Below are positions 1 through 64,000 of a DNA stretch of 64,000 nt, one piece after another. Each line of letters begins with the position of its first letter. Position 1 is the first letter of the stretch. The notes under the pieces are model-generated. The model worked only from the letters and a program-made list of their open reading frames with translations. It was not told the DNA's origin and did no database searches. Origin of the DNA: Streptomyces violaceusniger Tu 4113 (GTDB lineage Bacteria; Actinomycetota; Actinomycetes; Streptomycetales; Streptomycetaceae). Position numbers and translations under genes: made by a program. The DNA lies in contig NC_015957.1 in NCBI RefSeq assembly GCF_000147815.2, forward strand, positions 9,176,001-9,240,000, written 5' to 3'.

Positions 1-981
1 GGTGGCGAGCAGGGCCTGGGCCTCGATCGGGTCGCCCAGCGTCGTGCCCGTGCCGTGCGCCTCCACCACATCGACATCGGCGGTGGTGAGCCGGGCGCTG
101 GTCAGCGCGTCGCGGATGACGCGCTGCTGGGACGGGCCGTTGGGCGCCGTCAGACCGTTGGAAGCACCGTCCTGGTTGATGGCCGAGCCCCGCACGATCG
201 CCAGGACGCGGTGTCCGTTGCGCCGCGCGTCCGAGAGCCGCTCGACGAGCAGCATGCCCGCGCCCTCGCCCCAGCCGGTGCCGTCCGCCGACGCCGCGAA
301 GGACTTGCAGCGGCCGTCGGTGGACAGGCCCTGCTGGCGGCTGAAGTCGATGAACGTGTCCGGGGTGGCCATGACGGTCACACCACCGGCCAGCGCCAGC
401 GAGCACTCGCCGTTGCGCAGCGCCTGCGCGGCCAGGTGCAGTGCCACCAGCGACGACGAGCACGCCGTGTCGATGGTGACCGCCGGGCCCTCGAGCCCGA
501 AGGTGTACGCCACCCGGCCCGAGGCGATGGACCCCGCGCCGCCCGTGCCGAGGTAGCCCTCGAGTCCCTCGGGGACGGCGGTCAGCCGGGTCAGATAGTC
601 GTGGTACATGACGCCCGCGAAGACACCGGTCTTGCTGCCGCGTACGGCCGCCGGGTCGATGCCCGCGCGCTCGAACGCCTCCCACGACGTCTCCAGCAGC
701 AACCGCTGCTGCGGATCCATCGCCATGGCCTCGCGCGGGTTGATCCCGAAGAAGTCCGGGTCGAAGTCGGCGGCGTCGTGCAGGAAGCCGCCCTCGCGGG
801 TGTAGCTGGTGCCCACCTGGTCGGGGTCGTCGCTGTAGAGCGCGTCGAGGTCCCAGCCACGGTCGGCGGGGAACGGGGAGATGGCGTCGGTGGCACCCGT
901 GACGAGCTGCCACAACTCCTCGGGGGTGGTGACCCCGCCCGGGTAACGGCAGCTCATCCCGACGATGACGATCGGGTCGTC
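1..981 (-). other. PKS module 11: partial ketosynthase
   Basis: The KS opens with [17 protein letters not shown] at about 981 and continues through the active-site TACSSS (about 460-490) and the first catalytic His (EAHGTGT, about 40-65). The rest is beyond the left edge, so the AT choice and reductive domains of this module are unknown. Confidence 0.9.
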
Positions 982-3900
982 GTCGGTGGCGGCCGTGACC
1001 GGCACCGGCGTGTGCACCTCCGCCTGCTCCTCGCCCACCAGCTCGGTCCGCAGATGGCGGGCCAGGACCTGCGGGTCCGGATAGTCGAAGATGAGGGTCG
1101 CGGGCAGCCGTAGCCCGGTAACGGAGTTGAGCTGATTGCGCAGCTCCACGGCCGTGAGCGAGTCGAAGCCCAGGTCCTTGAACGCCCGCCCGGAGCCGAT
1201 GGTCTCCGCACCCGCGTAGCCGAGTACGGTCGCCACCTGCGCCCGGACCAGGTCCAGCAGCAGCCGCTCCTGCTCCGCCGTGCTCAGCCCGGCGAGCCGC
1301 CCGGCCAGACCGGTCTCGCCGCCCGCCGCGACCGCGTCCACCGCGCGCCGCGCCGGGACCCGCACCAGACCGCGCAGCAGCGGCGAGATCGCGGGCTGGT
1401 TGCGCAGCGCCGCGAGGTCCAGCCGCATCGGCACCAGCGACGCCTCGTCGACGGTCAGCGCGGCGTCGAAGAGCCGCAGCCCCTCCGCCACCGGCAGCGG
1501 GGGCACTCCGGCCCGCCGCATCCGGGTGAGGTCGGCCTCGTCCAGGGTGTCGCCCATACCGCCACCGGCCCACAGGCCCCACGCCAGCGAGGTGGCCGGC
1601 AGGCCCTGGGCGGCGCGGTGCTGGGCAAGGGCGTCCAGGAAGACGTTGGCCGCCGCGTAGTTGCCCTGGCCGGGGCCGCCGAAGACGCCGGCGGCGGAGG
1701 AGAAGAGCACGAACGCCGAGAGGTCCTGGTCTCGGGTCAGCTCGTGCAGGTTCCAGGCGGCGTCCGCCTTCGGGCGCATGACGTTTTCGACGCGCTCGGG
1801 TGTCAGCGAGCCGATCACACCGTCGTCCAGCACACCGGCGGTATGCACGACGGCCGTGAGCGGATGGTCGGCGGGGATGGCGGCGAGGGTCGCGGCGAGC
1901 GCGTCCCGGTCCGCCACATCACACGCCGCCCAGCGCACGCTCGCGCCCAACTCGGCCAGTTCGGCGCCGAGTTCGGCCGCTCCCGGCGCCTGGTCGCCAC
2001 GGCGGCTCACCAGCAGCAGATGCCGCACGCCACGCTCTGCCACCAGGTGGCGGGCGAACAGGCCGCCCAGCGAGCCGGACGCACCGGTGACCAGCACCAT
2101 GCCGTCCGGGTTCCACTCCGGGGCCTCGCTGTCGGCCGACGACGCGGCGCGGGCCAGGCGTGGCGTCTTGAGGACGCCCTGGCGCACCGCGACCTCGGGC
2201 TCGCCGCTTGCGAGGGCTGCGGACAGTGCGGGCAGCGCGGTCTGCGAGTCGTCGGGGCTGTCGACGTCGATCAGGAGGAGCCTGTCCGGGTTCTCGGACT
2301 GCGCGGAACGCACCAGACCGCGTACGGCGGCGCCCGCGAGGTCCGTCACCGGTTCGGCGGCCTCGGTGGCCACGGTCCCTGAGGTCAGCAGGACCAGACG
2401 TGAGTCCATGAAGCGGTCATCCGCCAGCCAGGACTGGAGGAGGTGGAGGGCTTGGGTGGTGGCGTGGTGTGCGGCTCGGGTGGGGGTTTCCCCTATCCCG
2501 CCCCTTCCCGCAACCATGGGCTCCGCCCCTGGACCCCGGTCCTCAAACGCCGGACGAGCTGGGTCTGCCGCGCCCGGACGCCCTTCGGGCGTGTCCTCAA
2601 TCGCCGGACGGGCTTGATTTGCCGCACCTCGGCCTTCAAGTGCCGCGTCTACATGGGCTTGATTTGCCAGGTCGACCACGACGTACTCCGGCAGCGCCGT
2701 TCCGGAATCGACGGCCTCGCTCAGCGCGGCCAGGTCCGGGTATGCGGCGAGGCCCAGGGTGTCCGTGCCCAGTGCCGCCCAGCGGCCGTCGATCGTGGCT
2801 GCGTCCACCAGCCCGGCCGTCGTCCACTCCACGCGGTACAGCGACTCGTGGTAGGCCGTCCGCGCGCTCTGCAACTGCTCGGCCGAGACCGGGCGCAGCA
2901 CCAGCGAGTCCACGGCCGCGACCGGGGCGCCCGTGGCGTCCGCGATCTCCAGCCGGACGCCGTCGCCGCCCACGGCGGCCATCCGCACCCGCAGCGTGGC
3001 CGCGCCGCTCGCGTACAGCGACACCCCGGTCCAGGCGAACGGCAGCCGCCCCTCGGTCTCGGTGCCGCCGAGCCCGGCCAGGCCGAGCGCGTGCAGCGCG
3101 GCGTCCAGCAGCGCCGGGTGCAGCCCGAACGCGGCGGCCTCCTCGGCCGTGCCCTCGTCCAGCGCCACCTCGGCGAACACCTCGCCGCCGCGCCGCCATG
3201 CCTTGCGCAGCCCCTGGAACGCGGGGCCGTACGCGAAGCCGACGTCCCGCAGCTCGGCGTAACGGTCGCCGACCTCCACCTCGGCGGCGTCCGCCGGAGG
3301 CCATGCGGTCAGCTCGAACGACGCCTCCGGCGCATCGCCGGACGCCAGGACACCGGACGCATGCCGGGTCCACGGCTCCTCGGCCGGCAGATGCTCGGCC
3401 CGGGAGTGCAGCTCCAGCGGGCGGCGGCCGGTGTCATCGGCCGCGCCGACCCACAGCCGTAGCTGGACGCCCCCGTCCTCGGCCAGCACCAGCGGCGCTT
3501 CGAGGGTCAGCTCCTCCAGCACCTCGCAGCCGACCTGGTCACCGGCCCGGACCGCCAGCTCCACGAACGCGGTGCCCGGCAGCAGCACGGTGTCCATGAT
3601 CGTGTGATCGGCGAGCCACGGGTGCGTGGACAGCGCCAGCCGCCCGGTGAACAACATCCCGTCCGCGCTGGGCAGTTCGGCACTGGCGCCGAGCAGCGGA
3701 TGCCCGGCCTCGCCCAGCCCGACCGCGGCCACATCGCCGAGGAACAGCGACGAGACCTTCGGCCAGTAGCGCTGCCGCTGGAAGGCATACGTGGGCAGCT
3801 CGGCCAGCTCGTCCGGCGCCAGTCGGGTGGCGCCGGTCCCGGCGTAGAAGGCCGCCCAGTCCACCGCCACACCGCGCACGTGCGCCCGGGCGATGGCCGT

Positions 3901-6900
3901 GGTCAGCGCCTCGGCCTCGGGACGGTCCTTGCGCAGCACGGAGACGAACGCGGTGTCCGACGCGGCGTCGGTCACACACTCCTGCGCCATCGCGGTCAGG
4001 ACACCGTCGGGGCCCAGCTCGATGAAGGTGGTGACGTTGCGCGCTTCGAGAGTGCGGATGCCGTCCAGGAAGCGGACGGCCTCGCGGACGTGGCGCACCC
4101 AGAAGTCGGCGGTCGTGATCTCCTCCGCGGAGACCACGTTCCCGGTCAGGTTGGAGACGATCGGGATGCGCGGGGCCTCGTACGTCAGCCCCTCCGCCAC
4201 CTCGCGGAACGCCTCCAGCATCCCGTCCATACGCGGGGAATGGAACGCGTGGCTGACCGTGAGCCGCTTGGTCTTCCGACCCTGCGCCTCGAAACCGGCC
4301 GCGATCTCCAGCGCCGCATCCTCATCACCGGCGATCACGACCGACGTCGGCCCGTTGAGCGCGGCGATCGACACCCGCTCGGTCAGCAGCGGTGCGACCT
4401 CGTCCTCCGAAGCCTGCACCGCGATCATCGCGCCACCGGCCGGAAGCTCCTGCATCAACCGCCCACGCGCCGCCACCAGCTTCGACACATCCGCCAGCGA
4501 CAACACACCCGCCACATGCGCGGCAGCCAACTCACCAATCGAATGCCCCGACACGAAGTCCGCACGCAGACCCCACGCCTCCACCAACCGGAACAACGCC
4601 ACCTCAACCGCGAACAACGCAGGCTGAGTGAACCCCGTCTGATCCAGCGCGTCCGCGTCCTCCCCGAACAGCACCGTCTTCAACGGCCGTTCCAGATGCG
4701 CGTCCAGCTCATCGCAGACCGCGTCCAGCGCCTCCGCGAAGGCCGGGTAGGCGTCGTACAGCTCACGGCCCATGCCGAGCCGCTGGCTGCCCTGCCCCGT
4801 GAACAGGAACGCCACCCGGCCACCGGCCACCGAACCCTGAACGAGCCCCGCCGCCGTCCGCCCCTCGGCGAGCGCCGCCAGGCCGGACAGCAGCCCGTCC
4901 CGGTCCTCGGCGACCAGCGCCGCGCGCTCCTCGAACGCCGAGCGGCCCACGGCGAGCGCATAGCCGAGGTCAGCCGTCCGCAGCTCGGTCCGCTCGGTCA
5001 GGTGGCCGTGGAGCTGCTGGGCCTGCTCGCGCAGCCCGTCCGCCGTCCGGGCCGAGAGCAGCAGCGGCAGGGCCGCCCCGCCCTCATCAGCGGACTCAAC
5101 GGTCTCAACAACCTCAGCCGCCGGGGCCTCTTCCACCACGGCGTGGGCATTGGTGCCGCTGAAGCCGAAGGAGGAGATGCCCGCGCGGCGCGGATGGCCG
5201 GTCTCCGGCCATGCCACCTGCTCCGTCAGCAGGCTGATGTCGCCCGCCGACCAGTCGACATGCGGGGTGGGCTCGTCCACGTGCAGTGTGCGCGGGAGCA
5301 CCCCGTGCCGCATGGCGAGGACCATCTTCATCACACCGGCGACACCGGCCGCGGCCTGCGTGTGCCCGATGTTGGACTTGATGGAGCCGAGCAGCAGTGG
5401 CTGCCCTTCCGTCCGGTCCTGGCCGTACGTGGCGAGCAGCGCCTGTGCCTCGATCGGGTCGCCCAGCCGGGTGCCCGTGCCGTGTGCCTCGACCGCGTCC
5501 ACCTCGGACGCCGAAAGACCCGCACCCGCCAGCGCCTGCCGGATCACCCGCTGCTGTGACGGGCCGTTCGGCGCCGTCAGACCGTTCGACGCACCGTCCT
5601 GGTTGACGGCCGTGCCGCGCACGAGCGCGAGCACCGGGTGGCCGTTACGCCGGGCATCCGACAGCCGCTCCACGAGCAGCATGCCGACGCCCTCGCCCCA
5701 GCCGGTGCCGTCCGCACCGGCCGCGAACGCCTTGATCCGGCCGTCCTCCGCGAGCCCGCGCTGACGGCTGAAGTCCACGAACACACCGGGCGTCGACATT
5801 ACGGTCACACCGCCCGCGAGCGCGATCGAGCACTCACCGCCGCGCAGCGCCTGGATCGCCGAGTGGAGGGCGACCAGCGAGGAGGAGCAGGCGGTGTCGA
5901 TGGTGACCGCGGGGCCTTCGAGACCGAAGGTGTAGGCGAGCCGGCCCGAGATCACGCTGGCCGCGTTGCCCGTGCCCATATGGCCTTCGAGGCCCTGCGA
6001 GTCGCTCAGCAGGAGGGACAGATAGTCCTGGCCGTTGGTGCCGACGAAGACACCGGCGGTGGAGCCGCGCAGGGAAGCGGGGTCGATCCCGGCCCGCTCG
6101 AACGCCTCCCAGGAGGTTTCCAGCAGCAGCCGCTGCTGCGGGTCCATGGCAAGTGCCTCGCGGGGCGAGATGCCGAAGAACGCGGGGTCGAAGTCGGCCG
6201 CGTCGCGCAGGAATCCGCCCTCGCGGGCGTATGAGGTGCCCTCGACGTCCGGGTCCGGGTTGTAGAGCGTCCGGAGGTCCCAGCCGCGGTCGGCGGGCAT
6301 GTCCACGATGGCGTCCGTGCCGGACACCAGCAGTTGCCACAGCTCCTCGGGGGTGCGGACACCGCCCGGGAAGCGGCAGCTCATCGCGACGATCGCGATC
6401 GGATCGTCGGCGTCCGCCGCGCCCGCCACCGGCGACGCGCCGCCCGTGACGGCCGCCACCTGTCCGCCGAGCAGTTCGGCGAAGAGGTGGTCGGCGAGGG
6501 CGAGCGGCGTCGGGTAGTCGTAGATGAGGGTGGCGGGGAGCCGCAGATCGGTGGCGGCGCCCAGGCCGTTGCGCAGTTCGACGGCGGTGAGGGAGTCGAA
6601 GCCGATCTCACGGAAGGCCCGTTCGGCGCTGATGTCGGACACATCGGCGTGGCCGAGGACCTCCGCCACATGGGTCCGTACGAGATCCAGCAGCGCCCGG
6701 TGGCGCTCCGCCTCGGGCAGGCCGAGGAGCCGTCGCGCGAGCGCGGAGGCCGTCTCGACCGGCGCGGTCTCGCCGGTCGCGGTGGCGGCGGCGGCGCGCG
6801 TGGCGGCCTGGCGCACCTCGGGCAGGTCGGCCAGCAGGGGGCTGGGGCGGCCCGCGGTGAAGCCCGGGGCGAACCGGTCCCAGTCGACATCCGCCACGGT

Positions 6901-9900
6901 CACGGCCGCGTCGCCCAGGTCGAGGGCGCGCTGCAGGGCGTCGATCGCGAGATCGGCGTCCATCGGCGGCATCCCGGCGCGGCGCATGCGCTGCTCCAGC
7001 GCCTCGTCGGCGGCCATGCCGCCCGCGGCCCACGGGCCCCAGGCGATCGAGGTGGCGGGCAGCCCCTCGGCGCGCCGCCGCTGGGCGAGCGCGTCCAGGA
7101 AGGCGTTCGCGGCGGCGTAGTTGGCCTGGCCCGCGGCGCCCACGGTGCCGCTGGTCGAGGAGAACAGCACGAACGCGGACAGGTCAAGATCGCGCGTCAG
7201 CTCGTCCAGAGCGAGCGCGGCGTCGGCCTTCGCACGCAGCACGGAGGCGAAGCGCTCGGGGGTCAGCGACTCCAGAATGCCGTCGTCCAGCACCCCGGCC
7301 GCGTGCACCACGGCCGTCAACGGCAGCTCGGCGGGGAGGTCGGCCAGCAGCCCGGCCAGCGCCTCCCGGTCGGCCACATCGCAGGCGGCGACCGTGATCC
7401 GGGCGCCGGAGGCGGCGAGTTCATCGCGCAGCTCGGCCGCGCCCGGGGCGTCGAGGCCCCGGCGGCTCGTGAGCACCACGTGCTCGGCGCCCTTGTCGAT
7501 CAGCCAACGGGCCACCTGGCCGCCCAGCGCGCCCGTACCGCCCGTCACCAGCACCGTGCCGCGAGCGCTCCAGCCCTCGGCCTCCGCCACCTGCCGTGCG
7601 GTCGCCCGCGCCAGCCGGCGGCCGAACACCCCGGAGGCGCGGACGGCGATCTGGTCCTCGTCCCCGGCCCCGGCGAGCACCACCGCGAGCCGCGACAGCA
7701 CCCGGTCGGTCAGGGTCTCGGGGAGGTCGATCAGACCGCCCCAGCGGTCGGGCAGCTCCAGGGCCGCCACCCGGCCAAGACCCCACACCTGGGCGCGGGC
7801 CGGTTCCACCAGCTCGCCCTGACGCCCCGTCGAGACCGCGCCCCGGGTGGCACACCACAGCGGCGCGTCGATCGCGGCGTCGCCCATGGCCTGCACGAGG
7901 GCGGCCGTGGGCAGCAGGGCGTCGGCGTCCCCGGTGGCCAGCAGCGAGAGCACACCGGACACGGCGCCACCGTCGGCCGCCGTACGCAGCCGCTCGGCGA
8001 TGCCCGCGCGGTCCTCGGCGGCCAGGTCGAGCCGCCGCACCTCGGCGCCCCGCTCGGTCAGCGTACGGACAACACCGTCCGTCCACGCGTCGGCGGCGGC
8101 GTCCTCGGCGGGGGCGGCGACCAGCCACACCCCGGACAGCCGGGCCGCGGAGCCCAGCGACAGCGGCTTCCACGCCACCTGGTAGCGCCAGCCGTCGACA
8201 CCGGCGGCTGCCCGGCTCGCCACCGGCTCCTCGGGCCAGTAGCGACGGTGCTGGAAGGCGTACGTCGGCAGGTCGACGCGGTGGGCGCCGGTCCCGGCGA
8301 AGTACGCGGCCCAGTCCGGCGCCACGCCCCGCACATACGCGCGGGCCACGGCCTTGGTCAGCGCCTCGGCCTCGGGCCGGTCCTTGCGCAGCGCGGAGAC
8401 GAACGCGGCATTGCCACCGGTGACGCACTCCTGCGCCATCGCGGTGAGGACGCCATCGGGGCCCAGCTCGACGAAGGTCGTCACGCCCCGGGCTTCCAAC
8501 GTCCGCACACCATCGAGGAAGCGAACGGCCTCGCGGACGTGGCGCACCCAGAAGTCGGCGCTGGTGATCTCCTCGGCGGAGGCGACCGCGCCGGTGAGGT
8601 TGGAGACGATCGGGATACGCGGGGCCTCGTACGTCAGCCCCTCCGCAACCTCGCGGAACGCGTCCAACATCCCGTCCATGCGCGGCGAATGGAAGGCGTG
8701 GCTGACCGTGAGCCGCTTGGTCTTACGACCCTGCGCCTCGAAGCCCGCCGCAATCGCGACAGCCTCGTCCTCATCACCCGCGATGACGACCGAAGTGGGC
8801 CCGTTGAGCGCGGCGATCGACACCCGCTCGGTCAGCAGCGGCGTGACCTCGTCCTCCGACGCCTGGACAGCGATCATCGCGCCGCCAGCGGGCAGCTCCT
8901 GCATCAGACGGCCACGCGCCGCCACCAGCTTCGCCGCATCCGCGAGCGACAACACACCCGCCACATGCGCGGCGGCCAACTCACCGATCGAGTGTCCCGA
9001 CAGATAGCCGGGCCGCAGTCCGCACGCCTCGACCAGCCGGAACAACGCCACCTCGACCGCGAACAAAGCGGGCTGAGTGAAGCCGGTCTGATCCAGCGCC
9101 TCGGCGTCCTCGCCGAACACCACCGTCTTCAACGGCCGTTCCAGATACGCGTCCAGCTCCGCGCACACCGCGTCCAGCGCCTCCGCGAACACCGGATAGG
9201 CGTCGTACAGCTCACGCCCCATCCCCAGCCGCTGACTCCCCTGCCCCGTGAACAGGAACGCCAGCTCACCCTCGGCGACCGCCCCCTCGACCAGCCCCGG
9301 CGCGGACTCGCCCCGCGCCAGCGCGTCGAGGCCGCGCAGCAGGTCGTCCCGACCGTCCGCGACCAGCACCGCGCGGTGGTCGAGCGCGGCGCGGCCGGTG
9401 ACCAGGGTGTGGGCGACGTCGGCCGGTGCGAGGTCGGGGTGCGCGGTCAGATGGGCGTAGAGCCGCTCGGCCTGGGCCCGCAGGGCGTCGCTGCCCTTGG
9501 CGGAGAGCGCGTACGGCAGCACATCGGAGCCGCCCGGCGCGGCCTCCGCCACCGGTTCGGCCGTGTCGGCCGGGGCCTGCTCGATGATGGTGTGGGCGTT
9601 GGTGCCGCTGATACCGAACGAGGACACGGCGGCGCGGCGCGCCCGGCCGGTCTCGGGCCACTCCTGCGCCCGCGTCAGCAGCGCGATATCACCGGCCGTC
9701 CAGTCGACGTGCGGCGACGGCTCGTCCACATGCAGCGTCTGCGGCAGCACACCGTGCCGCATCGCCATCACCATCTTGATGATTCCGGCGACACCGGCCG
9801 CCGCCTGGGAGTGGCCGATGTTGGACTTGATGGAGCCGAGCCACAACGGCCGGTCCGCGTCCCGCTCCTGACCGTAGGTGGCCAGCAGCGCCTGCGCCTC

Positions 9901-12900
9901 GATCGGATCGCCCAGCGTCGTACCCGTGCCGTGCGCCTCGACGACATCCACATCGCCGCTGGTCAGCCCGGCGCTGGTCAGCGCCTTGCGGATGACGCGC
10001 TGCTGGGACGGGCCGTTCGGCGCCGTCAGTCCATTGCTCGCACCATCCTGGTTGACGGCCGAGCCGCGCACGACGGCCAGCACCTGGTGGCCGTGGCGCC
10101 GCGCGTCCGACAGCCGCTCCACGAGCAGCATGCCGACGCCCTCGCCCCAGCCGGTGCCGTCCGCACCCGCCGCGAACGCCTTGCAGCGGCCGTCGGCGGC
10201 CAGGCCGCCCTGGCGGCCGAACTCGGTGAAGTGGCCGGGCGTCGTCATCACGGTGACACCGCCCGCGAGCGCCATCGTGCACTCGCCCTGGCGCAGCGCC
10301 TGGATCGCCCAGTGCAGCGCCACCAGCGACGACGAGCAGGCCGTGTCGACGGTGACCGCCGGGCCCTCCAGACCGAGGGCGTAGGCGATACGGCCGGACA
10401 TGACGCTGCCCGCGTTGCCCGTCATCACATGGCCCGCGACCTCCGCGCCGGCCTGCTCCAGGCCCGCGTCGTAGCCGCTGTAGGCCGCGCCCACGAACAC
10501 GCCGACCGAGCGGCCACGGAGCGAGTCCGGGTCGATCCCGGCGCGCTCGAACACCTCCCAGGACGTCTCCAGCAGCAGCCGCTGCTGCGGGTCCATCGCG
10601 AGCGCCTCACGCGGCGAGATGCCGAAGAACGAGGCGTCGAAGAGGTCCGCGTCGTGCAGGAAGCCACCGGCGCGGGCGTAGTCGGACGGGGCCGCGTCGG
10701 CCTCGTCGCCTTCCGCCGCCCACTGGCTCTCCCAGTTGCGGTTGACGGGGAAGCCGGTGATGGCGTCCGAGCCGGTGGCCACGAGCTGCCACAGGTCCTC
10801 GGGCGAGCGGACGTCGCCGGGGTAGCGGCAGCCCATCGCGACGATGGCGATCGGGTCGTCGGCGAGGGAGGCGGCGGTCGCGGGGAACGCCGGGTCCGCC
10901 TGCTCGGCCGCGGCCTCGTGGTCGTCCGGGCCGAGGAGTTCGGCGCGCAGATGGTCGGCGAGGACGGTGGGGTTCGGGTGGTCGAAGACGATCGTGGAGG
11001 GCAGCTTGAGCCCGGTGGCGGCGGAGAGCCGGTTGCGCAGTTCGACGGCGGTGAGCGAGTCGAAGCCCAGCTCCTTGAAGGCGCGGCGGGCCTCGATGGC
11101 GTCGGCGGAGGCGTGGCCGAGGGCCGTGGCCACATGGCCGCGGACGAGGTCGAGCAGCGTCCGGCGGCGCTCGTTCGGGGAGAGCGTGCGCAGCCGCTGG
11201 GCGAGGGACGAACCGGCGGCGGGCGCGCCCGCGGCGGTGCGCCGGCCGGTCGTGCGGATCAGCCCGCGCAGCAGCGCCGGGACCGGGCCGGATCCGGCGG
11301 CGGAACGCAGCGCCGCGAGGTCGAGCCGGGCCGGGATCAGCAGGGTCCGGCCGGTGCGGCGGGCGGCGTCGAAGAGCGCCATGCCCTCGTCGTCGGTGAG
11401 GGCGCCCATGCCGCTGCGGGCGAGCCGCAGCAGATCGGTCTCGGTCAGCTCGCCGGTGATACCGCCGGACTGGGCCCACAGGCCCCACACCAGCGAGGTG
11501 GCGGGCAGGCCCGTCGCGTGGCGGTGGGCGGCGAGCGCGTCGAGGAAGACGTTGGCCGCGGCGTAGTTGGCCTGGCCCGCACCGCCCAGCGTGCCCGCGA
11601 TGGCGGAGAACAGCACGAACGCGGACAGGTCGAGACCGCGGGTCAGCTCGTGCAGATTCCAGGCCGCGTCCACCTTCGGACGCAGCACCCGCTCGAGCTG
11701 CTCGGGCGTCAGGGCGGCGGCCGTGCCGTCGTCCAGCACACCGGCGGTGTGCACGACGGCCGTCAGCGGATGCTCGGCCGGGATGGCGGCCAGGGTCGCG
11801 GCGAGGGCGTCGCGGTCCGCGGCGTCGCAGGCGGCGAGGGTGATCTCGGCGCCGTGCTCGCGGAGTTCGGCGGCCAGCTCGGTGGCGCCGTCGGCGTCCG
11901 CGCCACGGCGGCTGGTCAGCAGGAGGTGGCGTACGCCGTGCTCGGCGACCAGGTGGCGGGCGAGCAGACGGCCCAGGGCGCCGGTGCCGCCGGTGATGAG
12001 CACGGTGCCGTCGGCGTCGAACGCCGGGGCGGCGGCCACGGAGCCGTCGTCCCGGGCCTGGGCCGAGCCCGGGGCCGAACCGGAGCCCGGAGTCAGGGCC
12101 GAGCCCGGGGCCGAACCGGAGCCCGGGGCCGGCGCCGAGGCGCGGGCCAGCCGGGGCGCGAGGGCCCGGCCCGCGCGCAGGGCGAGCTCCGGCTCCCCGG
12201 TGGCGAGGGCGTCGGAGAGCGCGTCGACGGAGGTGTCGACGGTCTCTTCGAGGTCGACCAGGACGAAGCGGCCGGGGTTCTCGGTCTCGGCGGAGCGCAC
12301 CAGACCCCACAGGGGCGCGTGCACCAGATCGGTGACGCCCTCCTCGGCGTCGGCGGCCATCGCGCCCCGGGTGACGACCACCAGGCGCGCGTCGGCGAAC
12401 CGCTCATCGGCCAGCCAGCCCTGCACCAGGGCCAGCGCACGCCGTGCCTCCCGGTGCGCGGCCCCGGCCACGTCCTCGTCCGGGCCGCTGGGTGCGGGAG
12501 CGAAGGACGCGAGGACGAGTTCCGGGGCGGCGGTGTCGCCCACCTCGACGGACGCACCCAGCGCGGCCAGCTCGGCGACGGAGGCGGCGGCCACCGCGGC
12601 CGGGACGAGACCGAACGGGTCCTCGCCCAGGACGACACGGCGGGTGGCGGCATCCGGACCGGCGGAGGTGGTCTGCGGGGCCACCCAGTCGAGCCGGAAC
12701 AGGCTCTGCCGCGCCACGTCCGCGTCGCCGGTGAGGTCGTCGGGGAGTGGACGGCAGCGCAGTCCGTCGATGGCGGCGACCGGCTCGCCCGTGGCGTCGG
12801 CGAGCGCCAGGGTCACGGTGTCGGCTCCGGCGGGCGCGATCCGTACGCGCAGCGCGGACGCGCCCTCCGCGTACAGGCGGACGCCCTGCCAGACATCGGT

Positions 12901-15900
12901 CAGTTGGGCACCCTCGCGGCCGTGGAGAGCGTGCAGGGCGGCGTCCAGCAGCGCCGGGTGTACGGCGAACTCTCCGGCGCCGGGCTTGACGTCGTCGTCC
13001 AGCCGGACCTCGGCGAAGAGTTCGTCCCCGCGCCGCCAGGCGGCCGTGAGCCCCTGGAACCCCGGGCCGTGCCGCAGCCCGGCCTCGGCCAGCCGGGCGT
13101 AGAGCCCCTCGGGCTCGATGGCCTCGGCGGCGGTCGGCGGCCACTCGGCCAGGTCGAACGACGGGCCGGGGGCGCCGGAGGCGAGCACACCGCTCGCGTT
13201 CCGCACCCACGCCGTGTCGGCGGCGGCGTCCTCCGGACGGGAGGAGACGGTGAACGAACGACGCCCGGCGTCGTCCGGGACACCGACCGTGAGCTGCAGC
13301 CGGACGCCACCGCGTGCGGGCAGCACCAGCGGGGCGTGCAGGGTCAGCTCGTCGAGCAGATCGCAACCGACCTGGTCACCGGCCCGGACGGCAAGCTCCA
13401 CGAACGCCGGGCCCGGGACCACCACCGCATCCCGGACCGTGTGATCGGCCAGCCACGGATGGGTGTCGAGGCCAAGTCGTCCCGTGAAGACGAGTCCATC
13501 GGACTCCGCCAGCGGCACCGCCGCACCCAGCAGCGGATGCCCGGCCAACTCCAGTCCCACGGAGGCCACATCACCGACGGATGCCGCACCCGGCTCCAGC
13601 CAGAACCGCTCATGCTGGAAGGCGTACGTCGGCAGGTCGACCCGAACCGCGCCGGTCCCGGCGAAGTACGCGGCCCAGTCCGGCGCCACACCACGGACGT
13701 GGGCCCGGGCGATGGCCGTGGTCAGCGCCTCGGCCTCGGGGCGGTCCTTGCGCAGCGCGGAGATGAACGCGGCGTCCTCGCCGGTCGCGCAGTCCTGGGC
13801 CATGGCGGTGAGAACACCGTCGGGGCCCAGCTCGACGAAGGTGGAGACGTTCTGCGCCTCGAGCGTCCGTATGCCATCGAGGAAGCGGACGGCCTCGCGG
13901 ACGTGGCGGACCCAGAAGTCGGGGCTCGTGATCTCCTCGGGGGAGACCACGTTCCCGGTGAGGTTGGAGACGATCGGGATGCGCGGGGCCTCGTACGTCA
14001 GCCCCTGCGCGACCTCGCGGAACGCGTCCACCATGCCGTCCATACGCGGCGAGTGGAACGCGTGGCTGACCGTGAGCCGCTTGGTCTTGCGACCCTGCGC
14101 CTCGAACGAGGCGGCAATCTCCAGCGCCGCGTCCTCGTCACCAGCGATGACCACCGACGTCGGGCCGTTGAGTGCGGCAATCGACACCCGCTCGGTGAGC
14201 AGCGGCGTCACCTCGTCCTCCGACGCCTGCACCGCGACCATCGCGCCACCGGCCGGAAGCTCCTGCATCAACCGCCCACGAGCCGCCACCAGCTTCGCCG
14301 CATCCGCCAGCGACAACACACCCGCCACATGCGCCGCAGCCAACTCACCAATCGAGTGACCCGACAGGAAGTCCGGCTTCAGACCCCACGCCTCAACGAG
14401 ACGGAACAGCGCCACCTCGACCGCGAACAAAGCGGGCTGAGTGACCCCCGTCTGGTCCAGCGCCGCAGCGTCGTCCCCGAACAACACATCCCGCAGCGGC
14501 CGCTCCAGATGCCCGTCCAGCTCCGCACACACCGCGTCCAGCGCCTCGGCGAACACCGGATACGCCTGGCAGAGCTCACGCCCCAGCCCCAGCCGCTGGC
14601 TGCCCTGCCCCGTGAACAGGAACGCCACCTTGCCACCGGCCACCGAGCCCTCGACCACACCCGGCGCACCACGACCCTCGACCAACGCACCCAAACAGGC
14701 CAGCAGCCCGTCCCGGTCCTCGGCCACCACCACCGCACGGTGTTCAAAGGCGGACCGCCCGGTCGCCAGCGAGAACCCCACATCCACCGGACGCAGCTCG
14801 CCACGCGCCTCCACATGCGCCACCAGCCGCTCGGCCTGGTCCCGCAGCGCGCCCGCACCCCGCCCCGACAGCACCCACGGCACCACAGCCGGAGCCGTCA
14901 CAGGAGCCGAAGCAGCCTCCGCCGCTTCGGCCTCCGGCGCCTGCTCGATGACGGTGTGGACGTTGGTCCCGCTCACCCCGAAGGACGAGACGCCCGCCCG
15001 GCGCGGCCGGCCGGTCTCGGGCCACGGCCGCGCCTCGGTCAGCAGGGACACCTCTCCCGCCGACCAGTCGACATGCGGGGTGGGCTCGTCCACGTGCAGC
15101 GTCTGCGGCAGCACCCCGTGCCGCATCGCCATGACCATCTTGATGACGCCGCCGATACCGGCGACGTTCTGGGTGTGACCGAGGTTCGACTTCAGCGAGC
15201 CGAGCCAGAGCGGCCGTCCGTCCGGCCGCTCCTTGCCGTAGGTGGACAGGAGGGCCTGTGCCTCGATGGGGTCGCCCAGCGTGGTGCCCGTGCCATGGGC
15301 CTCCACCGCGTCCACGTCGGCGGGGGTGAGACGGGCGTTCTCCAGGGCCTGCCGGATGACGCGCCGCTGTGAGGGGCCGTTCGGCGCGGTCAGGCCGTTG
15401 GACGCGCCGTCCTGGTTCACGGCGCTGCCGCGCACCACCGCGAGCACCGGGTGGCCGTTGCGCCGCGCGTCCGACAGCCGCTCGACCAGCAGCACCGCGA
15501 CACCCTCGGACCAGCCGGTGCCGTCCGCCGAGGCCGCGAAGGACTTGCAGCGGCCGTCGGCGGAGAGGCCGCGCTGACGGCTGAACTCCACGAACACATC
15601 CGGGGAGGACAGCACGGTCGCGCCCGCCGCAAGGGCCAGCGAGCACTCGCTCTGGCGCAGCGCCTGGACCGCCAGGTGCAGCGCGACCGAGGAGGACGAG
15701 CAGGCGGTGTCGATGGTGGCCGCCGGACCCTCCAGGCCGAAGGCGTACGAGAGCCGACCGGACGCGACGCTGGAGGCGGTGCCGGTGAGCAGATGGCCCT
15801 CGACACCCTCCGGGAGGTCGTACTCCCCCGCCCCGTACGCCTGCGTGGACGCGCCGACGAACACGCCGGTGCGCGAGCCCCGCATCGTGTCCGGGTCGAT

Positions 15901-16320
15901 CCCGGCCCGCTCGAACGCCTCCCAGGAGGTCTCCAGCAGCAGCCGCTGCTGCGGGTCCATCGCGAGCGCTTCACGCGGCGAGATCCCGAAGAAGCCCGGG
16001 TCGAACCGGCTCGCGTCGTACAGGAAGCCGCCCCCGCGGGCGTAGAACGTGCCCTCGCGCTCCGGGTCCGGGTCGTACAGCGCCTCGATGTCCCAGCCGC
16101 GGTCGGTGGGGAAGCCGGAGATGGCGTCCTGGCCGTCCGCGACGAGCCGCCACAGCTCCTCGGGGCTGCCGACGCCGCCGGGGAACCGGCAGCTCATGCC
16201 GACGATCGCGATCGGTTCCCGGGACGCGTCGGTGAGCTGCTGGTTCTGCTTCCGCAGCCGCTCGGTTTCCTTCAGCGAGGCCCGCAGCGCGTCAACGAGC
16301 TTTTCGTTGGGGGTTGTCAT
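1..16320 (-). CDS. Type I modular polyketide synthase, modules 8-10 and start of module 11 (3' end outside window)
   Basis: This cytoplasmic assembly-line enzyme extends a polyketide with malonyl-CoA. The ATG at 16320 ([18 protein letters not shown]) has a GGAG ribosome site 6 bases upstream and opens with a short helical docking region of about 33 residues. Approximate domain order by residue: KS 35-460, AT 562-853, DH 925-1183, KR 1435-1612, ACP 1721-1795 (module 8); KS 1820-2246, AT 2351-2649, KR 2917-3100, ACP 3200-3280 (module 9); KS 3303-3733, AT 3832-4130, DH 4207-4450, KR 4738-4915, ACP 5014-5090 (module 10); KS 5113 onward (module 11). Every KS has the TACSSS cysteine and every complete AT has GHSIGE and HAFH, the malonyl type. 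The frame is still open at base 1, so the gene continues outside. It starts 25 bases after the previous PKS gene stops, so they are probably co-transcribed. Residues of about 4551-4614 are an odd insert, described separately. Confidence 0.97.
1050..6411 (-). other. PKS module 10: KS-AT(malonyl)-DH-KR-ACP with repeat-derived insert
   Basis: KS lies at about 6411-5125, AT at 4825-3930, DH at 3700-2970, catalytic KR at 2105-1575 and ACP at 1275-1050. The DH has [10 protein letters not shown] and LLDAALH. The KR has [11 protein letters not shown] and GNYAAAN. A double bond is predicted. Between the DH and the catalytic KR, the structural KR half carries about 63 extra residues encoded by a Streptomyces palindromic repeat (2479-2668). 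Confidence 0.87.
2479..2668 (-). repeat. Streptomyces intergenic-type palindromic repeat inserted in frame in a PKS gene
   Basis: On the minus strand this stretch reads like the short repeat common between Streptomyces genes. It has two variants of GTCCGGCG(A/T)TTGAGG (complements at 2541-2560 and 2595-2614), a GACGCCC/GGGCGT hairpin near 2577-2594, and a segment rich in GGGGCGGAGCCC-like sequence. The 14-mer gggcttgatttgcc occurs twice, at 2610-2623 and 2655-2668. It contains no stop in the PKS frame and encodes low-complexity protein ([26 protein letters not shown]). Other DH-containing modules lack it and go straight from the linker to a (T/A)QALxLLQxWLAD-like helix. The assignment to the repeat family rests on recall of the motif, not on a search. 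Confidence 0.8.
6480..10860 (-). other. PKS module 9: KS-AT(malonyl)-KR-ACP
   Basis: KS lies at about 10860-9580, AT at 9270-8370, the KR region at 8275-7030 and ACP at 6720-6480. The AT shows GHSIGE near 9000 and HAFH near 8700. The KR has the NADPH-binding motif TGGTGALG and the LDD loop ([10 protein letters not shown]) of B-type ketoreductases. It has no DH, so a hydroxyl is predicted. Confidence 0.88.
10935..16218 (-). other. PKS module 8: KS-AT(malonyl)-DH-KR-ACP
   Basis: KS lies at about 16218-14940, AT at 14635-13760, DH at 13545-12770, catalytic KR at 12015-11480 and ACP at 11157-10935. The KS cysteine (TACSSSS) and the ACP serine (LGFDSL) are present. The DH has [10 protein letters not shown], with Asp where Gly is usual, and the paired DxxxH (LLDAALH). 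The KR carries LDD and a catalytic Tyr (ANYAAAN), the B-type pattern. The predicted product of this step is a double bond. The KR structural half contains a 36-base tandem duplication at 12061-12126. DNA of the DH region closely matches module 6. Confidence 0.88.
12061..12126 (-). repeat. 36-base tandem duplication in module 8 KR linker
   Basis: A 30-base string at 12061-12090 is repeated exactly at 12097-12126. The encoded peptide has the repeat [11 protein letters not shown] twice, just before the catalytic KR Rossmann fold. The length is a multiple of three, so the frame is kept. Confidence 0.8.
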
Positions 16321-16345
16321 CGTGTACTCCGTGCTTGGGCCCGCG

Positions 16346-19300
16346 TCAGGAATCGTTGCCGTCGAGGCTGTCGAGGTCGAGCGCCATGTCGATGAGGTGC
16401 TGGACGTCCATCTCGTCGATGGACTCCGCCTCGTCCTCGACGCGGCTGGGATCGGAAGTGGCTGCTTGTGGATCGGCCAGCCGGAGCAGCGTGTCCAACA
16501 GCCCCGCCTCCCGGATCCGGCCCATCGGGATGGTGGCCAGGGTGCGGCGCAGCTCGGCGTCCTGCGGATCGGTGTCCACATGGGCCTGGGCGTTGCCGGG
16601 GCCGTGGCCCGGTCCGTCCGGGATCAGCTCGGTCAGCAGATGCTCGGCGAGCGCGGCCGGTGTCGGGTAGTCGTAGACCAGGCTCGCGGGGAGCCTCAGG
16701 CCGGTGGTCGCGCCGAGCCGGGTGCGCAGTTCGACCGCGGTGAGCGAGTCGAAGCCCAGCTCGCTGAAGGCGCGTCCGGCCTCGACCTCGTCGGCTGAGG
16801 CATGGCCGAGGGCGCTGGCCACATGGGTGCGGACCACCTCCAGCACCGCGTCCTTACGGTCGGCCACGGCCAGTTGGGCCAGCCGCTCGCGCAGCGCGGA
16901 GGCGCCGTCGGCCGCCGCCGGGTCCGCCGATTCGCCCTCGCCGCCGCCCCGCAAGGCCTTGGCGACCTGCGGCAGATCGTCGATCAGCGGGCGGGGGCGG
17001 GCGGCGGTGAAGGCCGGGGCGAACCGCTTCCAGTCGACATCGGCCACCGTCACGGCGGTCTCCTCGCGGGAGAGCACCCGCTGGAAGGCGACCATGTTCA
17101 GCTCCGGTGCCATCGGCGGCAGTCCACGGCGGCGCAACTGCTCCTCCGCGTCGCCCTCGGCGGCCATACCGCCCTCCGCCCACGGGCCCCAGGCCACGGA
17201 GGTGGCGGCGAGACCGCGCGCCCGGCGCTGTTCGGCCAGCGCGTCGAGGAAGGCGTTTCCGGCCGCGTACGCCCCCTGGCCACCGCTGCCCCACACCCCG
17301 GCGATCGAGGAGAAGAGCACGAAGGCGTCCAGCTCGGCGTCCTCGCCGAAGAGGGCGTCGAGGTGGACCGCCCCGGTCGTCTTGGCCGCCACGATCCCGG
17401 CGAACTCGGGGAGTTCGGTGCCGGTGCCGGGCTCCTGCGAGATCCCGGCCGAGTGCACCACGGCACGTACCGGGGTGCCGCCCACGGCCAGCTTCTCCAC
17501 GAGCGCGGCGAGCGCGTCGCGGTCGGCCACATCGCATGCCTCGACGGTCACGGCGGTGTCGGTGCCGGAGAGTTCGGCCACGATCTCGGCCGCGCCGGGC
17601 GCGTCGGGGCCCCGGCGGCTGAGCAGTACCAGCCGCTCCGCGCCGTTGTGGGCCAGCCAGCGGGCGACATGCCGCCCCAGGGCGCCGGTGCCACCGGTCA
17701 CCAGCACGGTGCCGCGCGGCGTCCAGGGTTCGGCGGCGGCGGTGGCCGCGTCGCGCGGGGCCGGGACGAGGCGGCGTACGAAGACCCCGGTGGCGCGGAT
17801 CGCCACCTGGTCCTCGTCGTCGGCCCCGGCGAGCACCGCCGCGAGCCGGTCCAGCGCCCGCTCGTCCACGGTCTCCGGCAGGTCGACCAGACCGCCCCAG
17901 CGCTCGGGCTGCTCCAGGGCGACGACCCGGCCGTAGCCCCAGATCTGGGCCTGGATGGCGCTCTCCAGCCGGTCGGCGCCGCCGGTCGCGACCGCGCCCC
18001 GGGTGGCGCACCACAGCCGCGCCGGTGCCTCCTCGCCCCGCAGGGCGAGCGCCTCGGGCCGCGCCAGCGCCTCGGCCAGCGCACCGGTCAGCGCGAGGCC
18101 GACCGGCACCGCCGGATGCGCCGGGTGCGGCCGCTCGTCCAGCGCCAGCAGGGACAGCACTCCGGCCACCGGGCCGTCGGCCGACGCCTGGGCGAGGCGG
18201 TCGGCCACGGCCGCTGGGTCGGTGTCCGCGGCGTCCAGTTCGACGCGGACGACCCGCACCCCGCGCCGCGTCAGGTCGTCGGCCACCGCGGTGATCCGCG
18301 GGTCGTCGGCGTGGTGCGCGGGGACGACGGTCAGCCAGGTGCCGGCCGGGGCCGGAGAGCCCGACGGGTCCTGCGGACGCGGCTTCCACACCACGTTGTA
18401 GAGGTGTCCATCGGCGGCGGATCGCTCGCGCTGGGCGCGGCGCCACGTCGACAGGGCGGGCAGCACCGCGCTGAGCGGCTGGTCGCCCTCGACCCGCAGC
18501 TCGGTGGCGAGCGACTCCCAGTCCTCGCGCTCCACGGCCTCCCAGAACCGCGCGTCCACCGCGTCCACGGCGGCCTCGGCCGAGGTCCCGGCCTCCAGGG
18601 CGAACTCCGGCCAGTAGCGGCGGCGCTGGAACGCGTACGTCGGCAGGTCGACGCGGTGGGCGCCGGTCCCGGCGAAGTACCCGCCCCAGTCCACCTGGGC
18701 GCCCCGGACATACGCCTGGGCGAGCGCGGTGGTGACGGTCTCGGCCTCGGGGCGGTCCTTGCGCAGCGCGGCGGTGAAGCCCGCCACGTCGGCGTCGGTG
18801 ACGCACTCCTGGGCCATGGCGGTCAGAACGCCGTCGGGGCCCAGCTCGACGTAGGTGGTGACGCCCTGGGCTTCCAACGCCCGTACGCCGTCGAGGAAGC
18901 GGACGGCCTCGCGGACGTGGCGCACCCAGAAGTCGGGGCTGGTGATCTCCTCTGCGGAGACCAGCTCGCCCGTCAGGTTGGACACGAGCGGAATGCGCGG
19001 GGCCTCGTACGACAGCCCCTGCGCCACCTCACGGAACGCGTCCAACATGCCGTCCATACGCGGCGAGTGGAACGCGTGGCTGACCGTGAGCCGCTTGGTC
19101 TTACGACCCTGTGCCTCGAACGAGGCCGCAATCTCCAGCGCCGCGTCCTCGTCACCCGCGATGACCACCGACGTCGGCCCGTTCAGCGCGGCGATCGAGA
19201 CGCGCTCGGTGAGCAGCGGTGTCACCTCGTCCTCCGACGCCTGGATGGCGATCATCGCGCCACCGGCGGGCAGCTCCTGCATCAGCCGGCCCCGCGCGGC

Positions 19301-22300
19301 CACCAGCGTGCACGCGTCCGCGAGGGACAGCACACCGGCCACATGGACGGCAGCCAGCTCACCGATCGAGTGACCGGACAGGAAGTCCGCCTTCAGACCC
19401 CACGCCTCCACCAGCCGGAACAGCGCCACCTCGACCGCGAACAACGCAGGCTGAGTGAAACCGGTCTGGTCCAACGCCTCGGCATCGTCGCCGAAGAGCA
19501 CATCCCGCAGGGGTCGTTCGAGGTGCGCGTCCAGCTCCGCACACACCGCGTCCAGCGCCTCCGCGAACACCGGGTAGGCGTCGTACAGCTCACGCCCCAT
19601 CCCCAGCCGCTGGCTGCCCTGCCCGGTGAAGAGGAAGGCCAGCTTGCCGCCGGTCACCGAGCCCTCGACGAGCCCTGTCGCGCCGCTCCCGTCGGCCAGT
19701 GCCGCGAGCTGCTCGCCGAGAAGGCCGCCGTCCCGGCCGAGCGCCACGGCCCGGTGTTCCAGGGCGGCGCGGGAGGTGGCCAGGGAATAGGCGAGGTCGA
19801 GCGGGCGCGGCCCGTCGGCTTCGCCGTACCCGTGCAGGGAGGCGTCCACGAAGGTGTCCGCGAAGTCGTCCACGGCGGTCCGCAGCCGCGCCGCCTGGGC
19901 CCGTAGCGCGTCCTCGGTACGGCCCGAGACCGGCCAGGCGAGGACGGGCAGGGACCGCTCCGGAGCGGGCGCGGAGACCGCGTCCATGGCCGGGGCCTGC
20001 TCGATGATCGCGTGCGAGTTGGTGCCGCTGAAGCCGAACGAGGACACACCCGCGCGGCGCGGGCGGCCGGTCTCCGGCCAGGGCCGGGCCTCGGTCAGCA
20101 GCTCGATGTCACCCGCGGTCCAGTCCACATGCGGGGTCGGCTCGCTGACGTGCAGGGTCCGCGGCAGCACACCGTGCCGCATCGCCATGACCATCTTCAT
20201 GATGCCGGCGGCGCCCGCCACGGCCTGGGTGTGGCCGATGTTGGACTTCACCGAGCCCAGCCACAGCGGCCGGTCCTCCGGCCGGTCCTGGCCGTAGGTG
20301 GCGAGCAGCGCCTGCGCCTCGATCGGGTCGCCCAGCGTCGTACCGGTGCCGTGGGCCTCCACGACGTCGATGTCCGTAGGCGCGAGCCCGGCGTTGGCGA
20401 GGGCCTGCCGGATGACGCGCTGCTGGGACGGGCCGTTGGGCGCCGTCAGGCCGTTCGACGCGCCGTCCTGGTTGATGGCGGTGGAGCGCAGGACGGCGAG
20501 CACCGGATGGCCGTTCTCGCGCGCGTCGGAGAGCCGCTCCACCAGGAAGATGCCCACGCCTTCGGCCCAGTTGGTGCCGTCCGCGTCATCCGAGAACGCC
20601 TTGATCCGGCCGTCGGCGGCCAGTCCGCGCTGCCGGCTGAACTCCAGGAAGGCGCCCGGGGTCGACATGACCGTGACGGCTCCGGCCAGCGCGAGCGAGC
20701 ATTCGCCGTTGCGCAGCGCCTGCGCGGCCAGGTGCAGCGCCACCACCGACGACGAGCAGGCCGTGTCGATGGTGACCGCCGGGCCTTCGAGCCCGAAGGC
20801 GTAGGAGAGCCGGCCGGAGGCCACGCTGGAGGAGTTGCCGGTGCCGAGGTGTCCTTCGAGGCCCTGCGGCTCGTTCAGCCACAGCGTCAGATAGTCCTGG
20901 TCGTTGGAGCCGATGTAGACACCGGTCCGGCTGCCGCGCAGGGACGCGGGGTCGACCCCGGCCCGCTCGAACGCCTCCCAGGTGGTCTCCAGCAGCAGCC
21001 GCTGCTGCGGGTCCATGGCGAGGGCCTCGCGGGGCGAGATGCCGAAGAACGAGGCGTCGAAGTCGGCCACGTCGTGCAGGAAGCCGCCCTCGCGGGTGTA
21101 GCTGGTGCCCTCGATGTCGGGGTCGTCGCTGTAGAGGGTGGCGAGGTCCCAGCCGCGGTCGGCGGGGAACGGGGTGATGGCGTCGTCACCGGCGGCCAGG
21201 AGCTGCCACAACTCCTCGGGCGACCGCACGCCGCCTGGGAAGCGGCAGCTCATCGCGACGATCGCGATCGGGTCGTCGCGGTCCACCGCGCTGATCACCC
21301 GGTCGGGGACGTTTCCGCCGGCCACGTCCCCGACGATCTCCTCGCGCAGATGGCCCGCCAGGCTGGTCGAGGTGGGGTAGTCGAAGACGAGCGTGGGCGG
21401 CAGCCGCAGCCCGGTCGCCTCGCGCAGCAGATTGCGCAGTTCGACGGCGGTCAGGGAGTCGAAGCCCAGGTCCTTGAAGGCCCGGCCCTCCTCGACGGCC
21501 TGCGGGCCCGCATAGCCGAGGACGGCCGCCACCTGCGTACGGACCAGGTCCAGCAGCAGCCGGTCCTGCTCGGCCGCGCTCAGCCCGGCCAGCCGCCCCG
21601 CCAGCGCGGAACCGCCGCCCGCGGCCGTGTCCACCGCGCGGCGCACCGGGACCCGCACCAGCCCGCGCAGCAGCGGCGCGAGCGCGCCCGCCGCGGCCTG
21701 GGCGCGCAGCGCCACGGCGTCCACGCGCATCGGGACCGGTACCGCCTCGTCCGTGGTGAGCGCGGCGTCCAGGAGGGCAAGGCCCTCCGCCGGGGAGAGC
21801 GGCGGCAGTCCGGCGCGCCGCATCCGGCTGATGTCGGCCTCGTCCAGGCCACCGGCCATACCGGCGCCCGCCCAGGGGCCCCAGGCCAGCGAGACGGCCG
21901 GAAGGCCCTCGGTGCGGCGGTGTGCGGCGAGGGCGTCCAGGAAGGCGTTGGCGGCCGCGTAGTTGCCCTGACCGGGGGTGCCGAAGACGCCCGAGGCGGA
22001 GGAGAACAGCACGAAGGCCGTCAGATCCAGGTCGCGGGTCAGCTCGTGGAGGTTCCAGGCCGCGTCCACCTTCGGGCGCATGACGTGGTCGACGCGCTCG
22101 GGGGTGAGGGAGCCGATCACACCGTCGTCCAGCACACCGGCCGTGTGCACGACGGCGGTCAGCGGATGCTCGGCGGGAACGGTGGCGAGGGTCGCGGCGA
22201 GCGCGTCCCGGTCCGCCACATCACACGCCGCCCAGGCCACGTCGGCACCCAACTCGCCCAGCTCAGCCGTGAGTTCGGCCGCACCCGGGGCCTCGCCACC

Positions 22301-25300
22301 ACGGCGGCTCACCAGCAGGAGCTGCCGTACGCCGCGCTCGGCCACCAGATGCCGGGCCACGAGCCCGCCCAGCGAACCGGAGGCGCCGGTGACCAGCACC
22401 GTGCCCTCGGAGTCGAAGGTGCCCTCGGAGTCGAAGGTGCCCTCGGTGGCCGCCGTCTCGTCCGCGATCGGCACCCTGGCCAGGCGCGGGATGCGGGCGA
22501 CGCCCGTACGGACGGTGAGCTGCTCCTCGCCCGCCGCCAGCGCGGCCGGAAGCGCCGCGAGCGACGCGTCCTGGCCGTCGATGTCCAGGAGGACGAAGCG
22601 GTCCGGGTTCTCGGCCTGCGCCGTGCGCAGCAGACCCCACACCGCGGACTGCGCCGGATCGCGCACCGGCTCGCCCTCGCCGAGGGTCAAGAACACCAGC
22701 CGCGAGGTGGCGAACCGCTCATCGGCCAGCCACGCCTGGGCCAGGCCCAGCGCCTCGGCCGTGGCCCGGCGCACCGCGTCAGGTACCCCCTCGCCGCCCT
22801 GCGTGGACGGCGTCACGAACACGTGCTCCGGTACGGCCGCCCCGGACGCCACGGCCTCGCCCAGCGCCGTGAAGTCCGCGTACGCACCGGCACCGGCGGC
22901 GGCGAGCCCGAGGGCGTCCGCGCCGAGCACCGCCCACTGGCTGCCGCCGGGCGCGCCGGCGCCCGCTCCGGCCGGGAGTTCGGTCCACTCCACGCGGAAC
23001 AGCGACTCGTGGTACGCCGCCCGCGCGGCCCGCACCTGCTCCGCCGACACGGCGCGCAGGACCAGCGAGTCCACGGCGGCGACCGGCGCACCGGCCGAGT
23101 CCGCGATCTCCAGCCGGACCCCGTCCGTGCCCCGCAGCACCAGCCGCACCCGCAGCGCCGAGGCGCCGCTCGCGTACAGCGACACACCGCTCCAGGCGAA
23201 CGGCAGCCGCCCGCCCTGGCTCTCGCCGTCGCCCAGGCCGTCCATGCCGAGCGCGTGCAGCGCCGAGTCGAGCAGCGCCGGGTGCAGTCCGTACGCCTGC
23301 GCGTCGGAGGCGGCGGACTCGTCCAGCCGCACCTCGGCGAAGAGTTCGTCCCCGCGCCGCCAGGCGGCCGTCAGCCCCTGGAACACCGGGCCGTACCGCA
23401 GACCGCCGTCGGCGAGGGCCGCGTACAGCTCCTCGGTACGGGCCGCCTCGGCGCCCTGCGGCGGCCACGCGGTCAGCGCGAACGACGGCCGGGGCGCGCC
23501 CGAGGCGAGCACACCGTCGGCGTGCCGCGTCCACGGCTCCTCGGCCGGGGCGTCCTCCGCGCGGGACAGCACGGTCAGGGACCGCCGTCCGGCGCCGTCG
23601 GGCGAGCCCACCGTGAGCTGCAGCCGGACGCCACCGCGTGCGGGCAGCACCAGCGGCGCGTGCAGGGTCAGCTCGTCGAGCAGATCGCAGCCGACCTGGT
23701 CACCGGCGCGCACGGCAAGCTCCACGAACGCCGTGCCGGGCAGCACCACCGTGTCCCGCACCACATGGTCGGCCAGCCACGGATGCGTATCCACACCCAG
23801 CCGACCTGTGAACACCAGCCCATCGGTCTCCGCCAGCGGCACCGCAGCGCCCAGCAGCGGATGCCCGGCCAACTCCAGCCCGATGGAGGCCACATCACCC
23901 ACGGATGCCGCACCCGGCTCCAGCCAGAACCGCTCATGCTGGAAGGCATACGTCGGCAGATCCACCTGGTCCGCGCCCCGACCGGCGAAGAACCCGGCCC
24001 AGTCCACGGCCACACCACGCACATGCGCCCGGGCGACAGCGGTGGTCAGCGCCTCGGCTTCGGGACGGTCCTTGCGCAGCGCGGAGATGAACGCGGCGTC
24101 CGACGCGGAGTCGGTCACACACTCCTGCGCCATCGCGGTGAGCACACCGTCCGGACCCAGCTCGACGAACGTGGTGACGCCCTTGGCCTCAAGGGTCCGT
24201 ACCCCGTCGAGGAAGCGGACGGCCGCGCGGACGTGGCGCACCCAGAAGTCGGCGGTCGTGATCTCCTCGGCGGCCACCACGCCGCCGGTCAGGTTCGACA
24301 CGATCGGAATCTTCGGAGCCTCATACGTCAGCCCCTGCGCCACCTGCCGGAACGCGTCCAACATGCCGTCCATACGCGGCGAGTGGAACGCGTGGCTGAC
24401 CGTGAGCCGCTTGGTCTTACGACCCTGCGCCTCGAAGCCCGCCGCAATCGCGACAGCCTCGTCCTCATCGCCCGCGATGACGACCGAAGTGGGCCCGTTC
24501 AGCGCGGCGATGCTGACCCGCTCGGTCAGCAGCGGCAGCACCTCGTCCTCCGACGCCTGCACCGCGATCATCGCGCCACCGGCCGGAAGCTCCTGCATCA
24601 GACGGCCACGCGCCGCCACCAGCTTCGCCGCATCCGCGAGCGACAACACACCCGCCGCATGCGCGGCGGCCAGCTCGCCGATCGAATGCCCCGACAGATA
24701 GTCGGGCTTCAGACCCCACGCCTCAACGAGACGGAACAGCGCCACCTCAACCGCGAACAACGCGGGCTGGGTGAAACCGGTCTGGTCGAGCGCCTCAGCA
24801 TCGTCCCCGAACAGGACGCCCTTCAACGGCCGCTCAAGATGCCGGTCCAACTCCGAACACACCGCATCGAGCGTCTCGGCGAACACCGGAAACGCCTGGT
24901 AGAGCTCACGCCCCAGCCCCAGCCGCTGGCTCCCCTGCCCCGTGAACAGGAACGCCAGCTCACCCTCGCCGACCACGCCCTCGACCAGCCCCGGCGCGGA
25001 CTCCCCCCGCGCCAGCGCCTCCAGCCCGGACAGCAGCCCGGCGCGGTCCTCGCCCACGACCACCGCGCGGCGCTCCAGCGCCGCCCGGCCGGTGGCCAGC
25101 GAGTAGGCCACATCGGCGGTGCCGAGGGCGGGTTCGCGGTCGAGGTGGGAGGCGAGGCGGCGGGCGTTGTCGCGCAGCGCCGCCGCGTTCCCGGCGGACA
25201 GGGGCCACGGCAGCACGGCGGCGGTGACCACCGGAGCCGGGGTGGCGTCCTCGTCCGTGGCCGTGGCCGACGGCTCCTCGGCCTCCGGCTCGGGGGCCTG

Positions 25301-26680
25301 CTCCAGGATGGTGTGGGCGTTGGTGCCGCTCACGCCGAAGGCCGAGACACCGGCCCGGCGCGGCCTGCCGGTCTCGTCCCACGGGCGGGCCTCGGTCAGC
25401 AGGGACACCTCGCCCGCCGACCAGTCGACGGTCGGGGACGGCTGGTCGACGTGGAGGGTCTTGGGCAAGATGCCGTGGCGTATCGCCATGACCATCTTGA
25501 TGACGCCCGCGACACCCGCCGCCGCCTGGGCGTGGCCCAGGTTGGACTTGAGCGAGCCCAGCCACAGCGGCCGGCCTTCGGGCCGCTCCTGGCCGTAGGT
25601 GGCCAGCAGCGCCTGCGCCTCGATCGGGTCGCCCAGCGTCGTGCCCGTACCGTGCGCCTCGACGACGTCGATCTCGGCGGCGGACAGCCGGGCGTTCTCC
25701 AGGGCCTGGCGGATGACGCGCCGCTGCGACGGGCCGTTCGGCGCCGTCAGACCGTTGGACGCGCCGTCCTGGTTCACCGCGCTGCCGCGCACCACGGCCA
25801 GCACCGGGTGACCGTTCTTCCGCGCGTCCGACAGCCGCTCGACCAGCAGCACGCCGACGCCCTCGGCCCAGCCGGTGCCGTCCGCCGAGGCGGCGAAGGA
25901 CTTGCAGCGGCCGTCGGGGGCGAGGCCGCGCTGGCGGCTGAACTCCACGAAGACGTCCGGGTTGGGCATCACGGTGACGCCGCCGACGAGGGCGAGCGAG
26001 CATTCGCGCTGCCGCAGCGCCTGGGCCGCCCAGTGCAGGGCGACCAGCGACGACGAGCACGCCGTGTCGATCGTCGCGGCCGGGCCTTCCAGGCCGAAGG
26101 TGTAGGCGATACGGCCGGACAGCACGCTGGTGGCGCCGCCGGTGAGCAGCAGCCCCTCCAGTTCCTCCGGCGCGCCCGAAACGTCCGAGCCATAGCCCAT
26201 GGCCGAGGCGCCCACGTAAACGCCGGTGCGGCTGCCCTTGACGGAGGTCGGGTCGATTCCCGCGCGTTCGAAAACCTCCCAGGAGGTTTCCAGCAGCAGC
26301 CGCTGCTGCGGGTCCATCGCGAGGGCCTCGCGCGGTGAAATGCCGAAGAACGCGGGGTCGAATTCGGCGGCGCCGTCGAGGAATCCGCCGCCGCTGTTGT
26401 AGAAGGTGCCCTTGCGGTCGGGGTCCGGATCGGCCAGCCCCTCGATGTCCCAGCCGCGGTCGGCGGGGAATCCGGAAATGGCGTCACCGCCCTCCGCGAC
26501 CAATTGCCACAGATCCTCGGGCGAACCGACGCCACCGGGGAACCGGCAGCTCATCGCGGTGATCGCGATCGGTTCCTGCGCGTCCGCCTCCACCTCGGTC
26601 AGGCGGCGACGGGCCCGGCGCAGCTCAGTGGTCAGCCACTTCAGATTGTCGAGAAGCTTCTCTTCGTTCGCGCTAGCCAC
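16346..26680 (-). CDS. Type I modular polyketide synthase, modules 6 and 7
   Basis: The protein has 3,444 residues. The GTG start at 26680 ([20 protein letters not shown]) is supported by AGGAGGTGA 8 bases upstream. The N-terminus is a coiled-coil docking helix. Approximate domain order by residue: KS 35-460, AT 572-870, DH 935-1190, KR 1422-1605, ACP 1697-1780; then KS 1800-2225, AT 2343-2645, KR 2989-3170, ACP 3265-3350, and an acidic C-terminal docking tail ending in [16 protein letters not shown]. Both ATs are malonyl type (GHSIGE, HAFH). The first module should give a double bond and the second a hydroxyl. The second KR is A-type: it lacks LDD and has Trp in [15 protein letters not shown]. 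The gene lies 47 bases downstream of the previous PKS gene and 25 bases upstream of the next, consistent with one operon. Confidence 0.97.
16630..21280 (-). other. PKS module 7: KS-AT(malonyl)-KR(A-type)-ACP
   Basis: KS lies at about 21280-20000, AT at 19650-18740, the KR region at 18645-17170 and ACP at 16885-16630. The KR lacks LDD ([12 protein letters not shown]) and has the A-type Trp ahead of the catalytic Tyr ([14 protein letters not shown]). It therefore probably sets the opposite hydroxyl configuration to the B-type modules. Predicted outcome: hydroxyl. Confidence 0.88.
21340..26576 (-). other. PKS module 6: KS-AT(malonyl)-DH-KR-ACP
   Basis: KS lies at about 26576-25300, AT at 24965-24060, DH at 23875-23050, catalytic KR at 22415-21870 and ACP at 21590-21340. 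The DH has [10 protein letters not shown] and LLDSALH. The KR is B-type with LDD ([10 protein letters not shown]) and GNYAAAN. The linker before the KR contains an 18-base tandem repeat. Predicted outcome: double bond. Confidence 0.88.
22401..22436 (-). repeat. 18-base tandem repeat in module 6 KR linker
   Basis: gtgccctcggagtcgaag is present twice in perfect tandem (22401-22418, 22419-22436), followed by a partial third copy. It encodes repeated EGTFDS immediately before the Rossmann motif VLVTGASG. The reading frame is kept. Confidence 0.85.
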
Positions 26681-26727
26681 GGAAACGTCACCTCCTGAGG
26701 TCAGTTGAATTGTGGGCGGTCATCACG

Positions 26728-29700
26728 TCAGGACCTTCCGAATTCATTGTTGATGATGTCGAAGATGTCTTCGGCGGAGGCGGCGTCGAGGGCGAGTTCA
26801 TCGTCCTCGCCGCCGTCGACGCCCGCCGCGCTCTCGGTCTCGTTCCATGTCCGCAGCAGCGCTTCGAGTCGGGCCGTGACCCGTTCGCGTTCCGTCGCGT
26901 CGTCGGAGACGTGGGAAAGGGTGAATTCCAGCTTGTCGATTTCGGCGAGGGCCGGAAGTTCGGGGGTGGTGTCCTCGCCGAGCAGGTCGGCGCGCAGCAC
27001 ATCGGCGAGCGCGCCGGGCGTCGGGTGGTCGAAGACCAGGGTGGCGGTGAGCTGGAGCCCGGTGGCCGCATTGAGCCGGTTGCGGAGTTCGACGGCGGTG
27101 AGGGAGTCGAAGCCCAGCTCCTTGAAGGCCCGGCCCGCCTGGACGGCCGTGGTGTCGTCGTGTCCGAGGACGGCGGCGACCTCCGTACGGACGAGGTCGA
27201 GCAGGACCTTGTCGGCCTCGGACCCGGTGAGCCCGGTGAGCCGCTGCCGCAGGGACTCCGCCGATGCCTCGGCCGTGCCGCCGTCCGCGCCCTCCGCCGG
27301 GTCCGGTGCCAGGGCGGCGCGGACCTCGGGTAGATCGGCGATGAGCGGGCGGGGGCGGGCCGCCGTGAAGGTGGGGGCGAAGCGGTCCCAGTCGACATCG
27401 GCCACCGTCAGCACGGTCTCGTTCCGGTCCAGCGCCTGCTGGAGGGCGGCGATGGCGGACTGCGGGGCCATCACCGGCAGGCCCAGGCGGCGCAGTTGCT
27501 CGGCCGCCTCGTCGTCGGCGACGAGTCCGCCGTCCGCCCACGGGCCCCAGGCCACGGAGGTGGCGGTGAGCCCGCGGGCCCGGCGCTGTTCGGCCAGCGC
27601 GTCGAGGAAGGCGTTTCCGGCCGCGTAGGCGCCCTGGCCACCACTGCCCCACACCCCGGCGATCGAGGAGAAGAGCACGAAGGCGTCCAGCTCGGTGTCG
27701 CCGAGCAGCGCGTCCAGATGGGCGGCGCCCGCGACCTTGGCGGCGACCACGTCGGCGACATCGGCCGGGGTGGTCTCCGCGAGCGGTGCGAACTGCCCGG
27801 CGCCCGCCGTGTGCACGACGGCGGTGAGCGGCTGCCCCGGGTGTTCGTCGCGGATCCGGGCCAGCAGCCCGGCGACCGCGTCCCGGTCGGTGACATCGCA
27901 GGCGGCGACGGTCACCCGGGCGCCCTTCGCGATCAGCTCGGCCGCGAGTACGTCGGCGCCGGGGGCGTCGGGGCCCCGGCGGCTGGTGAGCACCAGATGC
28001 TCGGCGCCGTTCTCCGCCAGCCAGCGGGCCACATGGGCGCCCAGCGCGCCGGTGCCGCCGGTGACCAGGACCGTGCCACGCGGCCGCCAGGGCGCGCCGG
28101 TGGCCGGGGTGGACTCGGCGTGGGCGAGGCGGCGGGCCAGGATTCCGGCCGTACGGATCGCCAACTGGTCCTCGTGGTCGTCGCCGTGTCCGCCGAGCAC
28201 ACCGGCCAGGCGGTCGGCGGCCCGTTCGTCGAGCGTCGCGGGCAGGTCGATCAGACCGCCCCAGCGCTCGGGGTGCTCCAGCGCGACCACCCGGCCCAGG
28301 CCCCAGAGCTGCGCCTGTGCGGCGCTGCCGGTCGGTTCCGAGGCGGCGGTGGAGACGGCGCCGGTGGTGGCGCACCACAGCGGGGCGTCCAGGCCCGCGT
28401 CCCCGAGCGCCTGCACCAGCACTCCGGTGCGCAGCAGCCCGGTGGGCACGGCGGGGTGGTCGGGGTGCGGGCGCTCGTCCAGCGCGAGCAGCGACAGCAC
28501 ACCGTGCACGGGCTCCTCTGCCGCCGCCTTGCGGATCCGGTCGGCCAGCGCGTCCCGGTCGAGGTCCCCGCCGTCTGCGGACGGGGTGATGCCGACGCGC
28601 CGGATGTCGGCGCCCCGGTCGGCCAGCGCGGCCACGACGCGCCGCACGGTGTCGGCATGGCCCGCGGCTGCGGCCGGTTCGGCGACCAGCCAGACGCCGG
28701 GGGCGGCGGCGAGCCGCGGCTCCTCCAGCGGCTTCCAGGTGACGCGGTAGCGCCGGCCGTCGAGCGCGGACTGCTCGCGTTCGCGGCGCCGCCATGCGGA
28801 CAGCGCCGGGAGCAGCGCGCTGAGCGGCTGGTCCACGTCGATGCCCACCGCCTCCGACAGCGAGGCGAGGTCGTCGCTCTCGACGGCCTCCCAGAACCGG
28901 GCACCGGCCGTGTCGACGGCCGTGGCCGCCTCGCCGGACGTCTGCCGCGGGGTGCCGTCCAGCCAGTAGCGCCGCCGCTGGAAGGCGTACGTGGGCAGCT
29001 CGACGCGGTGGGCGCCGGTCCCGGCGAACAGCGCCTCCCAGTCCACGGCCGCGCCCCGGACGTGCAGCGTGGCGAGGGCGCCGGTCAGCGTCTCCGTCTC
29101 GGGGCGCCCGGCACGCAGCACGGGCACGAAGGCCACCTCTTCGGCGCCTTCGCCTCCGGTGGTGACGCACTCCTGCGCCATGGCGGACAGCACCCCGTCC
29201 GGGCCGAGTTCGACGTAGGTGGTGACGCCTTGGGCCTCCAGGGCGCGGACACCGTCGAGGAAGCGGACGGCGTGGCGGACATGGCGCACCCAGTAGTCGG
29301 CGGCCATGCCCAGCTCGTCGGCGACCGGCTGCCCGGTGACCGTGGAGACGATCGGGATGCGCGGCGCGCGGTACGTCAGCCCCTCGGCGACCTTGCGGAA
29401 GTCGGCGAGCATGCCCTCCATCAGCGGGGAGTGGAACGCGTGGCTCACGGTGAGCCGCTTGGTCTTGCGGCCCCGCGTCTCGAACGACGCCGCGATCTCC
29501 AGCGCCACGTCCTCGTCGCCTGCGATGACCACCGAGGCCGGCCCGTTGAGCGCGGCGATGCCGACGCGCTCGGTCAGCAGCGGCGCGACCTCGTCCTCCG
29601 CCGCCTGCAGCGCGACCATCGCGCCACGGGCGGGCAGTTGCTGCATCAGCCGGCCGCGCGCGGCCACCAGCGTGGCGGCGTCCTCCAGCGACAGCACCCC

Positions 29701-32700
29701 GGACACATGCGCCGCGGCCAGCTCGCCGATGGAGTGCCCGGCCAGGACGTCCGGCCGCAGCCCAGCGGCCTCGGCCAGCCGGAACAGCGCCACCTCGATC
29801 GCGAACAGCGCGGGCTGGGTGAAGCCGGTCCGGTCCAGCGACTCCTTGTCGGCCCCGAACAGCACGTCGTACAGCGGCCGTTCGAGATGCCGGTCCAGCT
29901 CGGCGCAGACCGCGTCCAGCGCCTCCGCGAAGACGGGGCTGGCCTCGTACAGCTCACGGCCCATACCGAGCCGCTGGCTGCCCTGCCCGGTGAAGAGCAC
30001 GGCCGTACGACCCTCGGCGGGCACGCCCCGGACCAACTGCGCGGCGGACTCGCCGCGCGTGAGGGCGGTGAGGCCCGCGAGCAGCCGGTCCCGGTCCGGG
30101 CCGAGGACCACCGCGCGGTGCTCCAGGGCGGACCTGGTGGTGGCCAGGGAGTACGCCACGTCCACGGCGCCGAGCCCGGTGTCGGCCTCGATGTGGGCGC
30201 GCAGCCGCTCGGCCTGGGCCCGCAGCGCGTCCTCGCCCTTGGCCGACAGCGGCCAGGCCACCACATCGGGCCGTACGAGGGGGCTCTGCGGTGTGCTGTC
30301 GGCCGGCTCCTCGTGGACGGGGGCCTGCTCCAGGACCGTATGGGCGTTGGTGCCGCTGAAGCCGAACGAGGAGACGCCCGCGCGGCGCGGACGGCCGGTC
30401 TCCGGCCACTCCACCTGCTCGGTGAGCAGCGACACCGCGCCCGCCGACCAGTCCACATGCGGCGACGGGTCGTCCACGTGCAGGGTGCGCGGCAGCACAC
30501 CGTGGCGCATGGCCAGCACCATCTTGATGATGCCCGCGACACCGGCCGCGGCCTGGGTGTGGCCGATGTTGGACTTGATGGCGCCCAGCCACAGCGGCCG
30601 GTCCGCGTCCCGCTCCTGGCCGTAGGTGGCCAGCAGCGCCTGCGCCTCGATCGGGTCGCCGAGCCGGGTGCCGGTGCCGTGGGCCTCGACCGCGTCCACC
30701 TCGGCGGCGGACAGGCCCGCACCGGCCAGCGCCTGGCGGATGACGCGCTGCTGGGCGGGGCCGTTGGGCGCGGTCAGACCGTTGGAGGCGCCGTCCTGGT
30801 TGATGGCCGAGCCACGGACGATCGCCAGCACCGGGTGGCCGTGGCGCCGGGCGTCCCCCAGCCGCTCCACGAGCAGCATGCCGACGCCCTCGCCCCAGCC
30901 GGTGCCGTCCGCACCCGCCGCGAACGCCTTGCAGCGGCCGTCCGGAGCCAGCCCGCGCTGGCGGCTGAACTCGATGTACGCGCCGGGGCTGGACATGACC
31001 GTCACACCGCCCGCGAGCGCGAGCGAGCACTCGCCCTGGCGCAGCGCCTGGATCGCCCAGTGCAGCGCCACCAGCGAGGACGAGCAGGCCGTGTCGACGG
31101 TGACCGCCGGGCCCTCCAGACCGAAGGTGTACGCGAGCCGGCCGGAGACCACGCTGGCCGCGTTGCCCGTGCCCAGGTAGCCCTCGACCTCCTCGGGGAC
31201 GGTGTGCAGCGAGGCGTCGTAGTCCTGTCCGTTGGAGCCGACGAAGACACCGGCGGAGGTGCCGCGCAGCGTCGCCGGGTCGATGCCCGCGCGCTCGAAC
31301 GCCTCCCACGACGTCTCCAGCAGCAGCCGCTGCTGCGGGTCCATGGCGAGCGCCTCACGGGGCGAGATCCCGAAGAACGGGGCGTCGAAGTGGCCCGCGT
31401 CGTAGAGGAAACCGCCCTCGCGTGCGTAGAAGGTGCCCCGCCGGTCGGGGTCCGGGTCGTAGAGCGCGTCCAGGTCCCAGCCGCGGTCGGCCGGGAACTC
31501 GGCGATCGCGTCCCCGCCCGCGGTGAGCAGTTGCCACAGCTCCTCGGGCGTACGCACCCCGCCCGGGAAGCGGCAGCTCATCGCGACGATCGCGATCGGG
31601 TCGTCGTCGGCCGGCGCCGTCACGACCGCAGGCCGAAAGGTCCCGGCGGTGGCGATGTCGGTGCCGGCGCCGATGAGTTCGCCGCGCAGATAGCCCGCGA
31701 GGGCGGCGGCCGTCGGGTAGTCGAAGACCAGGGTCGCGGGCAGTTGGACACCGCTGGCGGCGCCGAGCCGGTTGCGCAGCTCGACGGCGGTCAGCGAGTC
31801 GAAGCCCAGCTCGCCGAAGGCGCGGTCGGCGCCGATGGACCCCGAGCCGTCGTGTCCGAGCACCGCGGCCACCTGCGTACGGACCAGGTCCAGCAGCAGC
31901 CGGTCGCGCTCCGCCTCGCCCAGCCCGGCCAGCCGGGCGGTGAGCGAGGAGCCGTCGGCCGCGGTCTCGGTGGCGGTGTCCTCCGCCGCCGCGCGGGTCT
32001 CCGGGAGGTCCGCGAACAGGCGGCTGGGCCGTGCGGCGGTGAAGTCGGGTGCGAACCGGTCCCAGGCGATGTCCGCGACGGTGACCACGGTGTCATCGAG
32101 GTCCAGCGCCCGCTGGAGCGCGCCGATCGCCAACTCGGCGTCCATCGGCGGCAGTCCGCCCCGGCGCAGGCGCTGCTCCAGCGTTCCGTCCGTGGCCATG
32201 CCGCCCTCGGCCCACGGGCCCCAGGCGATCGAGGTGGCGGGCAGGCCCTGGGCGCGGCGCCGCTCGGCCAGCGCGTCCAGATAGGCGTTGGCGGCGGCGT
32301 AGTTGCCCTGGCCCGCGGCGCCGAACGTGCCGCTGATCGAGGAGAAGAGAACGAAGGCCGACAGCTCCCGGTCGCGCGTCAGCTCGTCGAGATGGGCCGC
32401 GGCGGCGGCCTTGGCACGCAGTACGGATGTGAAGCGCTCGGGGGTGAGCGAGTCCAGTACGCCGTCGTCCAGCACCCCGGCCGTGTGCACCACGGCGGTC
32501 AGCGGCAGCTCGGCGGGAAGACCGTCGAGGAGCCGCGCGAGCGCGTCCCGGTCGGACACATCGCACGCGGCGACGGTCACCCGGGCGCCCGAGGCGGCGA
32601 GTTCGTCGCGCAGCTCGACGGCACCGGGGGCGTCCAGGCCGCGGCGGCTGGTGAGCACCACATGCTCGGCGCCGCCCGCGACCAGCCAGCGGGCCACCTG

Positions 32701-35700
32701 CGCGCCCAGCGCGCCCGTACCGCCGGTGACCAGGGTCGTACCGGTGCCCGGCGTCCACGTGTCGCCGGAGGACGCGGTGGCCCGTACGAGCCGACGTCCG
32801 AACACGCCCGACGCCCGCACCGCGACCTGGTCCTCGCCACCGGCACCGGCCAGCACCTCGGCCAGCCGCCCCAGCGCACGCTCATCGGCCGTCGCCGGGA
32901 GGTCGACCAGACCGCCCCAGCGCTCGGGCAGCTCCAGCGCCGCCACCCGGCCCAGACCCCACAGCCGCGCCCCGTCCGGGCTGACCGCTCCGTCCGAACG
33001 GCCCACGGCCACCGCGCCCCGCGTGGCCACCCACAGCGGCGCGCCGATACCCGCGTCGCCCAGGGCCTGCGTCAGCGCGGCCGTCCGCAGCAGCGCGTCG
33101 CCGTCGGCGGAAGCCGGACCGTCCGCGAGGGCCGGACCATCCGCGGGTGCTGGACCGTCCACGGGTGCCGGACCATCCGCGGCGGCCGGACCATCCGCGG
33201 CGGCCAGACCGTCCGCGGCGGCCAGACCGTCCGCGAGGCCCAGCAGGGACAGCACGCCACCGGTCACGGGCTCGTCGCCGATGACTCCGGCCAGCCGTTC
33301 GACCACCGCGGCGCGGTCGTCGTCGGCGGCGGTCAGCTCGATGCGGCGTACGTCGGCACCGCGCTCGTTCAGCATCCGTACGGCACCCGCGACCCAGGCG
33401 TCCTTGGCCGCCTCGGCCGGTACCACCACGAGCCAACGGCCGCTCGGGGACGCCGCGGAGCGGTCGGTGACCGGCTTCCACGACACCCGGTAGCGCCAGC
33501 CGTCCACCGTCGAACGCTTCGATTGCTGCCGCCGCCACGACGACAGCGAGGGCAGCAGGGCCTCCAGCGCGCCGTTGTCCTCGGTGCCGAGGTTCAGGGT
33601 CTCGGCGAGCGAGGCCAGGTCCGCGCGCTCGACGGCCTCCCAGAAGCGGGCGTCGACCGTGTCCTGAGCCATGGCGTCGGGGGTGGCGGCGGAGGTCCGC
33701 ACGTCCAGCCAGTAGCGCCGCCGCTGGAAGGCGTACGTCGGCAACTCCACGCGCCGCGCGCCGGTTCCGGCGTAGAACGCCTCCCAGTCCAGGGCCACGC
33801 CCCGGACCTGCAGCGCGGCGAGGGCGGAGCTGACGGTCTCGGCCTCGGGGCGGCCACCGCGCAGGGCGGCGACGAAGGCCGCCGCCGCGTCGCCCTCGGC
33901 GAGGCAGTCCTGGCCCATGGCGGACAGGACGCCGTCGGGGCCGAGTTCGAGGTAAGTGGTGACGCCGTGGGCTTCCATCGTCCGGACGCCGTCGAGGAAA
34001 CGGACCGCCTCGCGCACGTGGCGCACCCAGAAGTCGGGGGTCGTGATCTCCTCGGCGGAGACGACGCCACCGGTGAGGTTGGAGACGATCGGGATGCGGG
34101 GGGCCTCGTAGGTCAACCCCTCCGCGACCTCGCGGAACGCGTCCACCATGCCGTCCATGCGCGGCGAGTGGAAGGCGTGGCTGACGGTGAGCCGCTTGGT
34201 CTTCCGACCCTGTGCCTCGAAGGTCGCCGCGATCGAGACAGCCGCGTCCTCATCACCCGCGATGACCACGGAGGTGGGCCCGTTGAGCGCGGCAATCGAG
34301 ACGCGCTCGTTGAGCAGCGGTGTGACCTCATCCTCGGACGCCTGGACGGCGATCATCGCGCCACCGGCAGGCAGCTCCTGCATCAGACGGCCACGCGCGG
34401 CCACCAGCTTCGCCGCGTCCGCGAGCGAGAGCACCCCCGCCACATGCGCGGCGGCCAGCTCACCGATCGAATGCCCGGAGAGGAAGTCGGGCCGCAGCCC
34501 CCACGCCTCCACCAGCCGGAACAACGCCACCTCGACCGCGAACAGCGCGGGCTGGGTGAATCCGGTCCGGTCCAGAGTCGTGGCGTCGTCCCCGAACAGC
34601 ACATCCCGCAGCGGCCGTTCGAGATGCGCGTCCAGGTGAGCGCACACCTCGTCCAGCGCCTGCGCGAACACCGGATAGGCGTCGTACAGCTCACGCCCCA
34701 TCCCCAGCCGCTGGCTGCCCTGCCCGGTGAACAGGAAGGCCAGCTTCCCGGCCACCGGCGAGCCCTGCACCAGGCCCGTGGCCGGTTCGCCGGAGGCCAG
34801 TGCCTCCAGGGCGCGCAGGAAGCCGTCGCGGCCGTCGGCCACCAGCACCGCGCGGTCCTCGAAGGTGGTGCGCCCGGCGGCCAGGGTGTAGCCGATGGCG
34901 GCCAGGTCCACGTCCTCGTCAGTGGAGTGGGCGCGCAGCCGGTCGCGCAGGTGGCGGGCCTGGTCGCGCAGCGCGTCCCGGCCCACGGCCGACAGCGGCC
35001 ACGGCAGCACCGGCGGAACGGCGGAGGGCCGCGCCGCCCCGTCCTCGTGGTCCTCGGCGGCCGGCGGCTGCTCGATGATGGTGTGCGCGTTGGTGCCACT
35101 GATGCCGAACGACGACACACCGGCGCGGCGCGGACGGCCGGTCTCCGGCCACTCCACCCGCTCCGTCAGCAGCGAGACCGCGCCGTCCTCCCAGTCGACG
35201 TTGGTCGAGGGCGCGTCCACGTGCAATGTCCGCGGCAGCACACCGTGGCGCATCGCCAGCACCATCTTGATGATGCCCGCGACACCGGCGGCGGCCTGCG
35301 TATGACCGATGTTGGACTTGATGGAGCCGAGCCACAACGGCCGCTCCGCGTCCCGCTGCTGCCCATACGTGGCCAGCAGCGCCTGCGCCTCGATCGGGTC
35401 ACCCAGCGTCGTGCCCGTACCGTGCGCCTCGACCGCGTCCACATCGCCCGCCGACAGCCCGGCGGCGGCCAGCGCCTGCCGGATGACGCGCTGCTGGGAC
35501 GGGCCGTTCGGCGCCGTCAGACCGTTCGACGCACCGTCCTGGTTGATCGCGGAGCCCCGCACGACCGCCAGCACCGGGTGGCCGTTGCGCCGCGCGTCCG
35601 ACAGCCGCTCCACGAGCAGCATGCCCGCGCCCTCGCCCCAGCCGGTGCCGTCCGCCGACGCCGCGAAGGACTTGCACCGGCCGTCCGTGGCCAGGCCGCG

Positions 35701-38700
35701 CTGACGGCTGAAGTCGATGAACGTCTCGGGGGTGGCCATGACCGCGACACCACCGGCCAGCGCCATGGTGCACTCGCCCGCGCGCAGCGCCTGGATCGCC
35801 CAGTGCAGCGCCACCAGCGACGACGAGCACGCCGTGTCGACCGTGACCGCAGGGCCCTCAAGACCGAAGGTGTAGGCCACCCGGCCGGACGCGATGGAGC
35901 CCGCGTTGCCGGTGCCGATGTAGCCCTCGACACCGTCGGGGATGCCGTCGAGCCCGGTCACGTAGTCGTGGTACATGACGCCCGCGAACACACCGGTCTT
36001 GCTGCCGCGCACGGTCGCCGGGTCGATCCCGGCCCGCTCGAACGCCTCCCACGACGTCTCCAGCAGCAGCCGCTGCTGCGGGTCCATGGCAAGGGCCTCA
36101 CGCGGCGAGATGCCGAAGAAGTCCGGGTCGAAGTCGGCGGCGTCGTGCAGGAAGCCGCCCTCGCGGGTGTACGAGGTGCCCGCGTGGTCGGGGTCCGGGT
36201 GGTACAGACCGTCGAGGTCCCAGCCACGGTCCACGGGGAAGCCGGAGATGCCGTCGCCGCCGGTGGCGACGAGCTCCCACAGCTCCTCGGGGGTGCGCAC
36301 CCCGCCGGGGTAGCGGCAGCTCATGCCGACGATGACGATCGGGTCGTCGTCGACCGCCGGGGCCGCACCCGTCCGTACGGGGACGAGCGGCGCCGTGGTC
36401 TCCTCGGCGCCCAGCAGCTCCTCGCGCAGATGACCGGCCAGGGCGGTGGGGGTCGGGTAGTCGAAGACGAGCGTGGCCGGGAGCCGCAGCCCGGTGACGG
36501 TCTTGAGGTCGTTGCGGAGTTCGACGGCGGTGAGCGAGTCGAAGCCCAGCTCCTTGAACGCCCGCCCGGTCTCGACCGCCTCCGGGCCCGCGTATCCGAG
36601 CACCGCGGCGACCCGGCCGCACACCAACTCCAGCAGTTCACGGTCCTGTTCGGGCCGGGCGAGCCCGGCCAGCCGCTGGGGGAGCGAGGAGCCGTCGGCG
36701 GTGGCGGCCGCGGCGGCGGCCCGCCGGACCGGGGTCCGCACCAGGCCGCGGAACAGCGCCGGGACGCTGCCGGTCGCCGTGGCCTCGGTGCGCAGCCCCG
36801 CGTAGTCGAGCCGCATCGGGAACAGCACGGCGGCACCGTCGGCGCGGGCCGCGTCGAAGAGCGCGAGCCCCTCGTCGGCGGCGATCGGGGCGACCCCGCC
36901 ACGCGCGATGCGTCGCCGGTCCACCTCGTCAAGACCGCTGCCCATGCCCGCGTCGCCCCACAGGCCCCAGGCCAGCGCGGTGGCCGGAAGCCCCTGGGCC
37001 ACGCGGTGCTGGGCGAGCGCCTCCAGGAAGGAGTTGGCGGCGGCGTAGCTCGCCTGTCCGGGCGCACCGAACACGGCGGCGGCACCGGAGAACAGCACGA
37101 ACGCGGACAGCTCGTGGCCGCGGGTCAGCTCGTGCAGGTTGAGCGCCGCGTCCACCTTGGGACGCAGCACCCGCGCCACCCGCTCGGGCGTCAGCGAGCC
37201 GAGGATGCCGTCGTCCAGGACGCCCGCCGTGTGCACCACGGCGGTCAGCGGATACTCGGCCGGGATGGCGGCCAGGGTCGCGGCGAGCGCCTCGCGGTCG
37301 GCCACATCGCAGGCCGCCCAGGTCACGGTGGCACCGGCCGCCGTGAGATCGGCGGCCAGCTCCTCGGCGCCGTCGGCGTCGGCGCCACGGCGGCTGACCA
37401 GCAGAAGCTGCCGTACGCCGTGGGCGGAGACGAGGTGGCGGGCGAAGAGGCCGCCGAGGGTTCCGGTGGCGCCGGTGATCAGTACGGTGCCGTTGGGGTC
37501 GTACGACGGGGCGGTGGCGGTATCCGCGTCGGTGTCAGCGGCGTTCTCGGTGACCGGCACCCGGGCCAGCCGGGGCGCGAGCGCCACGCCCGCGCGCAGC
37601 GCCAGCTCCGCCTCGTCCACGCCGAGCGCGGCGGGCACCGTACGGTACGAGCCCTCCTCGCCGTCCACGTCCAGCAGCACCAGACGGCCGGGGTTCTCCG
37701 ACTGCGCGGAGCGGAACAGACCGCGCACGGCGGCGTACGGCAGCTCCGCCACGCCCGCCCCCGGCTCGGTCTCCACCGCGCCCCGGGTCAGCAGCACCAG
37801 CCGCGAGGCGGCGAACCGCTCATCGGCCAGCCACTCCTGGAGCAGGGCGAGGGTGGTCTGGGTGGCCTCGTACACGGCCGCCGCGCCGTCACCAACACCG
37901 GCACCGACACCAGCACCGACACCGGCACCGGCACCGGCACCGGCCAGCAGGACGGTGTCGGGCGCGGATGCCCCGGCCGCCACGGCCGTCCGCAGCGCCG
38001 ACAGATCGCGATACGCGGCGATCCGGATCCCGGGCCCGAACGCGCCTTCCATCAGGGCCAGTTGACCGGCGTCCGCGCCGAGCATCGCCCAGTCGCCCGT
38101 GGCCGCGCCCGTCGCGGGCGCCGGAACCGCCGTCCAGTCCAGCCGGAACAGCGACTCGTGCAGCCCGCCGCGCGCCGCGCGGACCTGATCGGCGGAGGCC
38201 GCCCGCAGCGCCACCGACTCGACCGTGGCCACCGGACGGCCCGTACCGTCGGCCACCAGCAGCGAGACCGCGTTCGACGGCCGCTCGGACAGCCGCACCC
38301 GGAGCGCACCGGCCCCGGCCGCATATAGCTGAACGCCGTTCCACGCGAACGGCAGCAGCGCGCCCTCGGCCAGGGCCGTCTCACGGTCGGCGCTGTCGAG
38401 GCCGATGACGTGCAGCGCGGCGTCCAGCAGGGCCGGGTGCAGCCCGAACCGCTCGGCCTCGGCGCCCGACGTCAGCGGCGCGTCCTCGGGGAAGCCCACC
38501 TCGGCGTAGAGGTTCTCGCCGAGCCGCCAGGCGCCCTTGAGCCCCTGGAACACCGGCCCGTATCCGAGACCCGCCCCGGCCAGCTCCTCGTACAGCCCCT
38601 CGACCGCGATCGGTGTCGCGCCCTGCGGCGGCCATACGGCCAGCTCATCGGGCTCGCCGGACTCGGCGATCCGGGCGCCGGGTGCGAGCACACCGGTGGC

Positions 38701-41700
38701 GTGGCGCGTCCACGGCTCGGTCCCGAGCGCGTCCTGCCGACGCGAATGCAGGCTGAAGGAACGGCGGCCGGACTCGTCCGGCCCGTCCACGACGAGCTGC
38801 ACCCGCACCCCGGTGTGCTCGGGCAGCACGAGCGGGGCTTCCAGGGTCAGTTCGTCCAGCCGCTCGCAGCCCACCTGGGCGCCTGCGGCGCCGGCCAGCT
38901 CGACGAAGGCCGTACCGGGCAGCAGCACGGTGTCCATGACCGCGTGGTCGGCCAGCCAGGGGTGCGTACGGATGGAGAGCACCCCGGTGAGCAGGAGCCC
39001 ATCGGCGTCCGCGAGCGCGACGGCGGCGCCGAGGAGCGGATGGTCGATGTCGCCCAGCCCGATCGACTCCGGGTCGCCCGCCGCGAGGGCGGCGGCGCTG
39101 GGCCAGTAGCGCTGGCGCTGGAAGGCGTAGGTGGGCAGCTCGGCCGGGTCCACCGGGGCGGCGCCCGCACCGGCGAAGACGGCCGCCCAGTCCGGCGTCA
39201 CCCCACGGACATGCGCCCGCGCGACGGCGGAGAGCAGCGCCTCGGCCTCCGGACGGTCCTTGCGCAGCGCGGCGGCGAAGGCGGCCTCGTCGCCGGTCAC
39301 GCACTCCTGCGCCATCGCGGAGAGAACGCCATCGGGGCCGAGCTCGACGAAGGTCGTCACACCCTGGGCTTCCAACGTGCGGACGCCATCGAGGAAGCGG
39401 ACGGTTTCGCGGACGTGGCGCACCCAGAAGTCGGGGGTCGCGATCTCGTCGGCGGAGACGATGGCGCCGGTGAGGTTGGAGACGATCGGGATGCGCGGGG
39501 TCTCGTACGTCAGCCCCTCGGCCACCTCGCGGAACGCGTCCAACATGCCGTCCATGCGAGGCGAGTGGAAGGCGTGGCTGACGGTGAGCCGCTTGGTCTT
39601 GCGCCCCTGGGCCTCGAAGCCCGCCGCGATCTCCAGCGCCGCATCCTCGTCACCCGCGATGACCACGGAGGTGGGCCCGTTGAGCGCGGCAATCGAGACG
39701 CGCTCGTTGAGCAGCGGTGTGACCTCATCCTCCGACGCCTGCACTGCGACCATCGCGCCACCGGCCGGAAGCTCCTGCATCAACTGCCCACGCGCCGCCA
39801 CCAACTGCGCCGCATCGGCAAGCGACAACACACCCGCCACATGCGCGGCGGCCAGCTCACCGATCGAATGCCCGGAGAGGAAGTCCGGCGTCAGCCCCCA
39901 CGCCTCGACCAGCCGGAACAACGCCACCTCAACCGCGAACAACGCAGGCTGGGTGAACCCGGTCTGGTCCAGTACGGCCGCGTCATCCCCGAAGAGCACA
40001 TCCCGAAGCGGCCGCTCCAGATACAGCTCCAGATGCGCACACACCTCATCCAACGCATCCGCGAACACCGGATAGGCGTCGTACAGCTCACGGCCCATGC
40101 CGAGCCGCTGGCTGCCCTGCCCCGTGAACAGGAACGCCACCTTGCCCTCGGCAACCGCCCCCTCGACCACGGACGGGGCGGACTCGCCACGCGCCACCGC
40201 GTCGAGCGACCGCAGCAGCTCGTCCCGGTCGCCGGCGGTCAGCACCGCACGCCGCTCCAGGGCGGCGCGGCCGATGGCCAGGGCGTGGGCGACGTCGAGC
40301 GGCGCCGACTCCGGCCGCGACGCGAGGTGGGCGTGCAGCCGCGCGGCCTGCTCCCGCAGCGCTTCGGCATTCTTGGCCGACAGGACGAACGGCAGGAAGC
40401 CGCCGAGGCCATCCCGCTCGGGCGCCTGGGCCGGGGCGGCCGGAAGAGCCGGGGCCGGGGCCGGGGCCGGGGCCTGCTCGATGATGGTGTGCGCGTTGGT
40501 GCCACTGATGCCGAACGAGGAGATACCGGCGCGGCGCGGACGGCCGGTCTCCGGCCACTCCACCCGCTCCGTCAGCAGCGAGACCGCACCCGCCGACCAG
40601 TCCACATGCGGCGACGGCTCATCCACATGCAACGTCTGCGGGAGCACCCCATGCCGCATCGCCAGCACCATCTTGATGATGCCCGCGACACCGGCGGCGG
40701 CCTGCGTATGACCGATGTTGGACTTGATGGAGCCGAGCCACAACGGCCGCTCCGCGTCCCGCTGCTGGCCGTACGTGGCCAACAGCGCCTGCGCCTCGAT
40801 CGGGTCACCCAGCGTCGTACCCGTGCCGTGCGCCTCGACGACGTCCACATCACCGGTCGTCAGCCCGGCGCTGGTCAGCGCCTGCCGGATGACGCGCTGC
40901 TGGGACGGACCGTTCGGCGCCGTCAGACCGTTCGACGCACCGTCCTGGTTGATCGCGGAGCCCCGCACGACCGCCAGCACCGGGTGGCCGTTGCGCCGGG
41001 CATCCGACAGCCGCTCCACGAGCAGCATGCCCGCGCCCTCGCCCCAGCCGGTGCCATCGGCCCCGGCCGCGAACGCCTTGATGCGGCCGTCGGCGGCCAG
41101 TCCGCGCTGACGGCTGAAGTCGATGAAGTTCTCGGGGGTGGACATCACCGTGACGCCGCCCGCGAGCGCCATCGTGCACTCGCCCTGCCGCAGCGCCTGC
41201 ACCGCCAGATGCAGCGCGACCAGCGACGACGAGCAGGCCGTGTCGACCGTGACGGCCGGGCCCTCCAGACCGAAGGTGTACGCCACCCGGCCGGACACCA
41301 CGCTCGCCGCGTTGCCCGTGCCCAGATGGCCCTCCAGGCCCTCGGGCGCCTGCATCAGCAGTGACAGATAGTCCTGGCCGTTGGTCCCGGCGAAGACACC
41401 GATCTGCTGACCGCGCAGCGCGCCCGGGTCGATGCCCGCGCGCTCGAACGCCTCCCACGACGTCTCCAGCAGCAACCGCTGCTGCGGATCCATGGCGAGC
41501 GCCTCACGCGGCGAGATCCCGAAGAACGAGGCGTCGAAGTCGGCGACGTCGTAGAGGAAACCGCCCTCGCGTGCGTACGACGTGCCCGGACGGTCCGGGT
41601 CCGGGTCGTACAGCCCCGCCAGATCCCAGCCACGGTCCGACGGGAACTCCGCGATGGCGTCCCCACCCGCCGTCAGCAACTGCCACAGCTCTTCCGGCGA

Positions 41701-43424
41701 CCGCACCCCACCCGGGAAACGGCAGCTCATCGCCACGATCGCGATCGGATCGTCGGCCACTGCGACCGTCGGCGCGGCCACGCCACCGGTCACCGCAGCA
41801 TCCGCGCCCAGCAGCTCCGTGCGCAGATGGTCCGCGAGGGCGGTGGCGTTCGGGTAGTCATAGATGAGCGTGGCGGCCAGCCGCAGGCCCGTCGCCGCGT
41901 TCAGCCGGTTGCGGAGTTCGACGGCGGTGAGCGAGTCGAAGCCCAGCTCCTTGAAGGCGCGTCCGGCCTCGACCGCCTCGGCCCCGCCGTGCCCCAGCAC
42001 CGACGCGACCTGCGTACGCACCAGCTCCAGCAGCGTCTGTGCGCGCTCGTTGTCCGTCAGACCGGACAGCCGCTCCGCCAGTGTGCCGGTCCCGGCGGTG
42101 GCGGCCACGCGCGGCGAGCCCTCGGCGGCCGGCGCCGGACGTGCGGCCCGCACCTCGCCGAACAGCGCGCTCGGCCGTACGGCGGTGAACTCGGCCAGGA
42201 ACCGGTCCCAGTCGATGTCCGCGACCGTCACGGCGGTGTCATCGAGGTCCAGCGCCTGCCGCAGCGCGGTGAGCGCCGACTCGGGCGCCATGGGCGGCAC
42301 ACCGTCGCGGCGCATCCGCCGCTCCAGCGCCTCGTCGGCGGCCATCCCGCCCTCGGCCCACGGGCCCCAGGCGATCGAGGTGGCGGGCAGGCCCTCGGCG
42401 CGGCGCAGCTCCGCCAGCGCGTCCAAGTAGGCGTTGGCCGCAGCGTAGTTGCCCTGCCCGGCGGCACCCACCGACCCGGCGAACGAGGAGAAGAGCACGA
42501 AGGCCGAGAGGGGCAGGTCGCGCGTCAGTTCATGGAGGTTCCGCGCGGAGGTGGCCTTGGCGCGCACCACGCGCTCCAGGCGCTCGGCGTCCAGCGTGTC
42601 CACAAGGCCGTCGTCCAGCACACCGGCCGCGTGCACGACGGCGGTCAGCGGGAACTCGGCCGGTATGGACGCCAGCAGCTCCCCGAGCGCGTCCCGGTCC
42701 GCCACATCGCAGGCGGCAACGGTCACCCGAGCACCCGACGCGGCCAGCTCATCCCGCAGCTCCACCGCGCCCGGGGCATCGAGCCCCCGGCGGCTGGTGA
42801 GCACCACATGCTCGGCACCGTTCTCCACCAACCAGCGAGCCAGATACGCACCCAACGCGCCCGTACCGCCGGTCACCAGCACCGAACCCGAGGGCCGCCA
42901 GCCCTCGTCGTCCGACGTCCGGATCCCGGAAGCCTCCGTCAGCCGGCGTCCGAAGACGCCCGAGCCACGCACCGCGACCTGATCCTCGCCACCGGCCCCG
43001 GCCAGCACACCCGCCAACCGTCCGAGCGCACGCTCGTCGGCCGTCCCGGGAAGGTCGACCAGACCACCCCACCGCTCGGGCAGCTCCAGCGCCGCCACCC
43101 GGCCCAGACCCCACACCAGCGCCTGACGCGGGCTCACGGCACCATCCGAACGCCCCACCGACACCGCACCCCGCGTCGCCACCCACAGCGGCGCACCCAC
43201 ACCCGCATCACCCAACGCCTGCACCAACGCAGCCGTCCGCAGCAGACCCGTCTCATCGTCGACCGTCGCCAGCAGGGAGAACACCCCCGCCACCGAACCG
43301 CCCACGACGGCCGCACGCAGCTCCTCCGCGATCCCGGCCCGGTCCACCGCAGCCGACTCGACCACGCGCACATCCACACCACGCCCGGCCAGCATCCGCA
43401 CCACACCCGTGGCCCACACACCCC
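26728..43424 (-). CDS. Type I modular polyketide synthase, 3' part of frameshifted gene: rest of module 2 KR, ACP2, modules 3-5
   Basis: In this frame the protein resumes in the middle of the module 2 KR ([14 protein letters not shown]) and runs without interruption to the stop at 26728. It encodes KR2 and ACP2; module 3 KS-AT-DH-KR-ACP; module 4 KS-AT-KR-ACP; module 5 KS-AT-KR-ACP; and a C-terminal docking tail (about 26960-26731) ending [10 protein letters not shown]. All KS domains have TACSSS and all ATs have GHSIGE and HAFH (malonyl). KRs 2, 3 and 4 are B-type (LDD). KR 5 is A-type ([14 protein letters not shown], no LDD). There is no start codon with a ribosome site at a domain boundary, so this is not an independent gene. 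It continues the upstream frame once one base in 43421-43424 is restored. The open frame itself extends back to 43560. Confidence 0.93.
26975..31608 (-). other. PKS module 5: KS-AT(malonyl)-KR(A-type)-ACP
   Basis: KS lies at about 31608-30330, AT at 30005-29090, the KR region at 28990-27530 and ACP at 27210-26975. [11 protein letters not shown] replaces the LDD loop, and Trp precedes the catalytic Tyr ([14 protein letters not shown]), the A-type pattern. This is the last module of its polypeptide, as is the other A-type module (7). Predicted outcome: hydroxyl. Confidence 0.88.
31680..36352 (-). other. PKS module 4: KS-AT(malonyl)-KR-ACP
   Basis: KS lies at about 36352-35070, AT at 34745-33860, the KR region at 33740-32180 and ACP at 31925-31680. 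The KR has LDD ([10 protein letters not shown]) and GNYAAAN, so it is B-type. The KR structural half contains a run of hexapeptide repeats (see 33111-33240). Predicted outcome: hydroxyl. Confidence 0.88.
33111..33240 (-). repeat. 18-base minisatellite in module 4 KR (PAxADG hexapeptides)
   Basis: About seven imperfect 18-base units (core ggaccatccgcggcggcc) lie in tandem. They encode a string of hexapeptides of the form (P/L)A(A/P/L/S)(A/V)DG in the structural half of the module 4 ketoreductase. The homologous loop in other modules is short. The period is a multiple of three, so copy-number change would not break the frame. Confidence 0.88.
36415..41756 (-). other. PKS module 3: KS-AT(malonyl)-DH-KR-ACP
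   Basis: KS lies at about 41756-40480, AT at 40135-39250, DH at 39060-38350, catalytic KR at 37495-36980 and ACP at 36660-36415. The DH has [10 protein letters not shown] and LLDAALH. The KR is B-type with LDD ([10 protein letters not shown]), but its Ser/Tyr region is slightly unusual ([21 protein letters not shown] shows both catalytic Ser and Tyr). Predicted outcome: double bond. Confidence 0.87.
37891..37945 (-). repeat. Six-base repeat run in module 3 DH-KR linker
   Basis: A tandem array of caccgg/caccga-type hexamers encodes [18 protein letters not shown]. It sits between the DH and the catalytic KR, in the same linker that carries the palindromic repeat in module 10. Confidence 0.85.
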
Positions 43425-46347
43425 GGCCCCATCCACCGGAACCACAACCACCCAGCAGCCACCCAAAACCCCGGCCGCCGACCGCTCCGTCACCGGCTTC
43501 CACGACACCCGGTAACGCCAACCATCCACCGCCGAACGCACCGACTCCTGCCGCCGCCACGACGACAACGCAGGCAGCACCTCACCCAGCGAAACCCCCG
43601 GATCCACCGCCAACTCCGCAGCCAACGCGGCCACATCCCCGCGCTCCACCACATCCCAGAACCGCCCATCGACGGCCGAGCCCGACGCGGCAGCCTCCGC
43701 CGCCGGGGTCTCCTCCCACCAGTACCGGGTGCGCTGGAAGGCGTACGTCGGCAGCTCGACCCGCCGGGCCCCGGTGCCCTCGAAGTAGCCGCCCCAGTCC
43801 AGGGACTGGCCCCGGACGTGCAGCAGGGCGAGGGCGGCGGTCACCGACTCGGCCTCCGCACGCCCCTTCCGCAGCGCGGCGGCGAAGGCGGCCTCGTCGC
43901 CGGTCACGCACTCCTGCGCCATCGCGGAGAGAACGCCATCGGGGCCGAGCTCGACGAAGGTCGTCACACCCTCCGCTTCCAACGTCCGCACACCATCGAG
44001 GAAACGAACGGCCTCGCGGACATGGCGCACCCAGAAATCGGGGCTGGTGATCTCCTCGGCGGAGACGATGGCGCCGGTGAGGTTGGAGACGATCGGGATG
44101 CGCGGGGCCTCGTACGTCAGCCCCTCGGCCACCTCACGGAACGCCTCCAGCATCCCGTCCATACGCGGCGAGTGGAACGCATGGCTGACCGTGAGCCGCT
44201 TGGTCTTCCGACCCTGCGCCTCGAACGACGCCGCGATCTCCAGCGCCGCATCCTCGTCACCCGCGATCACGACCGACGTCGGCCCGTTGAGCGCGGCGAT
44301 CGACACCCGCTCGTTGAGCAGCGGCGTGACCTCGTCCTCCGACGCCTGGACGGCGATCATCGCGCCACCGGCGGGCAGCTCCTGCATCAACCGCCCACGA
44401 GCCGCCACCAACTGCGCCGCGTCCGCGAGCGACAACACACCCGCCACATGCACCGCGGCCAACTCACCGATCGAATGCCCGGAGAGGAAGTCCGGCGTCA
44501 GCCCCCACGCCTCGACCAGCCGGAACAACGCCACCTCAACCGCGAACAAGGCGGGCTGAGTGAATCCCGTCTGATCCAGCGCCTCGGCATCATCCCCGAA
44601 CAGCACATCCCGCAGCGGCCGCTCCAGATACAGCTCCAGATGCGCACACACCTCATCCAACGCATCCGCGAACACCGGATAGGCGTCATAGAGCTCACGC
44701 CCCATCTCCAGCCGCTGGCTCCCCTGCCCCGTGAACAGGAACGCCACCTTGCCACCGGCCACCGCCCCCTCGACCACCCCCGAGGCGGACTCGCCACGCG
44801 CCACCGCGTCCAGGCCCGCGAGGAACGTCTCACGGTCAGTGGTGATGAGCGCCGCGCGCTGTTCCAGCGCGGTGCGGCTGGTGGCGAGCGAGAAGGCGAG
44901 GTCGGTCGCGCTCAGTTCGGGGTGGGTGCGGAGGTGGGTGGCGAGCTGTGCGGCCTGGGCGTGCAGCGCCTGGCCGTCCTTCGCGGACAGCAGCCACGGC
45001 AGCGCGGGCAGATCACGCGGCGCGGGCTCCTCGGCCGGGGCGGCCGGAAGGGCCGGGGCCGGGGCCTGCTCGATGATGGTGTGCGCGTTGGTGCCACTGA
45101 GCCCGAAGGACGACACACCCGCACGGCGCGGGCGGCCGGTCTCCGGCCACTCCACCTGCTCCGTCAGCAGCGAGACCGCACCCGCCGACCAGTCCACATG
45201 CGGCGACGGCCCATCCACATGCAACGTCTGCGGCAACACACCATGCCGCATCGCCAACACCATCTTGATGATGCCCGCGACACCCGCCGCCGCCTGCGTA
45301 TGACCGATGTTGGACTTGATGGACCCCAGCCACAACGGCCGCTCCCCATCCCGGTCCTGGCCGTACGTGGCCAGCAGCGCCTGCGCCTCGATCGGGTCAC
45401 CCAGCGTCGTACCCGTACCGTGCGCCTCGACCACGTCCACATCACCGGCCGACAGCCCCGCACCGGCCAGCGCCTGCCGGATGACGCGCTGCTGCGACGG
45501 GCCGTTGGGCGCCGTCAGGCCGTTCGACGCACCGTCCTGGTTGATCGCGCTGCCCCGCACGACCGCCAGCACCGGGTGACCGTTCTTCTCCGCGTCCGAC
45601 AGCCGCTCGACCAGCAGCATGCCGACACCCTCGCCCCAGCCGGTGCCGTCCGCACCGGCCGCGAACGCCTTGATCCGGCCGTCCTCCGCCAGCCCGCGCT
45701 GACGGCTGAAGTCGACGAACGCCTCCGGCGTGGACATCACCGTGACGCCACCCGCGAGCGCCATCGTGCACTCGCCGCCGCGCAGCGCCTGAACGGCCAT
45801 GTGCAGGGCCACCAGCGACGACGAACACGCGGTGTCCACCGTCACCGCCGGACCCTCGAGACCGAAGGTGTACGCCACCCGCCCCGACACCACGCTCGCC
45901 GCATTGCCCGTGCCCAGATGGCCCTCCAGGCCCTCGGGCGGGGTGGAGACGAGGTCGGCGTAGTCCTGTCCGTTGGTGCCCGCGAAGACACCGGTACGGC
46001 TGCCGCGCAGCGTGGCCGGGTCGATGCCCGCGCGCTCGAATGCCTCCCACGACGTCTCCAGCAGCAACCGCTGCTGCGGATCCATGGCAAGGGCCTCACG
46101 CGGCGAGATCCCGAAGAACGAGGCGTCGAAGTCCCCGGCGTCGTAGAGGAAACCGCCCTCACGCGTGTACGACGTCCCCTGACGATCCGGGTCCGGGTCG
46201 TACAGCCCCGCCAGATCCCAGCCACGGTCCGACGGGAACTCCGCGATGGCGTCCCCGCCCGCCGTCAGCAGCTCCCACAGCTCCTCCGGCGACCGCACCC
46301 CACCCGGGAAACGGCAGCTCATCGCCACGATCGCGATCGGATCATCG
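41830..46347 (-). other. PKS module 2: KS-AT(malonyl)-KR-ACP, interrupted by a frameshift
   Basis: KS lies at about 46347-45060, AT at 44760-43870, the KR region at 43760-42350 and ACP at 42060-41830. The KR is split by the one-base deletion at 43421-43424. Downstream of it the catalytic half is intact ([26 protein letters not shown]-type). If the deletion is real, no full-length product can be made. Predicted outcome if intact: hydroxyl. Confidence 0.87.
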
Positions 46348-49300
46348 GCCACCGCGACCGCAGGCGCAACCACACCGCCACTCACCGCAGCATCCGCGCC
46401 CACCAGCTCCGTGCGGAGATGGTCGGCGAGAGCGGTGGCGTTCGGGTAGTCGTAGATGAGCGTGGCGGCCAGCCGCAGGCCCGTCGCCGCGTTCAGCCGG
46501 TTGCGCAGCTCGATCGCGGCCAGCGAGTCGAAGCCCAGCTCCTTGAACGCGCGCCCGGCCTCGACCGCCTCGGCCCCACCGTGTCCCAGCACCGACGCCA
46601 CCTGCGTACGCACCAACTCCAGCAGCGCACGGTCCTGTTCGCCCTTGGGAAGGCCGCTCAGCCGCTCGCCGAGCGGGGTGGCGGAGTCGGCGTCGGTGAC
46701 GACCTTTCCGGACTCGGCGCCGGTCGCGGCGCGCGGCCCGGCCTCCGCCGCCGCCAGCTCGGCGATCAGCGGGCTCGGCCGTACGGCGGTGAGGGTGCGG
46801 GTGAAGTTCTCCCAGTCGATGTCCGCGACCGTCACGGCGGTGTCATCGACGTCCAGCGCCTGCCGCAGGGCGGCAACTGCGGATTCGGGCGCCATCGGCG
46901 GCATGCCCTCGCGGCGCATCCGCCGCTCCATGGCGTCGTCACCGGCCATGCCGGAGCCGGCCCACGGGCCCCAGGCGATCGAGGTGGCGGGCAGGCCCTC
47001 GGCCCGGCGCAGCTCCGCCAGCGCGTCCAAGTAGGCGTTGGCCGCCGCGTAGTTGCCCTGCCCTGCGGCACCCACCGACCCGGTGATCGAGGAGAAGAGT
47101 ACGAACGCCGTGAGGTCCAGGTCGCGCGTCAGCTCGTCCAGATGGCGGGCGGCGTCGGCCTTCGCCCGGAGCACCGAGGCGAACCGCTCAGGCGTGAGCG
47201 AGTCCAGTACGCCGTCGTCGAGCACACCGGCCGCATGGACGACGGCGGTCAGCGGAAGCTCCTCCGGAAGCCCGGCCAGCAGCTCCGCGAGCGCGTCCCG
47301 GTCCGCCACATCGCAGGCGGCAACGGTCACCCGAGCACCCGACGCGGCCAGCTCATCCCGCAGCTCCACCGCGCCCGGGGCATCGAGCCCCCGGCGGCTG
47401 GTGAGCACCACATGCTCGGCACCGTTCTCCACCAACCAGCGAGCCAGATACGCACCCAACGCGCCCGTACCGCCGGTCACCAGCACCGAACCGGCGCCCG
47501 GCGACCACGAGCCCTCGGAGGCCGAACCCGTTGCCGACCCCGACGAGGCCGCCCGCACCAGCCGGCGTCCGAAGACACCTGAGCCACGCACCGCGACCTG
47601 ATCCTCGCCACCGACCCCGGCCAGCACACCCGCCAACCGCCCCAGCACCCGCTCATCCACCGACTCCGGCAGGTCGACCAGACCACCCCACCGCTCCGGC
47701 AGCTCCAACGCCGCCACCCGACCAAGCCCCCACACCAGGGCCTGACCCGGACTCACCACACCGTCCGAACGCCCCACCGACACCGCACCCCGCGTCGCCA
47801 CCCACAGCGGCGCACCCACACCCGCATCACCCAACGCCTGCACCAACGCAGCCGTCCGCAGCACATCCGTCACCGAGGCGTCGCCCACCGCCAGAAGCGA
47901 CACCACACCCGTCACCGAGGCGTCGCCCACCGCCGCACGCAGCTCATCCGCGATCCCGGCCCGGTCCGCCGCGTCCGACTCGACCACGCGCACATCCACA
48001 CCACGCCCGGCCAGCATCCGCACCACACCCGTGGCCCACACACCCCCGGCCCCATCCACCGGAACCACAACCACCCAGCAGCCACCCAAAACCCCGGCCG
48101 CCGACCGCTCCGTCACCGGCTTCCACGACACCCGGTAACGCCAACCATCCACCGCCGAACGCACCGACTCCTGCCGCCGCCACGACGACAACGCAGGCAG
48201 CACCTCACCCAGCGAAACCCCCGGATCCACCGCCAACTCCGCAGCCAACGCGGCCACATCCCCGCGCTCCACCACATCCCAGAACCGCCCATCGACGGCC
48301 GAGCCCGACGCGGCAGCCTCCGCCGACCCGGCCAGAGTCAGGGCCGGGGCCGGGGCGTTGAGCCAGTACCGCTGGCGCTGGAAGGCGTAGGTGGGCAGGT
48401 CGATCGTGCGGGCGCCGGTGGTGGCGTACGGGGCGGCCCAGTCCGCCTTCTTGCCCCGGACGTACGCCAGTGCCACGGCCGCCGTCAGGGTTTCGGCCTC
48501 CGGGCGCCCGCCGCGCAGCGTGGCGGCGTACGCGGTGCCGTCGGCGTCGGCGTCGGCGTCGGGCAGACAGTCCTGCGCCATGGCGGTGAGCACGGCGTCG
48601 GGGCCGAGTTCCAGGAAGGTGGTGGCGCCCTTGTCGGCCAGTGTCCGCACACCGTCCAGGAAGCGGACGGCCTCGCGGACATGGCGCACCCAGTACTCGG
48701 GCGAGCACAGCTCCTCGGCGGTGGCGACGCGCCCGGTGACGGTGGAGACCACGGGGATGCGCGGCGGTGCGTAGTCCAGCACCTGGGCGACGCGCCGGAA
48801 TTCGGCGAGCATGCCGTCCATGAGCGGGGAGTGGAACGCGTGGCTCACAGTGAGCCGCTTCGTCTTACGGCCCCGCTCCTCGAAGGACGCCGCGATCTCC
48901 AGCGCCGCGTCCTCATCTCCCGAGACGACGACGGAGTGGGGGCCGTTGACGGCGGCGATACCGATCCGGTCCTCGCGTCCGGCGAGCAGCGGCAGCACCT
49001 CGTCCTCCGACGCCTGCACCGCGATCATCGCGCCACCGGCCGGAAGCTCCTGCATCAACCGGCCACGGGCCGCCACCAGCGCGGCGGCGTCCTCCAGGGA
49101 CAGCACACCCGCCGCATGGGCGGCGGCGAGTTCGCCGATGGAGTGTCCGGCGAGCAGGTCGGGGCGCAGTCCCCAGGACTCGACCAACCGGAACAGCGCC
49201 ACCTCAACCGCGAACAGGGCGGGCTGGGTGTAGTCGGTGCGGTCGAGGAGGGCGGCCTCGGGGCTGCCCTCCTCGGCGAAGAGCACGTCGAGCAGCGGGT

Positions 49301-51443
49301 GTTCGAGCTGTTCCTCGAGGTACCAGCAGGCGTCGTCGAGGGCTTCGGCGAAGACGGGGTAGGCGTCGTAGAGCTCGCGGCCCATGTCGAGGCGCTGGCT
49401 GCCCTGTCCGGTGAAGAGCAGGGCGAGCTTTCCGGCGGCGGGGGCGCCGCGTACGACGGTCGGTGCGTCGCCGTCCTCGGCGAGGGTGCGCAGGGCGGCG
49501 AGGAAGCCGTCGCGGTCGCCGGCGAGGAGCACGGCGCGCTGTTCGAAGGTGGCGCGGGTGGTGGCCAGGGAGTGGCCGATGTCGGTGAGGGCGAGCCCGG
49601 GGTCGGCCTCCAGCAGCGTGTGCAGCCGCTCGGCCTGGCCACGGAGGGCGTCGGTGGTCTTCGCGGACAGGGTCCAGGGCAGTACGGCGGGTTCCGCGGA
49701 GCCCTCGCCGTCGGAGTCCTCGGCTTCGTTCCGATCCTCGCCGTCGGCCGGGGGCTGTTCGATGATGGCGTGGGCGTTGGTGCCGCTCATGCCGAACGAG
49801 GAGACGGCCGCGCGGCGCGGGCGGTCGCTCTCCGGCCACGGCCGCGCCTCGGTCAGCAGCTCGATGTCACCGGCGGTCCAGTCGACATGCGGGGTCGGCT
49901 CGTCGATGTGCAGGCTGCGCGGCAGGACGCCGTGGCGTATCGCCATGACCATCTTGATGATGCCGCCGACCCCGGCCGCGGACTGGGTGTGGCCGATGTT
50001 GGACTTGAGCGAGCCGAGCCACAATGGCCGGTCCGCCGCGCGCTCCTGGCCGTAGGTGGCGAGCAGCGCCTGGGCCTCGATGGGGTCGCCCAGCGTCGTA
50101 CCGGTGCCGTGGGCCTCCACCGCGTCGACCTCACCGGAGGACAGTCCGGCGTTGGCGAGGGCTTGGCGGATGACGCGCTGCTGGGCGGGGCCGCTCGGGG
50201 CGGTGAGGCCGTTGCTGGCGCCGTCCTGGTTGATGGCGGTGCCGCGGACGACGGCGAGGACCCGGTGGCCGCATCTCCGGGCGTCCGAGAGCCGTTCGAC
50301 GAGCAGCATGCCGACGCCCTCGCCCCAGGCGGTGCCGTCGGCGGCGGCGGCGAACGGCTTGCAGCGTCCGTCGGCGGCGAGGCCGCGCTGGCGGCTGAAG
50401 GCGATGAACGAGCCGGGGTTGGCCATGACGGCCGCGCCACCGGCGAGCGCCATGGTGCACTCGCCCGCGCGCAGCGCCTGGACGGCCAGGTGGAGCGCGA
50501 CCAGGGAGGAGGAGCACGCGGTGTCGACGGTGACGGTGGGGCCTTCGAAGCCGAAGGTGTAGGCGATCCGGCCGGAGGCGACGCTGGCGGCGTTGCCGGT
50601 GACCAGATAGCCCTCGAAGCCCTGCTCGGCCTCGTGCAGCCGGGGGCCGTAGTCCTGGGTCTCGGCGCCGACGAACACACCGGCCCGGCCGCCCCGGAGG
50701 GTCGCGGGGTCGATACCGGCGCGTTCGAAGACCTCCCAGGAGGTCTCCATCAGCAGCCGCTGCTGCGGGTCCATCGCGAGGGCCTCGCGCGGCGAAATGC
50801 CGAAGAACGCCGGATCGAACTCATCGGCGTCGTGCAGGAATCCGCCTTCGCGGGTATAGCTGCTGCCTGCCTTGTCCGGGTCGGGGTCGTAAAGCCCGGC
50901 GAGATCCCAGCCCCGGGTCACCGGGAATTCGGAGATGACGTCTTTTCCGCCCGCGACGATTTCCCACAGTTCTTCGGGAGAGCCGACCGAACCGGGGAAT
51001 CGACAGCTCATTCCGACAATGGCGATGGGCTCGTCGGCGGCGATCGGGCCCATTGTGGCGTCGGCAGCGGACGCGTCGGAGCCGTCGTTCTCACCGAGCA
51101 GTTCGGCGCGCACATGGCGGGCGAGGTCGGCGGGGGTGGGGTGGTCGAAGGCGAGGGTTACCGGCAGTCGCAGTCCGGTGGCGGCGGTCAGCCGGGCGTG
51201 CAGATCGACCGTGGCGAGGGAGTCGAAGCCCAGGTCGAGGAAGGGGCGCTCGGGGTCGAGGAGGTCCGGGGCCTTGTCCTTGAGGGCCTGCTCGACGATC
51301 TCGCCGACCCAGGCGGTGAGGGCCTCGGCGCGCTCGGCCTCGGGGATCCCGGCGAGCCGGTCCCGCCACGGGGACGCTCCTTCGGGGCTCGTGCCCCCCA
51401 TTTCGGTGTGCTCGGGCGTGAAATCCACGGACTCACTCACCAT
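43134..51443 (-). CDS. Type I modular polyketide synthase, 5' part of frameshifted gene: loading ACP, module 1, module 2 up to KR
   Basis: The gene opens with an ACP (about residues 33-116, Ser in LGFDSLAT) that has no KS or AT in front of it. This is a loading carrier that must be charged by a separate enzyme. Approximate order after it: KS 137-570, AT 671-975, KR 1318-1500, ACP 1605-1674 (module 1); KS 1699-2115, AT 2228-2530 and the KR structural half (module 2). Both ATs are malonyl type. In-frame homology stops near residue 2673 ([12 protein letters not shown]); the last 95 or so residues, to 43134, are Arg/Trp/Cys-rich out-of-frame sequence. The start is uncertain. ATG 51443 ([14 protein letters not shown]) has GGGG 6 bases upstream; ATGs at 51455 and 51470 are in frame; a TTG further out is unlikely. 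Joined to the downstream part by one base, the product is about 8,240 residues. Confidence 0.93.
43353..43702 (-). repeat. 350-base direct repeat, copy B (module 2 KR), one C shorter than copy A
   Basis: By eye this segment is identical to 47975-48325 except for one C in a run: cacaca followed by four Cs here and by five Cs in copy A. It covers the KR structural half and the AT-KR linker. Near-complete DNA identity between two modules indicates recent duplication or gene conversion. The single difference is the frameshift. Confidence 0.9.
47868..47934 (-). repeat. 42-base tandem duplication in module 1 KR
   Basis: A 25-base string at 47868-47892 is repeated exactly at 47910-47934. It encodes VGDASVT twice, 14 residues apart, in the structural half of the module 1 KR. 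The corresponding segment of module 2 lacks the duplication. Confidence 0.82.
47975..48325 (-). repeat. 350-base direct repeat, copy A (module 1 KR), intact frame
   Basis: This is the partner of 43353-43702. Here the C-run at 48042-48046 has five Cs and the KR reads through ([20 protein letters not shown]). It serves as an internal control for the broken copy. Confidence 0.9.
51095..51345 (-). other. Loading ACP domain
   Basis: This stand-alone carrier domain at the N-terminus ([18 protein letters not shown]... [16 protein letters not shown]) keeps the phosphopantetheine serine. No loading AT, KSQ or CoA-ligase domain precedes it. Known PKSs with this arrangement receive an unusual starter from a discrete acyltransferase. 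That is an inference here, because the partner gene is not in the window. Confidence 0.85.
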
Positions 51444-51514
51444 CGCGCGCCCCATTACCCTCGCAGACATAACACCAAGACCGTACGTCAGCTTTACACA
51501 GGGCAGGGCGGCTA

Positions 51515-51545
51515 GAAACCCCTTCAAACCCCCTATGGACCCCTA
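51515..51545 (-). promoter_or_regulatory. TAGGGG boxes upstream of the PKS operon
   Basis: Read on the minus strand, TAGGGG (51540-51545) and TAGGGGG (51529-51535) lie about one helical turn apart, followed by AAGGGG near 51519-51524. They sit about 75-100 bases upstream of the first PKS start. The same core recurs upstream of the thioesterase at 60385-60409. They are candidate binding sites for the LAL regulator at 56587-59397; this is inference from shared sequence only. Confidence 0.4.
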
Positions 51546-51690
51546 TCATCCCTTTGGGGTCCCGTATCCGGGGGGCAGCGGGCAATGGCCACGCTTAATT
51601 CACCAGAGTGCATGAGAATTCCGGTGGCGACAAGGATCTCGAGCAAATAATGCGCCCAGTATTCAATTTTTTCGGAGGTGGAGGGGGTTC
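51546..51690 (-). promoter_or_regulatory. Non-coding promoter region of the PKS operon
   Basis: This gene-free stretch between the PKS start and the hairpin at 51691 contains an unusually AT-rich patch for this genome (about 51590-51672, with attcaattttttc at 51661-51673). No credible coding sequence is seen. It probably holds the promoter driving the leftward PKS genes, but no -10/-35 pair can be assigned with confidence. Confidence 0.45.
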
Positions 51691-51731
51691 AGAGGTGGAG
51701 GGGCGGCCTTTCGGTCCGCCCCTCCACCTCT
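51691..51731 (-). terminator. Strong hairpin after the PH-domain gene
   Basis: agaggtggaggggcgg (51691-51706) pairs perfectly over 16 bases with ccgcccctccacctct (51716-51731) around a 9-base loop. It lies about 30 bases past the stop of the leftward gene at 51763. The T-run is weak, as is common in Streptomyces. It should insulate the PKS from upstream transcription. Confidence 0.75.
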
Positions 51732-51762
51732 CGGGGGATCGCCAGTTGGTCTCGGGGTGGTG

Positions 51763-53310
51763 TCAGCCGCGGTCGGGGGCTCTCTCGATGAACGGAGCGA
51801 GCAGCCCCGGTACCGCGGTCTCTGCGAGGGCGATTCCCTGGCCTTCGGTCAGGTCGTGCACGTGGTAGACGCCTTCACCGGCGGCGGTGGTGGCGCCGAG
51901 GGTGATCAGCCCGACCCGCCGCTGGAACGGCGTCCGGGAGAACTTCCAGCCGATGATCGCCTCACGCTGATGGGCGACGGTGCGACGGGCGAACGCCCCG
52001 GAGCACATCACCAGGAAGCGGCCGCGCAGGAGATGGCCGAGGCTGTGGTAGGCGCCCACGGCGAACGCCACCAGGACCGGCACCAGCACCACACCGGTGA
52101 TCACGCCGGTGATGACGAGCCAGGAGCCGAGCCACAGGCCCAGGCCCACCGGGACGGCCGCGATCAGGACCGACCAGATGAGGGCGCGGTTGATCCGGCG
52201 GCGCAGGGCCGCCCGGGGGTGCGGGAGAAGACCCTTGCGCTCGATCAGACCGGAGCCGGTCGGCAGCGCCTCGGCGGCGACCCGCAGCGCCTCGCCGCGC
52301 GGGGTGGGCGGGGTCAGGGCGCGGCGCCTGCGGTTGTCCTCCTGGTTGCCCAGGCCGCTGGCGACGGCGTTGAGCTTGGCGCCCTTGGCCCAGCGCAGCG
52401 GGATGGGCTCGACGAGTTCGAGGCCGCGCAGATGGCGTTCCTCGATGCTCACGGAGCGGGTGGCCAGCAGTCCGCGGCGGATGCGGAAGATCCCGCCGTC
52501 CTCGCGGCGCAGTTCGTAACCGGCCCAGTTCTCGATGAAGGTGGCGGTCGAGCCGATCATGCCGAGGACGACGATGAGAACGGCGGCCAGCAGGAGTCCG
52601 TACCAGAGCGGAATGGTGCCGAAGCGGTCCTCGAGGTCCTTGATGATGCCGAGGTCGAGCGGGTTGACCTGGAGCTCGCTCAGGGTGCGGTACGCACTGG
52701 CCACGGCGATGAAGACACCGCCCACGCCCCACAGGGTCAGCGGGCCGTAGCGCAGCCAGGACCAGTCCAGCCGGCTGAGCACACCGTCGCTGTCGGCCAC
52801 CGGCCGGGCCTGCCCTGCGTCGCGCAGGGCGATGATCCGGCCGCGCAGCTCCAGGGCCTCGGCCTTGGTGATGCCGTCGAGGGCGAGCCTGCGCGCGGCG
52901 GCGTCGCTCTGGTCCCCGCTGTCGATCCGCAGCGTGGTGAGGCCGAAGATCCGGTGGACCGGGTTGGCGGTGAGGTCGACACCGCGGATGCGGCCGATCG
53001 GGACCGAGCGCTCGCTGCGGAAGAGCAGACCGGTGTGGAGCTCGAAGCGGTCGTCGGTGAGCCGGTAGCGGGTGGTGAACAGCCGCATCAGCCCGATGCC
53101 GCTGATGACCAGGAAGGTCACGAACAGCGAGCCGAGGGTGATGATGACCTGGAGGTTGGTGTCGCCGCCGGTGACCGCGAGGCTGACCAGGAACATCGCC
53201 ACCGGTGCGGCGAGGATGGACAGGTTGACCAGGAGCAGCCGGCTGTTGAGCCGCCCCCAGTCATGGCCGGCCTCGTGGGCGGGCGGCCGCACGGTGGTGT
53301 CCGACGTCAT
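51763..53310 (-). CDS. PH-domain membrane protein (YdbT-like)
   Basis: The protein has about 515 residues. The ATG at 53310 (MTSDTTVRPPAHEAGHDW) overlaps the stop of the preceding gene as ATGA and has GGGAG 7-8 bases upstream, so the two are translationally coupled. Paired membrane helices (NLSILAAPVAMFLVSLAV; LFVTFLVISGIGLMRLF) are followed by a bacterial PH domain (YRLTDDRFELHTGLLFRSER... IPIGRIRGV-type). The PH pattern recurs two more times, near residues 280-340 and 430-500, each after further hydrophobic pairs. This matches the multi-PH YdbT family, which works with a small YdbS partner. In Bacillus the ydbST pair gives intrinsic resistance to antimicrobials made by other bacilli. Whether it protects against the product of this cluster is unknown. 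Confidence 0.85.
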   Translation of the reverse strand: MTSDTTVRPPAHEAGHDWGRLNSRLLLVNLSILAAPVAMFLVSLAVTGGDTNLQVIITLGSLFVTFLVISGIGLMRLFTTRYRLTDDRFELHTGLLFRSERSVPIGRIRGVDLTANPVHRIFGLTTLRIDSGDQSDAAARRLALDGITKAEALELRGRIIALRDAGQARPVADSDGVLSRLDWSWLRYGPLTLWGVGGVFIAVASAYRTLSELQVNPLDLGIIKDLEDRFGTIPLWYGLLLAAVLIVVLGMIGSTATFIENWAGYELRREDGGIFRIRRGLLATRSVSIEERHLRGLELVEPIPLRWAKGAKLNAVASGLGNQEDNRRRRALTPPTPRGEALRVAAEALPTGSGLIERKGLLPHPRAALRRRINRALIWSVLIAAVPVGLGLWLGSWLVITGVITGVVLVPVLVAFAVGAYHSLGHLLRGRFLVMCSGAFARRTVAHQREAIIGWKFSRTPFQRRVGLITLGATTAAGEGVYHVHDLTEGQGIALAETAVPGLLAPFIERAPDRG

Positions 53311-53807
53311 GTGGCGTCTCCCGGGACGGCCTGGGTGGACTTGGCCAGGTGCTCGACCAGGTCCGCAGCCATCTTGTGGTCGATGCCCTTGATCTTCACC
53401 GCGCCCGCGGCGGAGGCGGTGGTCACGGTGACGCCGGAGAGCCCGAACATCTGCTGGATCGGGCCGCGCAGGGTGTCCACGGTCTGGACCCGGGAGAGCG
53501 GAACGACCCGCCACTGCTGCCAGAGCCACCCGGAGGCCGCGTAGACCGCCTCGCCGGTGGCCTCCCAGCGGTGGACCCGGTAGCGCCAGGCCGGCATGAC
53601 GGCCATGTAGAGCAGCCCGGGGACCAGCGAGATCAGCGTGGCCCACATGAAGAACTCACGCGTGGGGGGAATGGAAGCCCACAGGATCCCGAAGACGAGC
53701 GGCAGAGGCAGGGCGAAGACGGCGGACTGCACGGTCCACCAGCCGATCGCACGGCGGTCGACCCGGTGCCGAGGCGGTCGGAGCCTCAGGTTGTCATGGC
53801 GTTCCAC
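53307..53807 (-). CDS. Small PH-domain membrane protein (YdbS-like)
   Basis: The protein has about 166 residues if it starts at the GTG at 53807 (VERHDNLRLRPPRHRV), which has AGGGTGA a few bases upstream. A longer start at 53897 would add a low-quality Arg/Gln-rich leader and overlap the neighbour. Two membrane helices (VQSAVFALPLPLVFGILWA; MWATLISLVPGLLYMAVM) precede one PH domain (WRYRVHRWEATGEAVYAASGW... VVPLSRVQTVDTLRGPIQQMFGL). The ATGA overlap with the next gene and the small/large pairing identify the YdbS-YdbT arrangement. Its biochemical function is not established. Confidence 0.83.
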   Translation of the reverse strand: MERHDNLRLRPPRHRVDRRAIGWWTVQSAVFALPLPLVFGILWASIPPTREFFMWATLISLVPGLLYMAVMPAWRYRVHRWEATGEAVYAASGWLWQQWRVVPLSRVQTVDTLRGPIQQMFGLSGVTVTTASAAGAVKIKGIDHKMAADLVEHLAKSTQAVPGDAT

Positions 53808-53883
53808 TGCTTCACCCTGCTCTTGCGTCTGGCGGGTGCCGGGGCGGGCCCGGCGGGGTTGGTGGACTATGAAATCAGGCGGT

Positions 53884-54450
53884 TCAGACCGACGCACCGG
53901 TGGTGGTCTGCTGCGGAAGCCGGCCGCTCGCGATGTCCTGGCCCTTCAGCTTGCGCATCTTGGCCAGCAGCACGGCGGTACGGGTCAGCACCATGGCCAG
54001 CGACATGAAGACGAAGGCGTTGGCGTAGGTGTCCTGACCGCTGATCTTGTAGTCGATGGAGAACTTGACCAGGTCCATGGTGAACCAGTGCTCGGCGCCG
54101 TAGGCGAAGAGGATGCGTCCGCTGGAGAGGACGATCCACACCAGGGCGTAGCCGATGCCACCGATGGTGTAGAGGTCACCGGACGTGGCGTCCTTGTAGG
54201 CGGGCAGCAGCACTCCGGCGATCAGACCGCAGATGACACCGGTGCCGACGCCCACGAGCTGCAGGGAGAGGTCGTTGCCCTTGGTCGGGAAGGAATCGAC
54301 GAAGATCGCGATGACGATCGCCACGGCGATGACCGAGCGCACCATCCGCATCGTGGTGATGCGGCGGCGGCCGATGTCGGTCGCCAGGATGATGATCAGG
54401 ATCGTGCCACTGGCGATCAGTGCGGACAGGAACTGGCTCATCTGTGGCAT
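53884..54450 (-). CDS. Small multi-pass membrane protein, uncharacterised (possibly DUF1453/CcdC-like)
   Basis: The protein has 188 residues. The ATG at 54450 (MPQMSQFLSALIASG) has GGAG about 10 bases upstream; ATG 54441 is also possible. Five hydrophobic helices are visible: SALIASGTILIIILA, VIAVAIVIAIFV, LVGVGTGVICGLIAGVLL, YTIGGIGYALVWIVL, and FVFMSLAMVLTRTAVLLA. A basic stretch (GRRRITTMRMVR) follows the first. This layout resembles CcdC/DUF1453 proteins, but no catalytic motif is seen and the match is tentative. It is divergent from the adjacent histidine kinase, so the two may share a control region. Confidence 0.7.
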   Translation of the reverse strand: MPQMSQFLSALIASGTILIIILATDIGRRRITTMRMVRSVIAVAIVIAIFVDSFPTKGNDLSLQLVGVGTGVICGLIAGVLLPAYKDATSGDLYTIGGIGYALVWIVLSSGRILFAYGAEHWFTMDLVKFSIDYKISGQDTYANAFVFMSLAMVLTRTAVLLAKMRKLKGQDIASGRLPQQTTTGASV

Positions 54451-54551
54451 ACGGGACGTTCTCCAAGCCAAAAAGGGTGATGTGCAGGCGGTGTGACGAC
54501 TCTCCGTCCCACCTGACTCAACGCTAGAAGCGGACCGGCCGCCGCGAGACG

Positions 54552-54586
54552 ACCGAACGGTGGGTTCTGGCTGTCAACCGTCCGGT
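54552..54586. promoter_or_regulatory. Repeated near-palindrome upstream of the histidine kinase
   Basis: accgaacggt (54552-54561) and accgtccggt (54577-54586) are two copies of ACCG-N2-CGGT with centres 25 bases apart, in the gap between the divergent membrane-protein and kinase genes. Spaced half-palindromes are typical of NarL-type response-regulator sites, so autoregulation is possible. There is no direct support beyond the pattern. Confidence 0.3.
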
Positions 54587-54620
54587 GGACACGGTGGACA
54601 CGCGTGGTAGTACTGAGCCC

Positions 54621-55865
54621 GTGCGCAATCACTCTCCGGGGGAGGGCTCGCAGACCGGGGCGTACTACGGTCCCGAGTCCGGCACCCGCTGGTTCGGCCT
54701 GTGGGACGGCTTCTTCGCCGTCTCCTATCTCGTCACCGCGATCCTGCTCTTCCTCTCCAGCGGCTCCCAGGCCGGCCACTCCATCCCGATCGCCGCGCTG
54801 ACGCTGTGCGTGCCGTGGTACGCGGCGGTGGGCCGGACGCTGATGATCGAGGACACCCACGGCCCGCGGAACCTGGTGTTCGCGGCGGGTCTGGTGGCGC
54901 TGTTCTGTGTCACCACGGCGTTCAACCTCATCGGCGCGTTCGCGCTGTTCGCCGTCATCCCGATGCTGATCATGAGCCTGCCGATGGTCTCGGCGGTGGT
55001 GCTGGCCACGGTGGCCAATCTCTGCCCCGTGCTGGTGGTGGCGTTCATCGGGGAGGACCTGGGGCTGAGCGTCCTGGGCGTCCTGCCCATCTCGCTGCTG
55101 AGCATCGCGCTGTCGATGCTGCTGGGGCTGTGGATCAAGCGGGTGGTGCGGCAGAGCAAGGGGCGCGGGCAGCTCATCGAGGAGTTGCAGCGCAGCCGGG
55201 AGCGGGTGGCCAGGCTCTCCCACGAGGCCGGTATCTCGGCCGAACGCGAGCGGCTGGCCCGGGAGATCCACGACACCCTGGCGCAGGGCCTGACCAGCAT
55301 CATCAGCCTGGTGCAGGCGGCCGAGTCGGAGGTGCGCGACGCCCCGGACCAGGCGGTGAACCATCTGTCGCTGGCCGGGCGGGTGGCCAAGGAGTCGCTC
55401 GCCGAGGCCCGTGACTTCGTGGCCGCCCTCACCCCGCCCGCGCTGCGCGGCGGTTCGCTCTCCCAGGCGGTGCGCCGGCAGGCGGAGGGGCTGATCGCCG
55501 AGACCGGCCTGGAGGTGCGGTGTTCGGTGATGGGCGAGGAGAAGCCGCTGCCGATGGCGGTGAGCGTGGTGTTGCTGCGCACGGTGCAGGAGGCCATCGC
55601 CAATGTGCGCAAGCACGCCCATCAGGCCCGTACGGTGGATGTGATCGTGGTCTTCGACCAGGGCGGCGTCCGCCTGCTGGTCCGTGACGACGGCGAGGGT
55701 TTCACCCCGGACGGCACCCAGGAAGGCTACGGGCTGCGCGGGATGCAGGCCCGGGTGGAGGAGATCGACGGGGTGGCGTCCGTGACGAGCAGCCCCGGAC
55801 GGGGCACCACCGTGGAGGTGAGCGTGCCGGTGACGGCGCTGACCGGGGAGGCAGTGAGTGGCTGA
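54621..55865 (+). CDS. NarL-family sensor histidine kinase
   Basis: The protein has about 414 residues. The start is taken as GTG 54621 (VRNHSPGEGSQTG); GTG 54585 is an in-frame alternative and neither has a clear ribosome site. Four to six membrane helices fill roughly residues 35-175. The HisKA_3 dimerisation domain follows, with the phospho-accepting His in LAREIHDTLAQGL. A HATPase_c domain ends the protein, with N-box EAIANVRKHAHQ, G1 DDGEGF and G2 GYGLRGM. No extracellular sensing domain is visible, so the signal is probably sensed in or near the membrane. The stop overlaps the response-regulator start by 8 bases, so the two form an operon. Confidence 0.93.
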   Translation: MRNHSPGEGSQTGAYYGPESGTRWFGLWDGFFAVSYLVTAILLFLSSGSQAGHSIPIAALTLCVPWYAAVGRTLMIEDTHGPRNLVFAAGLVALFCVTTAFNLIGAFALFAVIPMLIMSLPMVSAVVLATVANLCPVLVVAFIGEDLGLSVLGVLPISLLSIALSMLLGLWIKRVVRQSKGRGQLIEELQRSRERVARLSHEAGISAERERLAREIHDTLAQGLTSIISLVQAAESEVRDAPDQAVNHLSLAGRVAKESLAEARDFVAALTPPALRGGSLSQAVRRQAEGLIAETGLEVRCSVMGEEKPLPMAVSVVLLRTVQEAIANVRKHAHQARTVDVIVVFDQGGVRLLVRDDGEGFTPDGTQEGYGLRGMQARVEEIDGVASVTSSPGRGTTVEVSVPVTALTGEAVSG

Positions 55866-56505
55866 GGGTACGGGCGATCCGAGCGGCCCCATCAGGGTCT
55901 TGCTGGCCGATGACCATCCCGTGGTACGGGAGGGGCTGAGCGCCATGCTGGAGTCCGCCGAGGGGATCACGGTGGTCGGGCAGGCCGGTTCCGGTGAGGA
56001 GGCGGTGGTCCAGGCGGTCGCGCTGCGGCCGGACATCACCCTGCTGGATCTGCGCATGGGCGGGATGGACGGGGTCGAGGCCACCGGGCAGATCCTGCGG
56101 CAGGTGCCGGGCTGCAAGGTGGTCATCGTGACCACGTACGAGGACGACTCCGACATCCTGCGCGCGGTGGAGGCGGGCGCCGCGGGCTATCTGCTGAAGG
56201 GCAGTTCACGCCAGGAGCTGATCGACGCGGTGCAGACCGCGGCGCGTGGCGAAACGGTGCTCACCCCGTCGCTGGCGGGCAAGCTCTTCCGCTCCCGGAC
56301 GGTCGAGCCGTCCCCGCTCTCCGGCCGTGAGCGCGAGGTGCTGCGGCTGGTCGGCCGGGGGCTGACCAACTCCGAGATCGGCACCGAGCTGTTCGTCAGC
56401 GAGGCCACGGTCAAGACGCATCTCCTGCGGTCGTATCGGAAGCTCGGCGTCTCCGACCGCACGGCCGCGGTGATGAAGGCGATGGAGCGCGGGTTCTTGA
56501 GCTAG
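55858..56505 (+). CDS. NarL/FixJ-family response regulator
   Basis: The protein has 215 residues. The GTG start at 55858 is preceded by GGGGAGG 6-7 bases upstream, inside the end of the kinase gene. The receiver domain holds the acidic pair (LADDHPVVREGL), the phospho-acceptor Asp (ITLLDLRMGGMDG) and the conserved Thr and Lys (VTTYEDD, LLKGSS). The C-terminal LuxR helix-turn-helix is LSGREREVLRLVGRGLTN followed by SEATVKTHL. It is the cognate partner of the overlapping kinase. Target genes are unknown; the divergent membrane protein is the obvious candidate. Confidence 0.95.
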   Translation: MAEGTGDPSGPIRVLLADDHPVVREGLSAMLESAEGITVVGQAGSGEEAVVQAVALRPDITLLDLRMGGMDGVEATGQILRQVPGCKVVIVTTYEDDSDILRAVEAGAAGYLLKGSSRQELIDAVQTAARGETVLTPSLAGKLFRSRTVEPSPLSGREREVLRLVGRGLTNSEIGTELFVSEATVKTHLLRSYRKLGVSDRTAAVMKAMERGFLS

Positions 56506-56516
56506 CGCGGCCGTGA

Positions 56517-56557
56517 CGGGGCTTACCACCGCGGGGTGACGACCGCGGGTGGCCCCG
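56517..56557. terminator. Hairpin between convergent regulator genes
   Basis: The outer arms cggggc (56517-56522) and gccccg (56552-56557) enclose an inner stem: ccaccgcgg from 56526 against ccgcgggtgg ending at 56552. There is a one-base bulge in the inner stem and a three-base bulge between the stems. It lies between the stops of the rightward response regulator and the leftward LAL gene and probably ends transcription from both. Confidence 0.6.
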
Positions 56558-56608
56558 CTACACCGTCCCCGTCAGGCTGAAACCCGCTACACCGTCCCCG
56601 TCAGGCTG
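56554..56608 (-). repeat. 29-base tandem duplication across the LAL stop codon
   Basis: The 26-base string at 56554-56579 is repeated exactly at 56583-56608. The second copy contains the last codons and TAG stop of the LAL regulator (SLTGTV); the first is a non-coding echo just beyond the stop. Confidence 0.85.
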
Positions 56609-59397
56609 CTGTCCGAGAGCTTCGCGGGCAGGTCACGGCGCCGCTTGACGTTCAGCTTGCGGTAGATGCGGGTCAGGTGCTGCTCCACGGTGCTGACGGT
56701 GACGAACAGCTTGGAGGCGATCTCCCGGTTGGTGTTGCCGTGCGCGGCCAGCACCGCGATCCGCACCTCCGCCTCGGTCAGCGCCTCCACATCGCGCTGC
56801 TGCTCGGCGCCCTGGCCCGGCTGGGCGGCGGCCGCCGCGAGCTCACCGGTGTCCGCGTGCCGGGGCATCAGCTCACGGCACAGCGGATCGGCGCCGCAGG
56901 TCTTGGCCACATGCCACGCCTTGCGGACGAACACCCGGCCCCGGTTGAAGTCGCCCAGCGAGCGGTAGGCGCGGCCGAGTTCGCCGAGGGCGATGGCGAG
57001 CTGGATGCGGTCGTCGCCGCCCTCCAGGATCTCGACGGCCTCCTTGAGCCGGGGCACCCGGCGCTTGAGCTCGTCGGTGCGGGCCAGGACCACCAGCAGG
57101 GCGCCGCGCAGCCGGGCGTCCTCCGGGCCCAGCCGCAACTGCTCCTCGGCCAGCGCGCGGGCGCGCTTGGGGTCGCCGAGGGCCAGCCAGGTCTCGGCGG
57201 CGTCCAACCGCCAGGGGGTCAGCAGGGGCATGTCCATCCGCCAGGCGTCCATCACCTCACCGGCGGCCGTGAAGTCGCCGAGCGCGGCCTGGTAGCGGCC
57301 GGTGGCCAGATGGCAGCGGCCCCTGGCCCGCAGGTAGAACAGCCCGGGGAGGGTCTGGAAGAGCTCGTCGGGCAGGGGCTGTTCGAGCAGCGCCATGGCC
57401 TCGTCGTAGTGCCCCATCCCGGTCTCGGCCTGGATCAGGGTGGACAGCAGCAGCCCGATGCCCACGCCCCAGCCCTGGACCGATATCCGCGACATCGCGG
57501 TGCGCGCCTGGTGCGCGGCGACCTGCAGATCGCCCTGGCGCAGCGCTATCTCGGCCCGTACGGCGGACAGCAGCGCCTGCCAGGTGGGGACGCGGCGGGC
57601 GGAGCATTCGCCCAGCAGCCGCTCGCACCAGGACAGGGCGAGGTCGAGCCGGCCGGCCAGGACCAGCGCCAGCAGCGCGATGACCAGCGGCTGGAGGGTG
57701 CTGTCGCTCAGGTGGTGGCGCTGCAGGACCCGTTCGGCCTCGATGACGGCCCGGTCGGCCTGGCCCTCGGTGAGCGCGGCGGACATGGTGGCGGCGGCGT
57801 GGGCGTAGGCCAGGTAGGCCATGTCGCGGGGGGCGCCGGTGGCCGCCGTGATGCCGGTCCCGACGGTGGGGAGGCGGTCGCGCAGCGGGGGGCTGAGCAT
57901 CGTCAGCCACTGGGCGGAGGCGGAGACGGCGGCGGTCATCGCGGGGTCGTCGCCGGTGCCGGCCGAGCGGGCCAGCGCGGCGACGGCGTCGGCCGCCGCG
58001 CCCAGCCGCCCCGACCAGACGAGGTAGGAGGTGATCGGGGCGACATCGCGCGGGGCGAGCCTGCCCCGCTCCGCGTCCTCGATGAGCTCCGGCAGATGGC
58101 TCTCGGCGGCGGCCGGGCCGATCCGCCAGGCGACGCTGACCAGCCGGGCCTTGAGCGCGGTGCGCTCGGGGCCGGGCCCGCAGGCGTGGTGGGCGTGCTC
58201 CAGGCAGCGGAGAGCGAACTCCAACTCCTCTTCGACCAGGGCGAATTCGGCGGCCTCGCGCAGGACGGGGACGGTCCAGCGCTCGCCGTCCTGCCGGGCG
58301 GAGACCAACTGGCGGGCGACGTCGAGGGCGGAGGCGCCGTCGGCGTGCAGCAGCCGGGCGGCGCGGGCGTGCAGGGCGCCGCGGGCGGTCGCGGGGGTCG
58401 CGTCGAGCACCGCGGTACGGGCCACCTCGTCGCGGAAGGCGTTGTGCTCCAGGATGGCGCACTGGTGCAGGTCCTGGACGCCCTGCTGGACCGTGCTGAG
58501 GCTCAGGTCGAGGAGCTGGCCGAGCAGCCGTGGGGAGCGGGCGTCGCCGAGGACGGCGACCCCGCGGGCCACCTCCAGCACCTCGGGCTCACCCCGGTGC
58601 ACACAGCCGAGGACGGCGTGGGCGAACGCCTCGCCGGGCGCGGGGCGCTGCTGGGCCTCGCCGTGCTCACCAACGGTCCGCCAGTCCTCCAGCAGGGCCC
58701 GCAGCAGCATCGGGTTGCCACCGGAGACGCGGTGGCACTCGGGGGCGAGGCGGGCGGCGACGGTGGCGGACAGGGAGCCGGACAGCGCCTCGGCCACGCC
58801 CGACTCGGTGAGCATGTGCGTCCGCATGCGGACGCAGTTGGGCTGGCGGAGCAGCTCGGCGTGGAAGGTGAACTGTTCCTGACGAAGCCGGGGGGATTCG
58901 GTGAGGACGATGAGAACCTTCGCCTGACGCACCCGGCGGGCCAGGTGGAGCAGGAATTGCAGGGACTGATCGTCACCACAGTGCACATCGTCGACGAGGA
59001 CGACAAGCGTGCGATCGTCGACCATCCGCAGCAGTACCGAGGAAATCTGGGACATCACGTGCATGCGTCCCGCGGCGGTGCTTTCCAGCCCGTTTCCGTC
59101 AAGCAGTGCGATCACTTCGGAGCGCACTTCGGAGGGCATCGCGCCGTTGTCGAAAATCTTCCGGATAATCCCGAACGGAAGGTCTCTCTCGGCTCTCGAA
59201 CCGGTCGCTTCCAGGAGCAACGCGCCGCTTTCGATGGCCTGTTCGGCAAAGGTGTTCAGCAGCGTGGTCTTCCCACTGGCCACCGCGCCGCTGACCAGAG
59301 CCAGCCGACCCCTGCCCTGGGTCGCGCCGCGCAGCATTTCGCGCAGGGCGGAGAGGTGGTTCTCCCATTCGAAGAGGTTTGCAGGCAAAGAATTCAT
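56587..59397 (-). CDS. LAL-family (large ATP-binding LuxR) transcriptional regulator
   Basis: The protein has 936 residues, typical for the LAL family. ATG 59397 (MNSLPANLFEWENHL) is the furthest in-frame start. An AAA-type ATPase domain is at the N-terminus, with Walker A GAVASGKTTLL (about residues 37-47) and Walker B LVVLVDDVH (about 131-139). A long helical, TPR-like middle region follows, and a LuxR helix-turn-helix lies at the C-terminus (LTEAEVRIAVLAAHGNTNRE, then TVSTVEQHLTRIY). LAL proteins are usual pathway-specific activators in macrolide and polyene PKS clusters. Its position between the thioesterase and the PKS suggests it activates this operon. No TTA codon was noticed, so bldA control through this gene is not supported. 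Confidence 0.95.
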   Translation of the reverse strand: MNSLPANLFEWENHLSALREMLRGATQGRGRLALVSGAVASGKTTLLNTFAEQAIESGALLLEATGSRAERDLPFGIIRKIFDNGAMPSEVRSEVIALLDGNGLESTAAGRMHVMSQISSVLLRMVDDRTLVVLVDDVHCGDDQSLQFLLHLARRVRQAKVLIVLTESPRLRQEQFTFHAELLRQPNCVRMRTHMLTESGVAEALSGSLSATVAARLAPECHRVSGGNPMLLRALLEDWRTVGEHGEAQQRPAPGEAFAHAVLGCVHRGEPEVLEVARGVAVLGDARSPRLLGQLLDLSLSTVQQGVQDLHQCAILEHNAFRDEVARTAVLDATPATARGALHARAARLLHADGASALDVARQLVSARQDGERWTVPVLREAAEFALVEEELEFALRCLEHAHHACGPGPERTALKARLVSVAWRIGPAAAESHLPELIEDAERGRLAPRDVAPITSYLVWSGRLGAAADAVAALARSAGTGDDPAMTAAVSASAQWLTMLSPPLRDRLPTVGTGITAATGAPRDMAYLAYAHAAATMSAALTEGQADRAVIEAERVLQRHHLSDSTLQPLVIALLALVLAGRLDLALSWCERLLGECSARRVPTWQALLSAVRAEIALRQGDLQVAAHQARTAMSRISVQGWGVGIGLLLSTLIQAETGMGHYDEAMALLEQPLPDELFQTLPGLFYLRARGRCHLATGRYQAALGDFTAAGEVMDAWRMDMPLLTPWRLDAAETWLALGDPKRARALAEEQLRLGPEDARLRGALLVVLARTDELKRRVPRLKEAVEILEGGDDRIQLAIALGELGRAYRSLGDFNRGRVFVRKAWHVAKTCGADPLCRELMPRHADTGELAAAAAQPGQGAEQQRDVEALTEAEVRIAVLAAHGNTNREIASKLFVTVSTVEQHLTRIYRKLNVKRRRDLPAKLSDSSLTGTV

Positions 59398-59500
59398 CCC
59401 CCGATGAACGCCACCTGGTACCCCCGACGGACCGCCGGGGACAACAAGCGTGACGAGTGGTGTTTTCCAGTACGTCGGCCAGGTTCCTGAAGCGCCCGGG

Positions 59501-60262
59501 TCAGGGTCTCGACCCCGAAAGCCGCTCCGCGACGAGACTCATAATCGGCTCTTGATGCCCGGCCAAGAAGAAGTGACCACCAGGGAACACCCGGATGTCG
59601 AACGCGCCGGTGGTGTGCGACCGCCATGCCTCCGCCTCTTCAAGGCTGGTCCTGGGGTCGTTGTCGCCGGTCAGCACGGTGATCGGCGAACGGACGGCGG
59701 CGCCGGGCACGGAGCGGTAGGCCTCGATCGCCTTGTAGTCACCGCGGATCGCCGGCATCGCCATGCGCAGAATCTCCTCATTTCCGAGGACGCGGGAATC
59801 GGTGCCGCTCAGCAGCTTCATCTCGCGTACGACGCCGTCGTCATCGCGCCGGTGCACATTCTCATCGCGGTAACGGGAGGGCGCCCGGCGGCCCGACGCG
59901 AAGAGGGCGAGCGCGGAGAACTCCACGTCGGCCTCCTCCAGCCGCCGGGTCACCTCGAACGCGAGAACGGCGCCCATGCTGTGCCCGAAGAAGACGACCG
60001 GGAGATCGAGCCACGGCTTCAACTCCGCGGCGATGGCGTCCGCGTACTCGTCGATGTTCTCGATCAGCGGGTCCTGCCGCCGGTCCTGACGCCCCGGATA
60101 CTGCACGCACAGGACATCCGCGGACGACGAAAGCGTTTGTGACATCGGGAAGAAGAACGACGCCGAACCACCGGCGTGCGGCAGACAAATCAGACGGGCG
60201 CGGCTCTCGGGCGCCGGATGGAAACGTCGTATCCAGACGCTGTCTTCTCGCTGTGCACCCAT
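59501..60262 (-). CDS. Type II thioesterase (editing thioesterase)
   Basis: The protein has 253 residues, alpha/beta hydrolase fold. The ATG at 60262 (MGAQREDSVWIRRF) has only a weak upstream purine run. The nucleophile Ser is in FFGHSMGAV (about residue 93), the Asp in TGDNDPRT (about 199) and the His in FPGGHFFLAG (about 230). The oxyanion-side CLPHAGGSASFFFPM motif is typical. These discrete enzymes remove stalled or wrong acyl groups from PKS carrier domains. The gene lies 103 bases upstream of the LAL gene on the same strand, which ties this side of the window to the cluster. TAGGGG boxes lie upstream. Confidence 0.95.
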   Translation of the reverse strand: MGAQREDSVWIRRFHPAPESRARLICLPHAGGSASFFFPMSQTLSSSADVLCVQYPGRQDRRQDPLIENIDEYADAIAAELKPWLDLPVVFFGHSMGAVLAFEVTRRLEEADVEFSALALFASGRRAPSRYRDENVHRRDDDGVVREMKLLSGTDSRVLGNEEILRMAMPAIRGDYKAIEAYRSVPGAAVRSPITVLTGDNDPRTSLEEAEAWRSHTTGAFDIRVFPGGHFFLAGHQEPIMSLVAERLSGSRP

Positions 60263-60384
60263 GCGTAGGGAAGTTCTTTCACTCGTCAGGCAATCCGTGC
60301 GGACAGACGGCAGAGCCTACCGGGCGTGCATCCAGGGCACCTCGGCACAGCACTGCCCCTCCATGATTAACACGCCCATTGATG

Positions 60385-60409
60385 TAGGGGGCACCCCTAG
60401 TCTAGGGGG
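60385..60409. promoter_or_regulatory. Three TAGGGG boxes upstream of the thioesterase
   Basis: tagggggcacccctagtcta (60385-60404), continuing to 60409, holds TAGGGGG, its complement CCCCTA, and TAGGGGG again, about 9 bases apart. The last box overlaps the TAG stop of the FUSC gene. The core matches boxes upstream of the PKS (51515-51545). Shared control by the LAL protein is plausible but inferred. The rest of 60263-60384 shows no gene. Confidence 0.45.
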
Positions 60410-62516
60410 ATTCTCCTTGACCGGGATCCCGGGGCGTGCGTGACTGTCTCGCGCTCTTGCTGAGCGCCTCCGCCAGATCGTCCAGGGCGTCGACGAGTTG
60501 CTCGGCGTCGCGCAGCGCCACCCCTGGACGGTCCCCCGCCTTCTGCCGCCACCGCTCCAGCGACCGGTGCACCGGCTCCCAGTTCAGCGGCCGCCGCTCT
60601 CGTACCGCCTCGACCGCCTTCGGCATCGCCTGCCGCAGTGCCGCGGCGAAGTCCCCGGCCCCTTCGGACGGCGCCGCGTCGCGCTCCGGCAGATGCGCCT
60701 CCAGCAGCATGACGACTCGTCCCATCGTGGACAGCGCCGTCTGCGCCGCCCGCGCCGCGCGCCGCGACAGTCCGCGATGGCGCACCGGTTCCCGGTGGGC
60801 CTGTGACTCGCTCTGCTCCCAGGCCGCCCGCGCCGCGCGGGCGTCCAGCAGGGCGTCCCGCACCTGGCGGGGGCGGCGGTCGGCGGGGCGGGCGTAGGCG
60901 TCGAAGACGGCGGTGGCGAAGGCGCCGTTCGCGGTCAGCCAGTCCGCGAGCCGGTCCCGCAGCCGCGGTGTCTCCCAGGCGGGGAAGACCGCGTACGCGA
61001 CCATCGCCAGCACCCCGCCGAGCAGGGTCAGCGCCACCCGCGCCTGCACGGTCTGATCCCATGCCTCACCCGCGATGCTGAGCAGGAAGACCACATACGC
61101 GCTCACGCACGCGGAGGTCACGATGAAACCGGTGCGCAGCAGCAGGTACATCGCCAGGACGCACACCACGGCCAGCCCGGCGCTCAGGTAGGAGCCGGGG
61201 TGGACCAGTGCCACCACCCCGCCGCCGACCAGCACACCCGCCAGAGTGCCCAGGAAGCGGGCGACGCCGCGGGAGTACGTCTGGGCGAAGTCCGGCCGCA
61301 GGACCATCGTGGAGGTCAGCGGCGCCCAGTAGGAGTGCCCCAGCGGCAGGGCCGTGCTCAGCAGATAGCCGCTGACGTCGACCGCGCACAGGCGCACCGC
61401 GTGGCGCAGCACCGGCGAGGACCAGCGGGCCTCGCGGCGGATGGAGCGCAGCGCCATGGCCACGGTGCCCGGGATACCGGGGCGGGGCAGGAAGCGGTGG
61501 ACCGTGCGGCCTTCGGCGGACACCTCCTCCACCGGCTCATCGGACGCCTCCACCACGTCCGCCACCAGCGACATGAGCCGCAGCGCGGCACGTTGGGCGG
61601 CACCGCTCAGCTTCGGCCCGTCCTCCGGCATCCGCAGGACGGACATGGCGTCGGAGGGCACCCGCACCGGTGTGCCGTGGCGGATGGCGTGGGCCACCGC
61701 GTCCAGCACGGTGCCCGTAGCGGCCAGCAGTTCCCGCACCCGGTCGCGCTCGGGCCCCTCCTCGGGGGCGCCGACCACCGGGTCGGCGAGCGAGGCGAGC
61801 ACCGGGCGGATCCGCTCGGCCAGCAGCCGGTAGCCGCGTAGCTGCCGGGGCCGCCGCCGGGCCTGACGTGGGCTGAGGGCGGCGGCGCTGCGGGCCTCCA
61901 TCAGCGGCTTGGGGTCGAAATGCGCCACCGGCTCGTAGCGCAGTCTGCGGGCGTAGTCCGCGACGGCGGCGAGCGCGTCCGCGAGGGCGTCGCGCTGCAC
62001 GCCCCACGGGCGTACCGGAAAGAGCACGATCAGCGCGGCCTGCACCACGCCGCCGAGGCCGACCAGCAGGGCGTGCCCCAGGGCGCCCAGGATCGAGGTC
62101 GGGAGGGTGACCGTGATCAGCATGACGGCCACCATCTGGGTGGAGACCAGCCCGGAGACCGGGCCGACCGCCCACGCCATGCCCGACATCAGCGTCCAGA
62201 CGGCGAGCATGATGACGAAGGTGAAGGTGTGGGCGGCGGCCAGATAGCCGAGGAAGGTGCTCACCGCGAGACCGGTCGCGGCGGCCAGCGCCAGCCAGGG
62301 GCGGGGGCGCCAACTGCGCTGGAAGGTGGCGACCCCGGCGGAGAAGGCGCCGAAGGCCGCCGAGACGGCGAGCGTCGGCGAGCCGAGCCACAGCGCCATC
62401 CCGATGACGAGCGCGACCCCGCATGCGGCACGGATCGCGACCAGCGGCTCCGTCCTGGTGCGCTCGATCGCAAGGCCGGTCCGGGCGGTCTCCTTCAACG
62501 CGTGCGACCAGGTCAT
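60402..62516 (-). CDS. FUSC-family (aromatic acid/fusaric acid exporter-like) membrane protein
   Basis: The protein has 704 residues; ATG 62516 (MTWSHALKETARTG). Two blocks of about six membrane helices (roughly residues 25-180 and 370-510) are separated by a soluble region. This is the duplicated layout of FUSC/YccS/AaeB proteins. The second block contains the FUSC-like segment WAPLTSTMVLRPDFAQTYSR, with the RG and G-rich LGTLAGVLVGG following. A basic, helical C-terminus follows. Family members export aromatic acids or other small molecules. Here it lies 139 bases upstream of the thioesterase on the same strand. A role in exporting the polyketide is possible but unproven; it may be a flanking gene. 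Confidence 0.88.
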   Translation of the reverse strand: MTWSHALKETARTGLAIERTRTEPLVAIRAACGVALVIGMALWLGSPTLAVSAAFGAFSAGVATFQRSWRPRPWLALAAATGLAVSTFLGYLAAAHTFTFVIMLAVWTLMSGMAWAVGPVSGLVSTQMVAVMLITVTLPTSILGALGHALLVGLGGVVQAALIVLFPVRPWGVQRDALADALAAVADYARRLRYEPVAHFDPKPLMEARSAAALSPRQARRRPRQLRGYRLLAERIRPVLASLADPVVGAPEEGPERDRVRELLAATGTVLDAVAHAIRHGTPVRVPSDAMSVLRMPEDGPKLSGAAQRAALRLMSLVADVVEASDEPVEEVSAEGRTVHRFLPRPGIPGTVAMALRSIRREARWSSPVLRHAVRLCAVDVSGYLLSTALPLGHSYWAPLTSTMVLRPDFAQTYSRGVARFLGTLAGVLVGGGVVALVHPGSYLSAGLAVVCVLAMYLLLRTGFIVTSACVSAYVVFLLSIAGEAWDQTVQARVALTLLGGVLAMVAYAVFPAWETPRLRDRLADWLTANGAFATAVFDAYARPADRRPRQVRDALLDARAARAAWEQSESQAHREPVRHRGLSRRAARAAQTALSTMGRVVMLLEAHLPERDAAPSEGAGDFAAALRQAMPKAVEAVRERRPLNWEPVHRSLERWRQKAGDRPGVALRDAEQLVDALDDLAEALSKSARQSRTPRDPGQGESP

Positions 62517-62599
62517 ACGGCGAGACTACGGGGTGGCCCCGGGAGAACTGAACCAACCGTTCCGCTGTGGATTCCCCCGGGTCCGGCCTCTGGCGGGGA

Positions 62600-63064
62600 T
62601 CAGTCCCCGGGCTCGCAGTCCACCTTGAGGAGCTGGAGCGGCCGGCTGCCGTCGAGGTCCACATACGCGGTGAAGGTGCGGGTCTTCGGCGCCTGGCCCC
62701 AGCGGGTGGTGATGGTCGCCCAGCCGACCCGCGCGGACTGGGCCGTGGTCACCTCGCCGACCTCGATGTCCCTCGGCTGGTTCTGCGCGCACAGCAGCAG
62801 GTCGAAGTCGGGCGTCTGGGCGGCCTGCTCCTTGAGCTGGTCCGAGACCAGGTGCTCCCGCTCCCAGGCGCGCGGGCCGTGGTTTCCGTAGAAGCCCTCC
62901 AGGAAGTGGTGGATCTCCTCGGCGGTGTAGCGGCCGTTCGGGTCGGTCTGCGCGGCGGCCGAGGCGGGCGACCCGGCGGCCAGCGCGAATCCGAGGCCGA
63001 GCGCGGCCACACAGCCGCCGGCCACCGCGGCACGGGAGCGAAGTGAGCGCATCACAACAGACAT
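62600..63064 (-). CDS. Small secreted protein, unknown function
   Basis: The protein has 154 residues. ATG 63064 (MSVVMRSLRSRAAVAGG) is chosen because AGGGGGA lies about 6 bases upstream; the open frame extends further without support. A Sec signal peptide is clear: a basic start, the core VAALGLGFALAAG, and probable cleavage after SPASA near residue 35. The mature part (YTAEEIHHFLEGFYGNHG... GQAPKTRTFTAYVDLDG) is a small alpha+beta domain with two cysteines (LLLCAQ and KVDCEP) that could form a disulfide. No lipobox is seen. The family is not recognised. Confidence 0.8.
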   Translation of the reverse strand: MSVVMRSLRSRAAVAGGCVAALGLGFALAAGSPASAAAQTDPNGRYTAEEIHHFLEGFYGNHGPRAWEREHLVSDQLKEQAAQTPDFDLLLCAQNQPRDIEVGEVTTAQSARVGWATITTRWGQAPKTRTFTAYVDLDGSRPLQLLKVDCEPGD

Positions 63065-63075
63065 GACAAATCCCC

Positions 63076-63118
63076 CTGTATACAGTCTTGCGTTGATGAT
63101 TCGCCCCTTATACGGGCG
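63076..63118 (-). promoter_or_regulatory. Palindromes upstream of the secreted-protein gene
   Basis: ctgtatacag (63076-63085) is a perfect 10-base palindrome just ahead of the ribosome site. A second inverted repeat, cgccccttatacgggcg (63102-63118), has a TATAAG core on the minus strand. They may be a promoter -10 and an operator. No matching -35 is clear. Confidence 0.3.
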
Positions 63119-63157
63119 AGCACACAAGAAGACCCTTCAGCCCCGCGAATGGTTGCC

Positions 63158-64000
63158 TCAACTGTCCCTGGGACATGAGAACTTCCCCTGCGGCCCCCAG
63201 TGCGTCGCCCGCCCGGCCGGATTCTGGGTGAAGGCGCCGCAGTAGAGCACCGGCTCCGAGCCCCGGTCGGTGTGGTGCAGGATCACCAGCGGCTTGTCCC
63301 GGGGCACCGAGCGGCCCCGCCCGACGTCCAGATAGCCGCTGGCACCCTGCTTCCGGATGCCGTTGTCGAGACCGATCTGCACATTGGAGCGCTCCACGTT
63401 GTCGGTGCTGCGGAAGGCCCGGTTGGCCGCCTCGGCCAGCAACTGCATCGCGTCGTACGCCAGGGCGGCCCGCCCGTCGTCGCGCCACAGGTCATGGGAT
63501 CCGAAGTCCCTGGCGTAGTCGGCGTTGAACTTCTTGGCGATATCGCTCAGCCGCGGATGGCCCGCGGGCAGCACATGGACGGTGTGGTACAGCCGCAGCC
63601 AGGGCCGGTCCGCGTACTCACCGGCGAGGGCGGCGGTGGTGAGGTCATTGCCGCCGAGCACCGTCAGCTTTCTGCCCTCGCACGCGGTGTTGTCCCCGAA
63701 GTCGTCGAGGAACGCGCTGAACTGGAGGGCGCGGGAGGCCCAGTAGACGACCGTACGGGGGTTGGCGATGACCCGCTCGCACACCGCGTCGGCCAGCTCC
63801 CCGATGCTGTCCTTACGGGCGACACCGTCCTGCCCCGGCCCCTCGGCGATACCACCGGACCGGCCGCCGGGGGTGTACTCCAGGGTGAACGGCCGGGCGC
63901 CGAACCGCCCGGCGAACAGCGTCCCTATCTCATCGCTGTACAGATCCCGGGGGTCCTTGACGACCACGGCGGCGCGGGCCGGGGAGCAGCTCCCGGTGCC
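63158..64000 (-). CDS. Periplasmic-binding-protein-like (branched-chain amino acid type) protein, C-terminal part; 5' end outside window
   Basis: The frame is open to the right edge, so the N-terminus is missing. The visible 280 residues resemble the C-terminal lobe of type 1 solute-binding domains (Leu/Ile/Val-binding class): AAVVVKDPRDLYSDEIGTLF, VYWASRALQFSAFLDDF, DLTTAALAGEY, and DDGRAALAYDAMQLLAEAAN. It ends in SGYLDVGRGRSVPRDKPLVIL and a cysteine-bearing tail (LYCGAFT, KFSCPRDS). In Streptomyces such domains also occur fused behind larger signalling modules, so this could be part of a longer multidomain protein. No link to the PKS is apparent. Confidence 0.8.
   Translation of the reverse strand, partial: GTGSCSPARAAVVVKDPRDLYSDEIGTLFAGRFGARPFTLEYTPGGRSGGIAEGPGQDGVARKDSIGELADAVCERVIANPRTVVYWASRALQFSAFLDDFGDNTACEGRKLTVLGGNDLTTAALAGEYADRPWLRLYHTVHVLPAGHPRLSDIAKKFNADYARDFGSHDLWRDDGRAALAYDAMQLLAEAANRAFRSTDNVERSNVQIGLDNGIRKQGASGYLDVGRGRSVPRDKPLVILHHTDRGSEPVLYCGAFTQNPAGRATHWGPQGKFSCPRDS

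Follow-up and report, generated by a model that had tools for sequence, protein, structure and literature searches.

Probable in-frame capture of a dispersed palindromic repeat in a ketoreductase loop of Streptomyces polyketide synthases

Results

The locus and its host gene

The window analysed here is a 64,000-nucleotide stretch of Streptomyces violaceusniger Tu 4113 (contig NC_015957.1, positions 9,176,001 to 9,240,000) that carries polyketide synthase (PKS) genes. Beside these, the interval 56587-62516 holds a regulator of the LuxR type (56587-59397), a thioesterase (59501-60262) and a transporter of the FUSC type (60402-62516). On the plus strand, opposite the PKS genes, the Rfam family ASpks (antisense to pks) is matched ten times (5377-5451, 9826-9900, 15190-15264, 20246-20320, 25547-25621, 30574-30648, 35317-35391, 40723-40797, 45315-45389 and 50004-50078); these are probably conserved coding sequence read from the other strand.

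A first-pass annotation of this DNA, made from the letters alone, had described what looked like a Streptomyces intergenic repeat read in frame within the structural half of a ketoreductase (KR) of one PKS gene, with no stop codon. The observation of a repeat-like stretch in frame in the PKS is confirmed, and the host frame is open throughout. The features are listed in Table 1.

Table 1. Coordinates of the host gene, the ketoreductase region and the parts of the insert (window positions).
Feature	Position	Strand	Remarks
Stop-free frame of host PKS gene	1..16623	-	8,639 codons stop to stop; extends left of the window to C3:9166707
KR structural and KR catalytic region with insert	1366..2841	-	492 aa; fold like solved PKS ketoreductases
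Repeat-derived in-frame loop	2485..2670	-	62 residues in the structural half of the KR; between a strand (fragment residues 53-57) and a helix (120-140)
Tail motif CCCCTATCCCGCCCCTTCCC	2490..2509	+	One base more than the usual 19-nt form outside PKS
Main hairpin CCATGGGCTCCGCCCCTGG	2514..2532	+	Covariation of two outer stem pairs among coding copies
Repeat unit 2	2539..2569	+	Minus strand encodes ARPAFED part
Second hairpin ACGCCCTTCGGGCGT	2578..2592	+	
Repeat unit 1	2593..2623	+	Minus strand encodes NQARPAIED part
Third copy, partial; also the second occurrence of the 14-base direct repeat	2655..2668	+	

The 14-base direct repeat reported previously (2610-2623 and 2655-2668) is exact, and a larger, degenerate pair of 36 nt is also present (2539-2574 versus 2593-2628, 83% identical). 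The internal duplication proposed with the direct repeat is supported. The GC content of the insert by codon position is 0.85/0.63/0.55, compared with 0.75/0.53/0.91 and 0.79/0.53/0.90 in its flanks, and the insert is therefore unlike native Streptomyces coding sequence. RNA folding of the whole insert gives no unusual stability relative to shuffled sequences (z = -0.80), and a search of the window and 15 loci at Rfam gathering scores found no family for the repeat.

The host protein has the structural plus catalytic fold of type I PKS ketoreductases. Its KR region matches 2fr0 from the erythromycin PKS in a Foldseek search of the PDB (E = 1.6e-32, TM 0.76/0.79), with 3mjs (AmphB) as a further fold relative, and the best phmmer match is 3slk (3.2e-104). 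Module alignment, Foldseek and an AF2 model of the insert-bearing fragment agree in placing the insert in the KR structural half. The model has a pTM of 0.78 and a mostly confident KR fold outside the loop, which occupies fragment residues 58-119; residues 63-117 have pLDDT values below 50 (block pLDDT 28-44). This low confidence, itself a prediction from a 21-row alignment, suggests that the captured loop is probably floppy. In the model of an insert-free module of the same window (pTM 0.82), nine residues connect the strand (60-63) to the helix (73-93). Relative to this module the insert adds about 53 residues, and not the 63 of the first-pass annotation.

Two further KR modules of the window, g6_m2 and g6_m3 (in the frame at 26731-43581), have non-repeat expansions in the same loop, composed of GAGVGAG and tandem ADGPA units. 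The KR loop site therefore tolerates length change generally.

A dispersed family of intergenic repeats

Comparison of positions 2479-2680 with the Tu 4113 genome (11.14 Mb in three contigs) by BLASTN identified at least 61 places, including the query site itself; this is a lower bound, the best 40 of 159 first-look candidates having been scored. The similarity is far above chance level: among those 40, the two best non-self matches (3.5e-52 and 6.6e-30) both fall within further PKS genes, and the lowest E-value for an intergenic match is 4.4e-21. The insert and an intergenic copy share 90% DNA identity across 80 bases. Thirty copies were fetched with their flanks, and 25 of these lie outside PKS frames and, in a GC-frame test, lack a coding frame on both sides; this agrees with the intergenic nature claimed for the repeat at first. 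The other five are in PKS frames, in four modules, and include two adjacent copies (L003 and L009) that fail the two-sided test and were assigned to PKS by their stop-free frame. A typical 77-bp intergenic copy (L004) has matches in 99 of 121 genomes of the genus, with the best seven candidates per genome scored.

Exact matches to the tail motif, coding copies included, number 55 in Tu 4113 (genome G000) and 234 in G095. Among the matches listed, none of which come from G000 or G383, the 20-nt form of the tail is present at all six coding places in G164 and G179, and at only 4 of 144 places outside the clusters (100 in G095, 39 in G164 and five in G179). A pattern with an extended stem occurs at 18 places in eight genomes, 17 of them inside these PKS. 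The 20-nt tail raised the suspicion of adaptation to the reading frame, with one inserted base doing away with a TAG. We rejected this, and retain the extra base solely as a lineage marker, because that frame is also open in 32 of 41 non-PKS copies.

One site in many modules

The closest relatives of the insert lie within the same ~142 kb stretch, where three further PKS genes carry them in frame and with unchanged orientation. Within this cluster the insert is present in four of 27 KR modules (the modules being merged matches of a profile search over ten frames), always at one site and in one orientation; in the alignment this site follows a strand ending in PEYVVVDLA or similar and precedes a helix with AAHxATxQAL. 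The locus had been presented as a single case in one module, and this does not hold: there are four such modules here, up to seven in relatives, and other proteins are affected as well.

A protein query of 392 genomes of the genus gave matches in 60. Eight of these (G000, G095, G149, G164, G179, G356, G371 and G383) have a best match with E no greater than 6e-25 in a long stop-free frame, and the ninth-ranked genome has a best match of 9.4e-8. A pattern scan of genome contigs confirmed at least 34 loci, of which at least 24 (L067-L090) match across most of the query and the remaining ten have short, weak matches. The 24 are from S. endocoffeicus, S. iranensis, S. rugosispiralis, S. violaceusniger, S. 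antioxidans, S. himastatinicus, S. niphimycinicus, S. sabulosicollis and S. samsunensis, nine named species, some of whose records appear to be the same strains as numbered genomes, such that the two lists are not independent; we take these species to belong to the S. violaceusniger clade. At two of the loci (L070 and L082) the KR frame stops early, which may be due to sequencing errors.

In five clusters read whole, the insert was recognised by motif in 27 of 95 KR-structural profile matches (four each in G000 and G164, five in G179, and seven each in G095 and G383), and all 27 share a single site and a single reading direction. When slots are assigned by position and sequence, all five clusters have the insert in A, B, C1 and D, and only G095 and G383 have it in E; C2 and C3 are filled in G095 and G383 and empty in G000 and G164. 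G179 has one more filled module that lacks a slot placement.

When the post-loop and KR part served as the query, 10 of the 392 genomes proved to contain close modules (E up to 1e-150), namely the eight above together with G057 and G359. Most modules of the G057 and G359 clusters clearly match one particular module of the insert-bearing clusters best, and none of their 38 KR-structural profile matches contains the insert (0/18 in G057 and 0/20 in G359). At this site VVVGFAPGGDGGPAAVHRAT is found in a module of G359 that shares 87% identity with the C1 module of G000, which carries the insert. The simpler reading of these empty sites is that capture occurred after the split from the G057 and G359 lineages; less simply, the insert may have been lost there. 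Filled and empty loops compared by eye have fuzzy junctions. They revealed no founding insertion and no target-site duplication, the latter being, with terminal inverted repeats, a hallmark of MITEs.

These surveys bear on two predictions of the first-pass annotation, which had expected BLASTN to return many intergenic matches and to find the segment absent from orthologous PKS modules. The former was borne out; the latter holds for the G057 and G359 clusters, although the insert is present in other orthologous PKS genes. Conservation in orthologous PKS and nowhere else, the pattern that had been named as marking ordinary PKS sequence, is not what we observe, as the segment is conserved in orthologs but also dispersed.

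Probable conversion between modules

Fine identity profiles were prepared for two cases, and coarser windows were also run. Slot E of G383, which has the insert, is 88-100% identical to slot E of G000, which does not, except in the interval -350 to +150 relative to the loop, where identity is only 53-74%. The same G383 module is 82-92% identical to its own slot D from 0 to +150, but only 66-92% upstream and over the whole tract, so that slot D is at most a candidate donor. In the second case the C3 and D modules of G095, which are in different genes, are 94-100% identical from -450 to +550 and 54-78% identical just upstream. The insert lies within the converted tract in both, and it has apparently spread from module to module, and also across genes, in short conversion tracts of ~0.5-1 kb.

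Constraint on the peptide, the length and the hairpin

The peptide encoded by the insert appears to be under little constraint. Across 26 insert modules (the 27 described above minus the unplaced G179 module) the insert has a pN/pS of 0.99, compared with 0.48 for the 300 bases that follow and 0.35 for the KR core; the corresponding values in ortholog pairs are 0.97, 0.44 and 0.26. Restricting the comparison to 11 distinct cores gives 1.01, albeit with a bootstrap range of 0.53-2.83. Inserts vary in length from ~29 to 93 residues, and their codons shift between P/L/Q and M/Q/R/I, among others; the words EDTPEGR and RG..GAEP are recurrent.

Length is more uniform in the core of the repeat. All 22 distinct coding cores that fit the search pattern are 43 nt long, whereas 40 distinct non-PKS cores are of 39 (1), 40 (8), 41 (20), 42 (1) and 43 nt (10). 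This fixed length is true only for the 43-nt core: a longer unit is 71 nt in 15 of 19 coding copies, and otherwise 95 (2), 110 (1) or 94 nt (1), with one length phase in 18 of the 19 compared with 24 of 41 non-PKS copies. The copy in the window itself does not fit the longer-unit pattern.

The 8-bp stem of the main hairpin is partly maintained among the 22 distinct coding copies. Paired cells make up 90.9%, compared with 82.3% in shuffled data; there are 16 double-change cells versus 5.6, and the covariation score is 0.206 versus 0.061 (each reached in 0/500 shuffles). The signal drops clearly when the alignment is slid, and the counts are inflated by relatedness of the sequences. There is no excess of pairs changed on both sides (2 versus 1.8 shuffled, 414/500) or of further pair types (6 versus 4.8, 111/500), and the 22 sequences include 7 in which pair 14-30 is broken and 8 in which pair 16-28 is broken. 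On these comparisons, the reading frame seems to limit insertions and deletions and hardly to constrain amino acids, with the palindrome partly kept.

Captures in other proteins

Coding-flank tests flagged two of 32 further loci (L045-L066 and L091-L100) and four of a second set of 40, itself part of the listed non-PKS matches of the protein query; three of these four (L217, L220 and L224) look by eye like ordinary coding sequence and were discounted as false, which leaves three cases. In G277 (L057, 22-3204) the repeat forms a linker of a PTS EIIABC protein, between PTS_EIIA_2 (382-520) and PTS_IIB (574-665). In G361 (L226, 609-2828) the alpha subunit of a methylcrotonyl-CoA carboxylase (MCC) has the repeat inside its BT_MCC_alpha match (466-567), with the opposite repeat strand being read. 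In G026 (L049, 4-2037) the repeat occupies a stop-free read-through junction, with SoxD (38-118) on one side and a Fer2_4/oxidoreductase part (from 190 on) on the other. This frame, in which a SoxD domain and a sarcosine-oxidase-alpha-like protein are continuous, is a possible gene fusion by repeat read-through.

Relatives of the PTS and MCC proteins were compared by eye using 12 loci each, the query included and PTS locus L258 left out. Shortened or decayed inserts were seen among the PTS relatives in G012 and perhaps G046, and among the MCC relatives in G046 and perhaps G012 and G039; the others have different linkers. Capture at naturally variable linkers thus seems to be recurrent but uncommon.

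Discussion

We consider it highly probable that an intergenic palindromic repeat was captured in frame in the KR loop, was tolerated there, and spread by short-tract conversion of modules. A repeat of the intergenic family would have entered the strand-helix loop of a giant PKS module in an ancestor of the present carrier strains, a date suggested by the empty sites in two related clusters. The added residues (~29-93) would be borne as a disordered linker, as AF2 and pN/pS suggest, and tolerated because the length of the KR loop varies between modules anyway. Conversion between similar modules would then copy the insert with a few hundred flanking bases into other modules and genes, a step that the identity profiles show in two cases, and the number of sub-units would be altered by duplication and loss. 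A bolder extension is that the repeat acts as a recombination cassette, its partly kept hairpin seeding or centring conversion tracts that copy repeat and KR neighbourhood between modules and genes, such that a selfish element helps to drive concerted evolution of modules; we offer this tentatively, and think it more doubtful than probable.

The proposal of the first-pass annotation, exaptation into a flexible linker, fares unevenly. The very low pLDDT of the loop fits a flexible linker, but exaptation is unsupported because there is no sign of peptide selection, with pN/pS at 0.97-1.01 and very low AF2 confidence; from both lines the insert looks tolerated rather than recruited. That it is a functional peptide under protein-level selection, such as a docking, spacing or folding element, might be argued from the four slots filled in all five clusters read, the nine named species and the recurrent words, but we judge this very unlikely given a pN/pS near 1 (against 0.26-0.48 in the flanks), the shifting codons, the variable length (~29 to 93 residues) and some orthologous slots that have no insert. 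Selection could instead act on the hairpin in the coding sequence, for example as mRNA structure that slows ribosomes between subdomains, and the excess of pairing, double changes and covariation and its loss on sliding are what this would give. Both-side changes and further pair types at shuffled levels, the two frequently broken pairs, counts inflated by kinship and the ordinary folding of the whole insert all speak against it, however, and we think it rather improbable. Moreover, quasipalindrome correction during replication keeps palindromes paired without selection and would yield the same pattern.

If the KR loop were simply an insertion hotspot, separate intergenic copies would have entered independently in several modules and species. 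A dispersed source certainly exists (61 places in one genome; 99 of 121 genomes of the genus), linkers of unrelated proteins have been entered separately, and hairpin sequences vary between modules. Independent entry may apply to some modules but is unlikely as the general explanation in view of the site and reading direction common to all 27 inserts, the distribution of the 20-nt tail among the matches listed (6/6 coding, 4/144 outside the clusters), the extended stem found almost exclusively in these PKS (17/18) and the position of the insert within the converted tract in both mapped cases. An ordinary PKS linker that merely resembles the repeat has the long low-complexity expansions of g6_m2 and g6_m3 as a precedent at the same loop, but is barely credible against 90% identity to an intergenic copy, a foreign codon-position composition, and a repeat present in 99/121 genomes when close module relatives (E up to 1e-150) occur in 10/392.

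The Streptomyces element resembles REP sequences, which are defined as mostly extragenic, palindromic with a stem-loop, short (14-40 nt in E. coli) and present in many copies, at least in the portion of the source that we saw (PMC12306157). Most fetched copies are extragenic (25/30), the stem-loop has an 8-bp stem with 90.9% of cells paired, and there are at least 61 places in G000; in length, the main hairpin is 19 nt and the shared unit ~68-77 nt. Some of the short, abundant transcripts are said to map to palindromes, with E. coli REPs as an example, in the part of that report available to us (PMC4681348). The GTAG/CGTC REPs, as described in the accessible text, are short palindromes with a GTAG or CGTC tag at one end, are located mainly between genes but also within ORFs, and form dimers and grouped elements (PMC3733652). 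Judged from that description our repeat is similar in being mostly intergenic and sometimes within ORFs, but differs in being a composite of ~70 nt or more with two hairpins; the same portion of text makes no mention of Streptomyces. Titles and opening lines of abstracts, a sample in which subscription literature is mostly uncovered, yielded no published in-frame capture of a Streptomyces repeat, and of six papers in the collection searched that contain the letters GGGCTCCGCCCC, none has a title pointing to Streptomyces.

Together with intragenic REPs, the closest parallel is the Rickettsia palindromic elements (RPE), dispersed palindromes found in frame in protein genes (Ogata et al. 2000, 2002, via a review seen in part, PMC10969869). 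By that description the two are alike in residing in frame within unrelated protein genes, here PKS, a PTS EIIA/EIIB linker and MCC alpha. They are unlike in that RPE are described in the same partial source as having a conserved peptide (PMC10969869), whereas the PKS inserts have pN/pS of 0.97-0.99 and the MCC alpha capture reads the opposite repeat strand. The main hosts here are, moreover, modular megasynthases with signs of spread by intermodular conversion. Rickettsia belongs to a bacterial phylum other than that of Streptomyces, and in-frame palindromes would now be seen in free-living antibiotic producers with large genomes, with empty and intermediate states available for comparison. 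Non-coding repeats can, it seems, become protein sequence without wrecking a large machine, and the loop of the KR structural subdomain appears to take tens of foreign residues in nature, which may be useful for PKS engineering.

Domains within one PKS cluster are known to be homogenised by internal recombination, according to the part of the source that we consulted (PMC4256081). The present case is alike in recombination between modules of one cluster and differs from that account in that the conversion cargo would include a repeat of intergenic origin (PMC4256081). Gain and loss of the repeat would therefore mark tracts, and the length and frequency of intermodular conversion in PKS would thus become measurable. 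Relative to known in-frame palindromes, and with novelty in print unproven, we rate as new the combination of an actinobacterial repeat resident in megasynthases and its propagation by conversion of modules.
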